The notes below the pieces were generated by a model, which saw only the letters and a list, made by a program, of their open reading frames with translations, was not told the DNA's origin and did not search any database. A program made the position numbers and the translations under genes. From Comamonas sp. (GTDB lineage: Bacteria; Pseudomonadota; Gammaproteobacteria; Burkholderiales; Burkholderiaceae_C): a stretch of 49,790 nucleotides of DNA. Below, piece after piece: positions 1-49,790 of the stretch; the stretch's first letter is position 1, and each line of letters opens with the position of its first letter. The stretch is taken from positions 1 to 49,790 of the forward strand of contig JADMKK010000001.1 in the NCBI GenBank assembly GCA_015478895.1. The letters are read 5' to 3'.

Positions 1-5
1 TAGAT

Positions 6-50
6 AGCTACCAGCCCTTGCTAGATAAGGGCTAGAGGCCAATTTCACTT
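6..50 (+). repeat. Dispersed intergenic repeat, copy 1
   Basis: This is the best-preserved copy of a short element found in several intergenic gaps of this window. It starts with agctacc, has a 7-bp stem (agccctt 13-19, aagggct 27-33) and continues ctagaggccaattt. It lies just past the etfB stop codon. The inverse complement closely matches the copy at 24722-24755. I recall similar elements as common between genes in Comamonadaceae; function is unknown. Confidence 0.6.
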
Positions 51-66
51 AAAACCAGGAAGAGGC

Positions 67-831
67 TTACAGCACCTTGGCTTCGTTTTTGAGCTTGTCG
101 ACCAGCGTTGCCACATCGGGCACTTTCACGCCAGCGCCGCGCTTAGCGGGCTCTGCCACCTTCAAAGTCTTGATGCGGGGAGCAACGTCCACGCCCAGAT
201 CTTCAGGCTTGACCACGTCCAGCTGCTTTTTCTTGGCCTTCATGATGTTGGGCAAGGTGACGTAGCGCGGCTCGTTCAGGCGCAGGTCGGTAGTGATGAT
301 GGCGGGCATCGACAGGCTCAGAGTTTCCAGACCACCGTCCACTTCACGCGTCACGTTGACCCGGGGCGCGTCAGCCTTGTCACCGACCAATTCCACCTTG
401 GAAGCAAACGTGGCCTGGGGCAGATCAGCCAAAGCAGCCAGCATCTGGCCGGTCTGGTTGTTGTCGCCGTCAATGGCTTGCTTGCCCAGAATGACCAAGC
501 CGGGCTGCTCTTTGTCGACCAGGGCCTTGAGCAGCTTGGCAATGGCCAGGGGCTGCAGCTCGGCATCGGTCTCGACCAGGATGGCGCGGTCAGCACCGAT
601 GGCCATGGAGGTGCGCAGTGTTTCCTGGCACTGAGTCACGCCGCAAGACACAGCGATCACTTCCGTGACCACGCCCTTTTCTTTGAGGCGAACGGCTTCT
701 TCGACAGCGATTTCGTCAAAGGGGTTCATGCTCATTTTGACGTTGGCAATGTCCACGCCTGTGCCGTCAGATTTGACGCGCACTTTGACGTTGTAGTCCA
801 CCACGCGCTTGACTGAAACCAATACTTTCAT
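67..831 (-). CDS. etfB: Electron transfer flavoprotein subunit beta
   Basis: This 254-residue protein has the expected length and the typical N-terminus of the ETF beta subunit ([14 protein letters not shown]), followed by the conserved [11 protein letters not shown] segment. In the cytoplasm EtfAB takes electrons from acyl-CoA dehydrogenases and passes them to ETF-ubiquinone oxidoreductase. The ATG at 831 follows AGGAAG at a good distance. It is the last gene seen in the minus-strand catabolic run, and etfA would be expected just beyond the left edge of the window. Its position next to two acyl-CoA dehydrogenase genes suggests it serves this pathway, although it may also be the general cellular ETF. 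Confidence 0.95.
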
Positions 832-848
832 AGCAATCTTCCTTTACT

Positions 849-874
849 GCAAAAGGGCTAGAGCCCTATTTGCC
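849..874 (+). repeat. Partial dispersed repeat / small palindrome
   Basis: The gap between etfB and the upstream gene contains agggct-ag-agccct (854-867) inside a context that resembles the ctagaggccaattt half of the repeat at 6-50. It may be a decayed copy of that element or only a short hairpin in the mRNA leader of etfB. Confidence 0.35.
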
Positions 875-917
875 TTGTATATGCAAAAGGCCACGCTGGG
901 TGGCCTTGTGTCAGTGT

Positions 918-1601
918 TTACGCCACGCGCTGCAGTGCGCTGGGTTCCTTTGCCTGCTCGGCACGCTGCTTGGCGACTTGCGCGCGGCGGGCAGGGACAT
1001 AGGCTTCTTGGCCCAGCGCTGCATGCAGTTCGGAGGTCACGTCAAAGTGCTCGGCCAGTCCAGTGCGTTCCAGCAAAGAGATGGGGCCTTCGGGGTAGCC
1101 CAGACCCAGGCACAAGGTCTTGTCCATGTCGTCGGCAGAAGCCAGTTTCTCGTCCAGACGGCGCAGTGCAGCGTTCAGATACGGGCGCACCAGACGGTTG
1201 ACGATGCGGCCCGGGAAGTCGTTGCACACGGCCACTTTGAAGCCCGCGGCTTCAAAAGCTGTCTTGGCAGCGGCCAGCGCATCAGCAGAAGTCTGCGGCT
1301 GCTTGACCAGCTCGATCAGGTTCGAAGGGTCGGCCTTGCCCATGCGAAAACGTGCAAAACCGACCACGTTAGAGCCCTCTTGACCACGGCCCTCGCCGGT
1401 GTGTACGCCCAGGCATTCATTGCCCAGCTCAATAGCGACAAAGCTGCGGCTGTCTACATTGCCAGCCTTGACGAAGGCAGTGCCCGCATCAGCACCAATC
1501 AAAACCAGACCTTGGCCTTTGGCCACTGCTTGCTGCGTGAACGCGTGGTCTGCAGGGAAAGAGTGGCTGGTGCCTGCGCGGATGATTTCGTAGCTGCTCA
1601 T
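918..1601 (-). CDS. Truncated 3-hydroxyacyl-CoA dehydrogenase-like protein (lacks NAD-binding motif)
   Basis: The 227-residue protein resembles the second half of 3-hydroxyacyl-CoA dehydrogenases. It keeps the LIELVK segment (the family's catalytic Glu region), the DFPGRIVNRL motif with the conserved Asn, and the LGYPEGPISLLERTG motif of the C-terminal domain. The first ~90 residues contain no GxGxxG dinucleotide-binding loop. The ATG at 1601 is chosen because GGAG lies about 9 nt upstream and only 4 bp separate it from the stop of the full-length dehydrogenase gene. Known family members need the Rossmann domain for NAD, so this protein is probably not a dehydrogenase alone. It may be a partner subunit of its neighbour, which is inference. 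Confidence 0.8.
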   Translation of the reverse strand: MSSYEIIRAGTSHSFPADHAFTQQAVAKGQGLVLIGADAGTAFVKAGNVDSRSFVAIELGNECLGVHTGEGRGQEGSNVVGFARFRMGKADPSNLIELVKQPQTSADALAAAKTAFEAAGFKVAVCNDFPGRIVNRLVRPYLNAALRRLDEKLASADDMDKTLCLGLGYPEGPISLLERTGLAEHFDVTSELHAALGQEAYVPARRAQVAKQRAEQAKEPSALQRVA

Positions 1602-1605
1602 GGTT

Positions 1606-2481
1606 TTACGCTCCATACATCTTGTTGTCGGCATAGGTATGAAAGCCCTTGCCGGTTTTCTTGCCCAGCCAGCCTGCGGCGATCATGCGGCGCACCAGTG
1701 GTGGGCATGTGGCGCGCGGTTCGTTGGTGACGCCGTGCATGGCTTCGCACAGCAGCTTTTGCGTATCCATGCCTACCAAATCCAGCAGCTCCAGCGGCCC
1801 CATGGCGTAGCCCATGCCGGTCTTGATGGCCAAGTCGATGTCGGCAGCGTCGGCCACGCCCTGCTCTACCAAGCGGATCGCGTCGTTGTTAAACGGGATC
1901 AGGAAGTAGTTCAGGATGAAACCGGGGGTGTCTTGCGTGCGCACAGGTTTTTGCCCCATGGCTTCGCACACCGCCCATGCCTTGGCAAAGGTGTCGTCAC
2001 TGGTGGTCAGGCCTTGCGACATTTCCACCAGCTTCATCAGCTGCGCGGGCAGGCAAAAGTGCATGCCGACAAAGCGGTCGGGGCGGCCACAGCCACCGGC
2101 GATTTCGGTGATGCTGATGGTGGAGGTGTTGCTGGCAAAAATGGTGTGCTCAGGGCACACAGCATGGAGCTTGCTGAACAGATCGTGCTTGGCGGGCAGG
2201 CTCTCGAAGATGGCTTCGATGACCAGGTCGCAGTCGGCCATGTCGTTCAGATCGCTGGTGCCTTGCCAGGCATTCATGATCTCGGGCAGTTTCTCGGCGG
2301 CCAGCTTGCCGCGCTCCACGCTCTTGCGCAAGAAGCCTTCGGTCTGCTGGCGGGCGCGTTCGACCGATGCGGGGTTCAGGTCAAATACTTTGGTGCGAAA
2401 GCCTGCACGCGCACAGACGATGGCAATGCCTGCGCCCATGGTTCCGGCACCGGCGATGCCAATGGTTTTGATCTCACTCAT
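1606..2481 (-). CDS. 3-hydroxyacyl-CoA dehydrogenase (hydroxybutyryl-CoA dehydrogenase type)
   Basis: This 291-residue protein oxidises a 3-hydroxyacyl-CoA to the 3-oxoacyl-CoA with NAD. The dinucleotide loop GAGTMG is at residues 11-16. The catalytic set expected for the family is visible as Ser117, His141, Glu153 and Asn191. One oddity is Leu144 in the HFCLP motif, where most members have Asn (HFFNP), next to the catalytic His. The C-terminal 3HCDH domain ends with the normal GWLGKKTGKGF motif. The gene sits between an acyl-CoA dehydrogenase gene and the truncated paralogue and is surely co-transcribed with them. The natural substrate is unknown. Confidence 0.92.
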   Translation of the reverse strand: MSEIKTIGIAGAGTMGAGIAIVCARAGFRTKVFDLNPASVERARQQTEGFLRKSVERGKLAAEKLPEIMNAWQGTSDLNDMADCDLVIEAIFESLPAKHDLFSKLHAVCPEHTIFASNTSTISITEIAGGCGRPDRFVGMHFCLPAQLMKLVEMSQGLTTSDDTFAKAWAVCEAMGQKPVRTQDTPGFILNYFLIPFNNDAIRLVEQGVADAADIDLAIKTGMGYAMGPLELLDLVGMDTQKLLCEAMHGVTNEPRATCPPLVRRMIAAGWLGKKTGKGFHTYADNKMYGA

Positions 2482-2506
2482 GGTGATGTCTCCTAATGTT
2501 GGTGTC

Positions 2507-3673
2507 TTAGCGCTGCAGGAAGCTGCGGCCGATGAGCTGGCGGTGCACCTGGTTGGTGCCCTCCCAGATCTGGGTGATCTTGGCGTCGCGCATCAGGCGC
2601 TCCATGCGGAAGTCTTTGCAGTAGCCATAGCCGCCCAGCAGTTGCACGCCGTCGGTGGTCACGCGCATGGCCAGATCCGTGGCGCGCATCTTGAGCAGCG
2701 AGGCATCAATGCCAAAATCTTTGGCGCCTTCGTCAATGCGGCCAGCGAGTTGCCACAGGAAGCTTTCGACCAAGGCCATCTCGGAGGCCAGATCCGCCAG
2801 CATGAACTGGATGCCCTGGAACTCCAGAATGCGTTTACCGGACTGGCGGCGCTCGTTGATATAGGCCACCGAGTCTTCAAACGCAGCGCGGGCAATGCCC
2901 AAGGCATGCGCGGCCACGCTGGGGCGCGACTTGTTGAGCGATGCAAACAAAATCTTCAAGCCATCCCCGGGGTTGCCCAGCAAGTTGGCACGCGGCACGC
3001 GGCAGTTGTCAAAGGCCAAGGTGGCGGTGCTCGATGCGCGGTGGCCCATCTTGTCTTCCAGGCGCACCACGGACAGGCCCGGCGTGCCCTTCTCCAAAAT
3101 CAGCACCGAAATCGCCTCCTTGGCGTTGGCAATGCCTTCCCACTTGCCAAACAGCAGGTACAGATCGGCCACATCACCGTTGGTGATAAAGGTCTTGCTG
3201 CCGTTGATGACGATCTCGTCACCCTCTTCACGGAAGGTCGTACGCATGCCCGTGGCGTCCGAGCCAGCGCCGGGCTCGGTAATCGCCAGCGCACCCAGAC
3301 CGCCGTCAGCAATGCGCGGCAGCAGGCGCTGCTTTTGCTCTTCGTTACCCCAGTCAATCAGCGGCTTCATGCCGTGGTAATTGGTGGCCCAGACAATGCC
3401 GGTGGCCGCACAAGCCTTGCTGATTTCACGGGCGCAGGCCAGATAGGCCGTGTACGACATCTGCGCGCCGCCGTATGCCTCGGGAATGAACATGGCATTC
3501 AAGCCCAGTTCATTGATGGCCTTGACGTTGTCCCAAGGGAACTCTGCCGTGCGATCGTAGTGCTCGGCCTTGGGGGCAATCTGGTCTTGGCACAGGGCTT
3601 TGACGCTGTCGAGCAGCATGCGCTCTTCGTCGTTGAGCGCAATGCGTTCGTCCATGCTTTGCAAAATATTCAT
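2507..3673 (-). CDS. Acyl-CoA dehydrogenase, short/medium-chain type
   Basis: The 388-residue flavoprotein carries both family signatures: AITEPGAGSDATGM in the N-terminal half and QLLGGYGYCKDFRMER near the C-terminus. The catalytic base is visible as Glu371 in QIWEGTNQ, the position used by short- and medium-chain acyl-CoA dehydrogenases. It would introduce an alpha,beta double bond into an acyl-CoA and pass electrons to ETF, whose beta subunit is encoded in the same run. The start at 3673 follows GGGGAG. A second dehydrogenase of a different active-site type is encoded at 11811-13016. Confidence 0.94.
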   Translation of the reverse strand: MNILQSMDERIALNDEERMLLDSVKALCQDQIAPKAEHYDRTAEFPWDNVKAINELGLNAMFIPEAYGGAQMSYTAYLACAREISKACAATGIVWATNYHGMKPLIDWGNEEQKQRLLPRIADGGLGALAITEPGAGSDATGMRTTFREEGDEIVINGSKTFITNGDVADLYLLFGKWEGIANAKEAISVLILEKGTPGLSVVRLEDKMGHRASSTATLAFDNCRVPRANLLGNPGDGLKILFASLNKSRPSVAAHALGIARAAFEDSVAYINERRQSGKRILEFQGIQFMLADLASEMALVESFLWQLAGRIDEGAKDFGIDASLLKMRATDLAMRVTTDGVQLLGGYGYCKDFRMERLMRDAKITQIWEGTNQVHRQLIGRSFLQR

Positions 3674-3685
3674 AGCTGACTCCCC

Positions 3686-4432
3686 TTAGTGCGCAATGCT
3701 TTGACCGCCATCGATATAGATGGTCTCGCCGCTGAGGAAGGCACCTGCCGGGCCAAACATGCTCGCCACCAGTGCGCCGACATCCTTGGACTTGCCGGGC
3801 ATGCCGCCGGGAATGCGCTTGGCCAGGTACTGGCGCAGCGGGCTGTCTTCGCCCATGGCATCGGCATTCAGATCGGTTTCGATATAGCCGGGGGCTACGT
3901 TCATCACGCGGATGCCTTTGTTGCCCCACTCGGCAGCCAGACAACGGGTAATCGCACCCACCGCCGCTTTGCTGGCGCAATACGCCACATTGCGTTTGAC
4001 GCCCAGCTTTTCAAAGAAGGAGCCAATGTTGACAATCATCCCGCCCTGGTTTTCCAGCAGGTAGGGGTAGGCAGTTTGGCAAGCGGTGAGCACCGAGGTG
4101 GCATTCATATCCATCATCAGTTGCCACTGATCCAGCGGCAATGTGGCAGACGGTCCATCCACGTGCAGGCCCGCGTTGTTGACCAAGCCTTTGATCTGCC
4201 AGCCATCGTCCTTGAGTTGTTTCAAGGCTTGCGCCATGGTCTCAGGCTGGGACACATCGGCGCGCCCTGCCAGCAGGCGGGCATCCACTTCGGGGCTGAT
4301 GCCTTCGATCTTGGGCACCGTGCCCGAGCGTGAAAGGCAAGCCACGTAGTTGCCTTGTTCAGCCAGTGCCACAGCGATGGAGGCCCCAATGCCTTTGCTC
4401 GCGCCCGTCACCACAATACAAGTTTTGCTCAT
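3686..4432 (-). CDS. Short-chain dehydrogenase/reductase
   Basis: This is a classical SDR of 248 residues. It has the cofactor motif TGASKGIG at residues 9-16, NNAG at 85-88, Ser138 and the catalytic YxxxK pair Tyr151/Lys155. It ends with the usual GAFLSGETIYIDGGQ segment. Such enzymes interconvert hydroxyl and keto groups; in this acyl-CoA locus a 3-hydroxyacyl-CoA or ring-hydroxyl oxidation is likely, but the substrate cannot be read from sequence. GGAGA precedes the ATG at 4432, and the gene is spaced 12 bp from the acyl-CoA dehydrogenase that follows. Confidence 0.93.
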   Translation of the reverse strand: MSKTCIVVTGASKGIGASIAVALAEQGNYVACLSRSGTVPKIEGISPEVDARLLAGRADVSQPETMAQALKQLKDDGWQIKGLVNNAGLHVDGPSATLPLDQWQLMMDMNATSVLTACQTAYPYLLENQGGMIVNIGSFFEKLGVKRNVAYCASKAAVGAITRCLAAEWGNKGIRVMNVAPGYIETDLNADAMGEDSPLRQYLAKRIPGGMPGKSKDVGALVASMFGPAGAFLSGETIYIDGGQSIAH

Positions 4433-4455
4433 TGTGTTGTCTCCCTGTTCTGTGC

Positions 4456-5220
4456 TTATTGGTCTTTGAATGCAGCGGGGCGTTTGTCGACAAACGCCTG
4501 CATGCCCTCTTCCGCATCGGCCGTGCGATAGGCCAGCGTGGACAAATCAGCCTCCAGACGCAGGCCTTCATACATCGACAGATCCGCCGCACGCAGCACA
4601 GCGTCACGGGCAAACTGCAGCGCGCGCAGGCTGTGGGCTGTGAACTCGCGGGCATAGGCCTTGCCAGCCTCCACCGCAGGGCCTTCGACGATGCGGTTCA
4701 CCAGCCCTATCGCGAGTGCTTCTTCGGCCTTGACCACACGACCGGTCATGACCAACTCCAGCGCCCGCCCCGTCCCCACCAGGCGTGGCAGACGCTGGGT
4801 TCCGCCATAACCGGGAATCAGACCCAGCTTCACTTCAGGAAGGCCGAACTTGGCATTGGGCAATGCCAAACGCAATGTGCACGCCAGTGCCAGCTCGCAG
4901 CCGCCACCAAACGCAAAACCATTGACCACAGCAATCGAAGGAATGCTCAAACGATCCAGCTGTGCGAACACGGCCTGGCCCAGCTCCGCGCCTTCGCGCT
5001 GGTCCTTGAGGTTGCGTTGCTGCAACTCTTTGATATCAGCACCGGCGCAAAACGATTTCTCGCCTTCGCCCGTAATAACCAGCGCGCGAGCGTTGGAGCG
5101 GCCCGCTTCAGTGATGGCCTTGCCGATATCTTCAATCAGCGAAAAGCTCAGCGCATTCAGTGCCTGCGGACGACGAATCGTCAGCACCGCAAATTCTTCG
5201 TCGTATTTCAGTTCAATCAT
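4456..5220 (-). CDS. Enoyl-CoA hydratase (crotonase family, both catalytic Glu present)
   Basis: The 254-residue protein has a complete crotonase active site: Glu109 in GGGCELALAC and Glu129 in LPEVKLGLIPGYGGTQ, matching the two Glu residues that add water across 2-enoyl-CoA. The oxyanion-hole segment FCAGADI is at residues 58-64. The start at 5220 is preferred over a more upstream in-frame codon because it overlaps the stop of the acyl-CoA ligase gene as ATGA, a typical sign of translational coupling. It contrasts with the other crotonase of the locus (6935-7717), which lacks both Glu residues. Confidence 0.93.
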   Translation of the reverse strand: MIELKYDEEFAVLTIRRPQALNALSFSLIEDIGKAITEAGRSNARALVITGEGEKSFCAGADIKELQQRNLKDQREGAELGQAVFAQLDRLSIPSIAVVNGFAFGGGCELALACTLRLALPNAKFGLPEVKLGLIPGYGGTQRLPRLVGTGRALELVMTGRVVKAEEALAIGLVNRIVEGPAVEAGKAYAREFTAHSLRALQFARDAVLRAADLSMYEGLRLEADLSTLAYRTADAEEGMQAFVDKRPAAFKDQ

Positions 5221-6899
5221 GCAACCACCTCTGGGGCGCGATAGCGCACAGGCTGGGGTTGAATGCGGCCAGACTTGACCCATTCAATCAGTTCACGTTT
5301 CAGGATTTTTCCGCTGGGGGTTAGCGGAAACTCGGGCAGCACGATGTAGAACTCGGGCATGTCAAATTTGGACAAGCCTTCTTGCGCCAAGTGCTGCAGC
5401 ATGTCCTGTGCTTCAGGTGCGCTGTCTGGCGCAATCAATGCCAGGCACACCTTTTCGCCCAGCCGCTCATCGGGCACACCAAACGCAGCGGCCTTCTTGA
5501 CTGCCGGATGACGGTGGGCGTATTCCTCGATATGGGCGGGATGGATGTTGTGACCACCGCGAATGATCAAATCCTTCTTGCGGCCCACAATTTCCAGATT
5601 GCCCTTCGCATCAAAGCGGCCCAGATCACCACTCATGAACCAGCCACCCGCGTTGAAGGAGCTTTCCGTGGCGGTCTGGTTGTTGAAGTAACCCAGCATC
5701 AGCAAGCCACCGCGACCACCAATTTCGCCCACTTCGCCTTGCGGCACTTCATGGTCAGGGTGCTCTTGGTCAAACAGGCGTACTTCATAGCCGTGGCAGT
5801 GCTTGCCGCAAGTGCTGGTGATGACTTCCACAGCGTCATGGGGCAAGGTGTACTGGTGCGAGCCACATTCGGTCATGCCATACACATTTTGCGGTGTAGC
5901 CCCGAGCGCCAGCAAACGGCCTGCGGTTTCGGTGGGGATGGGCGCTCCAGCCATATAGAACACACGCACTTCGCCCAAACGGGTCAACGCATGCTTGTCC
6001 ACTTCCTGAATCAGATCCATGGCATGCGTAGGCACACCCATGACATAGGTGGCTTTGGTTTGCAATAACCAGTCCAGTGCAGGCACGCCAGCGGTGCCAT
6101 CAAACATCACCAGCTCACAGCCCGTGACCAGCACTTGCTCCAAAGCGACCGTGCCAATGTGGTGGCTCATGGGGCTCAGCGTCAGCAGAACCGTGTCCGT
6201 GTCTTGATTCCAGTCCTTGGACAGCGAACGTCCATTGGCCAGCAAAGTGTTGTCACTGTGCATGACGCCCTTGGGCGCGCCAGTGGTACCACTGGTAAAG
6301 GCCAGATACACCACTTGATCTGGATTAGTACTGGCGGCAGGCAAATCTGCCAGCGATACCTGACCGGGTTGTGGCATGGCCACCGTACCTGCGGGCAAGG
6401 TGTCATTGCAGACATTGAGTGCAGGCAATGCGAACAAACGCTTCACATGCCCCAATGTCTGCGCCTGTGTAAATACGTCCTGCAGCTTGGCATCAGCACC
6501 CCAGCCGGTCTGGGCAAACAGTGCTTTGCAGTCAATGCGCTGCAGCAGCGTCAGGATTTCAGCGACGGTGTAGTTCTGGTGCAACGATGGGTTGCACACA
6601 TAACCGTTGCGTGAGCACGCCAGTTGAATGACCACGTTTTCCAGGCGGTTGGGCAGCCATACGGCGACACGGTCACCGGCGCGCAATCCACTGGCGTGCA
6701 GCGCAGCGGCTACGGCATCCACCCACTGCACCAGTTGCAACCATGTCAGGCGGCGCTGGCTGTCCCGGACTGCAAAGGCATTGCCGCGTTCGCTGGCATG
6801 CTTGCGGGCCAAGCCGTACATGGTGTCGCTTTGCCATACACCCTGCTCGTAGCGTGCCTGAGCAAGTGCAGGGTTATGCAATGTCAGTAGTTGGGACAT
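5217..6899 (-). CDS. AMP-forming acyl-CoA synthetase/ligase
   Basis: The 560-residue enzyme belongs to the ANL adenylate-forming family. It shows the phosphate-binding loop FTSGTTGAPKG, the YGMTE motif, GDLGRFDAKG with the conserved Asp, the hinge GRKKDLIIRGG and the C-terminal catalytic-Lys motif PSGKILKRE. It would activate a free carboxylic acid to its CoA thioester through an acyl-adenylate, and could start the pathway. The ATG at 6899 follows AGGAGG by 6 nt. The presence of a ligase in addition to two CoA-transferases suggests more than one carboxylate is activated during breakdown. Confidence 0.94.
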   Translation of the reverse strand: MSQLLTLHNPALAQARYEQGVWQSDTMYGLARKHASERGNAFAVRDSQRRLTWLQLVQWVDAVAAALHASGLRAGDRVAVWLPNRLENVVIQLACSRNGYVCNPSLHQNYTVAEILTLLQRIDCKALFAQTGWGADAKLQDVFTQAQTLGHVKRLFALPALNVCNDTLPAGTVAMPQPGQVSLADLPAASTNPDQVVYLAFTSGTTGAPKGVMHSDNTLLANGRSLSKDWNQDTDTVLLTLSPMSHHIGTVALEQVLVTGCELVMFDGTAGVPALDWLLQTKATYVMGVPTHAMDLIQEVDKHALTRLGEVRVFYMAGAPIPTETAGRLLALGATPQNVYGMTECGSHQYTLPHDAVEVITSTCGKHCHGYEVRLFDQEHPDHEVPQGEVGEIGGRGGLLMLGYFNNQTATESSFNAGGWFMSGDLGRFDAKGNLEIVGRKKDLIIRGGHNIHPAHIEEYAHRHPAVKKAAAFGVPDERLGEKVCLALIAPDSAPEAQDMLQHLAQEGLSKFDMPEFYIVLPEFPLTPSGKILKRELIEWVKSGRIQPQPVRYRAPEVVA

Positions 6900-6934
6900 C
6901 ACGGACCTCCTCGTTGTCGATCTATGAAAGAGGC

Positions 6935-7717
6935 TTATTGGCCGAACTTGCTGCCATCAGGACTGCGGCGTTCTGCAAAAGAAGCGGCCAGCTCGTGGTG
7001 CTCTTCGGTTTCCAGATAGCCGCGCAGCAACAAGTCATGGGCCATCCGGGACAGGCCTGCAACACCACCGTGGCGGGCATTGAACGCACCCTTGATCGAA
7101 GCCAGCGCAAAGGAGCCACGGTCGGCGATTTCCAGTGCGAACTTCTTGGTGGCTTCTGCCAGTTGGTCATCAGGCACTACGCGGTTGATGAGGCCCCATT
7201 CTTTGGCTTCTGCGGCCGACAGCTTCGGATTGGCATACCACATCTCCTTGGCACGTTTTTTACCCACCAAGTCTTCCAGGTACCAGGTGCCGTAGCCAGC
7301 GTCAAAGCTGCCCATCATGGGGCCGACCTGGCGGAACACCGCGCTTTCCTTGGCAATGGTCACATCGCACACCATCTGCAGCACGTTGCCGCCGCCTACG
7401 GCAAAACCGTTCACGCAGGCAATCACGGGCTTTTGCAGCTTGTCGATGGACTCGTACATCTCCAGTGTGGGCAGCACACCCGCATACAGCAGCGTGTCTT
7501 CCATGCCTTCCTTGCGGCCACCGATACAGAAGAACTTGTCGCCCGCACCTGTCAGCACCACCACACGGGTACGTGTTTCGCGGCGGATTTCGTTGATGCA
7601 GTCGCGGATTTCATGGCACATCTTGGCCGTGAACATATTGCCGTCTTGCGGACGATTCAAAGTGATGGTCGCAATGGGGCCGTCTTCGCTATAGATGATT
7701 TCGTCAAATTGCTGCAT
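6935..7717 (-). CDS. Crotonase-family hydrolase, BadI/MenB-like
   Basis: This 260-residue crotonase departs from hydratases at both catalytic positions: Val112 and Pro133 stand where hydratases have Glu. Instead it has the GPMMGSFDAGYGTWYL segment (Asp139), close to that of MenB (naphthoyl-CoA synthase) and BadI (2-ketocyclohexanecarboxyl-CoA hydrolase), which make or break a C-C bond through an enolate. The oxyanion-hole region reads FFCIGGRKEG. In a catabolic locus, hydrolytic opening of a cyclic beta-keto acyl-CoA is more likely than ring closure, since no other menaquinone gene is near. This functional reading is inference; family membership is well supported. AAGGAG precedes the ATG. Confidence 0.85.
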   Translation of the reverse strand: MQQFDEIIYSEDGPIATITLNRPQDGNMFTAKMCHEIRDCINEIRRETRTRVVVLTGAGDKFFCIGGRKEGMEDTLLYAGVLPTLEMYESIDKLQKPVIACVNGFAVGGGNVLQMVCDVTIAKESAVFRQVGPMMGSFDAGYGTWYLEDLVGKKRAKEMWYANPKLSAAEAKEWGLINRVVPDDQLAEATKKFALEIADRGSFALASIKGAFNARHGGVAGLSRMAHDLLLRGYLETEEHHELAASFAERRSPDGSKFGQ

Positions 7718-7727
7718 GAATGTCTCC

Positions 7728-8972
7728 TTAAATAATGGCTTGTGCGCGAAGCTGGGTCATGGCGGACTCGTCCAGTGCGAGCCAATCTTGTAAAACGGTC
7801 TGGGTGTCTGCGCCCAACTTGGGTGGTGGTACTTGTGTGCCTTCGGTCTGGCCATCAAAGCGGATGCCCAGCCCGACTTGCGGGATGTCACCATCCGGGC
7901 CCTTTGTGCGGTAGATAAAGCCTGCTTGCTGCAGCGCTTTGTCGCGGGCCAGTTCGTCCAGGCGCTGAATAGGGCCTGCCGGTACACGGGCCTTGGTAAA
8001 CATTTCCAGCCATTCAGCGCGTGGCTTGGTCAACAGCACTTTGGCGATCATGTCGACCAGCTCAGGGCGGGCTTGGCGGCGTTGAGCATTGCTGGCGTAA
8101 GCAGGGTTGTGTGCCACCTCAGACTGGCCCACGGTGTCCCAGAAACGCTGCCAGATGGCGTCGTTGCCCAAGCCCAGCGTCATCGGGTCATCGGCCGTTT
8201 CAAACACTTGGTAGATGGCAATTACGCTGTCACGGCCACCCGAGCGGCGGTACATTTCTCCCGAGCCCAGGTGCGGCATCAAACGGGGCGATATGAAACG
8301 CGACATCGACTCGACCATGGAGATATCGATGCTGCAGCCCACGCCATCACGCTGGCGGCGGTACAGCGCAGCGAGCACCGCCATGGCAGCGTCGTGTCCA
8401 GACAGCAAGTCTGCGGCGGGAGTGCCTACCTTTTGCGGGCCGTTTTCCAGCTCACCCGTCAAATCCATCACGCCTGAGTAGCCTTCGGCAATCAGGTCGT
8501 AGCAAGGCATGTCGGCGCGATCGCCCTGCAAACCGAAACCTGTGAGTGACAGATGAATCAGCTGGGGATTAATGGCCCGCAGCGTCGCGGCATCCACGCC
8601 CAGCTTGCGCTGACCGCGGGCCACCAGATTCAGCAAAATGACATCGCACTGGGCCACCAGTTGCTCCAGCACGGCCTTGCCTTCAGGCTTGCTGAAATCC
8701 AGCGTCATGCTCTGCTTGCCACGGTTCACGGCCATGAACCACAGCGACTCACCATGCAGGAAGGGAGGCCCCCAGGCCCGCGCATCGTCCCCACCTTTGG
8801 GCTTTTCCACTTTGAGTACGGTAGCGCCCATGTCTGCCAGCAACTGACCGGCATAGGGACCAGCGATCGACGTGGTCAGGTCCAGCACTTTTACCCCCGT
8901 CAAAAAATTCAGGCTGGGTGCGTTGCGCAGGGGTAAATCGTTCAGCGGGGATTCCAATGGGATCTGTGACAT
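7728..8972 (-). CDS. Family III CoA-transferase (CaiB/BaiF), catalytic Asp present
   Basis: The 414-residue protein shows the CaiB/BaiF pattern: SIAGPYAGQLLADMGATVLKVE near the N-terminus, NRGKQSMTLD, then CYDLIAEGYSG, where Asp159 aligns with the Asp that forms the acyl-anhydride intermediate in formyl-CoA transferase. It would move CoA between carboxylic acids in the cytoplasm. A paralogue at 13056-14303 in the same run lacks this Asp. Some aromatic and succinate-type CoA-transferases are built of two such subunits, so a heteromer is possible. Start 8972 has only a moderate ribosome-binding site. Confidence 0.92.
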   Translation of the reverse strand: MSQIPLESPLNDLPLRNAPSLNFLTGVKVLDLTTSIAGPYAGQLLADMGATVLKVEKPKGGDDARAWGPPFLHGESLWFMAVNRGKQSMTLDFSKPEGKAVLEQLVAQCDVILLNLVARGQRKLGVDAATLRAINPQLIHLSLTGFGLQGDRADMPCYDLIAEGYSGVMDLTGELENGPQKVGTPAADLLSGHDAAMAVLAALYRRQRDGVGCSIDISMVESMSRFISPRLMPHLGSGEMYRRSGGRDSVIAIYQVFETADDPMTLGLGNDAIWQRFWDTVGQSEVAHNPAYASNAQRRQARPELVDMIAKVLLTKPRAEWLEMFTKARVPAGPIQRLDELARDKALQQAGFIYRTKGPDGDIPQVGLGIRFDGQTEGTQVPPPKLGADTQTVLQDWLALDESAMTQLRAQAII

Positions 8973-9126
8973 GGCTCTCGTTCCCGGTTGTTGTTCTGTT
9001 CAAAGCGCACCCCACCCTCACCGCCTGAAAATTCAGACGCTGTGATATCTGTCTGCAGCACCCGCCTCTGGGGTTGGGTGCTATCACATGAAAAGGTGGG
9101 GCGTGTTGGGCGTTACACGCAAGTGC

Positions 9127-9597
9127 TTAGGCTTGTGGGCGGCACTTGTAGAGGTACTTGGATTCCATTTGCTGCACAATTTCGCCGCGCTGGTTGATGA
9201 CCGAGCGCTCAAACTTCACCACGCCGCGGTCGCCCTTGGAGGACAGCTTGCTCTCCAGCACTTTGGAGACCATGTGAATGGTGTCGCCGTGGAACACGGG
9301 GTTCAGCATGCGCCAGTTGTCCACCTGCAGCAGCGCAATCAGCGTGCCGTCATTCACACCGCTGGCGTACTGCAGGCCAGCAGCCACTGCGTAGATCAGC
9401 GGGCCGTGGGCAATGGGCTGGCCAAACGAGGTGGTCTTGAGGTACTCGTGGTTGGTGTGTACTTCATTGAAGTCACCCGACAGGCAGGCAAAGTTCACGA
9501 TGTCAGTGTTGGTGATCGTGCGTGCGGGGGTCTGAATCTCTTCACCGATGGTGAAGTCTTCGAAGTAACGGCCACGTGGAGTTGCTGCTTTGCTCAT
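9127..9597 (-). CDS. MaoC-like (R)-hydratase, catalytic Asp/His intact
   Basis: This single hot-dog-domain protein of 156 residues has the hydratase-2 motif: Asp42 and His47 in GDFNEVH, followed by PIAHGPL. Such proteins hydrate trans-2-enoyl-CoA. It is separated by about 79 bp, holding a hairpin, from the thiolase-like gene upstream in the transcript. A second MaoC-fold protein (11312-11785) lacks both catalytic residues. By comparison with the mycobacterial ChsH1/ChsH2 hydratase, where two MaoC domains form a heteromer, the two may work together; this is inference. Confidence 0.92.
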   Translation of the reverse strand: MSKAATPRGRYFEDFTIGEEIQTPARTITNTDIVNFACLSGDFNEVHTNHEYLKTTSFGQPIAHGPLIYAVAAGLQYASGVNDGTLIALLQVDNWRMLNPVFHGDTIHMVSKVLESKLSSKGDRGVVKFERSVINQRGEIVQQMESKYLYKCRPQA

Positions 9598-9637
9598 GGT
9601 GTCTGCCTCTGTATCTGTCTTGTTGTTTACTTAGCTA

Positions 9638-9667
9638 CGCTGGCTGTGGCGCTTGCTACAGCCAGCG
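9638..9667 (-). other. Intercistronic hairpin (10-bp stem)
   Basis: A perfect inverted repeat (cgctggctgt 9638-9647, acagccagcg 9658-9667, 10-nt loop) lies between the thiolase-like gene and the downstream MaoC gene. No U-run follows on the minus strand, so it is not a standard terminator. It may stabilise or process the message so that subunits are made in different amounts. Confidence 0.5.
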
Positions 9668-9676
9668 ACTTGGTGG

Positions 9677-10855
9677 TTAGCCTTTGTCGTTGGCCAGAAT
9701 CACGGTGCAATGCGAAGACAAGATGCCGCCTTCGTTGTGCACCAAGGCCACTTCTGCGCCGTTGACCTGGCGCTCGCCCAATCCACCGCGCAGCTGGCGC
9801 ACAGCTTCGACGATGCCAAACAGGCCGCCCGCCGCACCGGCATGGGCATGGCTCAACATGCCACCGTGGGTGTTGATGGGCAGATCACCACCCACGCGGC
9901 CACGGCCTTCGGCAAAGAAAGCGCCACCTTCACCGGGTTTGACAAAACCCAGCTCCTCCAGCTCGATGATCGGCACGATGGAGAAGCAGTCGTACAGCTG
10001 TGCTACGTCGATGTCTTTGGGGCCAAGGCCTGCCATCTCGTAAGCCACACGGCCCGACTCCGTTGCACCAAACTCGGTCAAGCTGGGCGCGCACATCAGG
10101 TGCTCGTGGGTGTGAAACTCGCCGATGCCCTGCAGGTACACGGGCTTGCACTTCAAGTCCTTGGCGCGCTCTGCCGAGGTCACGATGAAAGCGCCGCCCG
10201 CGTCCGACAGCAAGCAGCAGTCCAGCATGCCCAGCGGGTCAGCAATCGGTTTGGCCGACAGCACATCCTCCATGGTGATGGGCTTTTTCATGTGGGCGTT
10301 CGGGTGCAGCAAAGCATTGGCACGGGTGTTCACCGCAACGCTCGCCATTTGCTCCCGCGTGGTGCCGTACTTGTGCATGTGGCGCTGCGCGATCATGGCG
10401 TAGTAGCCCGGGATGGAGCCCCCATAAGGCTGCTCGTAGTACGGGTGGCCCACAGCCAGCAGCGTGGACACTGCGGCATCGCGGGACTGGCCTGTCGCAC
10501 GATTTTCACCTGCGCACACCAGGATCACTTCAGCCTGACCCGAGGCAATTGCTTCGGCTGCGTGCTTGAGCATGATGGCGGGCGAACCACCACCGACGAC
10601 CATCGATGCGTTATAGCGCGGCTGGATGCCCAGGTACTCACACATCACTGAGCCCAGCATGAAGTACGGCTCTGTGAACGAATATGCAGTGAGCAAACCG
10701 TCGATGTCTGAGACTTTGAGGCCAGCATCGTCGAGCGCACGTTTGCATGCTTGGGCATTCAGGCCCAGACCCGTCATGTGCGGCACGCGGCCAATTTCTG
10801 ACTCACCCACGCCAACGATGGCGATCTTGTTCTTGAGAGATGTAGGTTGTTTCAT
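9677..10855 (-). CDS. Thiolase-like lipid-transfer/aldolase protein lacking the nucleophilic Cys
   Basis: The 392-residue protein has the thiolase fold typical of SCP2-thiolase/Ltp proteins: IAIVGVGESEIGR at the N-terminus, LYDCFSIVPIIELEELGF at 287-304, and NTHGGMLSHAHAGAAGG near the C-terminus (His336/His338). Where true thiolases have the CASG nucleophile, this protein reads VVGGGS (86-91) with no Cys, so classical thiolysis is unlikely. The mycobacterial Ltp2 enzyme, which works with a DUF35 partner, is a retro-aldolase with the same kind of replacement. The adjacent DUF35 gene ends 9 bp before this start. I infer an acyl-CoA lyase; a non-catalytic carrier role cannot be excluded. GAGGAGG precedes the ATG. 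Confidence 0.88.
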   Translation of the reverse strand: MKQPTSLKNKIAIVGVGESEIGRVPHMTGLGLNAQACKRALDDAGLKVSDIDGLLTAYSFTEPYFMLGSVMCEYLGIQPRYNASMVVGGGSPAIMLKHAAEAIASGQAEVILVCAGENRATGQSRDAAVSTLLAVGHPYYEQPYGGSIPGYYAMIAQRHMHKYGTTREQMASVAVNTRANALLHPNAHMKKPITMEDVLSAKPIADPLGMLDCCLLSDAGGAFIVTSAERAKDLKCKPVYLQGIGEFHTHEHLMCAPSLTEFGATESGRVAYEMAGLGPKDIDVAQLYDCFSIVPIIELEELGFVKPGEGGAFFAEGRGRVGGDLPINTHGGMLSHAHAGAAGGLFGIVEAVRQLRGGLGERQVNGAEVALVHNEGGILSSHCTVILANDKG

Positions 10856-10864
10856 AAAGCCTCC

Positions 10865-11275
10865 TCAGACCTCAACACGTTGGAACTGAGGCAGCTGGTC
10901 ACCGTCGCCACGGTCTTCAAAGACCAGCGTCAGCGCATCACCAATTTTTGTCTTTAGCGCGTTCTCGCCCAGAACGTTGGCCATCATGCGGGGGCCTTCT
11001 TGCAAGTCCACCAGCACCACCACGTATGGCACCAGGTGCGCAAAGCGTGGATCCGACGCACGGCGAATGATGGTGTAGCTGTGCACGGTGCCTTTACCGC
11101 TGGCCTCGATCCACTGCAGGTCGTCAGACCAGCAAGTCGGGCATACATGGCGCGGCATAAAGTGCACTTGGCCGCAAGCATTGCATTTGCGAATGAGCAA
11201 CTTGTTCTCGCGGGCGCCCTGCCAGTAAGGCTGAGAGTCTGCGTTGGATATGGGTTTAGGAAGCGTGCTGTCCAC
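10865..11275 (-). CDS. DUF35 zinc-ribbon/OB-fold acyl-CoA-binding protein
   Basis: The 136-residue protein has a zinc ribbon made of Cys31, Cys34, Cys45 and Cys48 followed by an OB-fold (KGTVHSYTIIRR, then YVVVLVDLQEGPRMMANV). DUF35 proteins pair with thiolase-like enzymes, for example ChsH2 with Ltp2 in steroid side-chain breakdown and BbsA with BbsB in benzylsuccinate oxidation. Here the gene lies between a MaoC gene and the thiolase-like gene, which supports such a complex. Translation probably begins at a GTG at 11275, since AGGAG lies 5 nt upstream and no suitable ATG is present. Confidence 0.9.
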   Translation of the reverse strand: MDSTLPKPISNADSQPYWQGARENKLLIRKCNACGQVHFMPRHVCPTCWSDDLQWIEASGKGTVHSYTIIRRASDPRFAHLVPYVVVLVDLQEGPRMMANVLGENALKTKIGDALTLVFEDRGDGDQLPQFQRVEV

Positions 11276-11311
11276 GTGATCTCCTGATTTGTTGTTCTTG
11301 GTTTTCTGGGC

Positions 11312-11785
11312 TTAGGCGGCAGTCGCTGGCGCTTCTACATAAGCTTGGGTACGGATCATTCGGGTCGACAGGTAGCTGATCACCACCTCGCCCTTTTGAT
11401 TGACCACTTCGTGCGCGGTGACCACCACGCCGCGATCGGGCTTGCTGGTGGCTTTCTTGGAATGCATGCGCACACGGTTCTTCAAGGTATCGCCTGCAAA
11501 CACAGGCTTCAAAAATTTGGGCGACAGCTCCATCAGGAAAATGCCGCGTTTGCGCGTCAAACCTTCGCTCATGACCAGGCCTTCAGCAATGCACAGGCCA
11601 AACAAGCCAGGAGCCATGCGCGCACCGTAATCCGCAGAGTTCTTCACATAGTTCATGTCCGTGAAAGTTGGTGTATGAAACTTATGCAAATCAACGAATT
11701 TCGCAATGTCCTCATCGGTCACCACGGTCGATTGCGTTTCATATGACCAGTCTTCGGAATAGTCTTCAAAGTACGGTGCGCTCAT
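11312..11785 (-). CDS. MaoC-fold protein with degenerate active site
   Basis: This 157-residue hot-dog protein aligns over its whole length with the MaoC hydratase at 9127-9597, but the Asp and His of the hydratase motif are replaced by Phe36 and Phe41 (HKFHTPTF in place of SGDFNEVH), and the AHG that follows becomes APG. It should therefore not hydrate by itself. The position next to DUF35 recalls ChsH2, in which a MaoC domain and a DUF35 domain are fused; here they are separate genes. AGGAG precedes the ATG. A role as structural or substrate-binding half of a heteromeric hydratase is inference. Confidence 0.85.
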   Translation of the reverse strand: MSAPYFEDYSEDWSYETQSTVVTDEDIAKFVDLHKFHTPTFTDMNYVKNSADYGARMAPGLFGLCIAEGLVMSEGLTRKRGIFLMELSPKFLKPVFAGDTLKNRVRMHSKKATSKPDRGVVVTAHEVVNQKGEVVISYLSTRMIRTQAYVEAPATAA

Positions 11786-11810
11786 GGCTATCTCCTGCTT
11801 AGATGGTGAA

Positions 11811-13016
11811 TTAGTAAGAACGTGGCAGGCCCAGCACGTGCTGGCTGACGTAGTTCAAAACCATGTTGGGAGAAACAGGCGCGATCTGGAACACGCGGGT
11901 GTCGCGGAAACGGCGCTCAATGTGGTATTCCTTGGCCAGACCGAAGCCCCCGTGTGTCTGCATACAGACGTTGGCCAGTTCCCACGATGCGTCAGACGCC
12001 AGCATCTTGGCAATGTTGGCTTCGCCGCCGCAGTGTTCATTGCGGTCAAACTTCTCGGCAGCCTTCCAGCGCAATGCGTCTGCGGCTTCCAGGTGGGCAT
12101 AACCCAATGCAATAGGGAACTGCACACCTTGGTTGGCACCGATAGGCTTGCCAAACAGCACACGCTCCTTGGCGTAATTGACTGCCTTTTCCACAAACCA
12201 GCGGCCGTCACCAATGGCTTCGGAAGCGATGATGATGCGCTCGGCATTCAGACCGTCCAGCAGGTACTTGAAGCCCTTGCCCTCTTCGCCGATCAGCGAA
12301 GTTTCTGGTACACGCATGTGGTCGTAGAAGACTTCATAGGTGTGGTGGTTGAACATCACGTCGATCTTGCGGCTGGAATACTGCTTGGGATCAACATTGC
12401 GCTTGTCCACCAGAAATGCCGAGATACCTTGGTAAGCCTTGGCAGGATCCTTAGGGGGGCTAGTACGTGCGAACACCATGAATGCGTCGGTGTAGTCAAA
12501 GCGCGAAGTCCACAGCTTCTGGCCTGTAATCACCCACTCATTGCCTTCTTTGACGGCCTTGGTCTGCAGCTTGGAAGTGTCGGTACCGGCATTGGGTTCG
12601 GTCAGCGAGAAAGACTGCAGACGTACCTTGCCTGCGCACACTTCTTCCAGAATCTTGCGTTTTTGCTCGTCGGTGCCGTGGCGCGCCAAGATACCCATCA
12701 TGAACATCTGGCCGTGGATCATGGAGCCCACGCCACCGGAGCGGTGCATTTCTTCCACGATCGTGCAAGCGTGCTCCAGACCCAGACCCATGCCGCCGTA
12801 TTCCTCAGGAATCATTACGGTGTGCAGCTTGGCGTCCATCAATGCTTTGACGTAGTCGTGCGGGAAGGCTTCTTCCTTGTCCAGCTTGGCAAAGTACTCA
12901 TCACCGAAACGGCTGGTCACGGCCTGCGTGGCCTGCAGCACGTCTGCACGGGTGATGCCGGAGGGATGTGCGCCACTTTGAATGGATGCGGGACGCTCTA
13001 AGGTTGCTGTGCTCAT
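11811..13016 (-). CDS. Acyl-CoA dehydrogenase with helix-G catalytic Glu
   Basis: The 401-residue protein is an acyl-CoA dehydrogenase (SLTEPNAGTDTSKL; THGGFGLAKEYHIERRFRD), but at the usual catalytic position it has Pro380 (QIAPVSP instead of QIYEGTS). A Glu is present at 259 in GLNAERIIIA, which matches the alternative position used by isovaleryl-CoA and long-chain acyl-CoA dehydrogenases. This points to a branched or bulky acyl-CoA substrate, which is inference. It is transcribed just ahead of the MaoC/DUF35/thiolase-like group. The ribosome-binding site before 13016 is weak. Confidence 0.92.
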   Translation of the reverse strand: MSTATLERPASIQSGAHPSGITRADVLQATQAVTSRFGDEYFAKLDKEEAFPHDYVKALMDAKLHTVMIPEEYGGMGLGLEHACTIVEEMHRSGGVGSMIHGQMFMMGILARHGTDEQKRKILEEVCAGKVRLQSFSLTEPNAGTDTSKLQTKAVKEGNEWVITGQKLWTSRFDYTDAFMVFARTSPPKDPAKAYQGISAFLVDKRNVDPKQYSSRKIDVMFNHHTYEVFYDHMRVPETSLIGEEGKGFKYLLDGLNAERIIIASEAIGDGRWFVEKAVNYAKERVLFGKPIGANQGVQFPIALGYAHLEAADALRWKAAEKFDRNEHCGGEANIAKMLASDASWELANVCMQTHGGFGLAKEYHIERRFRDTRVFQIAPVSPNMVLNYVSQHVLGLPRSY

Positions 13017-13055
13017 ACGTTGCTTTCGAGGGGTTGATCAGGGGATGGATGAAAT

Positions 13056-14303
13056 TCAAGCGACTGAAGCCAGCGCCTGTGTTTTGCCGAATGCGCCCTC
13101 TTCTTCCAGGCGCTCAATGTCTTGGGCCGACAAATTCAGTGCTTTGCGCAAGACCGCATCACGGTGTTCGCCCAGCAAAGGCACCAGATCGCTGCCGGGG
13201 GCCGGGTCAAAACGTGTGGCATCGACGGGCAGCTGCATGGTTCCGCCGATACCGTCACGCACCGTGCGGAAAGAACCGCGCAGCTGCATGTAGTCGTGCT
13301 CGGTCAGCTCATTCATGTTCAGAATGCTGGCCACCGGCACATCCACAGCGTTGAGCTTGGCCACGATCTCTTCGCGGGTGAACTGGCGTGTGAACTCTTC
13401 CGTCAAGGTGTGCACTTCGTGCTGGCGCTTGGCGCGCTCGACATACTTGGCGTAGCGCGCATCGGTGCCCAGCTCGGGGCGCTGCATGGCATCGCACAGG
13501 CGGGCCCAGAAGTCATCGCGGTTCACGCCGATGTTCACAAAGCCGTCGGAGGCTGGGAAAGCGCCGTAAGGCACACCGTGAAAATTGTTGGAGCCGGCAA
13601 AGGCGCGCAATTCAGCGCTGGCCGACTGCTCACGGGCCAAGGCCACGCTCACCATCGGCAGCGAGCACTCGACCATGCTCAAGTCCAGCACGCGGCCAAT
13701 TCCGTGCTGCTCTTGGTTGCGCAGTGCCAGCAAGATGGCCGAATGCGCAGTCATGCCTGCCAGGATGTCGCCCATCGCAAAGCCACACCACACGGGGTTG
13801 CCGTCGTGGTCCCGGGTCAGGCTGGTGGTGCCCGACATGGCTTCTGCCACCATGGCCAGACCGGCCACTTCGGTGTATTTGCCCGCATTTTGCAAACCAA
13901 AGCCGGAGATGCACGCCACGATCAGGCGGGGGTAGCGCTTGACCAGATCCTCGGGGTACAGGCCCAGACGCTTCAAGGCACCACCGCGCATATTGGTCAG
14001 CAGCACATCGGCGCCTTCCAGCAACTGGTGCAGCGTTTGCAAACCTTTTTCGTTTTTCAAGTTCAGCGTGATGCTTTGCTTGCCGCGATTGAGCGCGCCG
14101 AAATAGCCCGAGATTTCTTTGCCATCTTGCTGCCGCATGGGCTCGCGGTGACGCGTCAGCTCGCCTTCTGGAGGCTCAACCTTGACGACGGTGGCGCCCT
14201 CTTCTGCCAGCAACTGACCGCAGTAAGGGCCTGCGATCAGGTGGGACAGCTCAATGACCTTGACACCTTGCAGCGGCGATGGAGTGGTACTGGAAGCAGA
14301 CAT
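13056..14303 (-). CDS. Family III CoA-transferase (CaiB/BaiF), catalytic Asp replaced by Ala
   Basis: The 415-residue protein has a clear CaiB/BaiF core (LIAGPYCGQLLAEEGATVVKVE; LNRGKQSITLNL; later VLDLSMVECS). When aligned by the shared SG dipeptide with the paralogue at 7728-8972, the position of the catalytic Asp159 is Ala150 (GLAMVAEAMSG). It is therefore either a non-catalytic partner subunit, or an enzyme of different chemistry. It is the first gene of the 15-gene run and is followed after 39 bp by the acyl-CoA dehydrogenase gene. The start at 14303 lacks a strong Shine-Dalgarno sequence. Confidence 0.88.
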   Translation of the reverse strand: MSASSTTPSPLQGVKVIELSHLIAGPYCGQLLAEEGATVVKVEPPEGELTRHREPMRQQDGKEISGYFGALNRGKQSITLNLKNEKGLQTLHQLLEGADVLLTNMRGGALKRLGLYPEDLVKRYPRLIVACISGFGLQNAGKYTEVAGLAMVAEAMSGTTSLTRDHDGNPVWCGFAMGDILAGMTAHSAILLALRNQEQHGIGRVLDLSMVECSLPMVSVALAREQSASAELRAFAGSNNFHGVPYGAFPASDGFVNIGVNRDDFWARLCDAMQRPELGTDARYAKYVERAKRQHEVHTLTEEFTRQFTREEIVAKLNAVDVPVASILNMNELTEHDYMQLRGSFRTVRDGIGGTMQLPVDATRFDPAPGSDLVPLLGEHRDAVLRKALNLSAQDIERLEEEGAFGKTQALASVA

Positions 14304-14766
14304 TGGTTTAAGCGGTTGGGTTAATCTGAGGGATAGTTTCAGATTCCGCTGAGTTAATGTCGAGTTGCTTTTTTTAGCAGTTATGGAAAGTTTTACTTAC
14401 CAAGAAAATTGTTTTCTCAGGCAGTTTTAGGTGTTAACGCGGAGATTTACATCCAGCGTTTTCATGCGCCTCCAAGGGGATACTTTTTCTAACCCGCAGT
14501 GAACAAAGAGATATTCAAATATTTCCAGCTCTTCAGCGCTGGCACAGCAACTAGGTATATTCCCTAAATTAATCGGGCCGGGTATTGCACTATTGCCCCG
14601 CTTAAAAACATAACAAACAAGAAATAAATAAAAAAAGTAGCTGCAGGCCCTAGTGTTAACTTGCTTTCAAAAAGGTTTGAACCTGAAAACAAGGTTTTAT
14701 CAGGGCATACAGCTACTTTTTAGATAGCAATGCTCATTGCGGCAACTGTCACCGTTCTCTGGGCTT
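14304..14766. other. 463-bp intergenic region upstream of the catabolic run
   Basis: No gene was found here. It should hold the promoter of the run starting at 14303, but I see no convincing -35/-10 pair. The palindromic string atattcaaatat (about 14512-14523) could be part of an operator. Two fragments of the dispersed repeat lie near 14632-14656 and 14702-14729. The region is more AT-rich than the flanking genes. Confidence 0.4.
14702..14729 (-). repeat. Partial dispersed repeat
   Basis: The string agggcatacagctacttttt followed by agatagc resembles the complement of the repeat at 6-50 (aagggc, ggtagct, atagc) and sits just past the end of the MmgE/PrpD gene. A second fragment with the opposite direction, gtagctgcaggccct, is at about 14637-14651. 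Confidence 0.4.
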
Positions 14767-16134
14767 TTATGCAGCAGCGCCTTTCGTTGCGACCAACACA
14801 TCCACCAACTCGCGGCTCGAAGCCAGCGCATCGACCTGCCACAGTGTCTGCAGCACATGGCGCGCTCGGGGCTCGTCTCCCCAAGGCGCAAACAAGTCCA
14901 TGAACTTGACTTCCAGTTCTGCGTCCGTCATCGGGTCGTGCGCATGCCCCCGAGGGTTGGGTTGCAGGTAGCGATGCACTTGACCTTGCGCATCCGTCAC
15001 ACTGATGCGTGTCTGCGCCTGGGCCGGAAAGGCCTGTGTCATGGCCGGCGAGGCCACCACGGCAATGCGATCCATCAAGGCTTTGGTATCGGCTCGCACC
15101 AGCTGCTCAGTGCTGTAGGCGGAGGATGCGAGCTTGCCATCCAGCCACGCGGTCGCCACCGCATACGGCAAGCTGTGGTCTGCCGTCTCCCGGTTGCTAG
15201 GTTGCCAGCGCTGGGCATCACTGCCCATGGCCTGGTAGGCCGCTTCATACGTTTCAATCTGGATGGATTGCACCGCTGAAGCTGCCACTTGCTCGCGCAA
15301 GGCCAGGGCTGCATCCACGGCAGACTGGCCGTGGTAGCACACAGGGTGGCGCTTCAAATGGGTACTCGCGATCAAAGGCATGCCTTGCCCGACACGCCAT
15401 TCAAAAGCGCCCAGGATGGTCTGCAAACCCCCGCGCCCTTGCACCACTGCGCTGGGGCCCGTCATGCCGGCTTGCGCCATCAGCGCTGCAAACACGCCGT
15501 TGCGCGCACCGTTGGGGCCACCACAGCCTTTCCAGTCTGAAAGCTCTCCGCAGCGCACGTTGTACAAGTGCACATTGGCAACCAAGCACAGTGACAGTGC
15601 ATGCGCTGTCTGCGCGGCATCCAGCCCCAGCAGACGCGCAGCACCGGCTGCTGTGCCCACTGCCGCCGCAGTGCCTTGGTCCACGCCCTTGGCGGCCATG
15701 GCCACTGCATCGCACAGGCCAACATACACCTCATACGCTGCAACAACTGCCGTGATCAGCGTACTGCCTGCGCTGTCTGTAGCCTCCGCCACAGCCACCA
15801 GGCCGCCGAGCATGTCACTGGGGTGGCCATTGCTGCGCGCGAGCACCGTGTCGCTCAAATCCAGGTAACGCAGCAAGGTGCCATTGGTAAACGCAGCCAT
15901 TTCCACCGAAGTAGTCTGGCCGCTCCCCCACAGGCGCGCCGACAGCGGGCCTGCATAGCGCGCAGCCATGGCCTGCATCTGCTGACAAAATGGCTCGGCG
16001 GCAGCGGCGGCCGCACACGCCACGCTGTCAATGATGCGCCGCCGCGCCTCATGCACGGCCTGAGGTGGTAGCTGCGCAAACTGCAGCCCCTGCACATAGT
16101 CTGCAAGGGCAAGCACGCTCTGGTCGCTGCTCAT
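14767..16134 (-). CDS. MmgE/PrpD family protein (2-methylcitrate dehydratase-like subgroup)
   Basis: The 455-residue protein belongs to the MmgE/PrpD fold, which includes 2-methylcitrate dehydratase and cis-aconitate decarboxylase. The segment RYLDLSDTVLARSNGHPSDMLG is close to the PrpD dehydratase subgroup. The true start is taken as the ATG at 16134, which overlaps the stop of the upstream paralogue as ATGA, rather than a codon 52 residues earlier that would add a low-complexity, non-homologous leader. The substrate is unknown; hydroxylated di- or tricarboxylic acids are typical of the family. No methylcitrate synthase or lyase gene is nearby. Confidence 0.9.
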   Translation of the reverse strand: MSSDQSVLALADYVQGLQFAQLPPQAVHEARRRIIDSVACAAAAAAEPFCQQMQAMAARYAGPLSARLWGSGQTTSVEMAAFTNGTLLRYLDLSDTVLARSNGHPSDMLGGLVAVAEATDSAGSTLITAVVAAYEVYVGLCDAVAMAAKGVDQGTAAAVGTAAGAARLLGLDAAQTAHALSLCLVANVHLYNVRCGELSDWKGCGGPNGARNGVFAALMAQAGMTGPSAVVQGRGGLQTILGAFEWRVGQGMPLIASTHLKRHPVCYHGQSAVDAALALREQVAASAVQSIQIETYEAAYQAMGSDAQRWQPSNRETADHSLPYAVATAWLDGKLASSAYSTEQLVRADTKALMDRIAVVASPAMTQAFPAQAQTRISVTDAQGQVHRYLQPNPRGHAHDPMTDAELEVKFMDLFAPWGDEPRARHVLQTLWQVDALASSRELVDVLVATKGAAA

Positions 16135-17513
16135 GCCAGCACGCGCAACACTTCTGTGGCGTCCGTCAGTTGCTCCAGGTTGCGGATCATGTCGTGCGCC
16201 TTGGCCAGTTGCTCGGCAGAGGGCTTGTTGGCGGCCAGTGCTGCACTTTCCATGAATTTTTCGTTCAGGTATTCCCAGGTCATGGGGCATTCCACATCGC
16301 CAGGCACGTTTTCCCCTACACGCGACAAGGTGCGACCATCGTGGGTCACGATGTCCAGGCGACCCTTGGGCAGCATGCCATTCCAGTTAAAGCCTTCATC
16401 GACCACCGCCACAATCTTGTCGGCAGTGGCAATCACCTCAGGGTCTTGCAACGCAGTGCCAAAGAAGTCTGAAAGTTTGACACTGCCCTTGGTAGCGGCC
16501 ACGGCAACGCAGTAAGGAATGCTGAACTTGGCATCCGCAGGAGTTGCTGGGCGGCGGCGGCCTTCAATCGGTTCGCACAACTGCTTTTGAAAATCGCCCA
16601 CATTCACACGAATTTGCGCAATGTCTTTCACTGACAGCTGGTGCTCACGCATCAGCTCCAGCGTGGCATGGATAAAGCCATGCGATGCACCACACGAAGG
16701 CCAAGGCTTGTACAGAATGTCGCCGCCCGCAAAGCTGCGACCCAGGTCTTTGAGCATGCTCTCGCGGTTGTACTCACCGTCAAAGTACACATTGAATAAA
16801 CCAGCCTTGCCTTCGAACATGCTTTGCACACCGCGAATGTTCTTTTGCGCCATCAACGCACCCAGCACGGCACCCTTGGTCGAAAACCCTGCATACATGC
16901 CGCGCAAATCGCTGCCCACACCGTAAGCCAGCTCCAACGTACCGCAGCACTGCATGCCAGCAATACCAAGTGCGCTAATGGTTTGTTCACGGTTTAAGCC
17001 CAAGATATGCGCCGATGCAGCAGCGGCAGAAAACACACCCACCACGGTGGTGATGTGCCAGTCCAGCCGGCTGGCCACACCACGGCGTATGCGCATAAAC
17101 ATGTCCTGCCCCGCAGCCACTGCGGCAATCATTTGCTTGCCAGAGACACCCCCTGCGCGCTCGGCCAGCGCAAATACCGCAGGCACGATGGAACTGCTGG
17201 GGTGGTGCCCTTCTGGAGCGTGATCGTCAAAGTCCAAACAATGGGCCATGGCTCCATTGTGAAACGCAGCCCATAACGCAGGTGCTTTGCCACCAAAACC
17301 CAAGAGGGAGCTTTCTGGAGTGCCGCCGGCCTCAGTGACCAAGGCATTGACGCCTTGTACTGCAGGCTCCACACCAGTCGCAGCCAATATCACACCCAAG
17401 GTATCCAAAATACTTTTCTTGGCACCTTCAATGGCAGACTCAGGTAAATCCTCATAGCGGGTATTCACTACAAATTCGGCGAAATCGTGAGAAAGCTCTT
17501 GGTTTTGCGACAC
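16131..17513 (-). CDS. MmgE/PrpD family protein
   Basis: This 460-residue member has the typical N-terminal pattern (FVVNTRYEDLPESAIEGAKK, then ILDTLGVILAATG) and the AHCLDFDDHAPEGHHPSSS active-site region with conserved Asp and His residues. It is translated from a GTG at 17513, with GGAGA 7 nt upstream. It is coupled to the next MmgE/PrpD gene by a 4-bp overlap and runs divergently from a third family member at 17746. The three are quite different from each other, so they are not a recent triplication. The reaction is presumably dehydration or decarboxylation of a polycarboxylic acid, by family analogy only. Confidence 0.9.
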   Translation of the reverse strand: MSQNQELSHDFAEFVVNTRYEDLPESAIEGAKKSILDTLGVILAATGVEPAVQGVNALVTEAGGTPESSLLGFGGKAPALWAAFHNGAMAHCLDFDDHAPEGHHPSSSIVPAVFALAERAGGVSGKQMIAAVAAGQDMFMRIRRGVASRLDWHITTVVGVFSAAAASAHILGLNREQTISALGIAGMQCCGTLELAYGVGSDLRGMYAGFSTKGAVLGALMAQKNIRGVQSMFEGKAGLFNVYFDGEYNRESMLKDLGRSFAGGDILYKPWPSCGASHGFIHATLELMREHQLSVKDIAQIRVNVGDFQKQLCEPIEGRRRPATPADAKFSIPYCVAVAATKGSVKLSDFFGTALQDPEVIATADKIVAVVDEGFNWNGMLPKGRLDIVTHDGRTLSRVGENVPGDVECPMTWEYLNEKFMESAALAANKPSAEQLAKAHDMIRNLEQLTDATEVLRVLA

Positions 17514-17745
17514 GTTCTTGTCTCCATTTTTATGAATGAAGTTTTAAGTCTGCCTAACGTAGTTTTAGCCGTCTCTACATATATACCGTCCAACAAGTAA
17601 ATAAAAATTACCTCTTCATCCGCGATGTTTGGGGAAACCCTTCTTTAGCAAAACTGACGCTAGGAGCAATATAAGCAACTGGACTTACAACCATTGCATG
17701 CACAGACTTCAGCAGAACTTAACAACCAAGATGAAAAGGCCTGCT
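17514..17745. promoter_or_regulatory. Divergent promoter region between two MmgE/PrpD genes
   Basis: This 232-bp gap separates divergent genes and must contain promoters for both directions. It is AT-rich (for example tacatatataccg near 17577-17589). The LysR regulator encoded at 20181 is the obvious candidate to bind here, but I could not identify a clear T-N11-A palindrome. Confidence 0.45.
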
Positions 17746-19104
17746 ATGGATCTCGCGCATCACCTTGCAGCTAACGCTGTCAGTCGCCAATACCAGCAAC
17801 TTTCCACTGCCACCATTGACGCCACCGTTGACGGGTTGATCGACAGCCTGGCTTGCGCGCTAGCGGGGGCGCACTCCCACGGTTTGCAGGAAGCACGCCA
17901 AGCGCTGGGGCGCTGGGGCAACACAGGTAGCACCGTGTGGGGTGGTTTTGGTCAGGCACCTGCGCCTTTTGCAGCGTTCTTGAATGCGGTGTCCATGCAT
18001 GCGCTGGACTATGACGACACCGATGACAAAGTGCCATTGCATGCCAATGGATTGGTCCTGCCCGGACTGATGGCCACCATGGAGCAAGACAGCCCCGACA
18101 CCGATGGCCGCGAGTTTCTGACGGCCATCGCGGTGGGTGTAGATGGCGCCATGCGCATTGGCCGTGCAGGGGGACCCAAAGGTTCACGCGGCTGGAATTA
18201 CAGCGTGATTAGTGGATCGGTCGGCGCAGTGCTGGCCATTGCACGCCAGCGCCGCTGGGATACCGCAATGACGGTGAACGCACTGGGACACCAACTCACG
18301 CAGACGGCTGGCAGCTTGCAATCGATCATCGACGGCAGCATGGCCAAACGCTTTCAGCCTGCTCAAATGGTCAAAAACGTGGTGTTTGCCACGGCTTTGG
18401 CAGAGGCTGGCATTGATGGCCCCCGCAATGTGTTTGAAGGTAAGGCTGGTTTTATCAACCTTTATCAAGACGGCAAATTTGATCTGGAAAACGTGCTCAA
18501 GGGCATGGAAACCTGCGTGCTGGTGGAAGACCTGAGCCTCAAGCCCTACCCCGCTTGCCGCTTTACCCACGCACCCATTGATCTGGCTTTAGAGCTGCAC
18601 GCACGCGGCCTGCGCCTTGCCGACATGCGCCAGTTGAATATCAAAGTCAGCGGCCAGGCGGTGAACATGGTGGGGCGCAAATACGACCCACAGACCGCAG
18701 GCATTGTCGATGCGCAATTCAGCATTGCTTACACAGCCGCTGTAGGGATTGAGCGCGGCGCCGTGCTGATCGCTGACTTTACGGACAGTGCCATTCGCGA
18801 TGCGCAGATTGGCAAGTTTGCACGCGACCAAATCCTCATTGAAGCTGATGAAACGCTGCCATTCCTAGGCATGACACCCGTGTTCTTTGAAGCCGAACTG
18901 CACAACGGTGAGCGCATTTCTCTGTCTACCCACGTCGTCTCGGGTGCTCCAGAAAAACGTCTCAGTGCCGAGCAACTGCGTGCCAAGGTGATCGATTGCC
19001 TGAAATACGGCCAATCGCGTGTTGATGCCGACGAGCTGATCCAAGCTGTCCATGCGCTGAAACAAGGCGCGCCTGTTTCCAAGCTGCTGGCCTTGCTCGC
19101 GTAA
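17746..19104 (+). CDS. MmgE/PrpD family protein
   Basis: This third MmgE/PrpD protein has 452 residues counted from the ATG at 17746, chosen because AAAAGG lies 6 nt upstream and the MDLAHHLA start matches the family; an ATG at 17731 is also possible, while longer forms would extend into the promoter region. The ALDYDDTDDKVPLHANGLVLPG segment corresponds to the active-site Asp/His region. It is followed after 46 bp by a Bug receptor gene, suggesting that it handles the compound bound or sensed by that receptor. Substrate unknown. Confidence 0.88.
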   Translation: MDLAHHLAANAVSRQYQQLSTATIDATVDGLIDSLACALAGAHSHGLQEARQALGRWGNTGSTVWGGFGQAPAPFAAFLNAVSMHALDYDDTDDKVPLHANGLVLPGLMATMEQDSPDTDGREFLTAIAVGVDGAMRIGRAGGPKGSRGWNYSVISGSVGAVLAIARQRRWDTAMTVNALGHQLTQTAGSLQSIIDGSMAKRFQPAQMVKNVVFATALAEAGIDGPRNVFEGKAGFINLYQDGKFDLENVLKGMETCVLVEDLSLKPYPACRFTHAPIDLALELHARGLRLADMRQLNIKVSGQAVNMVGRKYDPQTAGIVDAQFSIAYTAAVGIERGAVLIADFTDSAIRDAQIGKFARDQILIEADETLPFLGMTPVFFEAELHNGERISLSTHVVSGAPEKRLSAEQLRAKVIDCLKYGQSRVDADELIQAVHALKQGAPVSKLLALLA

Positions 19105-19150
19105 GCACATCGATTTCACATATCTGCAAAAAATTCAGGAGACAAAAAAT

Positions 19151-20110
19151 ATGCAACGTAGAGCTTTTATCAACCGTATGACCGTGGCTTTGGGCGGAAC
19201 CATGTTGGGTAGCAGTGCTTTGGCAAAAACAGGCTATCCAGAAAAACCCATTCGAATCATCGTACCGACGTCACCTGGCGGTGCAACAGATGCTGTTGCC
19301 CGCTTGTTTGCAGAACAGGTCGGTAAAAAGCTGGGGAATTCCATCGTGGTGGAAAACATACCCGGTGCTGCCACACTGCTGGGTGTGCGCCAAGCAGCCT
19401 CTGCCAAGCCCGACGGTTATACGCTGAGCATCATGGCCAATTCGTTCACTGCCATTCCGCATGTAGACAAGAATGCACGCTACAAAACTTCGGATTTCAA
19501 GGGTGTCAGCTATCTGGCACGCTCCAAGATGTTCTTGGTAGTGCCCGCACAATCGCCCTACCGGACTTTGAAAGATCTGATTGATGCCGCAAGCAAAGCC
19601 CCGGGCAAACTGTCTTATGCCACGGTGGGCGTAGGCACGTCTTCCCATGTGCCGCTCGAAATGCTCAGCCAGGAAGCCAAGATCGAATTGATGCCCATCC
19701 CCTACAAAGGGATCACCAACGCCATTCCTGACGTGATTGCTGGCCGTATCGACATGATGATGGGCACAGGTGCATCGACCAACGCACTGATCGAGAGTGG
19801 AAAGTTGCGCGCACTGGCTGTCGCCAATGATCAGCGCTTGTCTTTCTTGCCCAATGTGCCCACCTTTGCCGAACTCGGTTTCAAAGACGTTATGTACGAG
19901 CTGTACTTGGGACTCATGGCTCCGGCCCGAACCCCTGAACCTATCCTCCAAGCGCTGTCTCAAGCTTTTGAAAGCGTCAAGGCAGATCGCGCACTGACAG
20001 AACGACTCGCGCTGCTGGATCAGGAACTGCCAGACATGCACTCTTCGGAGCAATTCAACAAGTTCTTGCAGCAAGATGAACAGCGAATGCGCACTTTGCT
20101 GAGCAAATAA
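19151..20110 (+). CDS. Bug-type (TTT family) periplasmic solute-binding protein
   Basis: The 319-residue protein has an N-terminal signal peptide with a twin-Arg stretch (MQRRAFINRM, then a hydrophobic segment ending in SSALA). The mature part begins with the Bug pattern YPEKPIRIIVPTSPGGATDAVARL. These periplasmic proteins bind carboxylates or related small molecules, often for the TctAB transporter, but no TctA or TctB gene is present here. A good CAGGAGA site precedes the ATG. It lies between an MmgE/PrpD gene and the LysR gene in the same direction. Confidence 0.94.
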   Translation: MQRRAFINRMTVALGGTMLGSSALAKTGYPEKPIRIIVPTSPGGATDAVARLFAEQVGKKLGNSIVVENIPGAATLLGVRQAASAKPDGYTLSIMANSFTAIPHVDKNARYKTSDFKGVSYLARSKMFLVVPAQSPYRTLKDLIDAASKAPGKLSYATVGVGTSSHVPLEMLSQEAKIELMPIPYKGITNAIPDVIAGRIDMMMGTGASTNALIESGKLRALAVANDQRLSFLPNVPTFAELGFKDVMYELYLGLMAPARTPEPILQALSQAFESVKADRALTERLALLDQELPDMHSSEQFNKFLQQDEQRMRTLLSK

Positions 20111-20180
20111 TGCCGACCAATGGCGCTGTGCCGTTCTTTTCTAGGCTTAACCGGCCCCAAAACCAGAGGAAGGTTCTCCT

Positions 20181-21113
20181 ATGGAACTGAGACATTTACG
20201 CTATTTCATTGCCGCCGCTGAAGAGGAACACTTCGGCCGTGCCGCAGAGCGCATGTATGTCACCAGACCTGCTGTTTCTCAGATCATTGCAGACCTTGAA
20301 AATGAGATGGGGACGCCCTTGTTTGAACGCCAGGCCCACCGGGTCAAATTGACAGCGGCAGGCAGCGTTTTTCTCACACAGTTGCAAGAGCTGATGAGGG
20401 GCTTGAGCCAAGCCATCACCGTCACTCGCGATGTGGGGGCGGGCCGCACCGGCATGCTCAATATTGGTTATGGCTCGTTGACACTGCTGCACCCGTTGTT
20501 TCGTGCTGCGGTGAAAGCCTTTAATGAGGCTTTGCCGGATGTGAAGCTATCGCTGGTAGAAATCCCCAGCTCGCAGCAGGTGCGCGCCTTGGCAGACGGC
20601 CGCATTCATGCAGGCTTTATGCACTTCAGCAACATGCCTGACGCGACCAAGAAGCGCAAAGGCAAAGAAAACGGCTTAGACCAAGAAAGCACCGTACTTG
20701 ACAGTCTGAAAATCCAGACGGAAGGACTGGGCCTGGTCGTCCCCAAAGATCACCCTTTTGCGCAACGTAAATCGGTCGCCTTGGCAGAGTTGATTTCCGA
20801 GAAATGGGTCGTGATTCCACATTCCACCGTAAGTCCAGGTTACGGGCCGCTTTACACCATCTGCCAGCAGGCCGGTTTTGAGCCCCGCATCGTGCAGGAG
20901 GTCAACAGCATCACGACTTTGCTCAACTTAGTTTCGGTAGGCGTTGGCATTGGCTTGGTCGTAACTGGCAAAGGCTTTGTGTTTCCGAACAATCTGTCTG
21001 TGCTGCACATTGAAGATGTGTCCTACCCCTCTACGTTCGCGCTGTGCTGGGTACGCGGACGCATGGAGCCTACGTTGGCGCGCTTCATTGATGTGGTGAA
21101 AGAGGTCAAATAA
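20181..21113 (+). CDS. LysR-family transcriptional regulator
   Basis: The 310-residue protein begins with the LysR winged helix-turn-helix (MELRHLRYFIAAAEEEHFGRAA, residues 1-60, with RPAVSQIIADLE as recognition helix) and continues into a type-2 periplasmic-binding-protein effector domain (about 90-300). AGAGGAAGG precedes the start. It is the only regulator in the catabolic locus and probably controls it in response to a substrate or CoA ester. A strong terminator follows. Confidence 0.95.
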   Translation: MELRHLRYFIAAAEEEHFGRAAERMYVTRPAVSQIIADLENEMGTPLFERQAHRVKLTAAGSVFLTQLQELMRGLSQAITVTRDVGAGRTGMLNIGYGSLTLLHPLFRAAVKAFNEALPDVKLSLVEIPSSQQVRALADGRIHAGFMHFSNMPDATKKRKGKENGLDQESTVLDSLKIQTEGLGLVVPKDHPFAQRKSVALAELISEKWVVIPHSTVSPGYGPLYTICQQAGFEPRIVQEVNSITTLLNLVSVGVGIGLVVTGKGFVFPNNLSVLHIEDVSYPSTFALCWVRGRMEPTLARFIDVVKEVK

Positions 21114-21151
21114 TTCTGCGAGGCTGAACACCCATCGCGCGGCTCCCATTA

Positions 21152-21185
21152 ACAAAGCCCCTGGTTCTACAACCAGGGGCTTTGT
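21152..21185. terminator. Bidirectional rho-independent terminator
   Basis: A perfect 15-bp stem (acaaagcccctggtt / aaccaggggctttgt) with a 4-nt loop lies between the convergent lysR-type gene and the Bug gene at 21250. The A/T-rich outer stem gives U tracts on both strands. Confidence 0.9.
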
Positions 21186-21249
21186 CATTGGCAATGAGCA
21201 ATTGTGCATGCAGGTGGCGGACAACGCATGCATCGACCGCCACCCAGGT

Positions 21250-22212
21250 TTACTCAATCACGATATTGGCTTTTTTCACCACTTTGCTCATTACTTTTTC
21301 TTCATTCGCCAAGAATTGATTGAACTTTGGTACAGAGTCTTCAGCCGGCAAGTCTTGTCCCAACTCATGCAGGCGACGCTGCACATGCGGGTAATGCTTG
21401 ACCTTCTCAGCCGCAGCAGAAAGTTTGGCAATCACATCAGGGCTGGTTCCTTGCTTGACCATGAGTCCCAAGATCAGTTCGTACACCACGTCCGAGTAGC
21501 CCAATTCAGTGAAGGTCGGAACACCCTGGAAGTGCGCATTGCGCTCTTTGGTCGTTGTGGCCAACGCCTTGACCTTGCCAATCTTCAGGAGTTCGCCCAC
21601 TGTGGCTGCATTACTCATCATGAAGTCAACGCGTCCGCTCACTACATCTGGAATCGCTTGGGCACTCCCTTTATAGGAAATCATCTGCAAATTGACACCG
21701 GCATTTTGCGCAAACAACTCTGCAGGCAAGTGCGAAGTGGTGCCCACTCCTACCGACGAAAACGTCACTGCACCTGGATTTTTCTTGGCGAAAGTCACCA
21801 AGTCTTGCAGTGTTTGATATGGCGAACTTGCACCCACTACCAAAGCCAGCGGCATTTTTGAAAGATAACTCACGCCGGTAAAATCACTGGTTTTGAAACC
21901 AGCTTTTTTATCTACGTAAGGCATGGTCACAATCGTATTGGCGAAAATTGGAACGGTATAGCCATCGGCTTCGGCATTCAAGGCTCTCTTGATCGCCATA
22001 ATCGTCCCTACACCAGGAACATTTTCTGGAATTACAGGGTTTTTAAGCTCCTTGGAAATCTCTTCTGCATAAAGGCGACCTACGGCGTCGGAAACCCCGC
22101 CCGGTACGCTAGGAATAATTATTTTAATAGGCTTATCAGGGTATGCATGGGCCACCTTAGCAACTGAAACTGCCAACAAAAATACCGAAAAATATTTAAT
22201 ACTTTTTTTCAT
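21250..22212 (-). CDS. Bug-type (TTT family) periplasmic solute-binding protein
   Basis: This 320-residue receptor has a Sec signal peptide (MKKSIKYFSVFLLAVSVAKVAHA) and the Bug motif YPDKPIKIIIPSVPGGVSDAVGRL. It is the last gene of a minus-strand set: Bug receptor, porin, Bug receptor. Base composition is lower in GC than in the neighbouring operons. It probably binds a carboxylate in the periplasm; whether it delivers to a distant TctAB transporter or acts as a sensor is not visible. Confidence 0.93.
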   Translation of the reverse strand: MKKSIKYFSVFLLAVSVAKVAHAYPDKPIKIIIPSVPGGVSDAVGRLYAEEISKELKNPVIPENVPGVGTIMAIKRALNAEADGYTVPIFANTIVTMPYVDKKAGFKTSDFTGVSYLSKMPLALVVGASSPYQTLQDLVTFAKKNPGAVTFSSVGVGTTSHLPAELFAQNAGVNLQMISYKGSAQAIPDVVSGRVDFMMSNAATVGELLKIGKVKALATTTKERNAHFQGVPTFTELGYSDVVYELILGLMVKQGTSPDVIAKLSAAAEKVKHYPHVQRRLHELGQDLPAEDSVPKFNQFLANEEKVMSKVVKKANIVIE

Positions 22213-22233
22213 TGTATTGATCTGCTTTCAATA

Positions 22234-23304
22234 TTAAAAACGGTGTCTCAGACCAAAGCTAAATTGGTTTTGCTGAGCTGCTGAAGAAAGGAATGAAATT
22301 GCTGCAATTCCGTCATTTTTTACAGTTTGGCGCGCAACGATCGAATAAAGCGCAGTGCGCTTGCTCAAGTTATAAACGGCCGAAAGGTTGTATTGCTTGA
22401 CATCGCTATCAAACGACGTTTTATCGTTCAACATTTGATAGCCCACTGCGAAATTCCATGCTTTAACAGGGATCGCAACGGAAACCGACGCTGTGTCCGC
22501 ATTATTCCCGCGAACATTTCGTGCATTTTTTTGCTTGGTGTAGATACCGTTAATACGCACACCGCTCCATAAATAACCTAAACCCACGCCAGCCACTTCA
22601 TCACGTGCTTGGTTATTTAAGCAACCTATTGCATCTTTACAGTCAGTTGTCAAATAACTGATACCTGCAGTCCAATTATTGCGCTTATAGCCAAGGCCTA
22701 AATTCCATGTCAAATTCGCGCTGCTTGAACCTGCCACTTCCCCGAGAGCAGTGAACGCATGGATTTTAAAACCCGCGAAATCAGGTGTCACATATTTGAT
22801 CGAGTTTGCGTAGCGTGTCGTTCCAATCGTATTGTTAAATCTGGCCAAGGAAGAGCCCGCAATACCTGCGCCGTCAATGCGCGCAGCAGGTGAGCCAAAC
22901 GCAGGGGTATGACTCAAAGGGCCCAATAAATCATAGATAGAGGGGCGTTGAAAGCCAAACTTCAAATCTCCCAGTGCCTGCGAAGTCAACCCCATCCAAG
23001 ACTGTCGATTCCAAAATGTAGTGGCCGAACCAATCGATCCGGTATCTAGACCGATACTGCTCTCTAGATTAAAAACAGCACTCAACCCTCCGCCCAAATC
23101 CTCTTTGCCCCGAATCCCTAAACGTGAGGTGTTCAGATTTCCGCTGTTCAATTCCGTAGAACTGGCGCCTTGCTTATCACTCACATGGGTAATGGCCGAA
23201 TCCACAATACCGTACAGCACCACTTCGGATGCTGCCTGAGCATGCACACTACCTGTGGCAATCACTGCGGCACAGACTGCTTTTAATTTTGATTTGATTT
23301 TCAT
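22234..23304 (-). CDS. Gram-negative trimeric porin
   Basis: The 356-residue outer-membrane porin has a signal peptide ending in AQAA, then SEVVLYGIVDSAITHVSDKQG, the classical betaproteobacterial porin start. It ends with Phe in FSFGLRHRF, the C-terminal beta-strand signature for outer-membrane insertion. The start at 23304 is preferred because AAGGAG lies 6 nt before it; two earlier in-frame ATGs are too close to or before that site. It sits between two Bug receptor genes and would admit their ligand through the outer membrane. Confidence 0.94.
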   Translation of the reverse strand: MKIKSKLKAVCAAVIATGSVHAQAASEVVLYGIVDSAITHVSDKQGASSTELNSGNLNTSRLGIRGKEDLGGGLSAVFNLESSIGLDTGSIGSATTFWNRQSWMGLTSQALGDLKFGFQRPSIYDLLGPLSHTPAFGSPAARIDGAGIAGSSLARFNNTIGTTRYANSIKYVTPDFAGFKIHAFTALGEVAGSSSANLTWNLGLGYKRNNWTAGISYLTTDCKDAIGCLNNQARDEVAGVGLGYLWSGVRINGIYTKQKNARNVRGNNADTASVSVAIPVKAWNFAVGYQMLNDKTSFDSDVKQYNLSAVYNLSKRTALYSIVARQTVKNDGIAAISFLSSAAQQNQFSFGLRHRF

Positions 23305-23324
23305 TTTCATCTCCTTGATCACTT

Positions 23325-24296
23325 TTATTCCATTCTTATATTATTTTCTTTAATTAACTTTGCATATTTAGCTTCATCCTCTAACAAAAATTTATCGAGC
23401 GCTTTCATATCATTCATTTTCAAATCAACTTCCTGTCCCAACTTTGACAAATTGGACAATAAAGCAGGATCATTTTTTACTGCATTAAATGTCGCTGCGA
23501 TATCATTTCTCATATCTTTACTGATACCGGCTCTCGCAACTAAAGAGATATAAATAATGTAAGTAACTTTCGGAAATCCTAATTCTTTGAACGTTGGAAT
23601 ATCAGGAAACTCTGCAGATCTTTCTTCTGAGGTAATCGCTAACGGGCGGATCTGACCACTCTTTAACGCAGCAAGCATGGAAGTGGGTGTTCCCATCATG
23701 CTATCTACACGTCCGCCAATCAAATCAATAACAGCAGGCGCGACTCCTTTATATGGCACATGGAGCAACTCAACTTCTGCTTCTTTTTGAAACATCTCCA
23801 TTGGTAAATGTGAGGTGGTTCCCATACCTCCGGATGCATAGCTCAAACCACTCGAATTTTTCTTCGCGGCAGCAATAAATTCAGCCAACGTCTTGTGGGG
23901 AGATTTTCCATTCACTACCAAAACCCCTGGACCTCTGGCCAATTCAGCCACTGGCACAAAGTCTTTAATAGGTGAATAGTTTGCTTTATCGTTTAAATGA
24001 GGAAATGTATAAACCGTATTAGCCACTGCTAATAGGGTGTACCCATCTGGTTCTGTCTTCAAAAAAGAATTTATTGCAATGGTCGAGCTGGCTCCCGCAA
24101 TGTTCTCCACCACGACTGGAACGCCAAATTTTCCTGTTATTTTTTCTGCATAAACTCTGGAGGCAACATCCGTCAACGCTCCTGGAGTACTTCCAACTAT
24201 TATTCTTACACTTTTTTGAGGATAACTTTTGTTAGACGCATGTGCCGCCAAAGCATATGCGCTTGCCAAAACGCCTAGAAAAAACCTTCTTTGCAT
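23325..24296 (-). CDS. Bug-type (TTT family) periplasmic solute-binding protein
   Basis: This 323-residue receptor has an N-terminal signal segment (MQRRFFLGVLASAYALAAHA) with adjacent Arg residues and the Bug pattern YPQKSVRIIVGSTPGALTDVASRV. GGAGG precedes the ATG at 24296. The coding sequence is markedly AT-rich for this window, which fits recent acquisition or relaxed selection. It begins the Bug-porin-Bug set. The ligand is unknown. Confidence 0.93.
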   Translation of the reverse strand: MQRRFFLGVLASAYALAAHASNKSYPQKSVRIIVGSTPGALTDVASRVYAEKITGKFGVPVVVENIAGASSTIAINSFLKTEPDGYTLLAVANTVYTFPHLNDKANYSPIKDFVPVAELARGPGVLVVNGKSPHKTLAEFIAAAKKNSSGLSYASGGMGTTSHLPMEMFQKEAEVELLHVPYKGVAPAVIDLIGGRVDSMMGTPTSMLAALKSGQIRPLAITSEERSAEFPDIPTFKELGFPKVTYIIYISLVARAGISKDMRNDIAATFNAVKNDPALLSNLSKLGQEVDLKMNDMKALDKFLLEDEAKYAKLIKENNIRME

Positions 24297-24680
24297 AAAT
24301 CCTCCATGAATGGAAAATTCATTCTATGAAGGCAGCCGATTAAATAAAGTAATTTAAAATTATCAATCTATAAAATAAAATTACCTGAGCTTTCAAACAG
24401 ATGGAATCCTCAAAACACAGTAAAAACTCTTAAATAGAAACACCTATATTTGAATTCTCAAACCCCTAGAAAAAATTCCAGAAATGATTCAAACCTTATT
24501 TAATAAATATTTCGCAACAAAATATTTTAAAAATGGAGTTAACTTTGGGTTTATCTCTAATTGACATAGCGGTAATTTCCCCCATGAAGTGCGACATTGA
24601 AGAGGACGCAGAAACAGGCACTACCGCAAGCTGGTACAGCGACAAAGATGAACCAGTCCTCAAAGCCATTTCACCCATAA
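24297..24680. other. AT-rich intergenic region, no gene recognised
   Basis: About 380 bp without a supported gene. The first part should contain the promoter for the Bug-porin-Bug set and holds the inverted repeat gaatg-N7-cattc at 24308-24324. From about 24540 to 24680 two frames on opposite strands are open, but neither has a recognisable product, a ribosome-binding site or a homologue known to me. It could be the remnant of a deleted gene. Confidence 0.4.
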
Positions 24681-24710
24681 AAAAAAGGAGCTTATTCAAG
24701 CTCCTTTTTT
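24681..24710. terminator. Bidirectional rho-independent terminator
   Basis: A perfect 13-bp stem (aaaaaaggagctt / aagctcctttttt) with loop attc. On the minus strand it lies about 50 bp past the RNase G stop codon and should end the rsfS-rlmH-maf-rng transcript. Confidence 0.88.
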
Positions 24711-24721
24711 ATGCCATTTAT

Positions 24722-24755
24722 GCCTCTAGCCCTTATGCAGCAAGGGCGGGTAGCT
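24722..24755 (-). repeat. Dispersed intergenic repeat, copy 2
   Basis: gcctctagcccttatgcagc followed by aagggcgggtagct matches the complement of copy 1 (6-50) almost base for base, differing mainly at the loop. It lies between the rng stop codon and its terminator, just as copy 1 lies just past the etfB stop codon. Confidence 0.6.
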
Positions 24756-24759
24756 CACT

Positions 24760-26247
24760 TTATAGTAAGACGATGTCGTACTGCTCTTGCGCCAGAGATC
24801 CTTCCACCTTCAGTGAGATGGGCTTGCCAATAAAGTCGCTCAGGCCTGCCAGGTGCTGGCTTTCTTCATCCAGCAGCAGATCGATCACGTCCGGATTGGC
24901 CACCACGCGAAATTCCTTGGGGTTGAACTGGCGCGCTTCGCGCAAGATCTCGCGCAGGATTTCATAAGCCACGCTGCGCACAGTTTTTACGCTGCCTTTG
25001 CCTTGGCACACGGGGCACGATTCGCACAGCATGTGCGCCAGCGATTCACGTGTGCGTTTGCGTGTCATCTCCAACAGCCCTAACTGCGAAAACGTGCCCG
25101 ACATGGTTTTGACGCGATCACGTTTGAGCTGCTTATTCAATTCATCCAACACCTGCTCACGGTGCTCTGCGTGCGCCATATCAATGAAGTCGGCAATGAT
25201 GATGCCGCCCAAATTGCGCAGCCGCAATTGGCGTGCAATGGCTTGCGCAGCTTCTAAATTCGTTTTGAAGATGGTGTCGTCAAAATTGCGTGCGCCTACG
25301 TAGCCGCCCGTATTCACGTCCACCGTGGTCAGCGCTTCGGTCTGGTCAATGATGAGGTAACCGCCGGACTTCAGCTCCACGCGGCGACCCAGGGCCTTGG
25401 CAATCTCTTCGTCGATGGAATACAGATCAAAAATCGGGCGTTCACCCTTGTACAGCTGCAACTTGGGCGCAGCGCTGGGCATGAACTCTTTGCCAAACGC
25501 CATGAGCTTATCGAACTGCTCTTTCGAATCCAGACGAATGCTCTGCGTCTGCTCGCCCACCAGATCGCGCAAGACGCGCTGAAGCAAATTCAAGTCCTGC
25601 TGCAGCACCGACATGGGCGGCAGCGTTGTGGCGGATGTTCTGATGCGTGCCCACGTTTTACGCAGATAGGCAATGTCTTCTGCCAGCTCCTCGTCACTGG
25701 CGTCTTCACCGTTGGTGCGCAAGATGAATCCGCCACCACCGCCTTTTTCCTTCAGGCCCACCAATTGCTGCAAACGCCCACGCAACGCATCGCGCTCCTC
25801 GGGCGTGATCTTTTGCGACACGCCGATGTGCTCATCTTGCGGCAGGTGCACCAGCAAACGGCCTGCAAGACTGATCTGCGTTGACAAACGTGCGCCTTTG
25901 CTGCCAATGGGATCTTTGATGACCTGCACCACGATGGACTGGCCTTCAAACACTTGGTGCTCAATCGGCTTGGGCGGCTCGTTCTTGCGCGCAACCATGG
26001 GTGCATCGCCGCTTTCCTGGCGTTGCCAGACATCGGCCACATGCAGGAACGCGGCGCGGTCCAAGCCAATATCAATGAAGGCGGATTGCATCCCCGGCAG
26101 CACCCGAGAGACTTTGCCCAGATAAATATTGCCCACCAGGCCGCGCTCCAAAGTGCGCTCAATGTGCAGCTCCTGCACGGCTCCCTGCTCGACGACGGCC
26201 ACGCGTGTTTCTTGGGGGGACCAGTTGATCAAAATGTCTTGTTGCAT
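24760..26247 (-). CDS. rng: Ribonuclease G
   Basis: The 495-residue endoribonuclease has the RNase E/G catalytic region: an S1 domain near the N-terminus (VGNIYLGKVSRVLPGMQSAF), the catalytic Asp motif TVDVNTGG, IIIADFIDM with the second Asp, and the zinc-link Cys pair in CESCPVCQGKG. The length fits RNase G rather than RNase E, which has a long C-terminal scaffold. It processes the 5' end of 16S rRNA and decays some mRNAs. It is the last gene of rsfS-rlmH-maf-rng, a standard Burkholderiales arrangement. Confidence 0.96.
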   Translation of the reverse strand: MQQDILINWSPQETRVAVVEQGAVQELHIERTLERGLVGNIYLGKVSRVLPGMQSAFIDIGLDRAAFLHVADVWQRQESGDAPMVARKNEPPKPIEHQVFEGQSIVVQVIKDPIGSKGARLSTQISLAGRLLVHLPQDEHIGVSQKITPEERDALRGRLQQLVGLKEKGGGGGFILRTNGEDASDEELAEDIAYLRKTWARIRTSATTLPPMSVLQQDLNLLQRVLRDLVGEQTQSIRLDSKEQFDKLMAFGKEFMPSAAPKLQLYKGERPIFDLYSIDEEIAKALGRRVELKSGGYLIIDQTEALTTVDVNTGGYVGARNFDDTIFKTNLEAAQAIARQLRLRNLGGIIIADFIDMAHAEHREQVLDELNKQLKRDRVKTMSGTFSQLGLLEMTRKRTRESLAHMLCESCPVCQGKGSVKTVRSVAYEILREILREARQFNPKEFRVVANPDVIDLLLDEESQHLAGLSDFIGKPISLKVEGSLAQEQYDIVLL

Positions 26248-26296
26248 GGTGTCTCAGTGAGAATCTTTATGGAGCGGAGCCAACTACCTGCGGCGC

Positions 26297-26911
26297 TTAC
26301 AAAGCCCAGCCCAACTTGCGCAGCAGCTGCGCTGTTTCAAATACAGGCAAACCCATGATGCCCGAATAACTACCCTCAATGTGCTCAATACAGGCAGCTG
26401 CCAGCCCCTGGACACCGTATGCACCGGCCTTGCCAAAAGGCTCTCCGGAGGCGACATACGCTGCAATCTGCGCCTTGCTCATGGCCATGAAACGCACCCT
26501 GGATACCGAAAGCGCGTGCAAGCGCTGCTCGCCCGACTGCATGGCTACAGCCGTCATGACCTCGTGCGTCTGTCCAGCCAGTTGCGACAACATGGCTGCG
26601 GCCTCTGCGGCGTCTGCAGGCTTGCCCAATATCTTTGGGCCCAGCGCCACGGTGGTGTCGGAGGTCAGCACTGGCGCGGGTGCCAGGCCTCTACGCTGCA
26701 TGCGGGCCACAGCTGCATCAAGCTTGAGCGCCGTCACACGCTGCACGTAGTCGCGCGGAGCTTCATCGGCCCAAACTGCTTCCATGGCCTCGGCGTCCTC
26801 GGATTCATCACCTTCGGCATTGGGCAGTAGCAATACATGGCTGACGTTAAGCTGCTGCAGCAATTGGCTGCGGCGCGGACTTTGGGAAGCAAGGTAGATA
26901 AAGTCAGGCAT
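26297..26911 (-). CDS. maf: Maf family nucleotide pyrophosphatase
   Basis: The 204-residue protein starts with the Maf loop [13 protein letters not shown] and continues with the SDTTVAL motif, GKPADAAEA and the C-terminal [13 protein letters not shown] and [10 protein letters not shown] segments. Maf proteins hydrolyse non-canonical or house-cleaning nucleoside triphosphates to monophosphates; the AYGVQG pattern suggests the dTTP/UTP-directed subgroup. It follows rlmH after about 156 bp, an unusually wide gap that contains a repeat fragment, and precedes rng by 49 bp. The ribosome-binding site is weak. Confidence 0.94.
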
Positions 26912-26956
26912 GGTATTTTGATGAAATTGGCCTCAAACCGTTGTGTAGCAACGGCT

Positions 26957-27005
26957 AGTAGCTATAAAAACAGACTAGCAACCGCAGCCCTTGTTCTTCG
27001 AGGCG
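26957..27005 (+). repeat. Partial dispersed repeat
   Basis: The gap between rlmH and maf contains tagtagctataaaaacag, then actagcaaccgcagcccttg and cgaggc, which resembles copy 1 with small insertions. It probably explains why this normally tight junction is about 156 bp wide. Confidence 0.4.
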
Positions 27006-27067
27006 GACCAAAAAACAAGGCCCGGTGCAATGCGCACAGGGCCTAGCAGCATACGCAGAGAACGCGC

Positions 27068-27535
27068 TCACTCGCGGTGATAAGGATGGCCTGCGTTGAC
27101 AGACCAAGCACGGTACAGCTGCTCGATCAGCAACACACGCACCATTGCATGCGGCAAGGTCAGATCCGACAAACGAATCCGCTCATGCGCTGCCTGGCGA
27201 AAGTCAGGGTCCAAACCATCGGGGCCCCCGATGATCAAAGCCACATCGTCACTTTCTAACTGCCAGGCTTGAAGGCGCTGGGCCAGTGCTTTGGTGGTCA
27301 GATTGGTGCCGCGTTCATCGAGCACCACAATGCGAGTGCCTCGAGGAATCACCGCCTCGATGCGCTTGCGCTCCGCTGCGTACAAAGTCTCCACCGTCTT
27401 GGAGCCACGGGGCTCCGTTTTGACGGTTTTAAGTTCGACCTTGAGTTCGTGCGGAAAGCGCTTGGCGTAATCGTCGTAAGCCGTCTGTGCCCAATCAGGC
27501 ACATGCTGGCCGACAGCCACTATCAAAAGCTTCAT
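27068..27535 (-). CDS. rlmH: 23S rRNA (pseudouridine(1915)-N3)-methyltransferase RlmH
   Basis: The 155-residue SPOUT methyltransferase matches the family in length and motifs: [34 protein letters not shown], the knot segment [14 protein letters not shown] and [18 protein letters not shown]. It methylates pseudouridine 1915 in helix 69 of 23S rRNA in the assembled ribosome. Its start overlaps the rsfS stop codon by 4 bp, so the two are translationally coupled. Confidence 0.97.
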
Positions 27536-28296
27536 GCTTTCTTCGCAGCTGCCTTCTTGGCACCACCGCGTGGAGCGGTTTGCTTGATGACGACCTTTTG
27601 CACAGAGGCGGGGGTCTTCTTCGCCGCTGGCTTTTTAGCAGCGGGCTTCTTCACCGCTGGCTTTTCGCTGGCAGTCTTGGCAGCGACTGTCGCTGTTGCT
27701 GTTGCAGACTTCTTGGCTGCGGGCTTTTTCACCGCCGGTTTTTCACTGGCAGTTTTAGCAGCCGCTGTCGTAGCAGCCGACTTCTTGGCTGCAGCTTTCT
27801 TGACGACAGTCTTGCCATCAATGGCAGCGACCGCCTTCTTGGCAGCCGGCTTTTTCACTGGCTTGGCGTCTTCTTGCGAATCATCTTCCGAAGCAAAAAT
27901 CTTCGAAGGCTTGGCTGAGCCCAGCTTCAGACGCACTGGCTTGTCGCCCCAGAGTTCTTCCAGACGGTAGTACTGGCGAATGGTCGGTTGCATGACGTGC
28001 ACCACGCACTGGCCACAGTCAACAATGATCCACTCACCGTTTTCTTCGCCTTCATGGCGTGGCACGGCAAAACCGGCCTTCTTGACGGCTTCACGCACGC
28101 TGGAAGCGAGCGCCTTGGTCTGGCGGCTGGAAGCGCCGGAAGCAACAATCACACGCTCAAACAGCGGAGACAGGTGCTCGGTATTAAAAACCTGAATATC
28201 TTGTGCCTTAACGTCTTCCAAGCCATCGACGATGGCACGCTGGAGTTTGGTCACGTCTTTTTTGGCTGCGGAATCCGATTGTGTGGAGGTGCTCAT
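27532..28296 (-). CDS. rsfS: Ribosome silencing factor RsfS with long Lys/Ala/Pro-rich tail
   Basis: Residues 12-126 form the RsfS/Iojap domain ([59 protein letters not shown]), which binds uL14 and blocks joining of ribosomal subunits in poor nutrient conditions. Most RsfS proteins stop near residue 105-130. This one continues to 254 with a tail built of KKPAAKK, KPAVKK and KTASEKP repeats that looks like bacterial histone-H1-like or AlgP tails. The tail is in frame with no sign of assembly error. It is probably disordered and strongly basic. The gene normally follows nadD, which is missing here. Confidence 0.93.
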
Positions 28297-28492
28297 CAGG
28301 CGATATTCAGTTGTAGTTGTAAGTACCAGTCAATATAGCGCGGTGCCGTCAAAGGCCTGAAAGCCTATTGATATGCTGCCCCACGCTGACAGGGCTTTTA
28401 TTGTGTTTGTAAACGAATACTAGCCTCAAGCTAATGGAGACTAGTAGCTATAGAAATTATAGTTTTCCTGTTGGTCTAATGCTTTGTTCAGC
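28297..28492. other. 196-bp gap between hemF and rsfS (expected site of nadD)
   Basis: No coding sequence was found. The gap holds gtagctatagaaattatag (28444-28462), a likely fragment of the dispersed repeat, close to the hemF stop codon. In related genomes I recall nadD at this place. A promoter for rsfS should lie here. Confidence 0.45.
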
Positions 28493-29434
28493 TCAAAGCC
28501 AGTCGCGGCGCACCAAGTATTGGCCCAGCAAGTCAGCTTCTGGGGTTCCCAAAGCATCCTTGCGCTGGTAGCTCCAGTCTGCATGCAAAGGCATGGAAAG
28601 CAAAATTGATTCCGTGCGCCCTCCAGACTGAAGCCCAAAGTGGGTACCACGATCCCATACCAGATTGAATTCCACATAACGCCCACGGCGATAGCGTTGA
28701 AAACCCACCTGATCAGGGCCGTAATGCGTTGCTTTACGCTTTTCCACGATCGGCAAATAGGCTTTCAGAAAAGCATCGCCCACCGAGCGCATCATGGCAA
28801 AACCTTGTTCCTGACCCAACTCACTGAAATCGTCGTAGAAAATGCCGCCAATACCGCGCTGTTCTTCCCGGTGCTTTAAATAAAAATATTCGTCGCACCA
28901 TTTCTTGAAGCGAGGATACAACTCGGCGCCAAAGGGCTCCACGGCATCTTTGCAGGTCTGGTGAAAGTGCACGGCATCTTCTTCAAAACCATAAACCGGC
29001 GTCAAATCCATGCCGCCGCCAAACCAGCTGGTCTTTTCCTGACCTTCATGCCCTGCGGTAATCATGCGCACATTCATGTGCACCGTAGGCACATAGGGGT
29101 TGCGCGCGTGAAACACCAGCGAAACACCCATGGCCTCAAAAGGAGCACCTGCTAGCTCGGGGCGATGTTGTGTCGCCGAAGGGGGAAGTTGCGCGCCCTT
29201 GACATGCGAAAAGCCACATCCGGCGCGTTCAAAAACGATACCGTTCTCTAGGATTTTGGTGATGCCATCACCTTGCAGTCGTTCTTGCGCATCCTTTCTC
29301 CAAGGATCTACCAAGAACTTGCCAGCGCCCGCCCCAGCAGCCGCTTCCACGGCCTCCAGCGCTTGGGTAATACTGGCTTGCAAGTCCATCAAATAAGCTC
29401 GTACATTGTCCACCGACGCTGGTTGCTCTTGCAC
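28493..29434 (-). CDS. hemF: Coproporphyrinogen III oxidase, aerobic
   Basis: The 313-residue enzyme oxidatively decarboxylates coproporphyrinogen III to protoporphyrinogen IX with O2. Typical segments are [34 protein letters not shown] and [19 protein letters not shown] choose the GTG at 29434 as start because AAGGAG lies 6 nt before it; the longer frame would run 50 bp into purD without a ribosome-binding site. It follows purD closely, with the purD stop inside the Shine-Dalgarno region. It indicates aerobic heme synthesis. Confidence 0.96.
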
Positions 29435-29444
29435 GCAGGGCTCC

Positions 29445-30731
29445 TTAGTTTTTGATAGCGCGAAATCCAATATCGCGGCGGTATTGCATGCCATCGAAGT
29501 GAATACCGCGCGTCACGTCATACACACGCTGCTGTGCTTGGCGCACGCTGTCAGCCAGCACGGTCACGCACAACACGCGGCCCCCTGTCGTGACCGGAAC
29601 TCCTGCGTCATTGAGCTGTGTTCCGGCATGAAAGACCACGGCGTCATCCGCTTCCGCTGGCAAGCCAGTAATGGCATCGCCCTTGCGGGGTGCTTCTGGA
29701 TAGCCTGCAGCGGCCATCACCACACCCAAGGCAGTACGGCGATCCCATTCCAGATCGACGTGCTCAAGCTTGCCGTCAACAGCGGCCAGGAAGACTTCCA
29801 CCAGATCGCTCTTCAAACGCATCATGATGGGCTGCGTTTCAGGGTCGCCCATGCGGGTGTTGAACTCCAGCGTCTTGGGGTGCCCGTTGCCATCAATCAT
29901 CAAGCCGGCATACAGGAACCCTGTAAAAGGGACGCCGTCTTTTTCCATGCCACGGATCGTAGGCAAGATAATTTCGCGCATGGCGCGAGCGTGTACGTCG
30001 GCAGTCACCACCGGGGCTGGCGAGTAAGCGCCCATGCCGCCTGTATTGGGGCCTTCATCATTGTCTTTGAGGCGTTTATGGTCCTGGCTGGTCGCCATCG
30101 CCACCACGTTCTTGCCATCGCACAGCACAATGAATGAAGCCTCTTCCCCGGCCAAGAACTCTTCAATCACCACGCGCGCACCACCTTCGTTGTGCTGCAC
30201 GCCGTATTTGTTGTCCACCAGCATAAAGTCCACTGCGTCATGGGCTTCTTGCAGCGTCATGGCCACCACCACACCCTTACCAGCGGCCAAGCCGTCAGCC
30301 TTCACCACGATGGGCGCGCCCAAACGGTCTACAAAGGCATGGGCTGCCACGGGATCAGTAAATGTATCGTAGTCCGCCGTAGGAATGCTGTGGCGGCGCA
30401 TGAACGCCTTGGAGAAAGCCTTGGACGACTCCAACTGCGCAGCTGCCTTGGTGGGCCCAAAGATCTTCATGCCGTGCGCACGGAATTCATCCACCACACC
30501 GGCTGCCAATGGAGCTTCTGGCCCCACCACACTCAAGCCAATACCTTCTGCTTGCGCCCACTCGCGCAGCTTCACAACATCGCTGATATCGACGTTTTGA
30601 ATCTTTCCGCCCGCCAAAGCCGTACCACCGTTGCCGGAAGCTACAAATACCTTCGTCGCCTTGGGCGATTGGGCCAATTTCCACGCCAGAGCATGTTCAC
30701 GGCCACCGCCGCCAATTACAAGAATTTTCAT
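29445..30731 (-). CDS. purD: Phosphoribosylamine-glycine ligase
   Basis: The 428-residue GAR synthetase carries out the second step of purine synthesis, joining glycine to phosphoribosylamine with ATP. It starts with [19 protein letters not shown], has the ATP-grasp segment [15 protein letters not shown], then [14 protein letters not shown] and [11 protein letters not shown], all standard. It overlaps the upstream yebC by 4 bp (ATGA) and is followed by hemF, so yebC-purD-hemF is one transcript. Confidence 0.97.
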
Positions 30732-31447
30732 ATTTCAGCGTTGTGGTAGACGTCTTGAACGTCGTCCAAATCTTCCAGTACATCTAACAGTTTTTGCATG
30801 CGATCCGCGTCGTCGCCTTGCAGACCAATGGTGTTTTCGGCGCGCATTGTGACTTCCGCCACTTCAGGGTGGAGGCCGGCCGCTTCCAGTGCATTTTTGA
30901 CAGTTTCAAAGTCGCTGGGTGCCGTCAACACTTCGATGGCGCCCTCTTCATCGACTACCACATCGTCTGCGCCAGCTTCCAGCGCCACTTCCATCACTTT
31001 TTCCTCAGACGTGCCAGGAGCAAAAATAATTTGACCGCAGTGCTTGAACTGAAACGCTACCGAGCCTTCGGTGCCCATGTTACCGCCGTACTTGTTGAAC
31101 GCATGGCGCACATCAGCGACGGTGCGCACCCGATTGTCGGTCATGGTGTCCACAATGATGGCAGCGCCACCAATGCCGTAGCCTTCATAGCGAATTTCTT
31201 CGTAGGTCACGCCCTCCAGATTGCCGGTGGCCTTGTCAATATTGCGCTTGATATTGTCCGCCGGCATATTGGCTGCCTTGGCTTTTTCAATAGCCAAACG
31301 CAGACGCGGATTGGCATTCAGATCACCGCCACCTTGTCTGGCCGCGACCATGATTTCACGAATGATTCGGGTCCAGATACGACCGCGCTTTTCATCCTGG
31401 CGACCTTTACGGTGCTGGATGTTGGCCCATTTGCTATGTCCTGCCAC
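30728..31447 (-). CDS. yebC: YebC/PmpR family protein
   Basis: The 239-residue protein has the YebC signature [20 protein letters not shown] and the conserved [20 protein letters not shown] segment. YebC proteins were long listed as transcriptional regulators; recent work on the family points to relief of ribosome stalling at difficult peptides such as polyproline. The start is a GTG at 31447 with AAAGGA 6 nt upstream. It shares an 81-bp divergent intergenic region with the ATPase gene at 31529. Confidence 0.95.
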
Positions 31448-31528
31448 GGGAAATCCTTTGGTCTTGATTTAATCTACTGGGCACGGATTCTACTTTTGAC
31501 AGCACCCATTGACAGAGGAAACCCGAAC

Positions 31529-33040
31529 ATGCCCTCAGCCTTACCTATTGCCCAGCATGGTGACATCACCTGCTCCATCTTGCCCGAGATGGCCAACCGC
31601 CATGGACTTATCACAGGAGCCACCGGCACTGGCAAAACTGTCACTCTGCAAAAAATCGCTGAAAGCCTCTCTTTAGCAGGCGTTCCCGTCTTTTTAGCGG
31701 ACATCAAAGGAGACCTTACGGGCATCAGCCAGACGGGCAGCATTGGCGGCAAGCTTGCTGCCTCTTTGCAAGAGCGCGGTCTTGCTTTGCCTGATCCTGT
31801 CGCATGCCCCAGCACACTGTGGGATGTATTTGGTCAGCAAGGCCACCCTGTACGGGCCACCATTTCTGACATGGGCCCATTGCTGATAGGACGCATGCTC
31901 GGGCTGAATGACACCCAGATGGGCGTGTTGAACATCGTCTTCAAGATTGCCGACGACAACGGCATGCTGCTCCTGGATCTCAAAGACCTGCGTACCATGC
32001 TTCAGCATGTCGGCGAGAACGCCAAACAATTCACCACCGAATACGGCAATATTTCGGCCGCCAGCGTTGGAGCTATCCAACGCGGCTTGCTGCAAATTGA
32101 GTCGCAAGGCGGTGATCAGTTTTTTGGCGAGCCCATGCTCAACATTGAAGACCTGGTGCAAACCGACGCACAAGGGCGCGGCGTGATCAATATTTTGGCT
32201 GCCGACAAGCTCATGCAGTCGCCGCGCCTGTACGCCACTTTTCTGCTGTGGATGTTGTCTGAGTTGTTCGAGCAGCTGCCTGAAATTGGCGACCCTGACA
32301 AGCCCAAGCTTGCTTTCTTTTTCGACGAGGCTCATTTGCTATTCAACGATGCCCCCAAGGTGCTGGTTGAGCGCATTGAACTGGTGGTGCGTTTGGTGCG
32401 CTCCAAAGGCGTGGGGGTGTACTTTGTCACGCAAAACCCCATGGACATTCCCGACAGCGTGCTGGCCCAGTTAGGCAATCGGGTGCAACATGCGCTGCGC
32501 GCTTTCACTCCCAAAGACCAAAAGGCCGTCAAAGGGACTGCGCAAACCATGCGCCCCAATCCTGCAGTAGACATTGAAGCTGCCATCACGGAATTGGCGG
32601 TGGGAGAAGGCTTGATCAGCTTCTTAGATGAAAAAGGCCGCCCCAGCATCACCCAGCGCGTATTTGTGATTCCACCAGGCAGCCAGCTTGGCCCGATTAC
32701 AGACAACCAGCGCCGCGCCTTACTAGCGAACTCTTTGGTGACAGGCATCTATGACAACACCATTGACCGGGAATCCGCCTACGAAATGCTCCAAGCGCGT
32801 GCTGCACAGTCTCCAACGGCTACGGGTGACACGAATGGGCAAGGCAGTACGACACAAAATGGCGGCATGCTGGGAGGATTCAACGATTTCCTCTTTGGCT
32901 CCACGGGCCCGCGCGGTGGAAAAAAAGATGGTTTGGTACAAAGTCTTGTCAAATCTACAGCACGTAATATGACGAACCAGTTGGGCCGACAGCTGTTGCG
33001 TGGCGTCCTCGGCAGCCTCACTGGCAGCAAAAAACGCTGA
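31529..33040 (+). CDS. HerA/YjgR-like ATPase (DUF853)
   Basis: The 503-residue protein is a HerA-FtsK-type ATPase of the DUF853 family: Walker A GATGTGKT at residues 30-37, Walker B FFFDEAH near 265, and the arginine-containing segment [11 protein letters not shown]. The ATG at 31529 follows GAGGAAA; a longer open frame upstream only reflects sequence antisense to yebC. The C-terminal ~70 residues are low-complexity (Gly, Ser, Lys). Family members are often called E. coli YjgR-like; their cellular role is not settled, with DNA translocation or processing as possibilities. Confidence 0.93.
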
Positions 33041-33126
33041 ACTGCCACGCCCCGGTGATCCGCTAACGACCTCAGGGAATGTTCGACTACTTTTTAGAGC
33101 CCATCCTGTTTAGAGTGCCGGGCCAT

Positions 33127-33996
33127 ATGTCTAGCAATACCGCCCTCCCGTCTTTATCTGTCATGCAACTGCAAGTGCAAGACCACATTGCACACCTGCA
33201 ACTCAGTCAGCCTGACAGTCTCAACACCATGCACCCTGCATTTTGGCGTGACTTGAACGCAGCGCTCAGCCACATCGAAACGCACAGCGATGCGCGTGTA
33301 CTGATTATCAGCAGTACCGGCAAACACTTCAGCGCAGGCATGGCGCTCGACACTTTCGCCAATCCAGATTTCATTCCCAAGGACCAATCGCCCGAAGGGC
33401 GCGCTGCGCTGTCTGAGTTTTTGTGGGACATGCAGCAAGTCTTCACACGCATAGAACAACTGCGCATTCCCGTAATTGCAGCCATTCAAGGCGGCTGTAT
33501 TGGCGGCGCACTGGACATGGTGTGCTGCGCTTGCATTCGCTACGCCACGCAAGAAGCTTTTTTTTGCGTGCAAGAAATCAACATCGGCATGGTCGCGGAT
33601 TTAGGCAGTCTGCAGCGCTTACCCAAATTGCTGCCAATGGGTTTGGTCAAAGAACTGGCCTATACAGGTCGCCGCTGGCCTGCCCAAGCAGCGCTGGCGC
33701 ATGGCTTTGTCAACGGCATTTTCGAGAGCCAAGAAACCATGCTCAACGCAGCGCTGCAATGCGCTCAGGAGGTTGCAGCCAAGCCACCCATTGCCATTTG
33801 GGGCAGCAAGCAAGCCATGGACTTTGCCCGCGACCACAGTGTGCAAGACAGCTTGCGCCAAATGGGCTGGTTGCAGGCAGGCATATGGAGCAACCGCCAT
33901 GTCATGGAATCTGTGCAAGCCATGCATCTGAAGCGCGCGGGCGAATTCCCTCCCCTAATGCCGCAGCGCACTTTTGCCCATATGGGCCAAGAATGA
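33127..33996 (+). CDS. Crotonase-family protein, dienoyl-CoA isomerase-like
   Basis: The 289-residue protein resembles delta3,5-delta2,4-dienoyl-CoA isomerase: GKHFSAGMALD, AIQGGCIGGALDMV, and QEINIGMVADLGSLQRLPKL, in which the Glu and Asp match the residues that shuttle the proton in the rat enzyme. A further acidic residue of that family (in CDIR) is Cys here (CACIRYA). The start is uncertain: 33127 was chosen, but 33079 and 33163 are also in frame and none has a good ribosome-binding site. It stands alone on the plus strand between the ATPase gene and upp. Confidence 0.8.
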   Translation: MSSNTALPSLSVMQLQVQDHIAHLQLSQPDSLNTMHPAFWRDLNAALSHIETHSDARVLIISSTGKHFSAGMALDTFANPDFIPKDQSPEGRAALSEFLWDMQQVFTRIEQLRIPVIAAIQGGCIGGALDMVCCACIRYATQEAFFCVQEINIGMVADLGSLQRLPKLLPMGLVKELAYTGRRWPAQAALAHGFVNGIFESQETMLNAALQCAQEVAAKPPIAIWGSKQAMDFARDHSVQDSLRQMGWLQAGIWSNRHVMESVQAMHLKRAGEFPPLMPQRTFAHMGQE

Positions 33997-34217
33997 GATT
34001 TTCTAGCGCTAAATGCCGAACAGGCGTAGCCAACCCTTCAGAAACACCCTTGCGCGCGCAGAAAAGATAAGGACTTCCCACATAGGTAATTAGAAATCAG
34101 CACAATGCAGGGCATCGCAATGTGCTGTGGCACGCCAAATACTTGGGGCAGAAAGTACAGCGACACCCCTCAAGTTCAGTGCGCTGCAGGCGCTTTTACT
34201 AATTACAGATACAGACC
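33997..34217. promoter_or_regulatory. Upstream region of upp
   Basis: This 221-bp gap contains no gene. It should hold the upp promoter, but I see no convincing -35/-10 pair. A fragment ctgcaggcgcttttactaat near 34184-34203 may be another decayed dispersed repeat. Confidence 0.35.
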
Positions 34218-34850
34218 ATGAGCACAGTCCACCTCATCGACCACCCCCTGATTCAGCACAAGTTAACCTTGATGCGTCGCAAGGAAGCCAGCACCAATAG
34301 TTTCCGCCGCATGCTGGGTGAGTTGTCCACCCTGATGGCCTACGAATTGACGCGCGACTTCCCGCTGCAAGACATCGAAATCGAGACCCCCATGGAAAAG
34401 ATGACGGGTCGTGTCATCGATGGCAAGAAGCTGGCACTTGTGTCCATCTTGCGCGCTGGCAACGGCTTCTTGGATGGCATGCTCAACGTGGTGCCGGGCG
34501 CACGCATTGGCCACATCGGTCTGTTCCGCGACCCTGAAACGCTCCAGCCCGTTGAGTACTACTACAAGATGCCCGACAACATGTCCGAGCGCGATGTAAT
34601 CGTGGTCGACCCCATGCTGGCGACCGGCAACTCTGCCGCTGCAGCCGTGCAGCAACTCAAGACCAAAAGTGCCCCCAAGTCCATCAAATTCATGTGCTTA
34701 TTGGCAGCGCCAGAAGGCATCAAGACCATGCAGCAAGCGCACCCGGATGTAGAGATTTACACCGCTGCGATTGACCGTGAGCTGGACAGCCATGGTTATA
34801 TCTTGCCTGGCCTGGGTGATGCTGGCGACCGTATTTTCGGCACCAAGTAA
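34218..34850 (+). CDS. upp: Uracil phosphoribosyltransferase
   Basis: The 210-residue enzyme salvages uracil to UMP with PRPP. The PRPP loop [16 protein letters not shown] is near residues 129-144, and the uracil-binding C-terminal segment [18 protein letters not shown] is intact. Length and the N-terminus ([17 protein letters not shown]) fit the family. It is monocistronic: a clear terminator follows about 20 bp after the stop codon. Confidence 0.97.
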
Positions 34851-34871
34851 GCTTCTTGAGGCTTTGAACCC

Positions 34872-34895
34872 ATCCTCCTGCGGGAGGATTTTTTA
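34872..34895 (+). terminator. Rho-independent terminator of upp
   Basis: A 7-bp stem (atcctcc 34872-34878, ggaggat 34883-34889) with a 4-nt loop runs directly into a T-run on the plus strand. Confidence 0.85.
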
Positions 34896-34951
34896 TGCCT
34901 GCTCCCTTGAATTTACAAAAATCCTTACAAGCATAAAAAACCCAAACAAAA

Positions 34952-35236
34952 TTAACAGGGGTTCTAAAGTGCTATAGTGCTAAGCTTATGTTACATGCGC
35001 TACTGGTCATCCGTAGCCTTAGTCTCAGAGCGGCACACCTCCCTTTGCCTTCTGGCGTCTCATAACAGGCCGAACGTTCGCAGGAACGCTGTCTGCCTAG
35101 TTTCCATACTCAGCAATCCAACGCATTGGCGCCCAGCCAACACGTTTACGCTATTCCATTTTTAGCATGCAGTGGATGCCACAGCTTGCTTATGGCCTGC
35201 CTGCGTACAGGCCTACTTATAAGAAAAGGGCCTCTG
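34952..35236 (+). promoter_or_regulatory. Candidate promoter and long structured leader of infA
   Basis: About 340 bp separate the upp terminator from the IF-1 start. A candidate promoter is TTAACA (34952-34957) with TATAGT (34973-34978), spacing 15 bp, which is shorter than ideal. The predicted leader would be about 250 nt. Near its end ggcctg (35194-35199) can pair with caggcc (35208-35213), and aggcc of the second arm can also pair with ggcct (35229-35233), which overlaps the AAAAGGG ribosome-binding site. No credible protein is encoded in the leader. Confidence 0.4.
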
Positions 35237-35503
35237 ATGGCAAAAGAAGAACTGATTGAAATGCGTGGCTCCGTGGATGAGGTATTGCCCGATTCCCGTT
35301 TCCGCGTCACCCTGGAAGGTGGCCACAAATTGATCGCCTATACAGGCGGCAAAATGCGCAAATTTCGCATCCGTATCTTGGCAGGCGATCAAGTTTCACT
35401 CGAGATGTCTCCTTACGATTTGAGCAAAGGTCGTATTACTTTCCGTCACCTGCCCCCCCGTCAAGGCGGCGCACCTTCGGCACCTCCCAAGCGCAAGTTT
35501 TAA
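35237..35503 (+). CDS. infA: Translation initiation factor IF-1
   Basis: The 88-residue S1/OB-fold protein starts [19 protein letters not shown] and continues with [32 protein letters not shown], the IF-1 pattern, followed by a short basic tail (SAPPKRKF) beyond the usual ~72 residues. It blocks the ribosomal A site during initiation. It stands alone, away from the ribosomal protein operon; betaproteobacteria often have a second IF-1 copy there. AAAAGGG precedes the ATG, and the long leader suggests post-transcriptional control. Confidence 0.94.
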
Positions 35504-35518
35504 GCTTTTTCGCGAGGC

Positions 35519-36433
35519 TTAGACAGGCAAACGCCCTAAGCTTCGCTGGCTCGCAAATTGATGCTGGATTCCAGTGAGTGGATCCTTAAATTGCAGCGTT
35601 TGCGCCAAAAGCATGAGGGGACGGCTGAAGTCACCCTCTGGGACATCTTCCACCTGCGGATAGAGTCCATCACCTTTGAGCCCAATTCCCAAAGATGCCA
35701 TATGCACACGCAGCTGATGGCGCTTACCGCTAATGGGACTGAGCCGATACCGGCCCCAACGCTGGTTGTGCTCTAGCAGTTGCATGTGCGTAAAACTATT
35801 GCCTGCGCCAGGCACTTCTTGCATGCGTATAAAGTTACCGCTCTCGGCCATACGGCTTTCATACGTTCGAGGAAAAACCAAAGCCGGATTCCAAGGCGCA
35901 ATGGCTTCATAAGTCTTGTCCACCGTTCGCTCGCGGAACAATGCTTGGTAAGCGCCGCGATCCTCGCGCTGAACAGAAAAAAGCACCAACCCCGCTGTAT
36001 CTCGGTCAATGCGGTGCACGGGCGACAAGTCGGGCAAATCGAGCTGTTTTTTCAAACGCACCAATAAAGTGTTTTGCAAATAGCGCCCGCCGGGCACGAC
36101 TGGCAGAAAATGCGGCTTGTCTACCACCACAATGTGCGCGTCTTGATAGAGCACTTGCGCCTCAAACGGCACCTCTGGCTCCGCAGCCACTTCACGGTAG
36201 TAATAAACGCGCAAGCCTTGCAAAAATGGTGTGTCACTATGTACGGGCCTGCCGAACTCGTCGATGACCTCTGAGCGCGCCATACGCTCCATCCAGGTAG
36301 AACGAGCCACCAAAGGAAAGCGCTGCAATAGAAAGCCCAAAGTACTGCCGCTGCCTTGGCTGGGCAGTACCACGCAACTCGGTTTTACGCCATCGCGCGC
36401 AGCCAGAACTTGAGGATCTTCGGTGTTATACAT
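35519..36433 (-). CDS. RluA-type pseudouridine synthase
   Basis: The 304-residue protein contains the RluA catalytic motif HRIDRDTAGLVLFS with the catalytic Asp, preceded by the VVDKPHFLPVVPGG segment and followed by SGKRHQLRVHMASLG and GDGLYP. It isomerises uridine in rRNA or tRNA. Which position it modifies cannot be decided from sequence. The ATG at 36433 is preferred, since the longer form would add a hydrophobic leader not expected in a cytoplasmic enzyme. It ends 16 bp from the convergent infA. Confidence 0.9.
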   Translation of the reverse strand: MYNTEDPQVLAARDGVKPSCVVLPSQGSGSTLGFLLQRFPLVARSTWMERMARSEVIDEFGRPVHSDTPFLQGLRVYYYREVAAEPEVPFEAQVLYQDAHIVVVDKPHFLPVVPGGRYLQNTLLVRLKKQLDLPDLSPVHRIDRDTAGLVLFSVQREDRGAYQALFRERTVDKTYEAIAPWNPALVFPRTYESRMAESGNFIRMQEVPGAGNSFTHMQLLEHNQRWGRYRLSPISGKRHQLRVHMASLGIGLKGDGLYPQVEDVPEGDFSRPLMLLAQTLQFKDPLTGIQHQFASQRSLGRLPV

Positions 36434-36490
36434 AACTCGCTCAGCAGATTGCACTTGCAAACAGGATAAGAGAAAAATCACGCTCTAACC

Positions 36491-36515
36491 CATATACAGC
36501 AAGGGCTAGCTGCTC
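36491..36515 (-). repeat. Partial dispersed repeat
   Basis: catatacagcaagggctagc followed by tgctc matches the second half of copy 2 (24722-24755; agcaagggcgggtagct). It lies between waaA and the pseudouridine synthase gene. Confidence 0.45.
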
Positions 36516-36541
36516 ATATTTTCGTCAAAAGGCAGCACTGA

Positions 36542-37834
36542 CTAGTGACCCCTCGCCACTGTGGCAATTGCCTGTGCCGTTGCCTGTGCAGCACCACGGT
36601 GGGACTGTGCAAACGCCAAAGCCATTTTGCGTGCGCGCTGCAATGCGTCGGCATCCCGAGCCAAAGCAGTGGCCAGCTGAACGCCCTGCTCCATGTCCAG
36701 CACTCGAAAAGCAGCACCGACTTCACACGCGCTTTGCGACGCCTGCGCAAAGTTAAAGGTATGAGGCCCCAGCACCATCGGGCACGCGCAAGCAGCGGCC
36801 TCAATCAAGTTTTGCCCACCGAGGGGCTCAAAACTTCCGCCCAATAGTCCGATATGGGCACTGGCGTAATACAGCGGCATTTCACCTACGCTATCACCCA
36901 GCCAGACGTCCACATCGGTGGGCGGCGTGCCATCGCCCCACTGGCTGCGGCGTGCGACCTTCAGCCCCGCGCTTACCAGCAAATCATGCACTGCATCAAA
37001 ACGCTGCGGATGGCGTGGAACGATCAGCCATTGGCACTGGCCCGCCACGCCATGGAATTTGCGCCCGCCCCATTGGGCCACCCATTGCGCTTCTTCCCCT
37101 TCCCGTGAGCTGGCCACAATCACAACAGGCCGATGACTCGCCGTGCGCCAAGTGGCTCCTTGCGTTAACAGTGCCGAATCAGGCTGAACATCAAACTTCA
37201 AGTTACCTAGCACCGCTTGCACCGGCGCGCCCAGACTGCGCAGGCGGTCGGCGTCCATTTCCGTCTGTGCCCACACTGCACGCAAAGCAGCATAAGTGGG
37301 ACGAAAGAGCGAAGGCCAGCGCTGCGTGCCCGCTTGCGACTTTTCATTTAAGCGGGCATTGGCAACCACCAAGGGCACACCTTCAGCCTTGCAGGCTTGC
37401 ACCAGATTGGGCCAGATTTCGGTTTCCATCAGCACGCCCACTGCCGGCTGAAATTGCCGCAAAAACCGATGCACCGCACCGCGGCTGTCCCAAGGTTGCC
37501 AAACTTGCAAATCTCCGGGCAACAGGAGCTTGCGCCCTTCCGCCCGCCCGGTGGCAGTGCCATGCGTTAGCAGCAAGCGCATACCGGGAAGACTGCGTCG
37601 CAGTTCATGCACCAACAATGCAGCCGCACGCGTCTCCCCCAGGGAGACCGCATGCACCCATACCCACTGGCCTGCGCCATCTCGCCCCAGATCTTTTGGG
37701 GTGTAGTGCCCGAACCGTTCAGGCACCGCGTGTGCATACCCAGGCTCTGCAATGGCCCGCCGGCGCAACTTGCGCCTCAACACAGGTTGCGCCAGCCAAG
37801 CCAGCGCAGAGTAGGCAAACAGACTCCAGTTCAT
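36542..37834 (-). CDS. waaA: 3-deoxy-D-manno-octulosonic acid (Kdo) transferase
   Basis: The 430-residue glycosyltransferase (family GT30) attaches Kdo to lipid A at the inner face of the cytoplasmic membrane. It has an N-terminal membrane anchor (NWSLFAYSALAWLAQPVL), HAVSLGETRAA, METEIWPNL, then GDSVGEMPLYYASAHIGLLGGSF and GGQNLIEAAAC with GPHTFNF, all typical. The start ATG at 37834 is favoured over an upstream GTG because the anchor begins there. It marks the cell as a lipopolysaccharide producer. It follows the phosphomutase gene closely. Confidence 0.95.
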   Translation of the reverse strand: MNWSLFAYSALAWLAQPVLRRKLRRRAIAEPGYAHAVPERFGHYTPKDLGRDGAGQWVWVHAVSLGETRAAALLVHELRRSLPGMRLLLTHGTATGRAEGRKLLLPGDLQVWQPWDSRGAVHRFLRQFQPAVGVLMETEIWPNLVQACKAEGVPLVVANARLNEKSQAGTQRWPSLFRPTYAALRAVWAQTEMDADRLRSLGAPVQAVLGNLKFDVQPDSALLTQGATWRTASHRPVVIVASSREGEEAQWVAQWGGRKFHGVAGQCQWLIVPRHPQRFDAVHDLLVSAGLKVARRSQWGDGTPPTDVDVWLGDSVGEMPLYYASAHIGLLGGSFEPLGGQNLIEAAACACPMVLGPHTFNFAQASQSACEVGAAFRVLDMEQGVQLATALARDADALQRARKMALAFAQSHRGAAQATAQAIATVARGH

Positions 37835-37867
37835 CACAGCAGCCCAATGATTGCTGCGCACATGGAC

Positions 37868-39256
37868 TTAGTGCGCAGCATTGCCAACTTGCGCGCCGGG
37901 CTTGACGCGCTCCAGCAATGCCAGCATTTCGCCTTCAATACGCTCCAGCGCTGCCTGGGTTTGACCCTCAAAGCGAAGCACCAACACCGGGGTGGTGTTG
38001 CTCGCACGAATCAAACCAAATCCATCAGGCCAGTCCACACGCAAGCCATCAATCGTGCTGATTTGTGCAGGTTGCGCAAAACTTGCCGCAGCCATGGCCT
38101 GCAACTGGGCAGTTAACGCATGCGGCTCACCTTCCGCACAGGCGACATTCAATTCAGGGGTAGAGAAGCTGGTGGGCAGTGCATTGAGCAAAGCACTCGG
38201 ATCGCGCTCTCGGCTCACGATCTCCAGCAAACGGCAACCAGCGTAGGTGCCGTCATCAAAGCCATACCAGCGCTCTTTGAAAAAAATGTGTCCGCTCATC
38301 TCACCGCCGAGTGGCGAGTTCACTTCCTTCATGCGTGCCTTGACCAAGGAGTGCCCGGTCTTGTACATCTCCGGCACGCCTCCGGCTTCACGCACGGCTG
38401 GGGCCAGGCGCTGTGTGCATTTCACATCAAACAAAATAGTACCGCCGGGTACGCGCGTCAGCACGTCTTTGGCAAACAGCATCATCTGGCGATCCGGGTA
38501 AATGGTTTGACCATCTTTGGTAACGATGCCCAATCGATCACCGTCACCATCAAACGCCAGGCCCAGCTCTGCATCGGTCTCTTGCAAGGCTTTCACCACG
38601 TCGCGCAAGTTTTCAGGTTTGCTGGGGTCTGGATGGTGGTTGGGGAAGGTGCCATCCACTTCGGAAAATAATTCCACCACTTCGCAACCAAGCGCCCGAA
38701 AAATAGCGGGCGCAGTATCACCCGCCACACCATTGCCACAATCCACCACGATCTTCATGGGCCGCGCCAGCTTTACATCACCCACGATGCGGGCGGTGTA
38801 GTCAGCCAATACATTGGCGCTGCGAATGCTGCCACTGTTATTGAGCACCCAGCTTTCAGCTTGCATGGTTTGGTACAAGGCCTGAATTTCAGCGCCATAA
38901 ATGGCACGACCTGCCAACACCATTTTGAAGCCGTTGTAGTCCTTGGGATTGTGGCTACCGGTCACCATAATGCCGCTCTGACACAAGGTGCAAGCAGCAA
39001 AATACAGCATGGGCGTCGTACACATGCCCACGTCGATCACTTCAATGCCCACATCCACCAAGCCTGCCATCAAGGCCTGACTGAGCGCAGGGCCAGACAA
39101 ACGTCCATCACGCCCCACCGCCACGGTAGTTTCACCTTCAGCCAAAGCTGCCTGGCCGAATGCGCGGCCTAAGCCCCGGGCAACTTCTTCAGTCAACGTG
39201 CTCGGCACAATGCCGCGAATGTCATAGGCTTTGAATATAGAAGCGGCAATCTGCAC
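37868..39256 (-). CDS. Phosphomannomutase/phosphoglucomutase
   Basis: The 462-residue alpha-D-phosphohexomutase (AlgC/ManB type) starts IFKAYDIRGIVPSTL, has the phosphoserine motif VTGSHNPKDYNGFK, the metal-binding loop DGDGDR and the sugar-binding segment LGGEMSGHIFF. It interconverts 6- and 1-phosphates of mannose or glucose for polysaccharide and lipopolysaccharide precursors, which fits the neighbouring waaA. The GTG at 39256 is chosen because AAGGA lies 7 nt upstream; a further GTG at 39286 has no such site. Confidence 0.94.
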   Translation of the reverse strand: MQIAASIFKAYDIRGIVPSTLTEEVARGLGRAFGQAALAEGETTVAVGRDGRLSGPALSQALMAGLVDVGIEVIDVGMCTTPMLYFAACTLCQSGIMVTGSHNPKDYNGFKMVLAGRAIYGAEIQALYQTMQAESWVLNNSGSIRSANVLADYTARIVGDVKLARPMKIVVDCGNGVAGDTAPAIFRALGCEVVELFSEVDGTFPNHHPDPSKPENLRDVVKALQETDAELGLAFDGDGDRLGIVTKDGQTIYPDRQMMLFAKDVLTRVPGGTILFDVKCTQRLAPAVREAGGVPEMYKTGHSLVKARMKEVNSPLGGEMSGHIFFKERWYGFDDGTYAGCRLLEIVSRERDPSALLNALPTSFSTPELNVACAEGEPHALTAQLQAMAAASFAQPAQISTIDGLRVDWPDGFGLIRASNTTPVLVLRFEGQTQAALERIEGEMLALLERVKPGAQVGNAAH

Positions 39257-39465
39257 GAACGGTTCCTTGGTAGATGGTTCAACCACAACAAAAAATTACG
39301 GCGCACCCTGTGCGCCTGCTCGCATTTTAGGGCTCTATCTGTTGACCCAACCCCTGTGGGCAGTGGATAACAAATAAACAAGCCGTTCAAGGGAAAGCCC
39401 CCCTTTTCTCTCCCAAGGCTGGCAAGCAGCATTGCGACCACCCTACATACGGAGAAGCACCGCCG

Positions 39466-42198
39466 ATGCCCGCGCTCAGATCCACGCCTGCAAGTTTGCT
39501 CCACCGCTCTACGGCGGCAAACTGGATATTCAAGGCTGCACCCCTCCTGTCGCTACCTTGGCTGTGGCACTTGGCGAACTTGCCGCAGACACCTGCTTTG
39601 TGGTGGGGGCCCCAATGGAACTGGCTCAATATCCCCTGGCTGCTTACCGCTGGGGCCATCACCATACTGGTATGGCACTTTACGCAAAAAAGCTATCTGG
39701 GGCATCGCGCCAAGCATTCGATCTACAGCACTGCTTACCGGACACTCCCCGACCCTGCAGGCATCACCGCGCTGGAAGATGGCCGCTTTGTGGATGTTAA
39801 TCCTGCTTTTTGCACCTTGCTTGGACTGAGCCAGCAGGAAGTTTTAGGGCACACCAATCAAGAGCTCCAGGTATACGCTACGCCCCACGAAAGAAGCAAA
39901 CTGCTCAATGAACTGAAGCTCAAAGGTCGCGTTGATCGGTTGCGCATTCTCTGTCGCAGAGGCGATGAAATCATCCCCGGGACGATCTCTGCGGTTCCCA
40001 TCGAAGTGCAAGGTGAAGCCTGCATGCTCTTTGTCTTTCACGACACGCGCGTACAAGAACAAACCGTTCAGGAGCTACACGCTCGCAATCGAACTTTGAT
40101 GCAGGCAGGCTACTTGGCCAGATTGGGCGCCTGGGAAGATCGACGCGGTCAGGGTCTGGTGTACTGGTCTGAGGTTTGCTATGACATGCACGGGCTATCC
40201 CACGACAGCCCTTTACCTTCTGACTACCTGAACACTTTTGTGGCCCCAGAGCACCGGGACCGCATGCGCAGCCAATTGCAGCACTGTCTGCGTGCACGCA
40301 CGGATTGGGAAATTGAAATCCAAATTATCCGCACCGATGGCAAAAAGCTGTGGGTCCGGACTCGCGGTGAAGCCATTCTGGATGCAGACGGAAAGATCAC
40401 CGCCATGCGGGGTGTGATGCAAGATATTGATGCGCAAAAACGCCAGGAGGAATCCATCCGAGAACGTGAAGCACTGCTCTCCATCACGCTAGAGGCCGCA
40501 GCCCTTGGGCGCTGGGACTGGGATTTGCACAGCGGCATGGTCAACGGCGACATGTTCTGGTGCTCGCTCAATAGTCTGCAACTTGTTGAAGGCCCCTCCA
40601 GCCTGGGGAAATCCGGCAACCAGTGGCACTGGACAGAATTGATGAGCAGCCACGATGTACCGCGCTGCAATACCGAGTTGATCCGCCACATCGAAAATCC
40701 CGACGACGGCCCCTTTGACATCACGTGGCGCATTCAACCCATCAACAGCCAATCGCGCTGGTTGCGCTCTATCGGCAAAGTGGTGAGCTACGATTTGCAC
40801 GGCCGCGCCATGCGCATGCTCGGGGTCTGCCTGGATGTCACTACCCAGCAAGAGCAAAAGAACAATCTCCAGCAACTTGCACACTTTGATCCCCTGACAG
40901 GGTTGGCCAACCGCATTGAACTTGCGGCAAGGCTGAGCGAATGCCTCATCCAGGCCAGACAACGCCTCCACCTTTTGGGTGTGGTGTATTTGGATTTAGA
41001 CGGCTTTAAGCCGGTCAACGACCGTTTGGGTCATGACGCTGGAGATCGCTTATTGGTGCTCGTCGCCAAGCGACTGCAACATGCTTTGCGCGCGCATGAC
41101 TGCGTCGCTCGATTCGGTGGCGATGAATTTGTATTGCTGCTCAATGAACTTCACTCCCGCGCGCAGTGCGAAGCCTTGCTCTCGCGCATCATGGAAAGCA
41201 TTGCGCGGCCCTACGCGCTGGATACAGAGCAGGTTCAAATCACCGCCAGCATGGGCTACACCCTGTACCCCGAAGATGATGCCGACGAAGATACGCTGGT
41301 GCGCCATGCCGACCAGGCCATGTACCAAGCCAAGCAGGCGGGGCGCAACCGTTTCCAAGCGTTTGACGCGGCTTTAGAGCGCAACCAACGCGAGCAGCGT
41401 CTGAAAAGCATGCGCGTACGCGAGGGGCTGGAAGGCGGAGAATTTGCGCTGTTTGTGCAGCCCAAAGTCGACATGTCGCAAAGACGCGTGATCGGCGTTG
41501 AAGCGCTGGCGCGCTGGAAGCACCCGGAGCGCGGAATTTTAGCGCCCCATGAATTTTTGCCCCTGGTGGAAGGCAGTGAGCTAGAAGTCCCATTTGGCCA
41601 ATGGGCCCTGCTCACGGGCATCCGAACCATTGAGCAATTAATGGCGCAGGGCCTGCACCTTCAGGTGGCCGTCAACATCTCGGCACGCCATCTGCAGCAG
41701 CCCGGCTTTGCACAATGGGTCAAAGAACTGCTGCACGCCCACCCCCACATTCCACCCCAATTGCTAGACCTGGAAATCACCGAGAGCGCCGCGCTCTATG
41801 ACATTGACCATGTGGCCCAGGAACTCAAACAGCTGCGCGAATTGCAAGTGAGCGTGTCACTGGATGACTTTGGAACCGGCTACTCTTCGCTGACCTATTT
41901 GCGCAGACTGCCTTTGGACACGCTCAAAATTGATCGCAGCTTTGTGCGCGACATGATGAATGACCCCAGTGACTTCGCCATTGTTCAAGGCGTTGCCAGT
42001 CTGGCCCATTCATTTGGCTACAGCGTGGTCGCGGAGGGTGTGGAAACACACGAGCAATGCCTGACGCTCGAGCGCATGGGCTGCAAATTGGCCCAAGGTT
42101 TTTTCTTTGCCAAACCCATGCCGGCAGAAGCACTGGCCATGTGGCTTGCCGACTGGGAAGCCCCAGCGCCCAACGCGCACCGGGTACCGCTGCATTGA
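39466..42198 (+). CDS. Membrane PAS-GGDEF-EAL cyclic-di-GMP signalling protein
   Basis: The 910-residue protein has two hydrophobic segments near the N-terminus (about residues 24-38 and 52-68), three PAS-like regions (about 85-200, 215-330 and 335-470, the later two with PAC-like RGVMQDIDAQK and LGVCLDVTTQQ ends), then a GGDEF domain with intact RFGGDEF near 551 and an EAL domain with EAL near 679, NIS, ITES, DDFGTGYSSL and AEGVET. Both domains keep their catalytic residues, so it could make and degrade cyclic-di-GMP. The signal sensed is unknown. It is divergent from the phosphomutase gene. Confidence 0.95.
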   Translation: MPALRSTPASLLHRSTAANWIFKAAPLLSLPWLWHLANLPQTPALWWGPQWNWLNIPWLLTAGAITILVWHFTQKSYLGHRAKHSIYSTAYRTLPDPAGITALEDGRFVDVNPAFCTLLGLSQQEVLGHTNQELQVYATPHERSKLLNELKLKGRVDRLRILCRRGDEIIPGTISAVPIEVQGEACMLFVFHDTRVQEQTVQELHARNRTLMQAGYLARLGAWEDRRGQGLVYWSEVCYDMHGLSHDSPLPSDYLNTFVAPEHRDRMRSQLQHCLRARTDWEIEIQIIRTDGKKLWVRTRGEAILDADGKITAMRGVMQDIDAQKRQEESIREREALLSITLEAAALGRWDWDLHSGMVNGDMFWCSLNSLQLVEGPSSLGKSGNQWHWTELMSSHDVPRCNTELIRHIENPDDGPFDITWRIQPINSQSRWLRSIGKVVSYDLHGRAMRMLGVCLDVTTQQEQKNNLQQLAHFDPLTGLANRIELAARLSECLIQARQRLHLLGVVYLDLDGFKPVNDRLGHDAGDRLLVLVAKRLQHALRAHDCVARFGGDEFVLLLNELHSRAQCEALLSRIMESIARPYALDTEQVQITASMGYTLYPEDDADEDTLVRHADQAMYQAKQAGRNRFQAFDAALERNQREQRLKSMRVREGLEGGEFALFVQPKVDMSQRRVIGVEALARWKHPERGILAPHEFLPLVEGSELEVPFGQWALLTGIRTIEQLMAQGLHLQVAVNISARHLQQPGFAQWVKELLHAHPHIPPQLLDLEITESAALYDIDHVAQELKQLRELQVSVSLDDFGTGYSSLTYLRRLPLDTLKIDRSFVRDMMNDPSDFAIVQGVASLAHSFGYSVVAEGVETHEQCLTLERMGCKLAQGFFFAKPMPAEALAMWLADWEAPAPNAHRVPLH

Positions 42199-42353
42199 GA
42201 CAATGATGCAGCCACTTCGATCTTGCAAAGTGTCCAAATTTGTATTTTTTAATAGCAGCTCCCCGTGCATTTCTCTGGGTTTCAGATATAAAACTATTTA
42301 AAACCGTTCAAGACAGACGGGAAGCAGCTATTAATTTGTAAGCACTTTTACCC
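42199..42353. other. Convergent intergenic region
   Basis: This 155-bp gap between the GGDEF-EAL gene and smpB has two strings, aatagcagct and agcagctattaattt, that resemble ends of the dispersed repeat. I see no clear terminator hairpin. Confidence 0.3.
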
Positions 42354-42827
42354 TTAACGGTTGCGGCTCTTCATGGCGCGCTCCACTTCGCGCTTGCCTT
42401 CGCGGTCACGGATCACATCGCGCTTGTCGTGCTCGCCCTTGCCTTTGGCCAAGGCGATATCGCATTTGACCAGCCCGTTTTTCCAGTGCAGGTTCACAGG
42501 CACCAAGGTAAAGCCTTTTTGCTCCACCTTGCCAATCAGGCGCTTGATGTCGTCTTTCTTCATCAGCAACTTTTTAATGCGCGCTGCATCGGGGCTGACG
42601 TGCGTGGAGGCCGTTTTGAGCGGCTGAATCTGGCAACCAATCAAAAACAGCTCGCCTTCCTTGATGATGACGTAGCCATCCGTCAATTGCGCCTTGCCAC
42701 TGCGCAAGGCTTTGACTTCCCAGCCGTGCAACACAATGCCGGCTTCATGGCGTTCTTCAAAGTAATAGTTGAACGCTGCTTTTTTGTTATCCGCGATGCG
42801 GGATGGGGTTTCTGTTTTAGTGGCCAT
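42354..42827 (-). CDS. smpB: SsrA-binding protein
   Basis: The 157-residue protein binds tmRNA and brings it to stalled ribosomes for trans-translation. It has the family pattern [36 protein letters not shown] and the basic C-terminal tail ([21 protein letters not shown]) that enters the mRNA channel. It is divergent from ratA, a conserved arrangement in many proteobacteria. No tmRNA gene was recognised in the window. Confidence 0.97.
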
Positions 42828-42979
42828 GGGTCTTTCAGGGCGGGTGACCCGCAGTTGCCGGGCACTACCTACAATGGGCGTTTCTCCCGCAGAATAAGTA
42901 ATTCTAGTTTCTCCAGCGCCGCGTAGGCGGTTAGGTGCTGCAATGCCCTAAGCTTGCGCCGTGCTGGTTTTGTGCTTTC

Positions 42980-43420
42980 ATGAAAAACGTTAACAAGTCC
43001 GTCCTTATTTGGTATAGCCCCGAAGAAATGTTTGCCCTGGTGGCCGACGTAGCGCGCTATCCGGAATTTCTGCCTTGGTGTTCGCACACCAAGGTGCTGG
43101 AGCAAGATGCCACCAGCATGACGGCTGAAGTGGGCATGTCCATGGGGGCGCTGCGCAAATCCTTTGTGACACGCAATGTGCATGAAGGCAGAACCAAGAT
43201 CAGCATGCGCCTGGTCAAAGGCCCCTTTTCGCGCTTGGAAGGCCACTGGATTTTCCACCCTGTGGGCGATGGCACCCAACGCGCGTGCAAAGTCCAATTA
43301 CAGCTGGATTACGGTTTTGACAGCGTGGCTGTTGCCACGCTGATTGGCCCGATCTTTGATCGCATCGCCAACTCCATGGTGGATGCTTTTATCAAGCGCG
43401 CTGAAAAAGTGTATGGATAA
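42980..43420 (+). CDS. ratA: RatA/COQ10-type START-domain protein
   Basis: The 146-residue protein has the polyketide-cyclase/START pattern of RatA: SVLIWYSPEEMFALVADVARYPEFLPWC and the C-terminal IANSMVDAFIKRAEKVYG. The family is linked to ubiquinone function (COQ10), and E. coli RatA was described as inhibiting 70S ribosome formation. Which applies here is not known. The start at 42980 is chosen by similarity; the ribosome-binding site is weak. It overlaps rnfH by 8 bp. Confidence 0.93.
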   Translation: MKNVNKSVLIWYSPEEMFALVADVARYPEFLPWCSHTKVLEQDATSMTAEVGMSMGALRKSFVTRNVHEGRTKISMRLVKGPFSRLEGHWIFHPVGDGTQRACKVQLQLDYGFDSVAVATLIGPIFDRIANSMVDAFIKRAEKVYG

Positions 43421-43742
43421 GCCCGGCTGGCTGAACTTGCAAGTGGTCTGGGTCGACGTTCAAGGCCAAGTGCAAGAACGCTCCTTGCAGCTCACTTCAG
43501 GCAGCACCTTGCAGCAGGGTTTGGAAGCCTGTGGCGTCACCCCTCAAGCACACAGCGCATACGGTATTTGGGGACGTACCAAACCGCTGGACTCCCCACT
43601 TCAAGAGGGTGATCGGCTGGAAGCTTACCAAGCACTCAAAGTAGATCCCAAAATAGCTCGCCGCGAGCGTTTTGCCCAACAAGGCGCGCGTGGCGCTGGC
43701 CTTTTTGCCTCACGCCGCGCCAACAGCAAGGCAGGCTATTGA
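43413..43742 (+). CDS. rnfH: RnfH family ubiquitin-like protein
   Basis: The 109-residue protein belongs to the RnfH family of beta-grasp, ubiquitin-like proteins (LNLQVVWVDVQGQ; GIWGRTKPLDSPLQEGDRLEAYQALKVDPKIARRERF). The ATG at 43413 overlaps the ratA stop region, as is usual for the ratA-rnfH pair. Its function is not established. It ends only 18 bp from the convergent DUF4124 gene. Confidence 0.93.
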   Translation: MDKPGWLNLQVVWVDVQGQVQERSLQLTSGSTLQQGLEACGVTPQAHSAYGIWGRTKPLDSPLQEGDRLEAYQALKVDPKIARRERFAQQGARGAGLFASRRANSKAGY

Positions 43743-43760
43743 GCTGCCTGCAGCTTTTGT

Positions 43761-44294
43761 TTATTGGCGTGGTGCTGCGCCGCACTCGCTTTGAATGACG
43801 GCTTGCGCACGCTGGAGCTGTTGCTGACGCTGCGTATCACTCAGAAAGCCCTGCTCACCTTTTTCATTGATGTGGGCCAACATCCTGCCTGACTGCAAGG
43901 TCGTCTGAGCAGCTTGTGCCTGTTGGCAATTGGCTTGCCGCTGCTGCGCCAGTTTGGCGGCCTCTTGCTTCGCTTTGGCCTCTTGCGCTTTCAGTTGGGC
44001 AGCTTCCTGGGCCTTTCGTGCAGTGTCCTCTTTATCCTGGGTGACTCGCGCGGCAGGATCTCTGGCGTCTTGCAGTGCCGCTGCCGCAGTCGTGCCAGCA
44101 GCGGTTTCTGGCTGCAAAGCGGCTGCAGGGATGGGGCGCTTCAGAATTTTTTGCTGCCCAATATGCGCAGGAGGTGCTCTGTCACTGAAGACCTGCCGAC
44201 CATCGGCATCCACCCATTGCCACTGAGCCAACGCGCTGCAGGAAAAAGCACTGAGCGCGGCAAAAATCCAGATTTTTTGGGCTTTCATGCGCAT
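43761..44294 (-). CDS. DUF4124 domain secreted or periplasmic protein
   Basis: The 177-residue protein has a signal peptide ([17 protein letters not shown]) followed by the DUF4124 pattern [19 protein letters not shown]. The middle is a coiled, charged Ala/Lys/Gln region (about 85-130, repeated [26 protein letters not shown] units), and the C-terminus has a Cys. Start 44294 or 44288 are both possible. Function unknown. It is divergent from guaB. Confidence 0.88.
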
Positions 44295-44332
44295 CAGTTT
44301 ATCTCTGCACCACAGGGTTTCTTGTTGCAAGT

Positions 44333-44364
44333 TTGTCACGACCAACTGGGAGCAAAGCTACAAT
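44333..44364 (+). promoter_or_regulatory. Candidate guaB promoter
   Basis: TACAAT at 44359-44364 lies 21 bp upstream of the guaB ATG and is a good -10 match. The nearest -35-like string, TTGTCA at 44333-44338, is 20 bp away, longer than ideal. GGAG follows as ribosome-binding site. Confidence 0.35.
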
Positions 44365-44385
44365 CTTTCTTTTGGAGCCTTCACA

Positions 44386-45861
44386 ATGCGCCTTCTCGGA
44401 AAAGCACTGACATTCGACGACGTTCTGCTCGTTCCCGCCTACTCCGAAGTCCTGCCCAAGGACGTTTCTCTCTCCACCCAGTTCACACGCAACATCACGT
44501 TGAACCTGCCTTTGGTCTCTGCGGCCATGGACACGGTGACCGAAGCACGCCTGGCAATTGCGATTGCCCAAGAAGGCGGCATCGGTGTGATCCACAAGAA
44601 CATGACGGCGCAAGAGCAGGCCGCCGAAGTGGCCAAGGTCAAGCGCCATGAATCGGGTGTAGTGATTGACCCTGTGGTCATCACTCCTGAGCACACCGTG
44701 TTGCAAGTGCTGCAGCTATCGGAAGAGCGCGGCATTTCCGGTTTCCCCGTCTGCGATGGCGGCAAAGTCGTCGGCATCGTGACCAGCCGTGACGTACGCT
44801 TTGAGACACGGTACGACGTCAAGGTCAAGCAGATCATGACGCCCCGCGAAAAGCTGATCACCGTTAATGAAAAAGAAGGCACCACGCCTGCCGAGGCCAA
44901 AGCGCTTTTAAACAAGCACAAGCTCGAACGCATCTTGGTGGTGAACGACGCCTTTGAACTCAAAGGCCTGATCACCGTTAAAGACATCAACAAACAAACC
45001 AACTTCCCCAACGCTGCACGTGACTCTGCAGGTCGTCTGCGCGTAGCCGCTGCCGTCGGCGTGGGCGCCGGCACCGAAGAGCGCGTGGAATTGCTGGCCA
45101 AAGCGGGTGTCGATGCCATCGTGGTGGACACCGCCCACGGTCACTCCAAGGGCGTGATCGACCGCGTGCGTTGGGTCAAGCAAAACTACCCGCACATTGA
45201 TGTAATCGGCGGCAACATCGCCACCGGCGCAGCGGCGCTGGCGTTGGTGGAAGCCGGCGCCGATGCAGTCAAGGTCGGTATCGGCCCCGGTTCGATTTGC
45301 ACCACCCGCATCGTGGCCGGTGTGGGCGTGCCCCAGATCATGGCGATCTCGAATGTGGCCGAAGCCCTCAAGGGCACCGGCGTGCCTTTGATTGGTGATG
45401 GCGGTATCCGCTTCTCGGGCGATATCTCCAAGGCGCTGGCTGCCGGTGCTTCCACCATCATGATGGGCGGCATGTTTGCCGGTACGGAAGAAGCCCCCGG
45501 CGAAGTGATTCTGTACCAAGGCCGCTCGTACAAGAGCTACCGCGGCATGGGCTCCATCGGTGCCATGCAGCAAGGCTCGGCCGACCGTTACTTCCAGGAG
45601 TCTTCCACCGGCAACCCGAATGCGGACAAGCTGGTGCCTGAAGGTATCGAAGGTCGCGTGCCCTACAAGGGCTCGATGGTTTCCATCATTTACCAGATGG
45701 CTGGCGGCGTGCGCGCTTCCATGGGCTACTGCGGTTGCAAGACCATCCAGGAGATGGGCGAGAAGGCTGAGTTTGTGGAAATCACCGCGGCCGGTATCCG
45801 TGAGTCGCACGTGCACGACGTGCAAATCACCAAGGAAGCGCCGAACTACCGCGCTGACTAA
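44386..45861 (+). CDS. guaB: Inosine-5'-monophosphate dehydrogenase
   Basis: The 491-residue enzyme oxidises IMP to XMP, the rate-limiting step of guanine nucleotide synthesis. It has the N-terminal [18 protein letters not shown], a CBS pair (about 95-205), the catalytic Cys305 in [13 protein letters not shown], and the flap segment with [10 protein letters not shown]. The ATG at 44386 is preceded by GGAG. guaA follows 826 bp later, with a toxin-antitoxin pair placed between them. Confidence 0.97.
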
Positions 45862-45874
45862 TCCCTCAGAAATG

Positions 45875-45941
45875 CTGACCAGAACTGCAAATTTCTGGTC
45901 AGAATGCTAAAGTCTGGTCTGAACCTCTGGTTTGGGCCAGA
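45875..45941 (+). promoter_or_regulatory. Palindromic operator region of the toxin-antitoxin pair
   Basis: Between guaB and the antitoxin gene lies a perfect 10-bp inverted repeat (ctgaccagaa 45875-45884, ttctggtcag 45893-45902) followed by two further tctggt boxes (45913-45918 and 45926-45931) and a ccaga. Such repeated palindromes are typical binding sites for antitoxins that autoregulate. The last box can also form a short stem (tctgg/ccaga) before a T-run at 45942-45948, a possible weak terminator of guaB. Confidence 0.65.
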
Positions 45942-45959
45942 TTTTTTTACTTTCCACGT

Positions 45960-46220
45960 ATGCAATCTGTCGGTATCTACGAAGCCAAAACCCGCTTTTC
46001 TGCCTTGATCGAACTGATCGAGGCAGGTGAGGAAGTGCGCATCACGCGCCACGGCAAGGAAGTGGTGCGCATGCTGCCCGTGCGGCGGCGGCCGGTGATT
46101 ACCGATGAGCAGATTGCCCGTGAGTTAGAGCAAATTCAGGCGCTACAGCAGACAGTGCAAGCGCCATTAGCTACAAATTCCGTAGTGGCGCTGCGCCACG
46201 CTGGCCGGAGCCAGGCATGA
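45960..46220 (+). CDS. Phd/YefM (VapB-like) antitoxin
   Basis: The 86-residue protein has the prevent-host-death antitoxin pattern: QSVGIYEAKTRFSALIELIEAGEEVRITRHGKEVVRMLP, the N-terminal DNA-binding and dimer domain. The C-terminal part, which in this family wraps the toxin, includes ALQQTVQAPLATNSVVAL, encoded by a stretch that resembles the dispersed repeat. Its stop overlaps the toxin start by 4 bp. It should repress its own promoter through the palindromes upstream. Confidence 0.93.
   Translation: MQSVGIYEAKTRFSALIELIEAGEEVRITRHGKEVVRMLPVRRRPVITDEQIARELEQIQALQQTVQAPLATNSVVALRHAGRSQA
46131..46179 (-). repeat. Possible dispersed repeat inside the antitoxin gene
   Basis: Read on the minus strand, this stretch gives aatttgtagctaatggcgct then tgcactgtctgctgtagcgc and ctgaattt. 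It follows the same order of blocks as copy 1 (agcta, gc-cttgc, tag-g-c, aattt). It lies within the 3' part of the antitoxin coding sequence. The match is imperfect. Confidence 0.35.
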
Positions 46221-46651
46221 GCGCTTTTGTGATGGATGCCTCGGTTACCGCCGCCTGGTTGCTGCCCGACCATGCCAGTGCCGACACGCAGCGCCTGTAT
46301 GCGCGCATTCGCCGCCATGAGGTGGACCCACAGGCGCCCAATGTTTGGCAGTGGGAATGCGGCAATCTGATTGCTTCGGGCGTCAACAACGGCCGCATTC
46401 CGCACAGCTCGGTCGAAGGGCTGTGGGGCGTGCTGGAGGCCATTCGCCACCGTGTGGAGCTGCATGAGCTGGCACCGGCCCAGCACAAAGCCGTGCTGGA
46501 CGTGGCGCTGGACACCGGTTTGCCAGTGTACGACGCCGCTTATTTATGGCTGGCGCAGTCTTTGAAGCTGCCGCTGGCTACATTCGATCCTGCCCAGATC
46601 GCTGCGGCGCAAAAGCGTGGAATCACGCTCTTGGCTCCAGCTGATTTTTGA
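46217..46651 (+). CDS. PIN-domain (VapC-like) ribonuclease toxin
   Basis: The 144-residue protein has the PIN-domain acidic set: Asp7 in FVMDASV, Glu in WQWECGN, Asp in PVYDAAYLWLA and Asp in LATFD. VapC-type toxins cut tRNA or rRNA when the antitoxin is lost. All catalytic acids are present, so it is probably functional. It is coupled to the antitoxin by ATGA and ends 36 bp before guaA, so toxin and guaA may share a transcript. Confidence 0.94.
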   Translation: MSAFVMDASVTAAWLLPDHASADTQRLYARIRRHEVDPQAPNVWQWECGNLIASGVNNGRIPHSSVEGLWGVLEAIRHRVELHELAPAQHKAVLDVALDTGLPVYDAAYLWLAQSLKLPLATFDPAQIAAAQKRGITLLAPADF

Positions 46652-46687
46652 AACGGATATTCCTTCCTCTTGCCTTTGGATCACACC

Positions 46688-48304
46688 ATGCAACATGACA
46701 AGATTCTGATTCTTGACTTTGGCTCCCAAGTCACCCAACTGATCGCACGCCGCGTGCGCGAAGCCCATGTGTACTGCGAAGTTCACCCCTGCGACGTGAG
46801 TAGCGACTGGGTGCGCGAGTTTGCCGCCGACGGCCGCCTTAAGGGCGTGATCCTGTCGGGCAGCCACGCTTCGGTTTACGAAGTGGACGACCGTGCGCCG
46901 GACGCCGTGTTTGAGCTGAACATTCCCGTGCTGGGCATCTGCTACGGCATGCAAACCATGGCCACCCAACTGGGCGGCAAGGTCGAAGGCTCGGACAGCC
47001 GCGAATTCGGTTACGCCGAAGTGCGCGCCCACGGCCACACCGAGCTGCTCAAGGGCATCGAAGACTTCGTCACGCCCGAAGGCCACGGCATGCTCAAGGT
47101 CTGGATGAGCCACGGCGACAAGGTCACGCAGCTGCCCGAAGGCTTCAAGGTGATGGCATCGACCCCCTCATGCCCCATCGCCGGCATGGCCGACGAAGCG
47201 CGCCGCTACTACGCTGTGCAGTTCCACCCTGAAGTCACGCACACCGTGCAGGGCCAGGCCATGCTCAACCGCTTTGTGCTGGACATCTGCGGCACCAAGG
47301 CGGACTGGATCATGGGTGACTACATCGAAGAAGCCGTGGCCAAGATCCGCGAGCAAGTCGGTGACGAAGAGGTGATTCTGGGCCTGTCCGGCGGCGTGGA
47401 TTCGTCCGTCGCTGCGGCGCTGATCCACCGCGCCATTGGCGACCAGCTGACTTGTGTATTCGTCGATCACGGCCTGCTGCGCCTGAACGAAGGCGATGCC
47501 GTCATGGAAATGTTTGCAGGCAAGCTGCATGCCAAGGTGATTCGGGTGGATGCCGCTGACCTGTTCCTGGGCAAGCTGGCCGGCGTGAATGAGCCAGAAG
47601 CCAAGCGCAAGATCATCGGCGGCCTGTTTGTGGACGTGTTCAAGGCCGAGGCTTCCAAGCTCAAGGCCGCCAACGCAGGTTCCAAGGGCGCCACTTTCCT
47701 GGCCCAAGGCACCATCTACCCTGACGTGATCGAGTCCGGCGGTGCCAAGTCCAAGAAGGCCGTGGTCATCAAGAGCCACCACAACGTGGGCGGTTTGCCT
47801 GAGCAACTGGGCCTGAAGCTGCTGGAGCCTCTGCGCGACCTGTTCAAGGACGAAGTGCGCGAGCTGGGCGTGGCCCTGGGCCTGCCCCGTGGCATGGTCT
47901 ACCGCCACCCCTTCCCAGGCCCCGGACTGGGCGTGCGCATTCTGGGTGAAGTGAAAAAGGTATACGCCGACCTGCTGCGCCGCGCGGATGCCATCTTCAT
48001 CGAAGAGCTGAACAACTGGATTGACGAAGCCACCGGCAAGAGCTGGTACGACCTAACCAGCCAAGCTTTCACCGTGTTCCTGCCCGTCAAGAGCGTGGGC
48101 GTGATGGGCGATGGCCGCACCTACGACTACGTCGTAGCCCTGCGTGCTGTGGTCACCAGCGACTTCATGACTGCTGAATGGGCCGAGCTGCCTTACGGCC
48201 TGCTCAAGAAGGTGTCCGGCCGCATCATCAACGAAGTGCGCGGCATCAACCGCGTCACTTACGACGTATCGACCAAACCACCAGCAACGATCGAGTGGGA
48301 ATAA
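46688..48304 (+). CDS. guaA: GMP synthase (glutamine-hydrolysing)
   Basis: The 538-residue enzyme converts XMP to GMP using glutamine. The N-terminal class I amidotransferase has Cys85 in LGICYGMQ and the [11 protein letters not shown]is/Glu site; the synthetase domain has the P-loop [11 protein letters not shown]; the dimer domain ends with KPPATIEWE, the normal C-terminus. The ATG at 46688 fits the family start [14 protein letters not shown]. The 3' end of guaA is a known integration site of genomic islands, and here it borders a degraded accessory region. Confidence 0.97.
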
Positions 48305-48310
48305 TTTAAA

Positions 48311-48393
48311 GTTTCCAGCAACGTACGGCAACGTTCTGGAAACTGCTGATTCCCTATAAGGAATCGTGGGTTGTTCGTCCAGGGACAACCCAC
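48311..48393 (+). other. Three tandem hairpins after guaA
   Basis: Directly after the guaA stop codon are three inverted repeats in a row: gtttccag/ctggaaac (48311-48343), gattcc/ggaatc (48348-48365) and gtgggttgt/acaacccac (48366-48393, 9-bp stem). None is followed by a T-run on the plus strand. They could end guaA transcription in a rho-assisted way, or be part of an integration site. Confidence 0.55.
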
Positions 48394-48555
48394 AAAATAC
48401 AACACTAGCCGCAATTTCGTGCGGTACGCCTGACGGTAAAGCTGTAACATTTCTGAACGTTGCTTTCCCCTACCGACACCTCGTATGACGGTATCAATGA
48501 AAGTGAATCGACCGGGTTACGTGGAGGCTCAACTTCCGAGAGGAGTAAGTCATAA
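48394..48555. other. Non-coding region before the IS remnant
   Basis: No gene recognised. A left end of the IS3-type element is likely near 48558-48585, where tgatgctgcccctgttttgt precedes ggagt, similar to ends I recall for related IS3-family elements. Confidence 0.35.
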
Positions 48556-48598
48556 ACACTGATGCTGCCCCTGTTTTGTGGAGTTTTTAGCTCCCTGC

Positions 48599-49500
48599 TT
48601 ACGCGGCCTTTTTGCGCTGTGCTTCGTACCAGCGCTGCTCATATTGGACGGGACTAAAATAGCCCAAGCTTGAATGCAATCTGCGGTAATTGTAGAAGGC
48701 TCTCCAGTTCATGATGGCCTGCTTAGCTTGCTCTCGAGTAGCGAATCGCTGCCCATGCACGAAAGCTGCTTTCAATCGCTCCCAGAAGCTTTCAATGGGG
48801 CAGTTGCCCCAGCCAATTGCCTTTGCGACTCATGGACGAGCGCATGCCCCATTTTGCTAAAGAAGCTTAGAGGTTATGGCGGCAATATTGGCTGCCCCTG
48901 TCGCTATTAAAGCTAGCTTCCGGCTCAGAGCGTCTTCGCCACTAAGCCATCGCAATCGCATCTTTGACCAAGCTGGTTTGCATATGGGACTGCAGACTCT
49001 AACCCACCACCCTGCGGCTAAACATATCAATGACAGCGGCCAAGTACAGCCAGCTTTCATCGGTAGCGATATAGGTGGTATCGCCGCACAGAAGCTGGTT
49101 GAGTGCCTGAGACGTAAAACGCCGCTACACCAAGTCAGCAGCCACAGGTAAGCTGTGCTTAGTATCTGTAGTCACGACGAACTTGCGCTTCGTTTTAGCT
49201 TGTATTCCACGCGTGGCCATAAGCCTGCGTACTCGTTATTTGCCAATGCGCAGCCCCTTGGTTTGCAGCTCTTTGTATATCCGTGGTCAACCGTACTCAC
49301 TTTTAACCTCAGCATGGGTGGCACGAATGTGGGCCAGCGCTAATCCATCACACCAATGGCTTGGTATCTCACCATGGCTATGCCTCCAGCGGAAGTAACC
49401 GCTGCTGCTGACCTGCAGTACGTGGCAAGAAACAGTAATCGGATAGACGCTCTTCATTTGCTCAATCCAAGCATACCTCGCAATACGTCCCGCGCGAAGT
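48599..49500 (-). pseudogene. IS3-family transposase (OrfB) pseudogene
   Basis: Minus-strand translation gives a clear IS3-type OrfB integrase with all parts in order: YAWIEQMKSVYPI near 49465, IRATHAEVKSEYG, QAKTKRKFVVTTDTKHSLP, CGDTTYIATDESWLYLAAVI, SDRGSQYC and PIESFWERLKAAF, ending HSSLGYFSPVQYEQRWYEAQ and a TAA at 48599. The frame has stops at 49287, 49236, 49125, 48999, 48942 and 48867, and a one-base deletion near 48805 (GNxWGN before PIESFW). The three DDE acids are still readable but no protein can be made. Confidence 0.88.
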
Positions 49501-49600
49501 ACGCAGCCGCTTTCAGCGGTAAGTTTTGGTGTGGGCGGAACCTATTGCGCTTTGTGAGTAACGAAGCTTCAGATAACTTGACGTCCACTGTGTTTAGCTG
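49501..49600 (-). pseudogene. Possible OrfA remnant of the IS3-type element
   Basis: Just upstream of the OrfB relic the minus strand reads LPLKAAAYFARDVL, close to the end of IS3-type OrfA proteins (ILKKAxAYFAKE). Further upstream, resemblance is lost, and no right-hand inverted repeat matching the left end was found. Confidence 0.45.
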
Positions 49601-49790
49601 GTATAGCTTTCAAAAGTGGAGCTACAAGCCTTTATCAACAAACACTTTCAATATTAAACAAGCCAAAACCCCGAAAAAGCAATGACATATAGCTTTTAAA
49701 AAGTGAGCAATTTGACTCATGTCGCCCTCAAAGCCCCTAGGGTGTGTTCACGTTAATAGTTGACTACGTATGCAGGCGCTGACAATCCAG
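49601..49790. other. Window end, no gene recognised
   Basis: This stretch is AT-rich with no supported gene. The string gggtgtgttcacgttaatag at 49739-49758 resembles outer ends of some insertion sequences that I recall in related bacteria, but this cannot be confirmed because the window ends soon after. Confidence 0.25.

Follow-up and report, generated by a model that had tools for sequence, protein, structure and literature searches.

The thiolase-fold retro-aldolases with a DUF35 partner that we found in the literature act on steroid side chains. The igr (ChsE1E2-ChsH1H2-Ltp2) system of Mycobacterium and ORF40-44 of Comamonas testosteroni TA441 combine a dehydrogenase, an active and an inert MaoC component, DUF35 and a thiolase-fold protein without the nucleophilic Cys; C. 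testosteroni is a betaproteobacterium. The igr-like set of TA441 has already been published for bile acids, and the MaoC and DUF35 parts of its ChsH2 still function when expressed separately (PMC12502768). In Sal, a bile-acid retro-aldolase of C. testosteroni (CtSal-CtShyDUF35, 9MYR), the nucleophile place is occupied by Gly and the motif is YDCY, where Tyr302 and Cys304 have been proposed to act in deprotonation and protonation, and the changes Y302F, C304A and C304S abolish activity (PMC12329534). A possible exception to steroid substrates is IpfDE, a thiolase-like pair in ibuprofen degradation by Rhizorhabdus wittichii MPO218, a pathway that includes a retro-aldol step, according to the accessible part of that report (PMC9195938). 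Within the accessible open-licence literature, no paper turned up that describes a DUF35 aldolase module outside steroid metabolism; the nearest case is IpfDE.

Results

Gene content of the module and its neighbourhood

The window analysed here is a 49,790-nucleotide stretch of Comamonas sp. DNA, for which an earlier note had described an igr-like row of five genes. The ORF list and Pfam confirmed all five in place, on the minus strand in the order ACAD1-MaoC1-DUF35-THL-MaoC2, with intergenic gaps (from ORF coordinates) of 25, 36, 9 and 79 bases from ACAD1 through MaoC2, within a run of 15 co-directional genes. The module (Pfam domains in parentheses) and the genes preceding it are:

16131..17513, minus strand, MmgE/PrpD-family protein, a neighbour retained in Cupriavidus loci
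14767..16290, minus strand, MmgE/PrpD-family protein, a neighbour likewise retained in Cupriavidus loci
13056..14303, minus strand, CaiB2, class III CoA-transferase, also near MaoC1 in relatives L101, L008 and L011
11811..13016, minus strand, ACAD1, acyl-CoA dehydrogenase (Acyl-CoA_dh)
11312..11785, minus strand, MaoC1, hot-dog protein without catalytic Asp/His (MaoC_dehydratas)
10865..11275, minus strand, DUF35 protein with CxxC...CxxC zinc ribbon and OB fold (zf-ChsH2, OB_ChsH2_C)
9677..10855, minus strand, THL, thiolase-fold protein with Gly89, Tyr288-Asp-Cys290-Phe and His338 (Thiolase_C_1)
9127..9597, minus strand, MaoC2, hydratase with a GDFNEVH motif, ChsH1-like catalytic subunit (MaoC_dehydratas)

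In ACAD1, Pro replaces the Glu of the usual QIYEGT motif and the catalytic base is likely Glu259, in LNAERIIIA; E259 and QIAP are each present in 7/7 orthologues, and isovaleryl- and long-chain dehydrogenases use a Glu at the equivalent position as their base. GDFNxxH, and hence Asp and His, is kept in all 74 aligned MaoC2 rows, and Phe or Tyr stands at both catalytic columns in 121/121 MaoC1 rows, so that, judged by residues only, there is one catalytic and one inert MaoC in the style of ChsH1/ChsH2. MaoC1 is likely an inert partner akin to the MaoC domain of ChsH2, which also lacks the dyad and has Tyr in place of His (PMC11321319). In a PDB search, the solved chains nearest to the DUF35 protein were the DUF35 subunits from complexes of Sal, of Ltp2 and of thiolases; the protein resembles the C-terminal part of ChsH2 and is likely a partner of THL. 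The proposed split of ChsH2 into two genes is supported by a MaoC1 without and a MaoC2 with both catalytic residues, and the function of the separate ChsH2 parts of TA441 indicates that such a split is workable.

Unlike igr, the module has one dehydrogenase instead of the two subunits FadE28/FadE29 (ChsE1E2), MaoC and DUF35 as separate ORFs instead of fused in ChsH2, YDCF and His338 in THL instead of YDHF and Tyr344 of TcLtp2, and no steroid genes seen. The igr-like description holds for the protein families and for the retro-aldol reading, but not for the number of dehydrogenases or the active-site set; as far as sequence features tell, the module is not a member of igr or of Sal. The nearest second dehydrogenase, ACAD2, is part of another block. 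This block, at 918-8972, had been overlooked in the earlier note, and we judge it to be the most important neighbour; it is listed here together with the ETF-domain gene at the contig end:

7728..8972, minus strand, CaiB1, class III CoA-transferase (best NCBIfam match succinate-glutarate CoA-transferase, 283 of 750 bits)
6935..7717, minus strand, ECH1, MenB/BadI-like hydrolase or cyclase with a GSFDAGYG motif, under the cut-offs of both families
5217..6902, minus strand, LIG, AMP-forming acyl-CoA ligase
4456..5283, minus strand, ECH2, enoyl-CoA hydratase
3686..4432, minus strand, SDR, proposed beta-hydroxyacyl-CoA dehydrogenase
2507..3673, minus strand, ACAD2, acyl-CoA dehydrogenase with the usual Glu (QIWEG)
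1606..2481, minus strand, 3HCDH, 3-hydroxyacyl-CoA dehydrogenase, N-terminal half of a PaaH-like protein
918..1634, minus strand, 3HCDHb, C-terminal 3HCDH domain protein, overlapping 3HCDH
67..831, minus strand, ETF domain protein of beta type at the contig end, followed in relatives by ETF alpha and then DUF35-THL-MaoC2

In sequence, the block resembles the bad/ali genes for cyclohexanecarboxylate ring opening, with a CaiB transferase alongside: all five roles (ligase, dehydrogenase, hydratase, SDR and BadI/MenB-type hydrolase) are clustered, a likeness at the level of broad family only. The same roles are clustered in the mrc genes for limonene ring opening, according to the accessible part of the report on them (PMC4109377). 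Against this likeness, the NCBIfam scores lie below cut-off for BadI (217.6 of 467.6), cyclohexanecarboxylate ligase (259.3 of 792.3) and cyclohexanecarboxyl-CoA dehydrogenase (162.5 of 575.35). A true BadI was rejected, the genome itself having no match over the cut-off; we propose ring opening as the role of ECH1.

Active site and phylogeny of THL

The thiolase-like protein had been termed Cys-less, which is accurate for the nucleophile position, where Gly89 aligns with the nucleophilic Cys of 6esq and 7yvy, but not for the whole protein, which holds nine Cys. Gly89 is present in 80 of 81 aligned THL rows, the other row having a gap. YDCF (Tyr288, Cys290) occurs in all 121 rows made up of the query and its 120 best listed near relatives, and in 78/81 wider rows, two (L068, L069) having no letters there and the paralogue from the same genome reading YDAF; L049, with a stop inside its THL stretch, was excluded from the 81-row comparison and the alignments. 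THL lacks the marks of SCP2/CT thiolases, with Gly89 and Tyr288 instead of the nucleophilic Cys of ACASG and the His of HDCF. Its active site combines the Tyr-Cys pair of Sal with a thiolase-like His.

CtSal and THL share the thiolase fold, a DUF35 partner (a likely one for THL), Gly at the nucleophile place and Tyr-Asp-Cys, with 34.8% identity over 382 positions. They differ in that THL has Met333 and His338 where Sal has Gln347 and Gln352 (TcLtp2 has Tyr at the His338 place), and in that the DUF35 of the module is a separate gene with non-steroid neighbours; CtShy is reported as C3H1, and the DUF35 of the module has two CxxC pairs. The closest solved sequence (49.1% over 375 positions) is 4u4e, a 'putative thiolase' from Sphaerobacter thermophilus whose entry title names no function, and which shares the Gly and His338 but has YDSF instead of YDCF. 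The benzoylsuccinyl-CoA thiolase BbsAB likewise pairs a thiolase fold with a DUF35-type partner, and its pathway includes CaiB transferases and a dehydrogenase; it is, however, a thiolase by name, with PDB-search scores of 140 bits for BbsB and 36 bits for BbsA. IpfDE, likened here by description and not by sequence, differs in its substrate, a ring dihydrodiol-CoA in the accessible part of its report.

In a tree of 23 of the 80 loci described below, two copies from the genome itself and five PDB chains, THL is separated from the Cys-thiolases 7yvy and 6esq and lies on the Sal/Ltp2 side (support 100/100, with a long-branch warning). Sal, on a long branch, groups with 4u4e and with the paralogue from the genome of the window (81/81), the THL clade standing apart. 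Gly89 and a YDCF motif akin to those of Sal and TbSLP support the retro-aldol interpretation of the earlier note: THL is likely a retro-aldolase, and a retro-aldol module appears to be the best reading of the five genes.

Conservation and linkage in other genomes

We compared 80 loci, the best 80 of 219 relatives, with gene presence scored by tblastn rows (ORF lists included opposite-strand artefacts); many are short contigs, and occurrence counts are lower bounds. The five-gene set, whose search in other genomes had been suggested, recurs with gene order and strand conserved in 5/80 loci (L001, L002 and L005 from Cupriavidus, L009 from Burkholderiaceae, L011 from Caballeronia), which is more than chance would give, and all five genes are present but rearranged in L008. 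ACAD1 with MaoC1 is found in just 6/80, in contrast to DUF35 (at least 40% identity) and MaoC2 (at least 50%), each present in 68/80 anywhere in the fetched stretch, adjacency and strand not always being kept. None of the ORFs called for the fetched loci fuses DUF35 to THL; the long ORF of L070 has no in-frame match to DUF35. The unit seen more often is DUF35-THL-MaoC2, which is linked to the ring-opening-like block. An ECH1 orthologue (at least 65%) lies within the fetched stretch in 13/80 loci, and three relatives (L099, L100, L102) carry CaiB1-ECH1-LIG-ECH2-SDR-ACAD2-3HCDH-3HCDHb-ETFbeta-ETFalpha-DUF35-THL-MaoC2 in one co-directional row. ETF alpha was assigned by Pfam in L006, L104 and L105, with no NCBIfam match at 1e-50.

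Among 329 genomes of the family, THL occurs in six, ECH1 in five and both in four, the pairs lying 2-8 kb apart (hypergeometric 1.6e-7, or 6.8e-6 without the genome of the window, relatedness uncorrected in both). This sample partly overlaps the 80 loci, L102 being the same DNA as L006 (11/12 probes identical). We prefer it to an order-level sample of 250 genomes (THL in 5, ECH1 in 12, both in 4), where co-occurrence leans on one genus, g10, the source of four of the five THL genomes. A tie between L047 (Variovorax WS11, plasmid 2) and isoprene was rejected, the iso cluster being on megaplasmid 1; the accessible text of the report on this strain gave no isoprene connection for the locus (PMC9804861).

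Discussion

From genes, motifs, conservation, gene linkage and predicted fold, all obtained directly, we infer the reactions, complexes and substrates discussed here. We consider it probable, with appreciable doubt, that the module and its neighbours form a retro-aldol catabolic unit acting on a substituted alicyclic acid or a branched dicarboxylic acid. ACAD1 would form an alpha,beta-unsaturated acyl-CoA, and a heteromeric hydratase of inert MaoC1 and catalytic MaoC2 would add water onto the beta carbon. DUF35-bound THL would then cleave the beta-hydroxyacyl-CoA, releasing acetyl- or propionyl-CoA as the short acyl-CoA together with either a ketone or an aldehyde. Tyr288 would take the proton from the beta-hydroxyl group, and the enolate would be protonated by Cys290, possibly assisted by His338, in line with the roles proposed for Tyr302 and Cys304 of Sal. 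Two relatives, L104 and L105, carry an aldehyde dehydrogenase in the row that holds THL (matches under cut-off), which suits a step that yields an aldehyde. The ligase, ACAD2, ECH2, SDR, MenB/BadI-like hydrolase, CoA-transferase and ETF genes alongside may be partners in the pathway. The 'different beta-branched acid' suggested earlier as substrate fits this scheme, and our guess is a tertiary beta-hydroxyacyl-CoA derived from a branched alicyclic acid. A more specific proposal, to which we attach little weight, is that THL-DUF35 has an HMG-CoA-lyase-type function on a thiolase fold, in a third class of retro-aldolases. Opening of the ring of a 4-alkylcyclohexanecarboxylate (a naphthenic or monoterpene acid) by the BadI-like block would yield a beta-alkylated pimeloyl-CoA, which beta-oxidation would shorten to 3-alkylglutaryl-CoA. 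From this, ACAD1, MaoC1-MaoC2 and THL-DUF35 would produce acetyl-CoA and a 3-oxo acid, and CoA would be shifted by SUGCT-like CaiB transferases.

THL-DUF35 could instead be an ordinary side-chain retro-aldolase that converts a secondary beta-hydroxyacyl-CoA to an aldehyde and acetyl- or propionyl-CoA, a general bypass of ketone-forming beta-oxidation steps to which the ring-opening block is merely a frequent neighbour. The aldehyde dehydrogenase of L104 and L105 speaks for this reading as well, as does an acetate-CoA-ligase-like protein in the THL row of L104 (all matches under cut-off), and Sal does release an aldehyde (PMC12329534). Yet an aldehyde dehydrogenase at 35% or more occurs in only two of the 80 loci (L047, 82%; L061, 36%), the scanned window genes include none, and linkage to the ring-opening genes is strong in the 80 loci and the 329 family genomes, which leaves this explanation unlikely. 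It is more doubtful still that THL-DUF35 forms or breaks another C-C bond without retro-aldol chemistry, by malonyl-type CoA decarboxylation, hydrolysis or acyl transfer, because Sal, which shares the Gly and Tyr-Asp-Cys with THL, yields no acetyl-CoA from malonyl-CoA (PMC12329534) and the hydratase genes adjoining THL suit an aldol reaction better. A module of igr or Sal/Shy type in disguise, for the side chains of steroids or bile acids, would account for the shared families and has a counterpart in the C. testosteroni set acting on bile acids (PMC12502768), but we regard it as highly improbable: THL is not beside Sal or Ltp2 in the tree, and the neighbours are MenB/BadI-like, CaiB and MmgE/PrpD proteins. 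The best HsaA match in the genome (99.99% complete) scores 33.2 bits against a cut-off of 450, a single-marker result with no positive control (none of 14 control genomes passes either), on which we think a steroid pathway unlikely and which agrees with the non-steroid setting claimed earlier.

What is new in the retro-aldol unit favoured here is DUF35-THL-MaoC2 as the commoner unit and its tie to non-aromatic ring-opening-like genes, whereby this chemistry may extend beyond steroids. At least 7362 THL matches were found among 8000 candidates scored, not all of them belonging to the THL clade, and the 120 listed relatives are, where named by function, called thiolase or acetyl-CoA acetyltransferase; if THL is a retro-aldolase, many such annotations would be wrong. 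It would then also be a candidate enzyme by which bacteria bypass beta-branches in naphthenic and terpenoid acids and, should the HMG-CoA-lyase-type function prove true, would represent a third class of acyl-CoA retro-aldolases built on the thiolase fold, one that occurs across proteobacteria and lies outside steroid degradation.

Organization of the locus

The earlier note had picked out ACAD1, MaoC1, DUF35, THL and MaoC2 as five genes in a row, correctly, and these belong to a run of 15 minus-strand genes, all in one direction, from CaiB2 (14303) down to an ETF gene at position 67, where the contig ends. The window opens this contig, which belongs to a genome of 3.2 Mb. The gene order is:

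13056-14303, minus strand: CaiB2
11811-13016, minus strand: ACAD1, acyl-CoA dehydrogenase
11312-11785, minus strand: MaoC1
10865-11275, minus strand: DUF35
9677-10855, minus strand: THL, thiolase-like protein
9127-9597, minus strand: MaoC2
918-8972, minus strand: CaiB1, ECH1 (MenB/BadI-like), LIG (ligase), ECH2, SDR, ACAD2, 3HCDH, 3HCDHb
67-831, minus strand: ETF beta

The first six genes (CaiB2 to MaoC2) are spaced by 39, 25, 36, 9 and 79 bases; the gap from MaoC2 to CaiB1 is 154 bases. 3HCDH and 3HCDHb (918-2481), which overlap by 29 bases, correspond to the two segments of a 3-hydroxyacyl-CoA dehydrogenase of the PaaH type; since a single 502-aa ORF is called at their place in another locus (L061), split and fused forms may both exist. 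Upstream of the run come two MmgE/PrpD genes, which are among three such genes in the stretch adjoining the module (14767-21113), where a TctC receptor and a LysR regulator are also encoded; MmgE genes are again next to ACAD1 in Cupriavidus loci. Ten genes scanned at 21-38 kb encode two TctC proteins, a porin, RNase E/G, RsfS, coproporphyrinogen oxidase, a purD-type protein, a HerA helicase, an enoyl-CoA hydratase and a Kdo transferase. Among the named closest relatives of the genome's proteins, most belong to the Burkholderiales.

Cleavage and hydration components

The proposal of retro-aldol chemistry is well supported by residues, with the activity itself predicted from sequence. The module may work in the manner of igr, the steroid system whose label it had been given, but it is not igr, and that label should go. 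DUF35 has the zinc ribbon and OB domains of ChsH2, with four Cys as two CxxC pairs, and THL starts 9 bases past its end. A study of Comamonas testosteroni TA441 reports that aldolase activity requires the DUF35 domain, which is functional when expressed separately from its MaoC domain (PMC12502768).

MaoC2 carries the motif GDFNEVH (GDFNxxH in 74 of 74 rows), and at the columns matched through pairwise alignment to its Asp and His MaoC1 has Phe or Tyr at both (121 of 121 rows). MaoC1 thereby resembles the ChsH2 MaoC domain, where the catalytic dyad is also absent (PMC11321319). MaoC1 relatives (142 matches among 158 candidates) are fewer than those of THL (at least 7362 matches among 8000 scored candidates). 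Genome G497 has MaoC1 close to CaiB2, ACAD1 and a second MaoC2-like gene, ~30 kb from DUF35-THL-MaoC2. This arrangement suggests that the hydration and cleavage genes form separable units, side by side in the window. ACAD1 (11811-13016) has Pro at the usual place of the catalytic Glu, and Glu259, elsewhere, is kept in 7 of 7 orthologues.

Association of THL with a ring-opening-like block

ECH1 has the motif GSFDAGYG, found also in solved MenB enzymes, and scores under the cut-off of both the MenB (239 bits, cut-off 380) and BadI (217.6, cut-off 467.6) models; no other menaquinone genes were found among those scanned in the window. Its neighbours (ligase, dehydrogenase, hydratase and SDR) correspond to the roles used by bad/ali in cyclohexanecarboxylate ring opening. 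The same set is described in the mrc cluster (PMC4109377) and, predicted from a genome, for 4-methylcyclohexanecarboxylate in Cupriavidus (PMC4547698).

In 13 of 80 THL loci (the best 80 of 219 relatives) the fetched stretch contains an ECH1 orthologue (at least 65%); these loci range from Variovorax, Burkholderia, Caballeronia, Verticiella and Noviherbaspirillum to Rhodovulum, a Magnetovibrio and a Cellvibrionales bin. Among 329 genomes of the same family, THL (E <= 1e-150) is present in 6, ECH1 (E <= 1e-90) in 5 and both in 4. These four represent four genera, and the two genes are separated by 2 to 8 kb; the hypergeometric probability of the overlap is 1.6e-7, or 6.8e-6 minus the window's genome, uncorrected for relatedness. 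Besides the window's genome, the remaining three of the four (L099, L100, L102) have a single row from CaiB1 to MaoC2 running through both ETF subunits, ETF alpha being assigned by Pfam on L006, the same DNA as L102. A strict link is weakened by G267 (block present, THL not found), G292 and G510 (THL present, ECH1 not found), all at these thresholds, and by 8 of 12 ECH1 genomes in the order sample, where THL was not found.

Other settings and candidate substrates

In G292 and G510 (loci L104 and L105), THL accompanies a ThDP enzyme, a dehydrogenase, an aldehyde dehydrogenase and both ETF subunits, with an acetate-CoA-ligase-like protein also in L104. The L104 dehydrogenase best matches glutaryl-CoA dehydrogenase, under cut-off (330 of 470 bits), and one at least 65% like it is near THL in 13 of the best 80 loci among 219 relatives; CaiB1 best matches succinate-glutarate CoA-transferase (283 of 750 bits; PDB relatives include 9br7). 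The two best matches lean weakly towards a glutaryl-type dicarboxylic CoA ester, and from this lean comes a bolder reading, that THL-DUF35 would do the job of HMG-CoA lyase on a thiolase fold. The best match of the window's ACAD1 is not glutaryl-CoA dehydrogenase.

In L047, L104 and L105 an acetolactate-synthase-like ThDP enzyme (match under cut-off) is encoded upstream of DUF35-THL, and a lyase could possibly work before or after the aldol step. On contig C24 of the window's genome (L096:7076-13145) is a second DUF35-THL pair, with YDAF replacing the active-site motif YDCF. After it come two acyl-CoA dehydrogenase genes, one of them resembling the large subunit of pimeloyl-CoA dehydrogenase (236 of 624 bits), and an acetate-CoA-ligase-like protein, with type II secretion genes nearby. 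The interest of the module lies in a separate, widespread THL clade tied to ring-opening-like genes.
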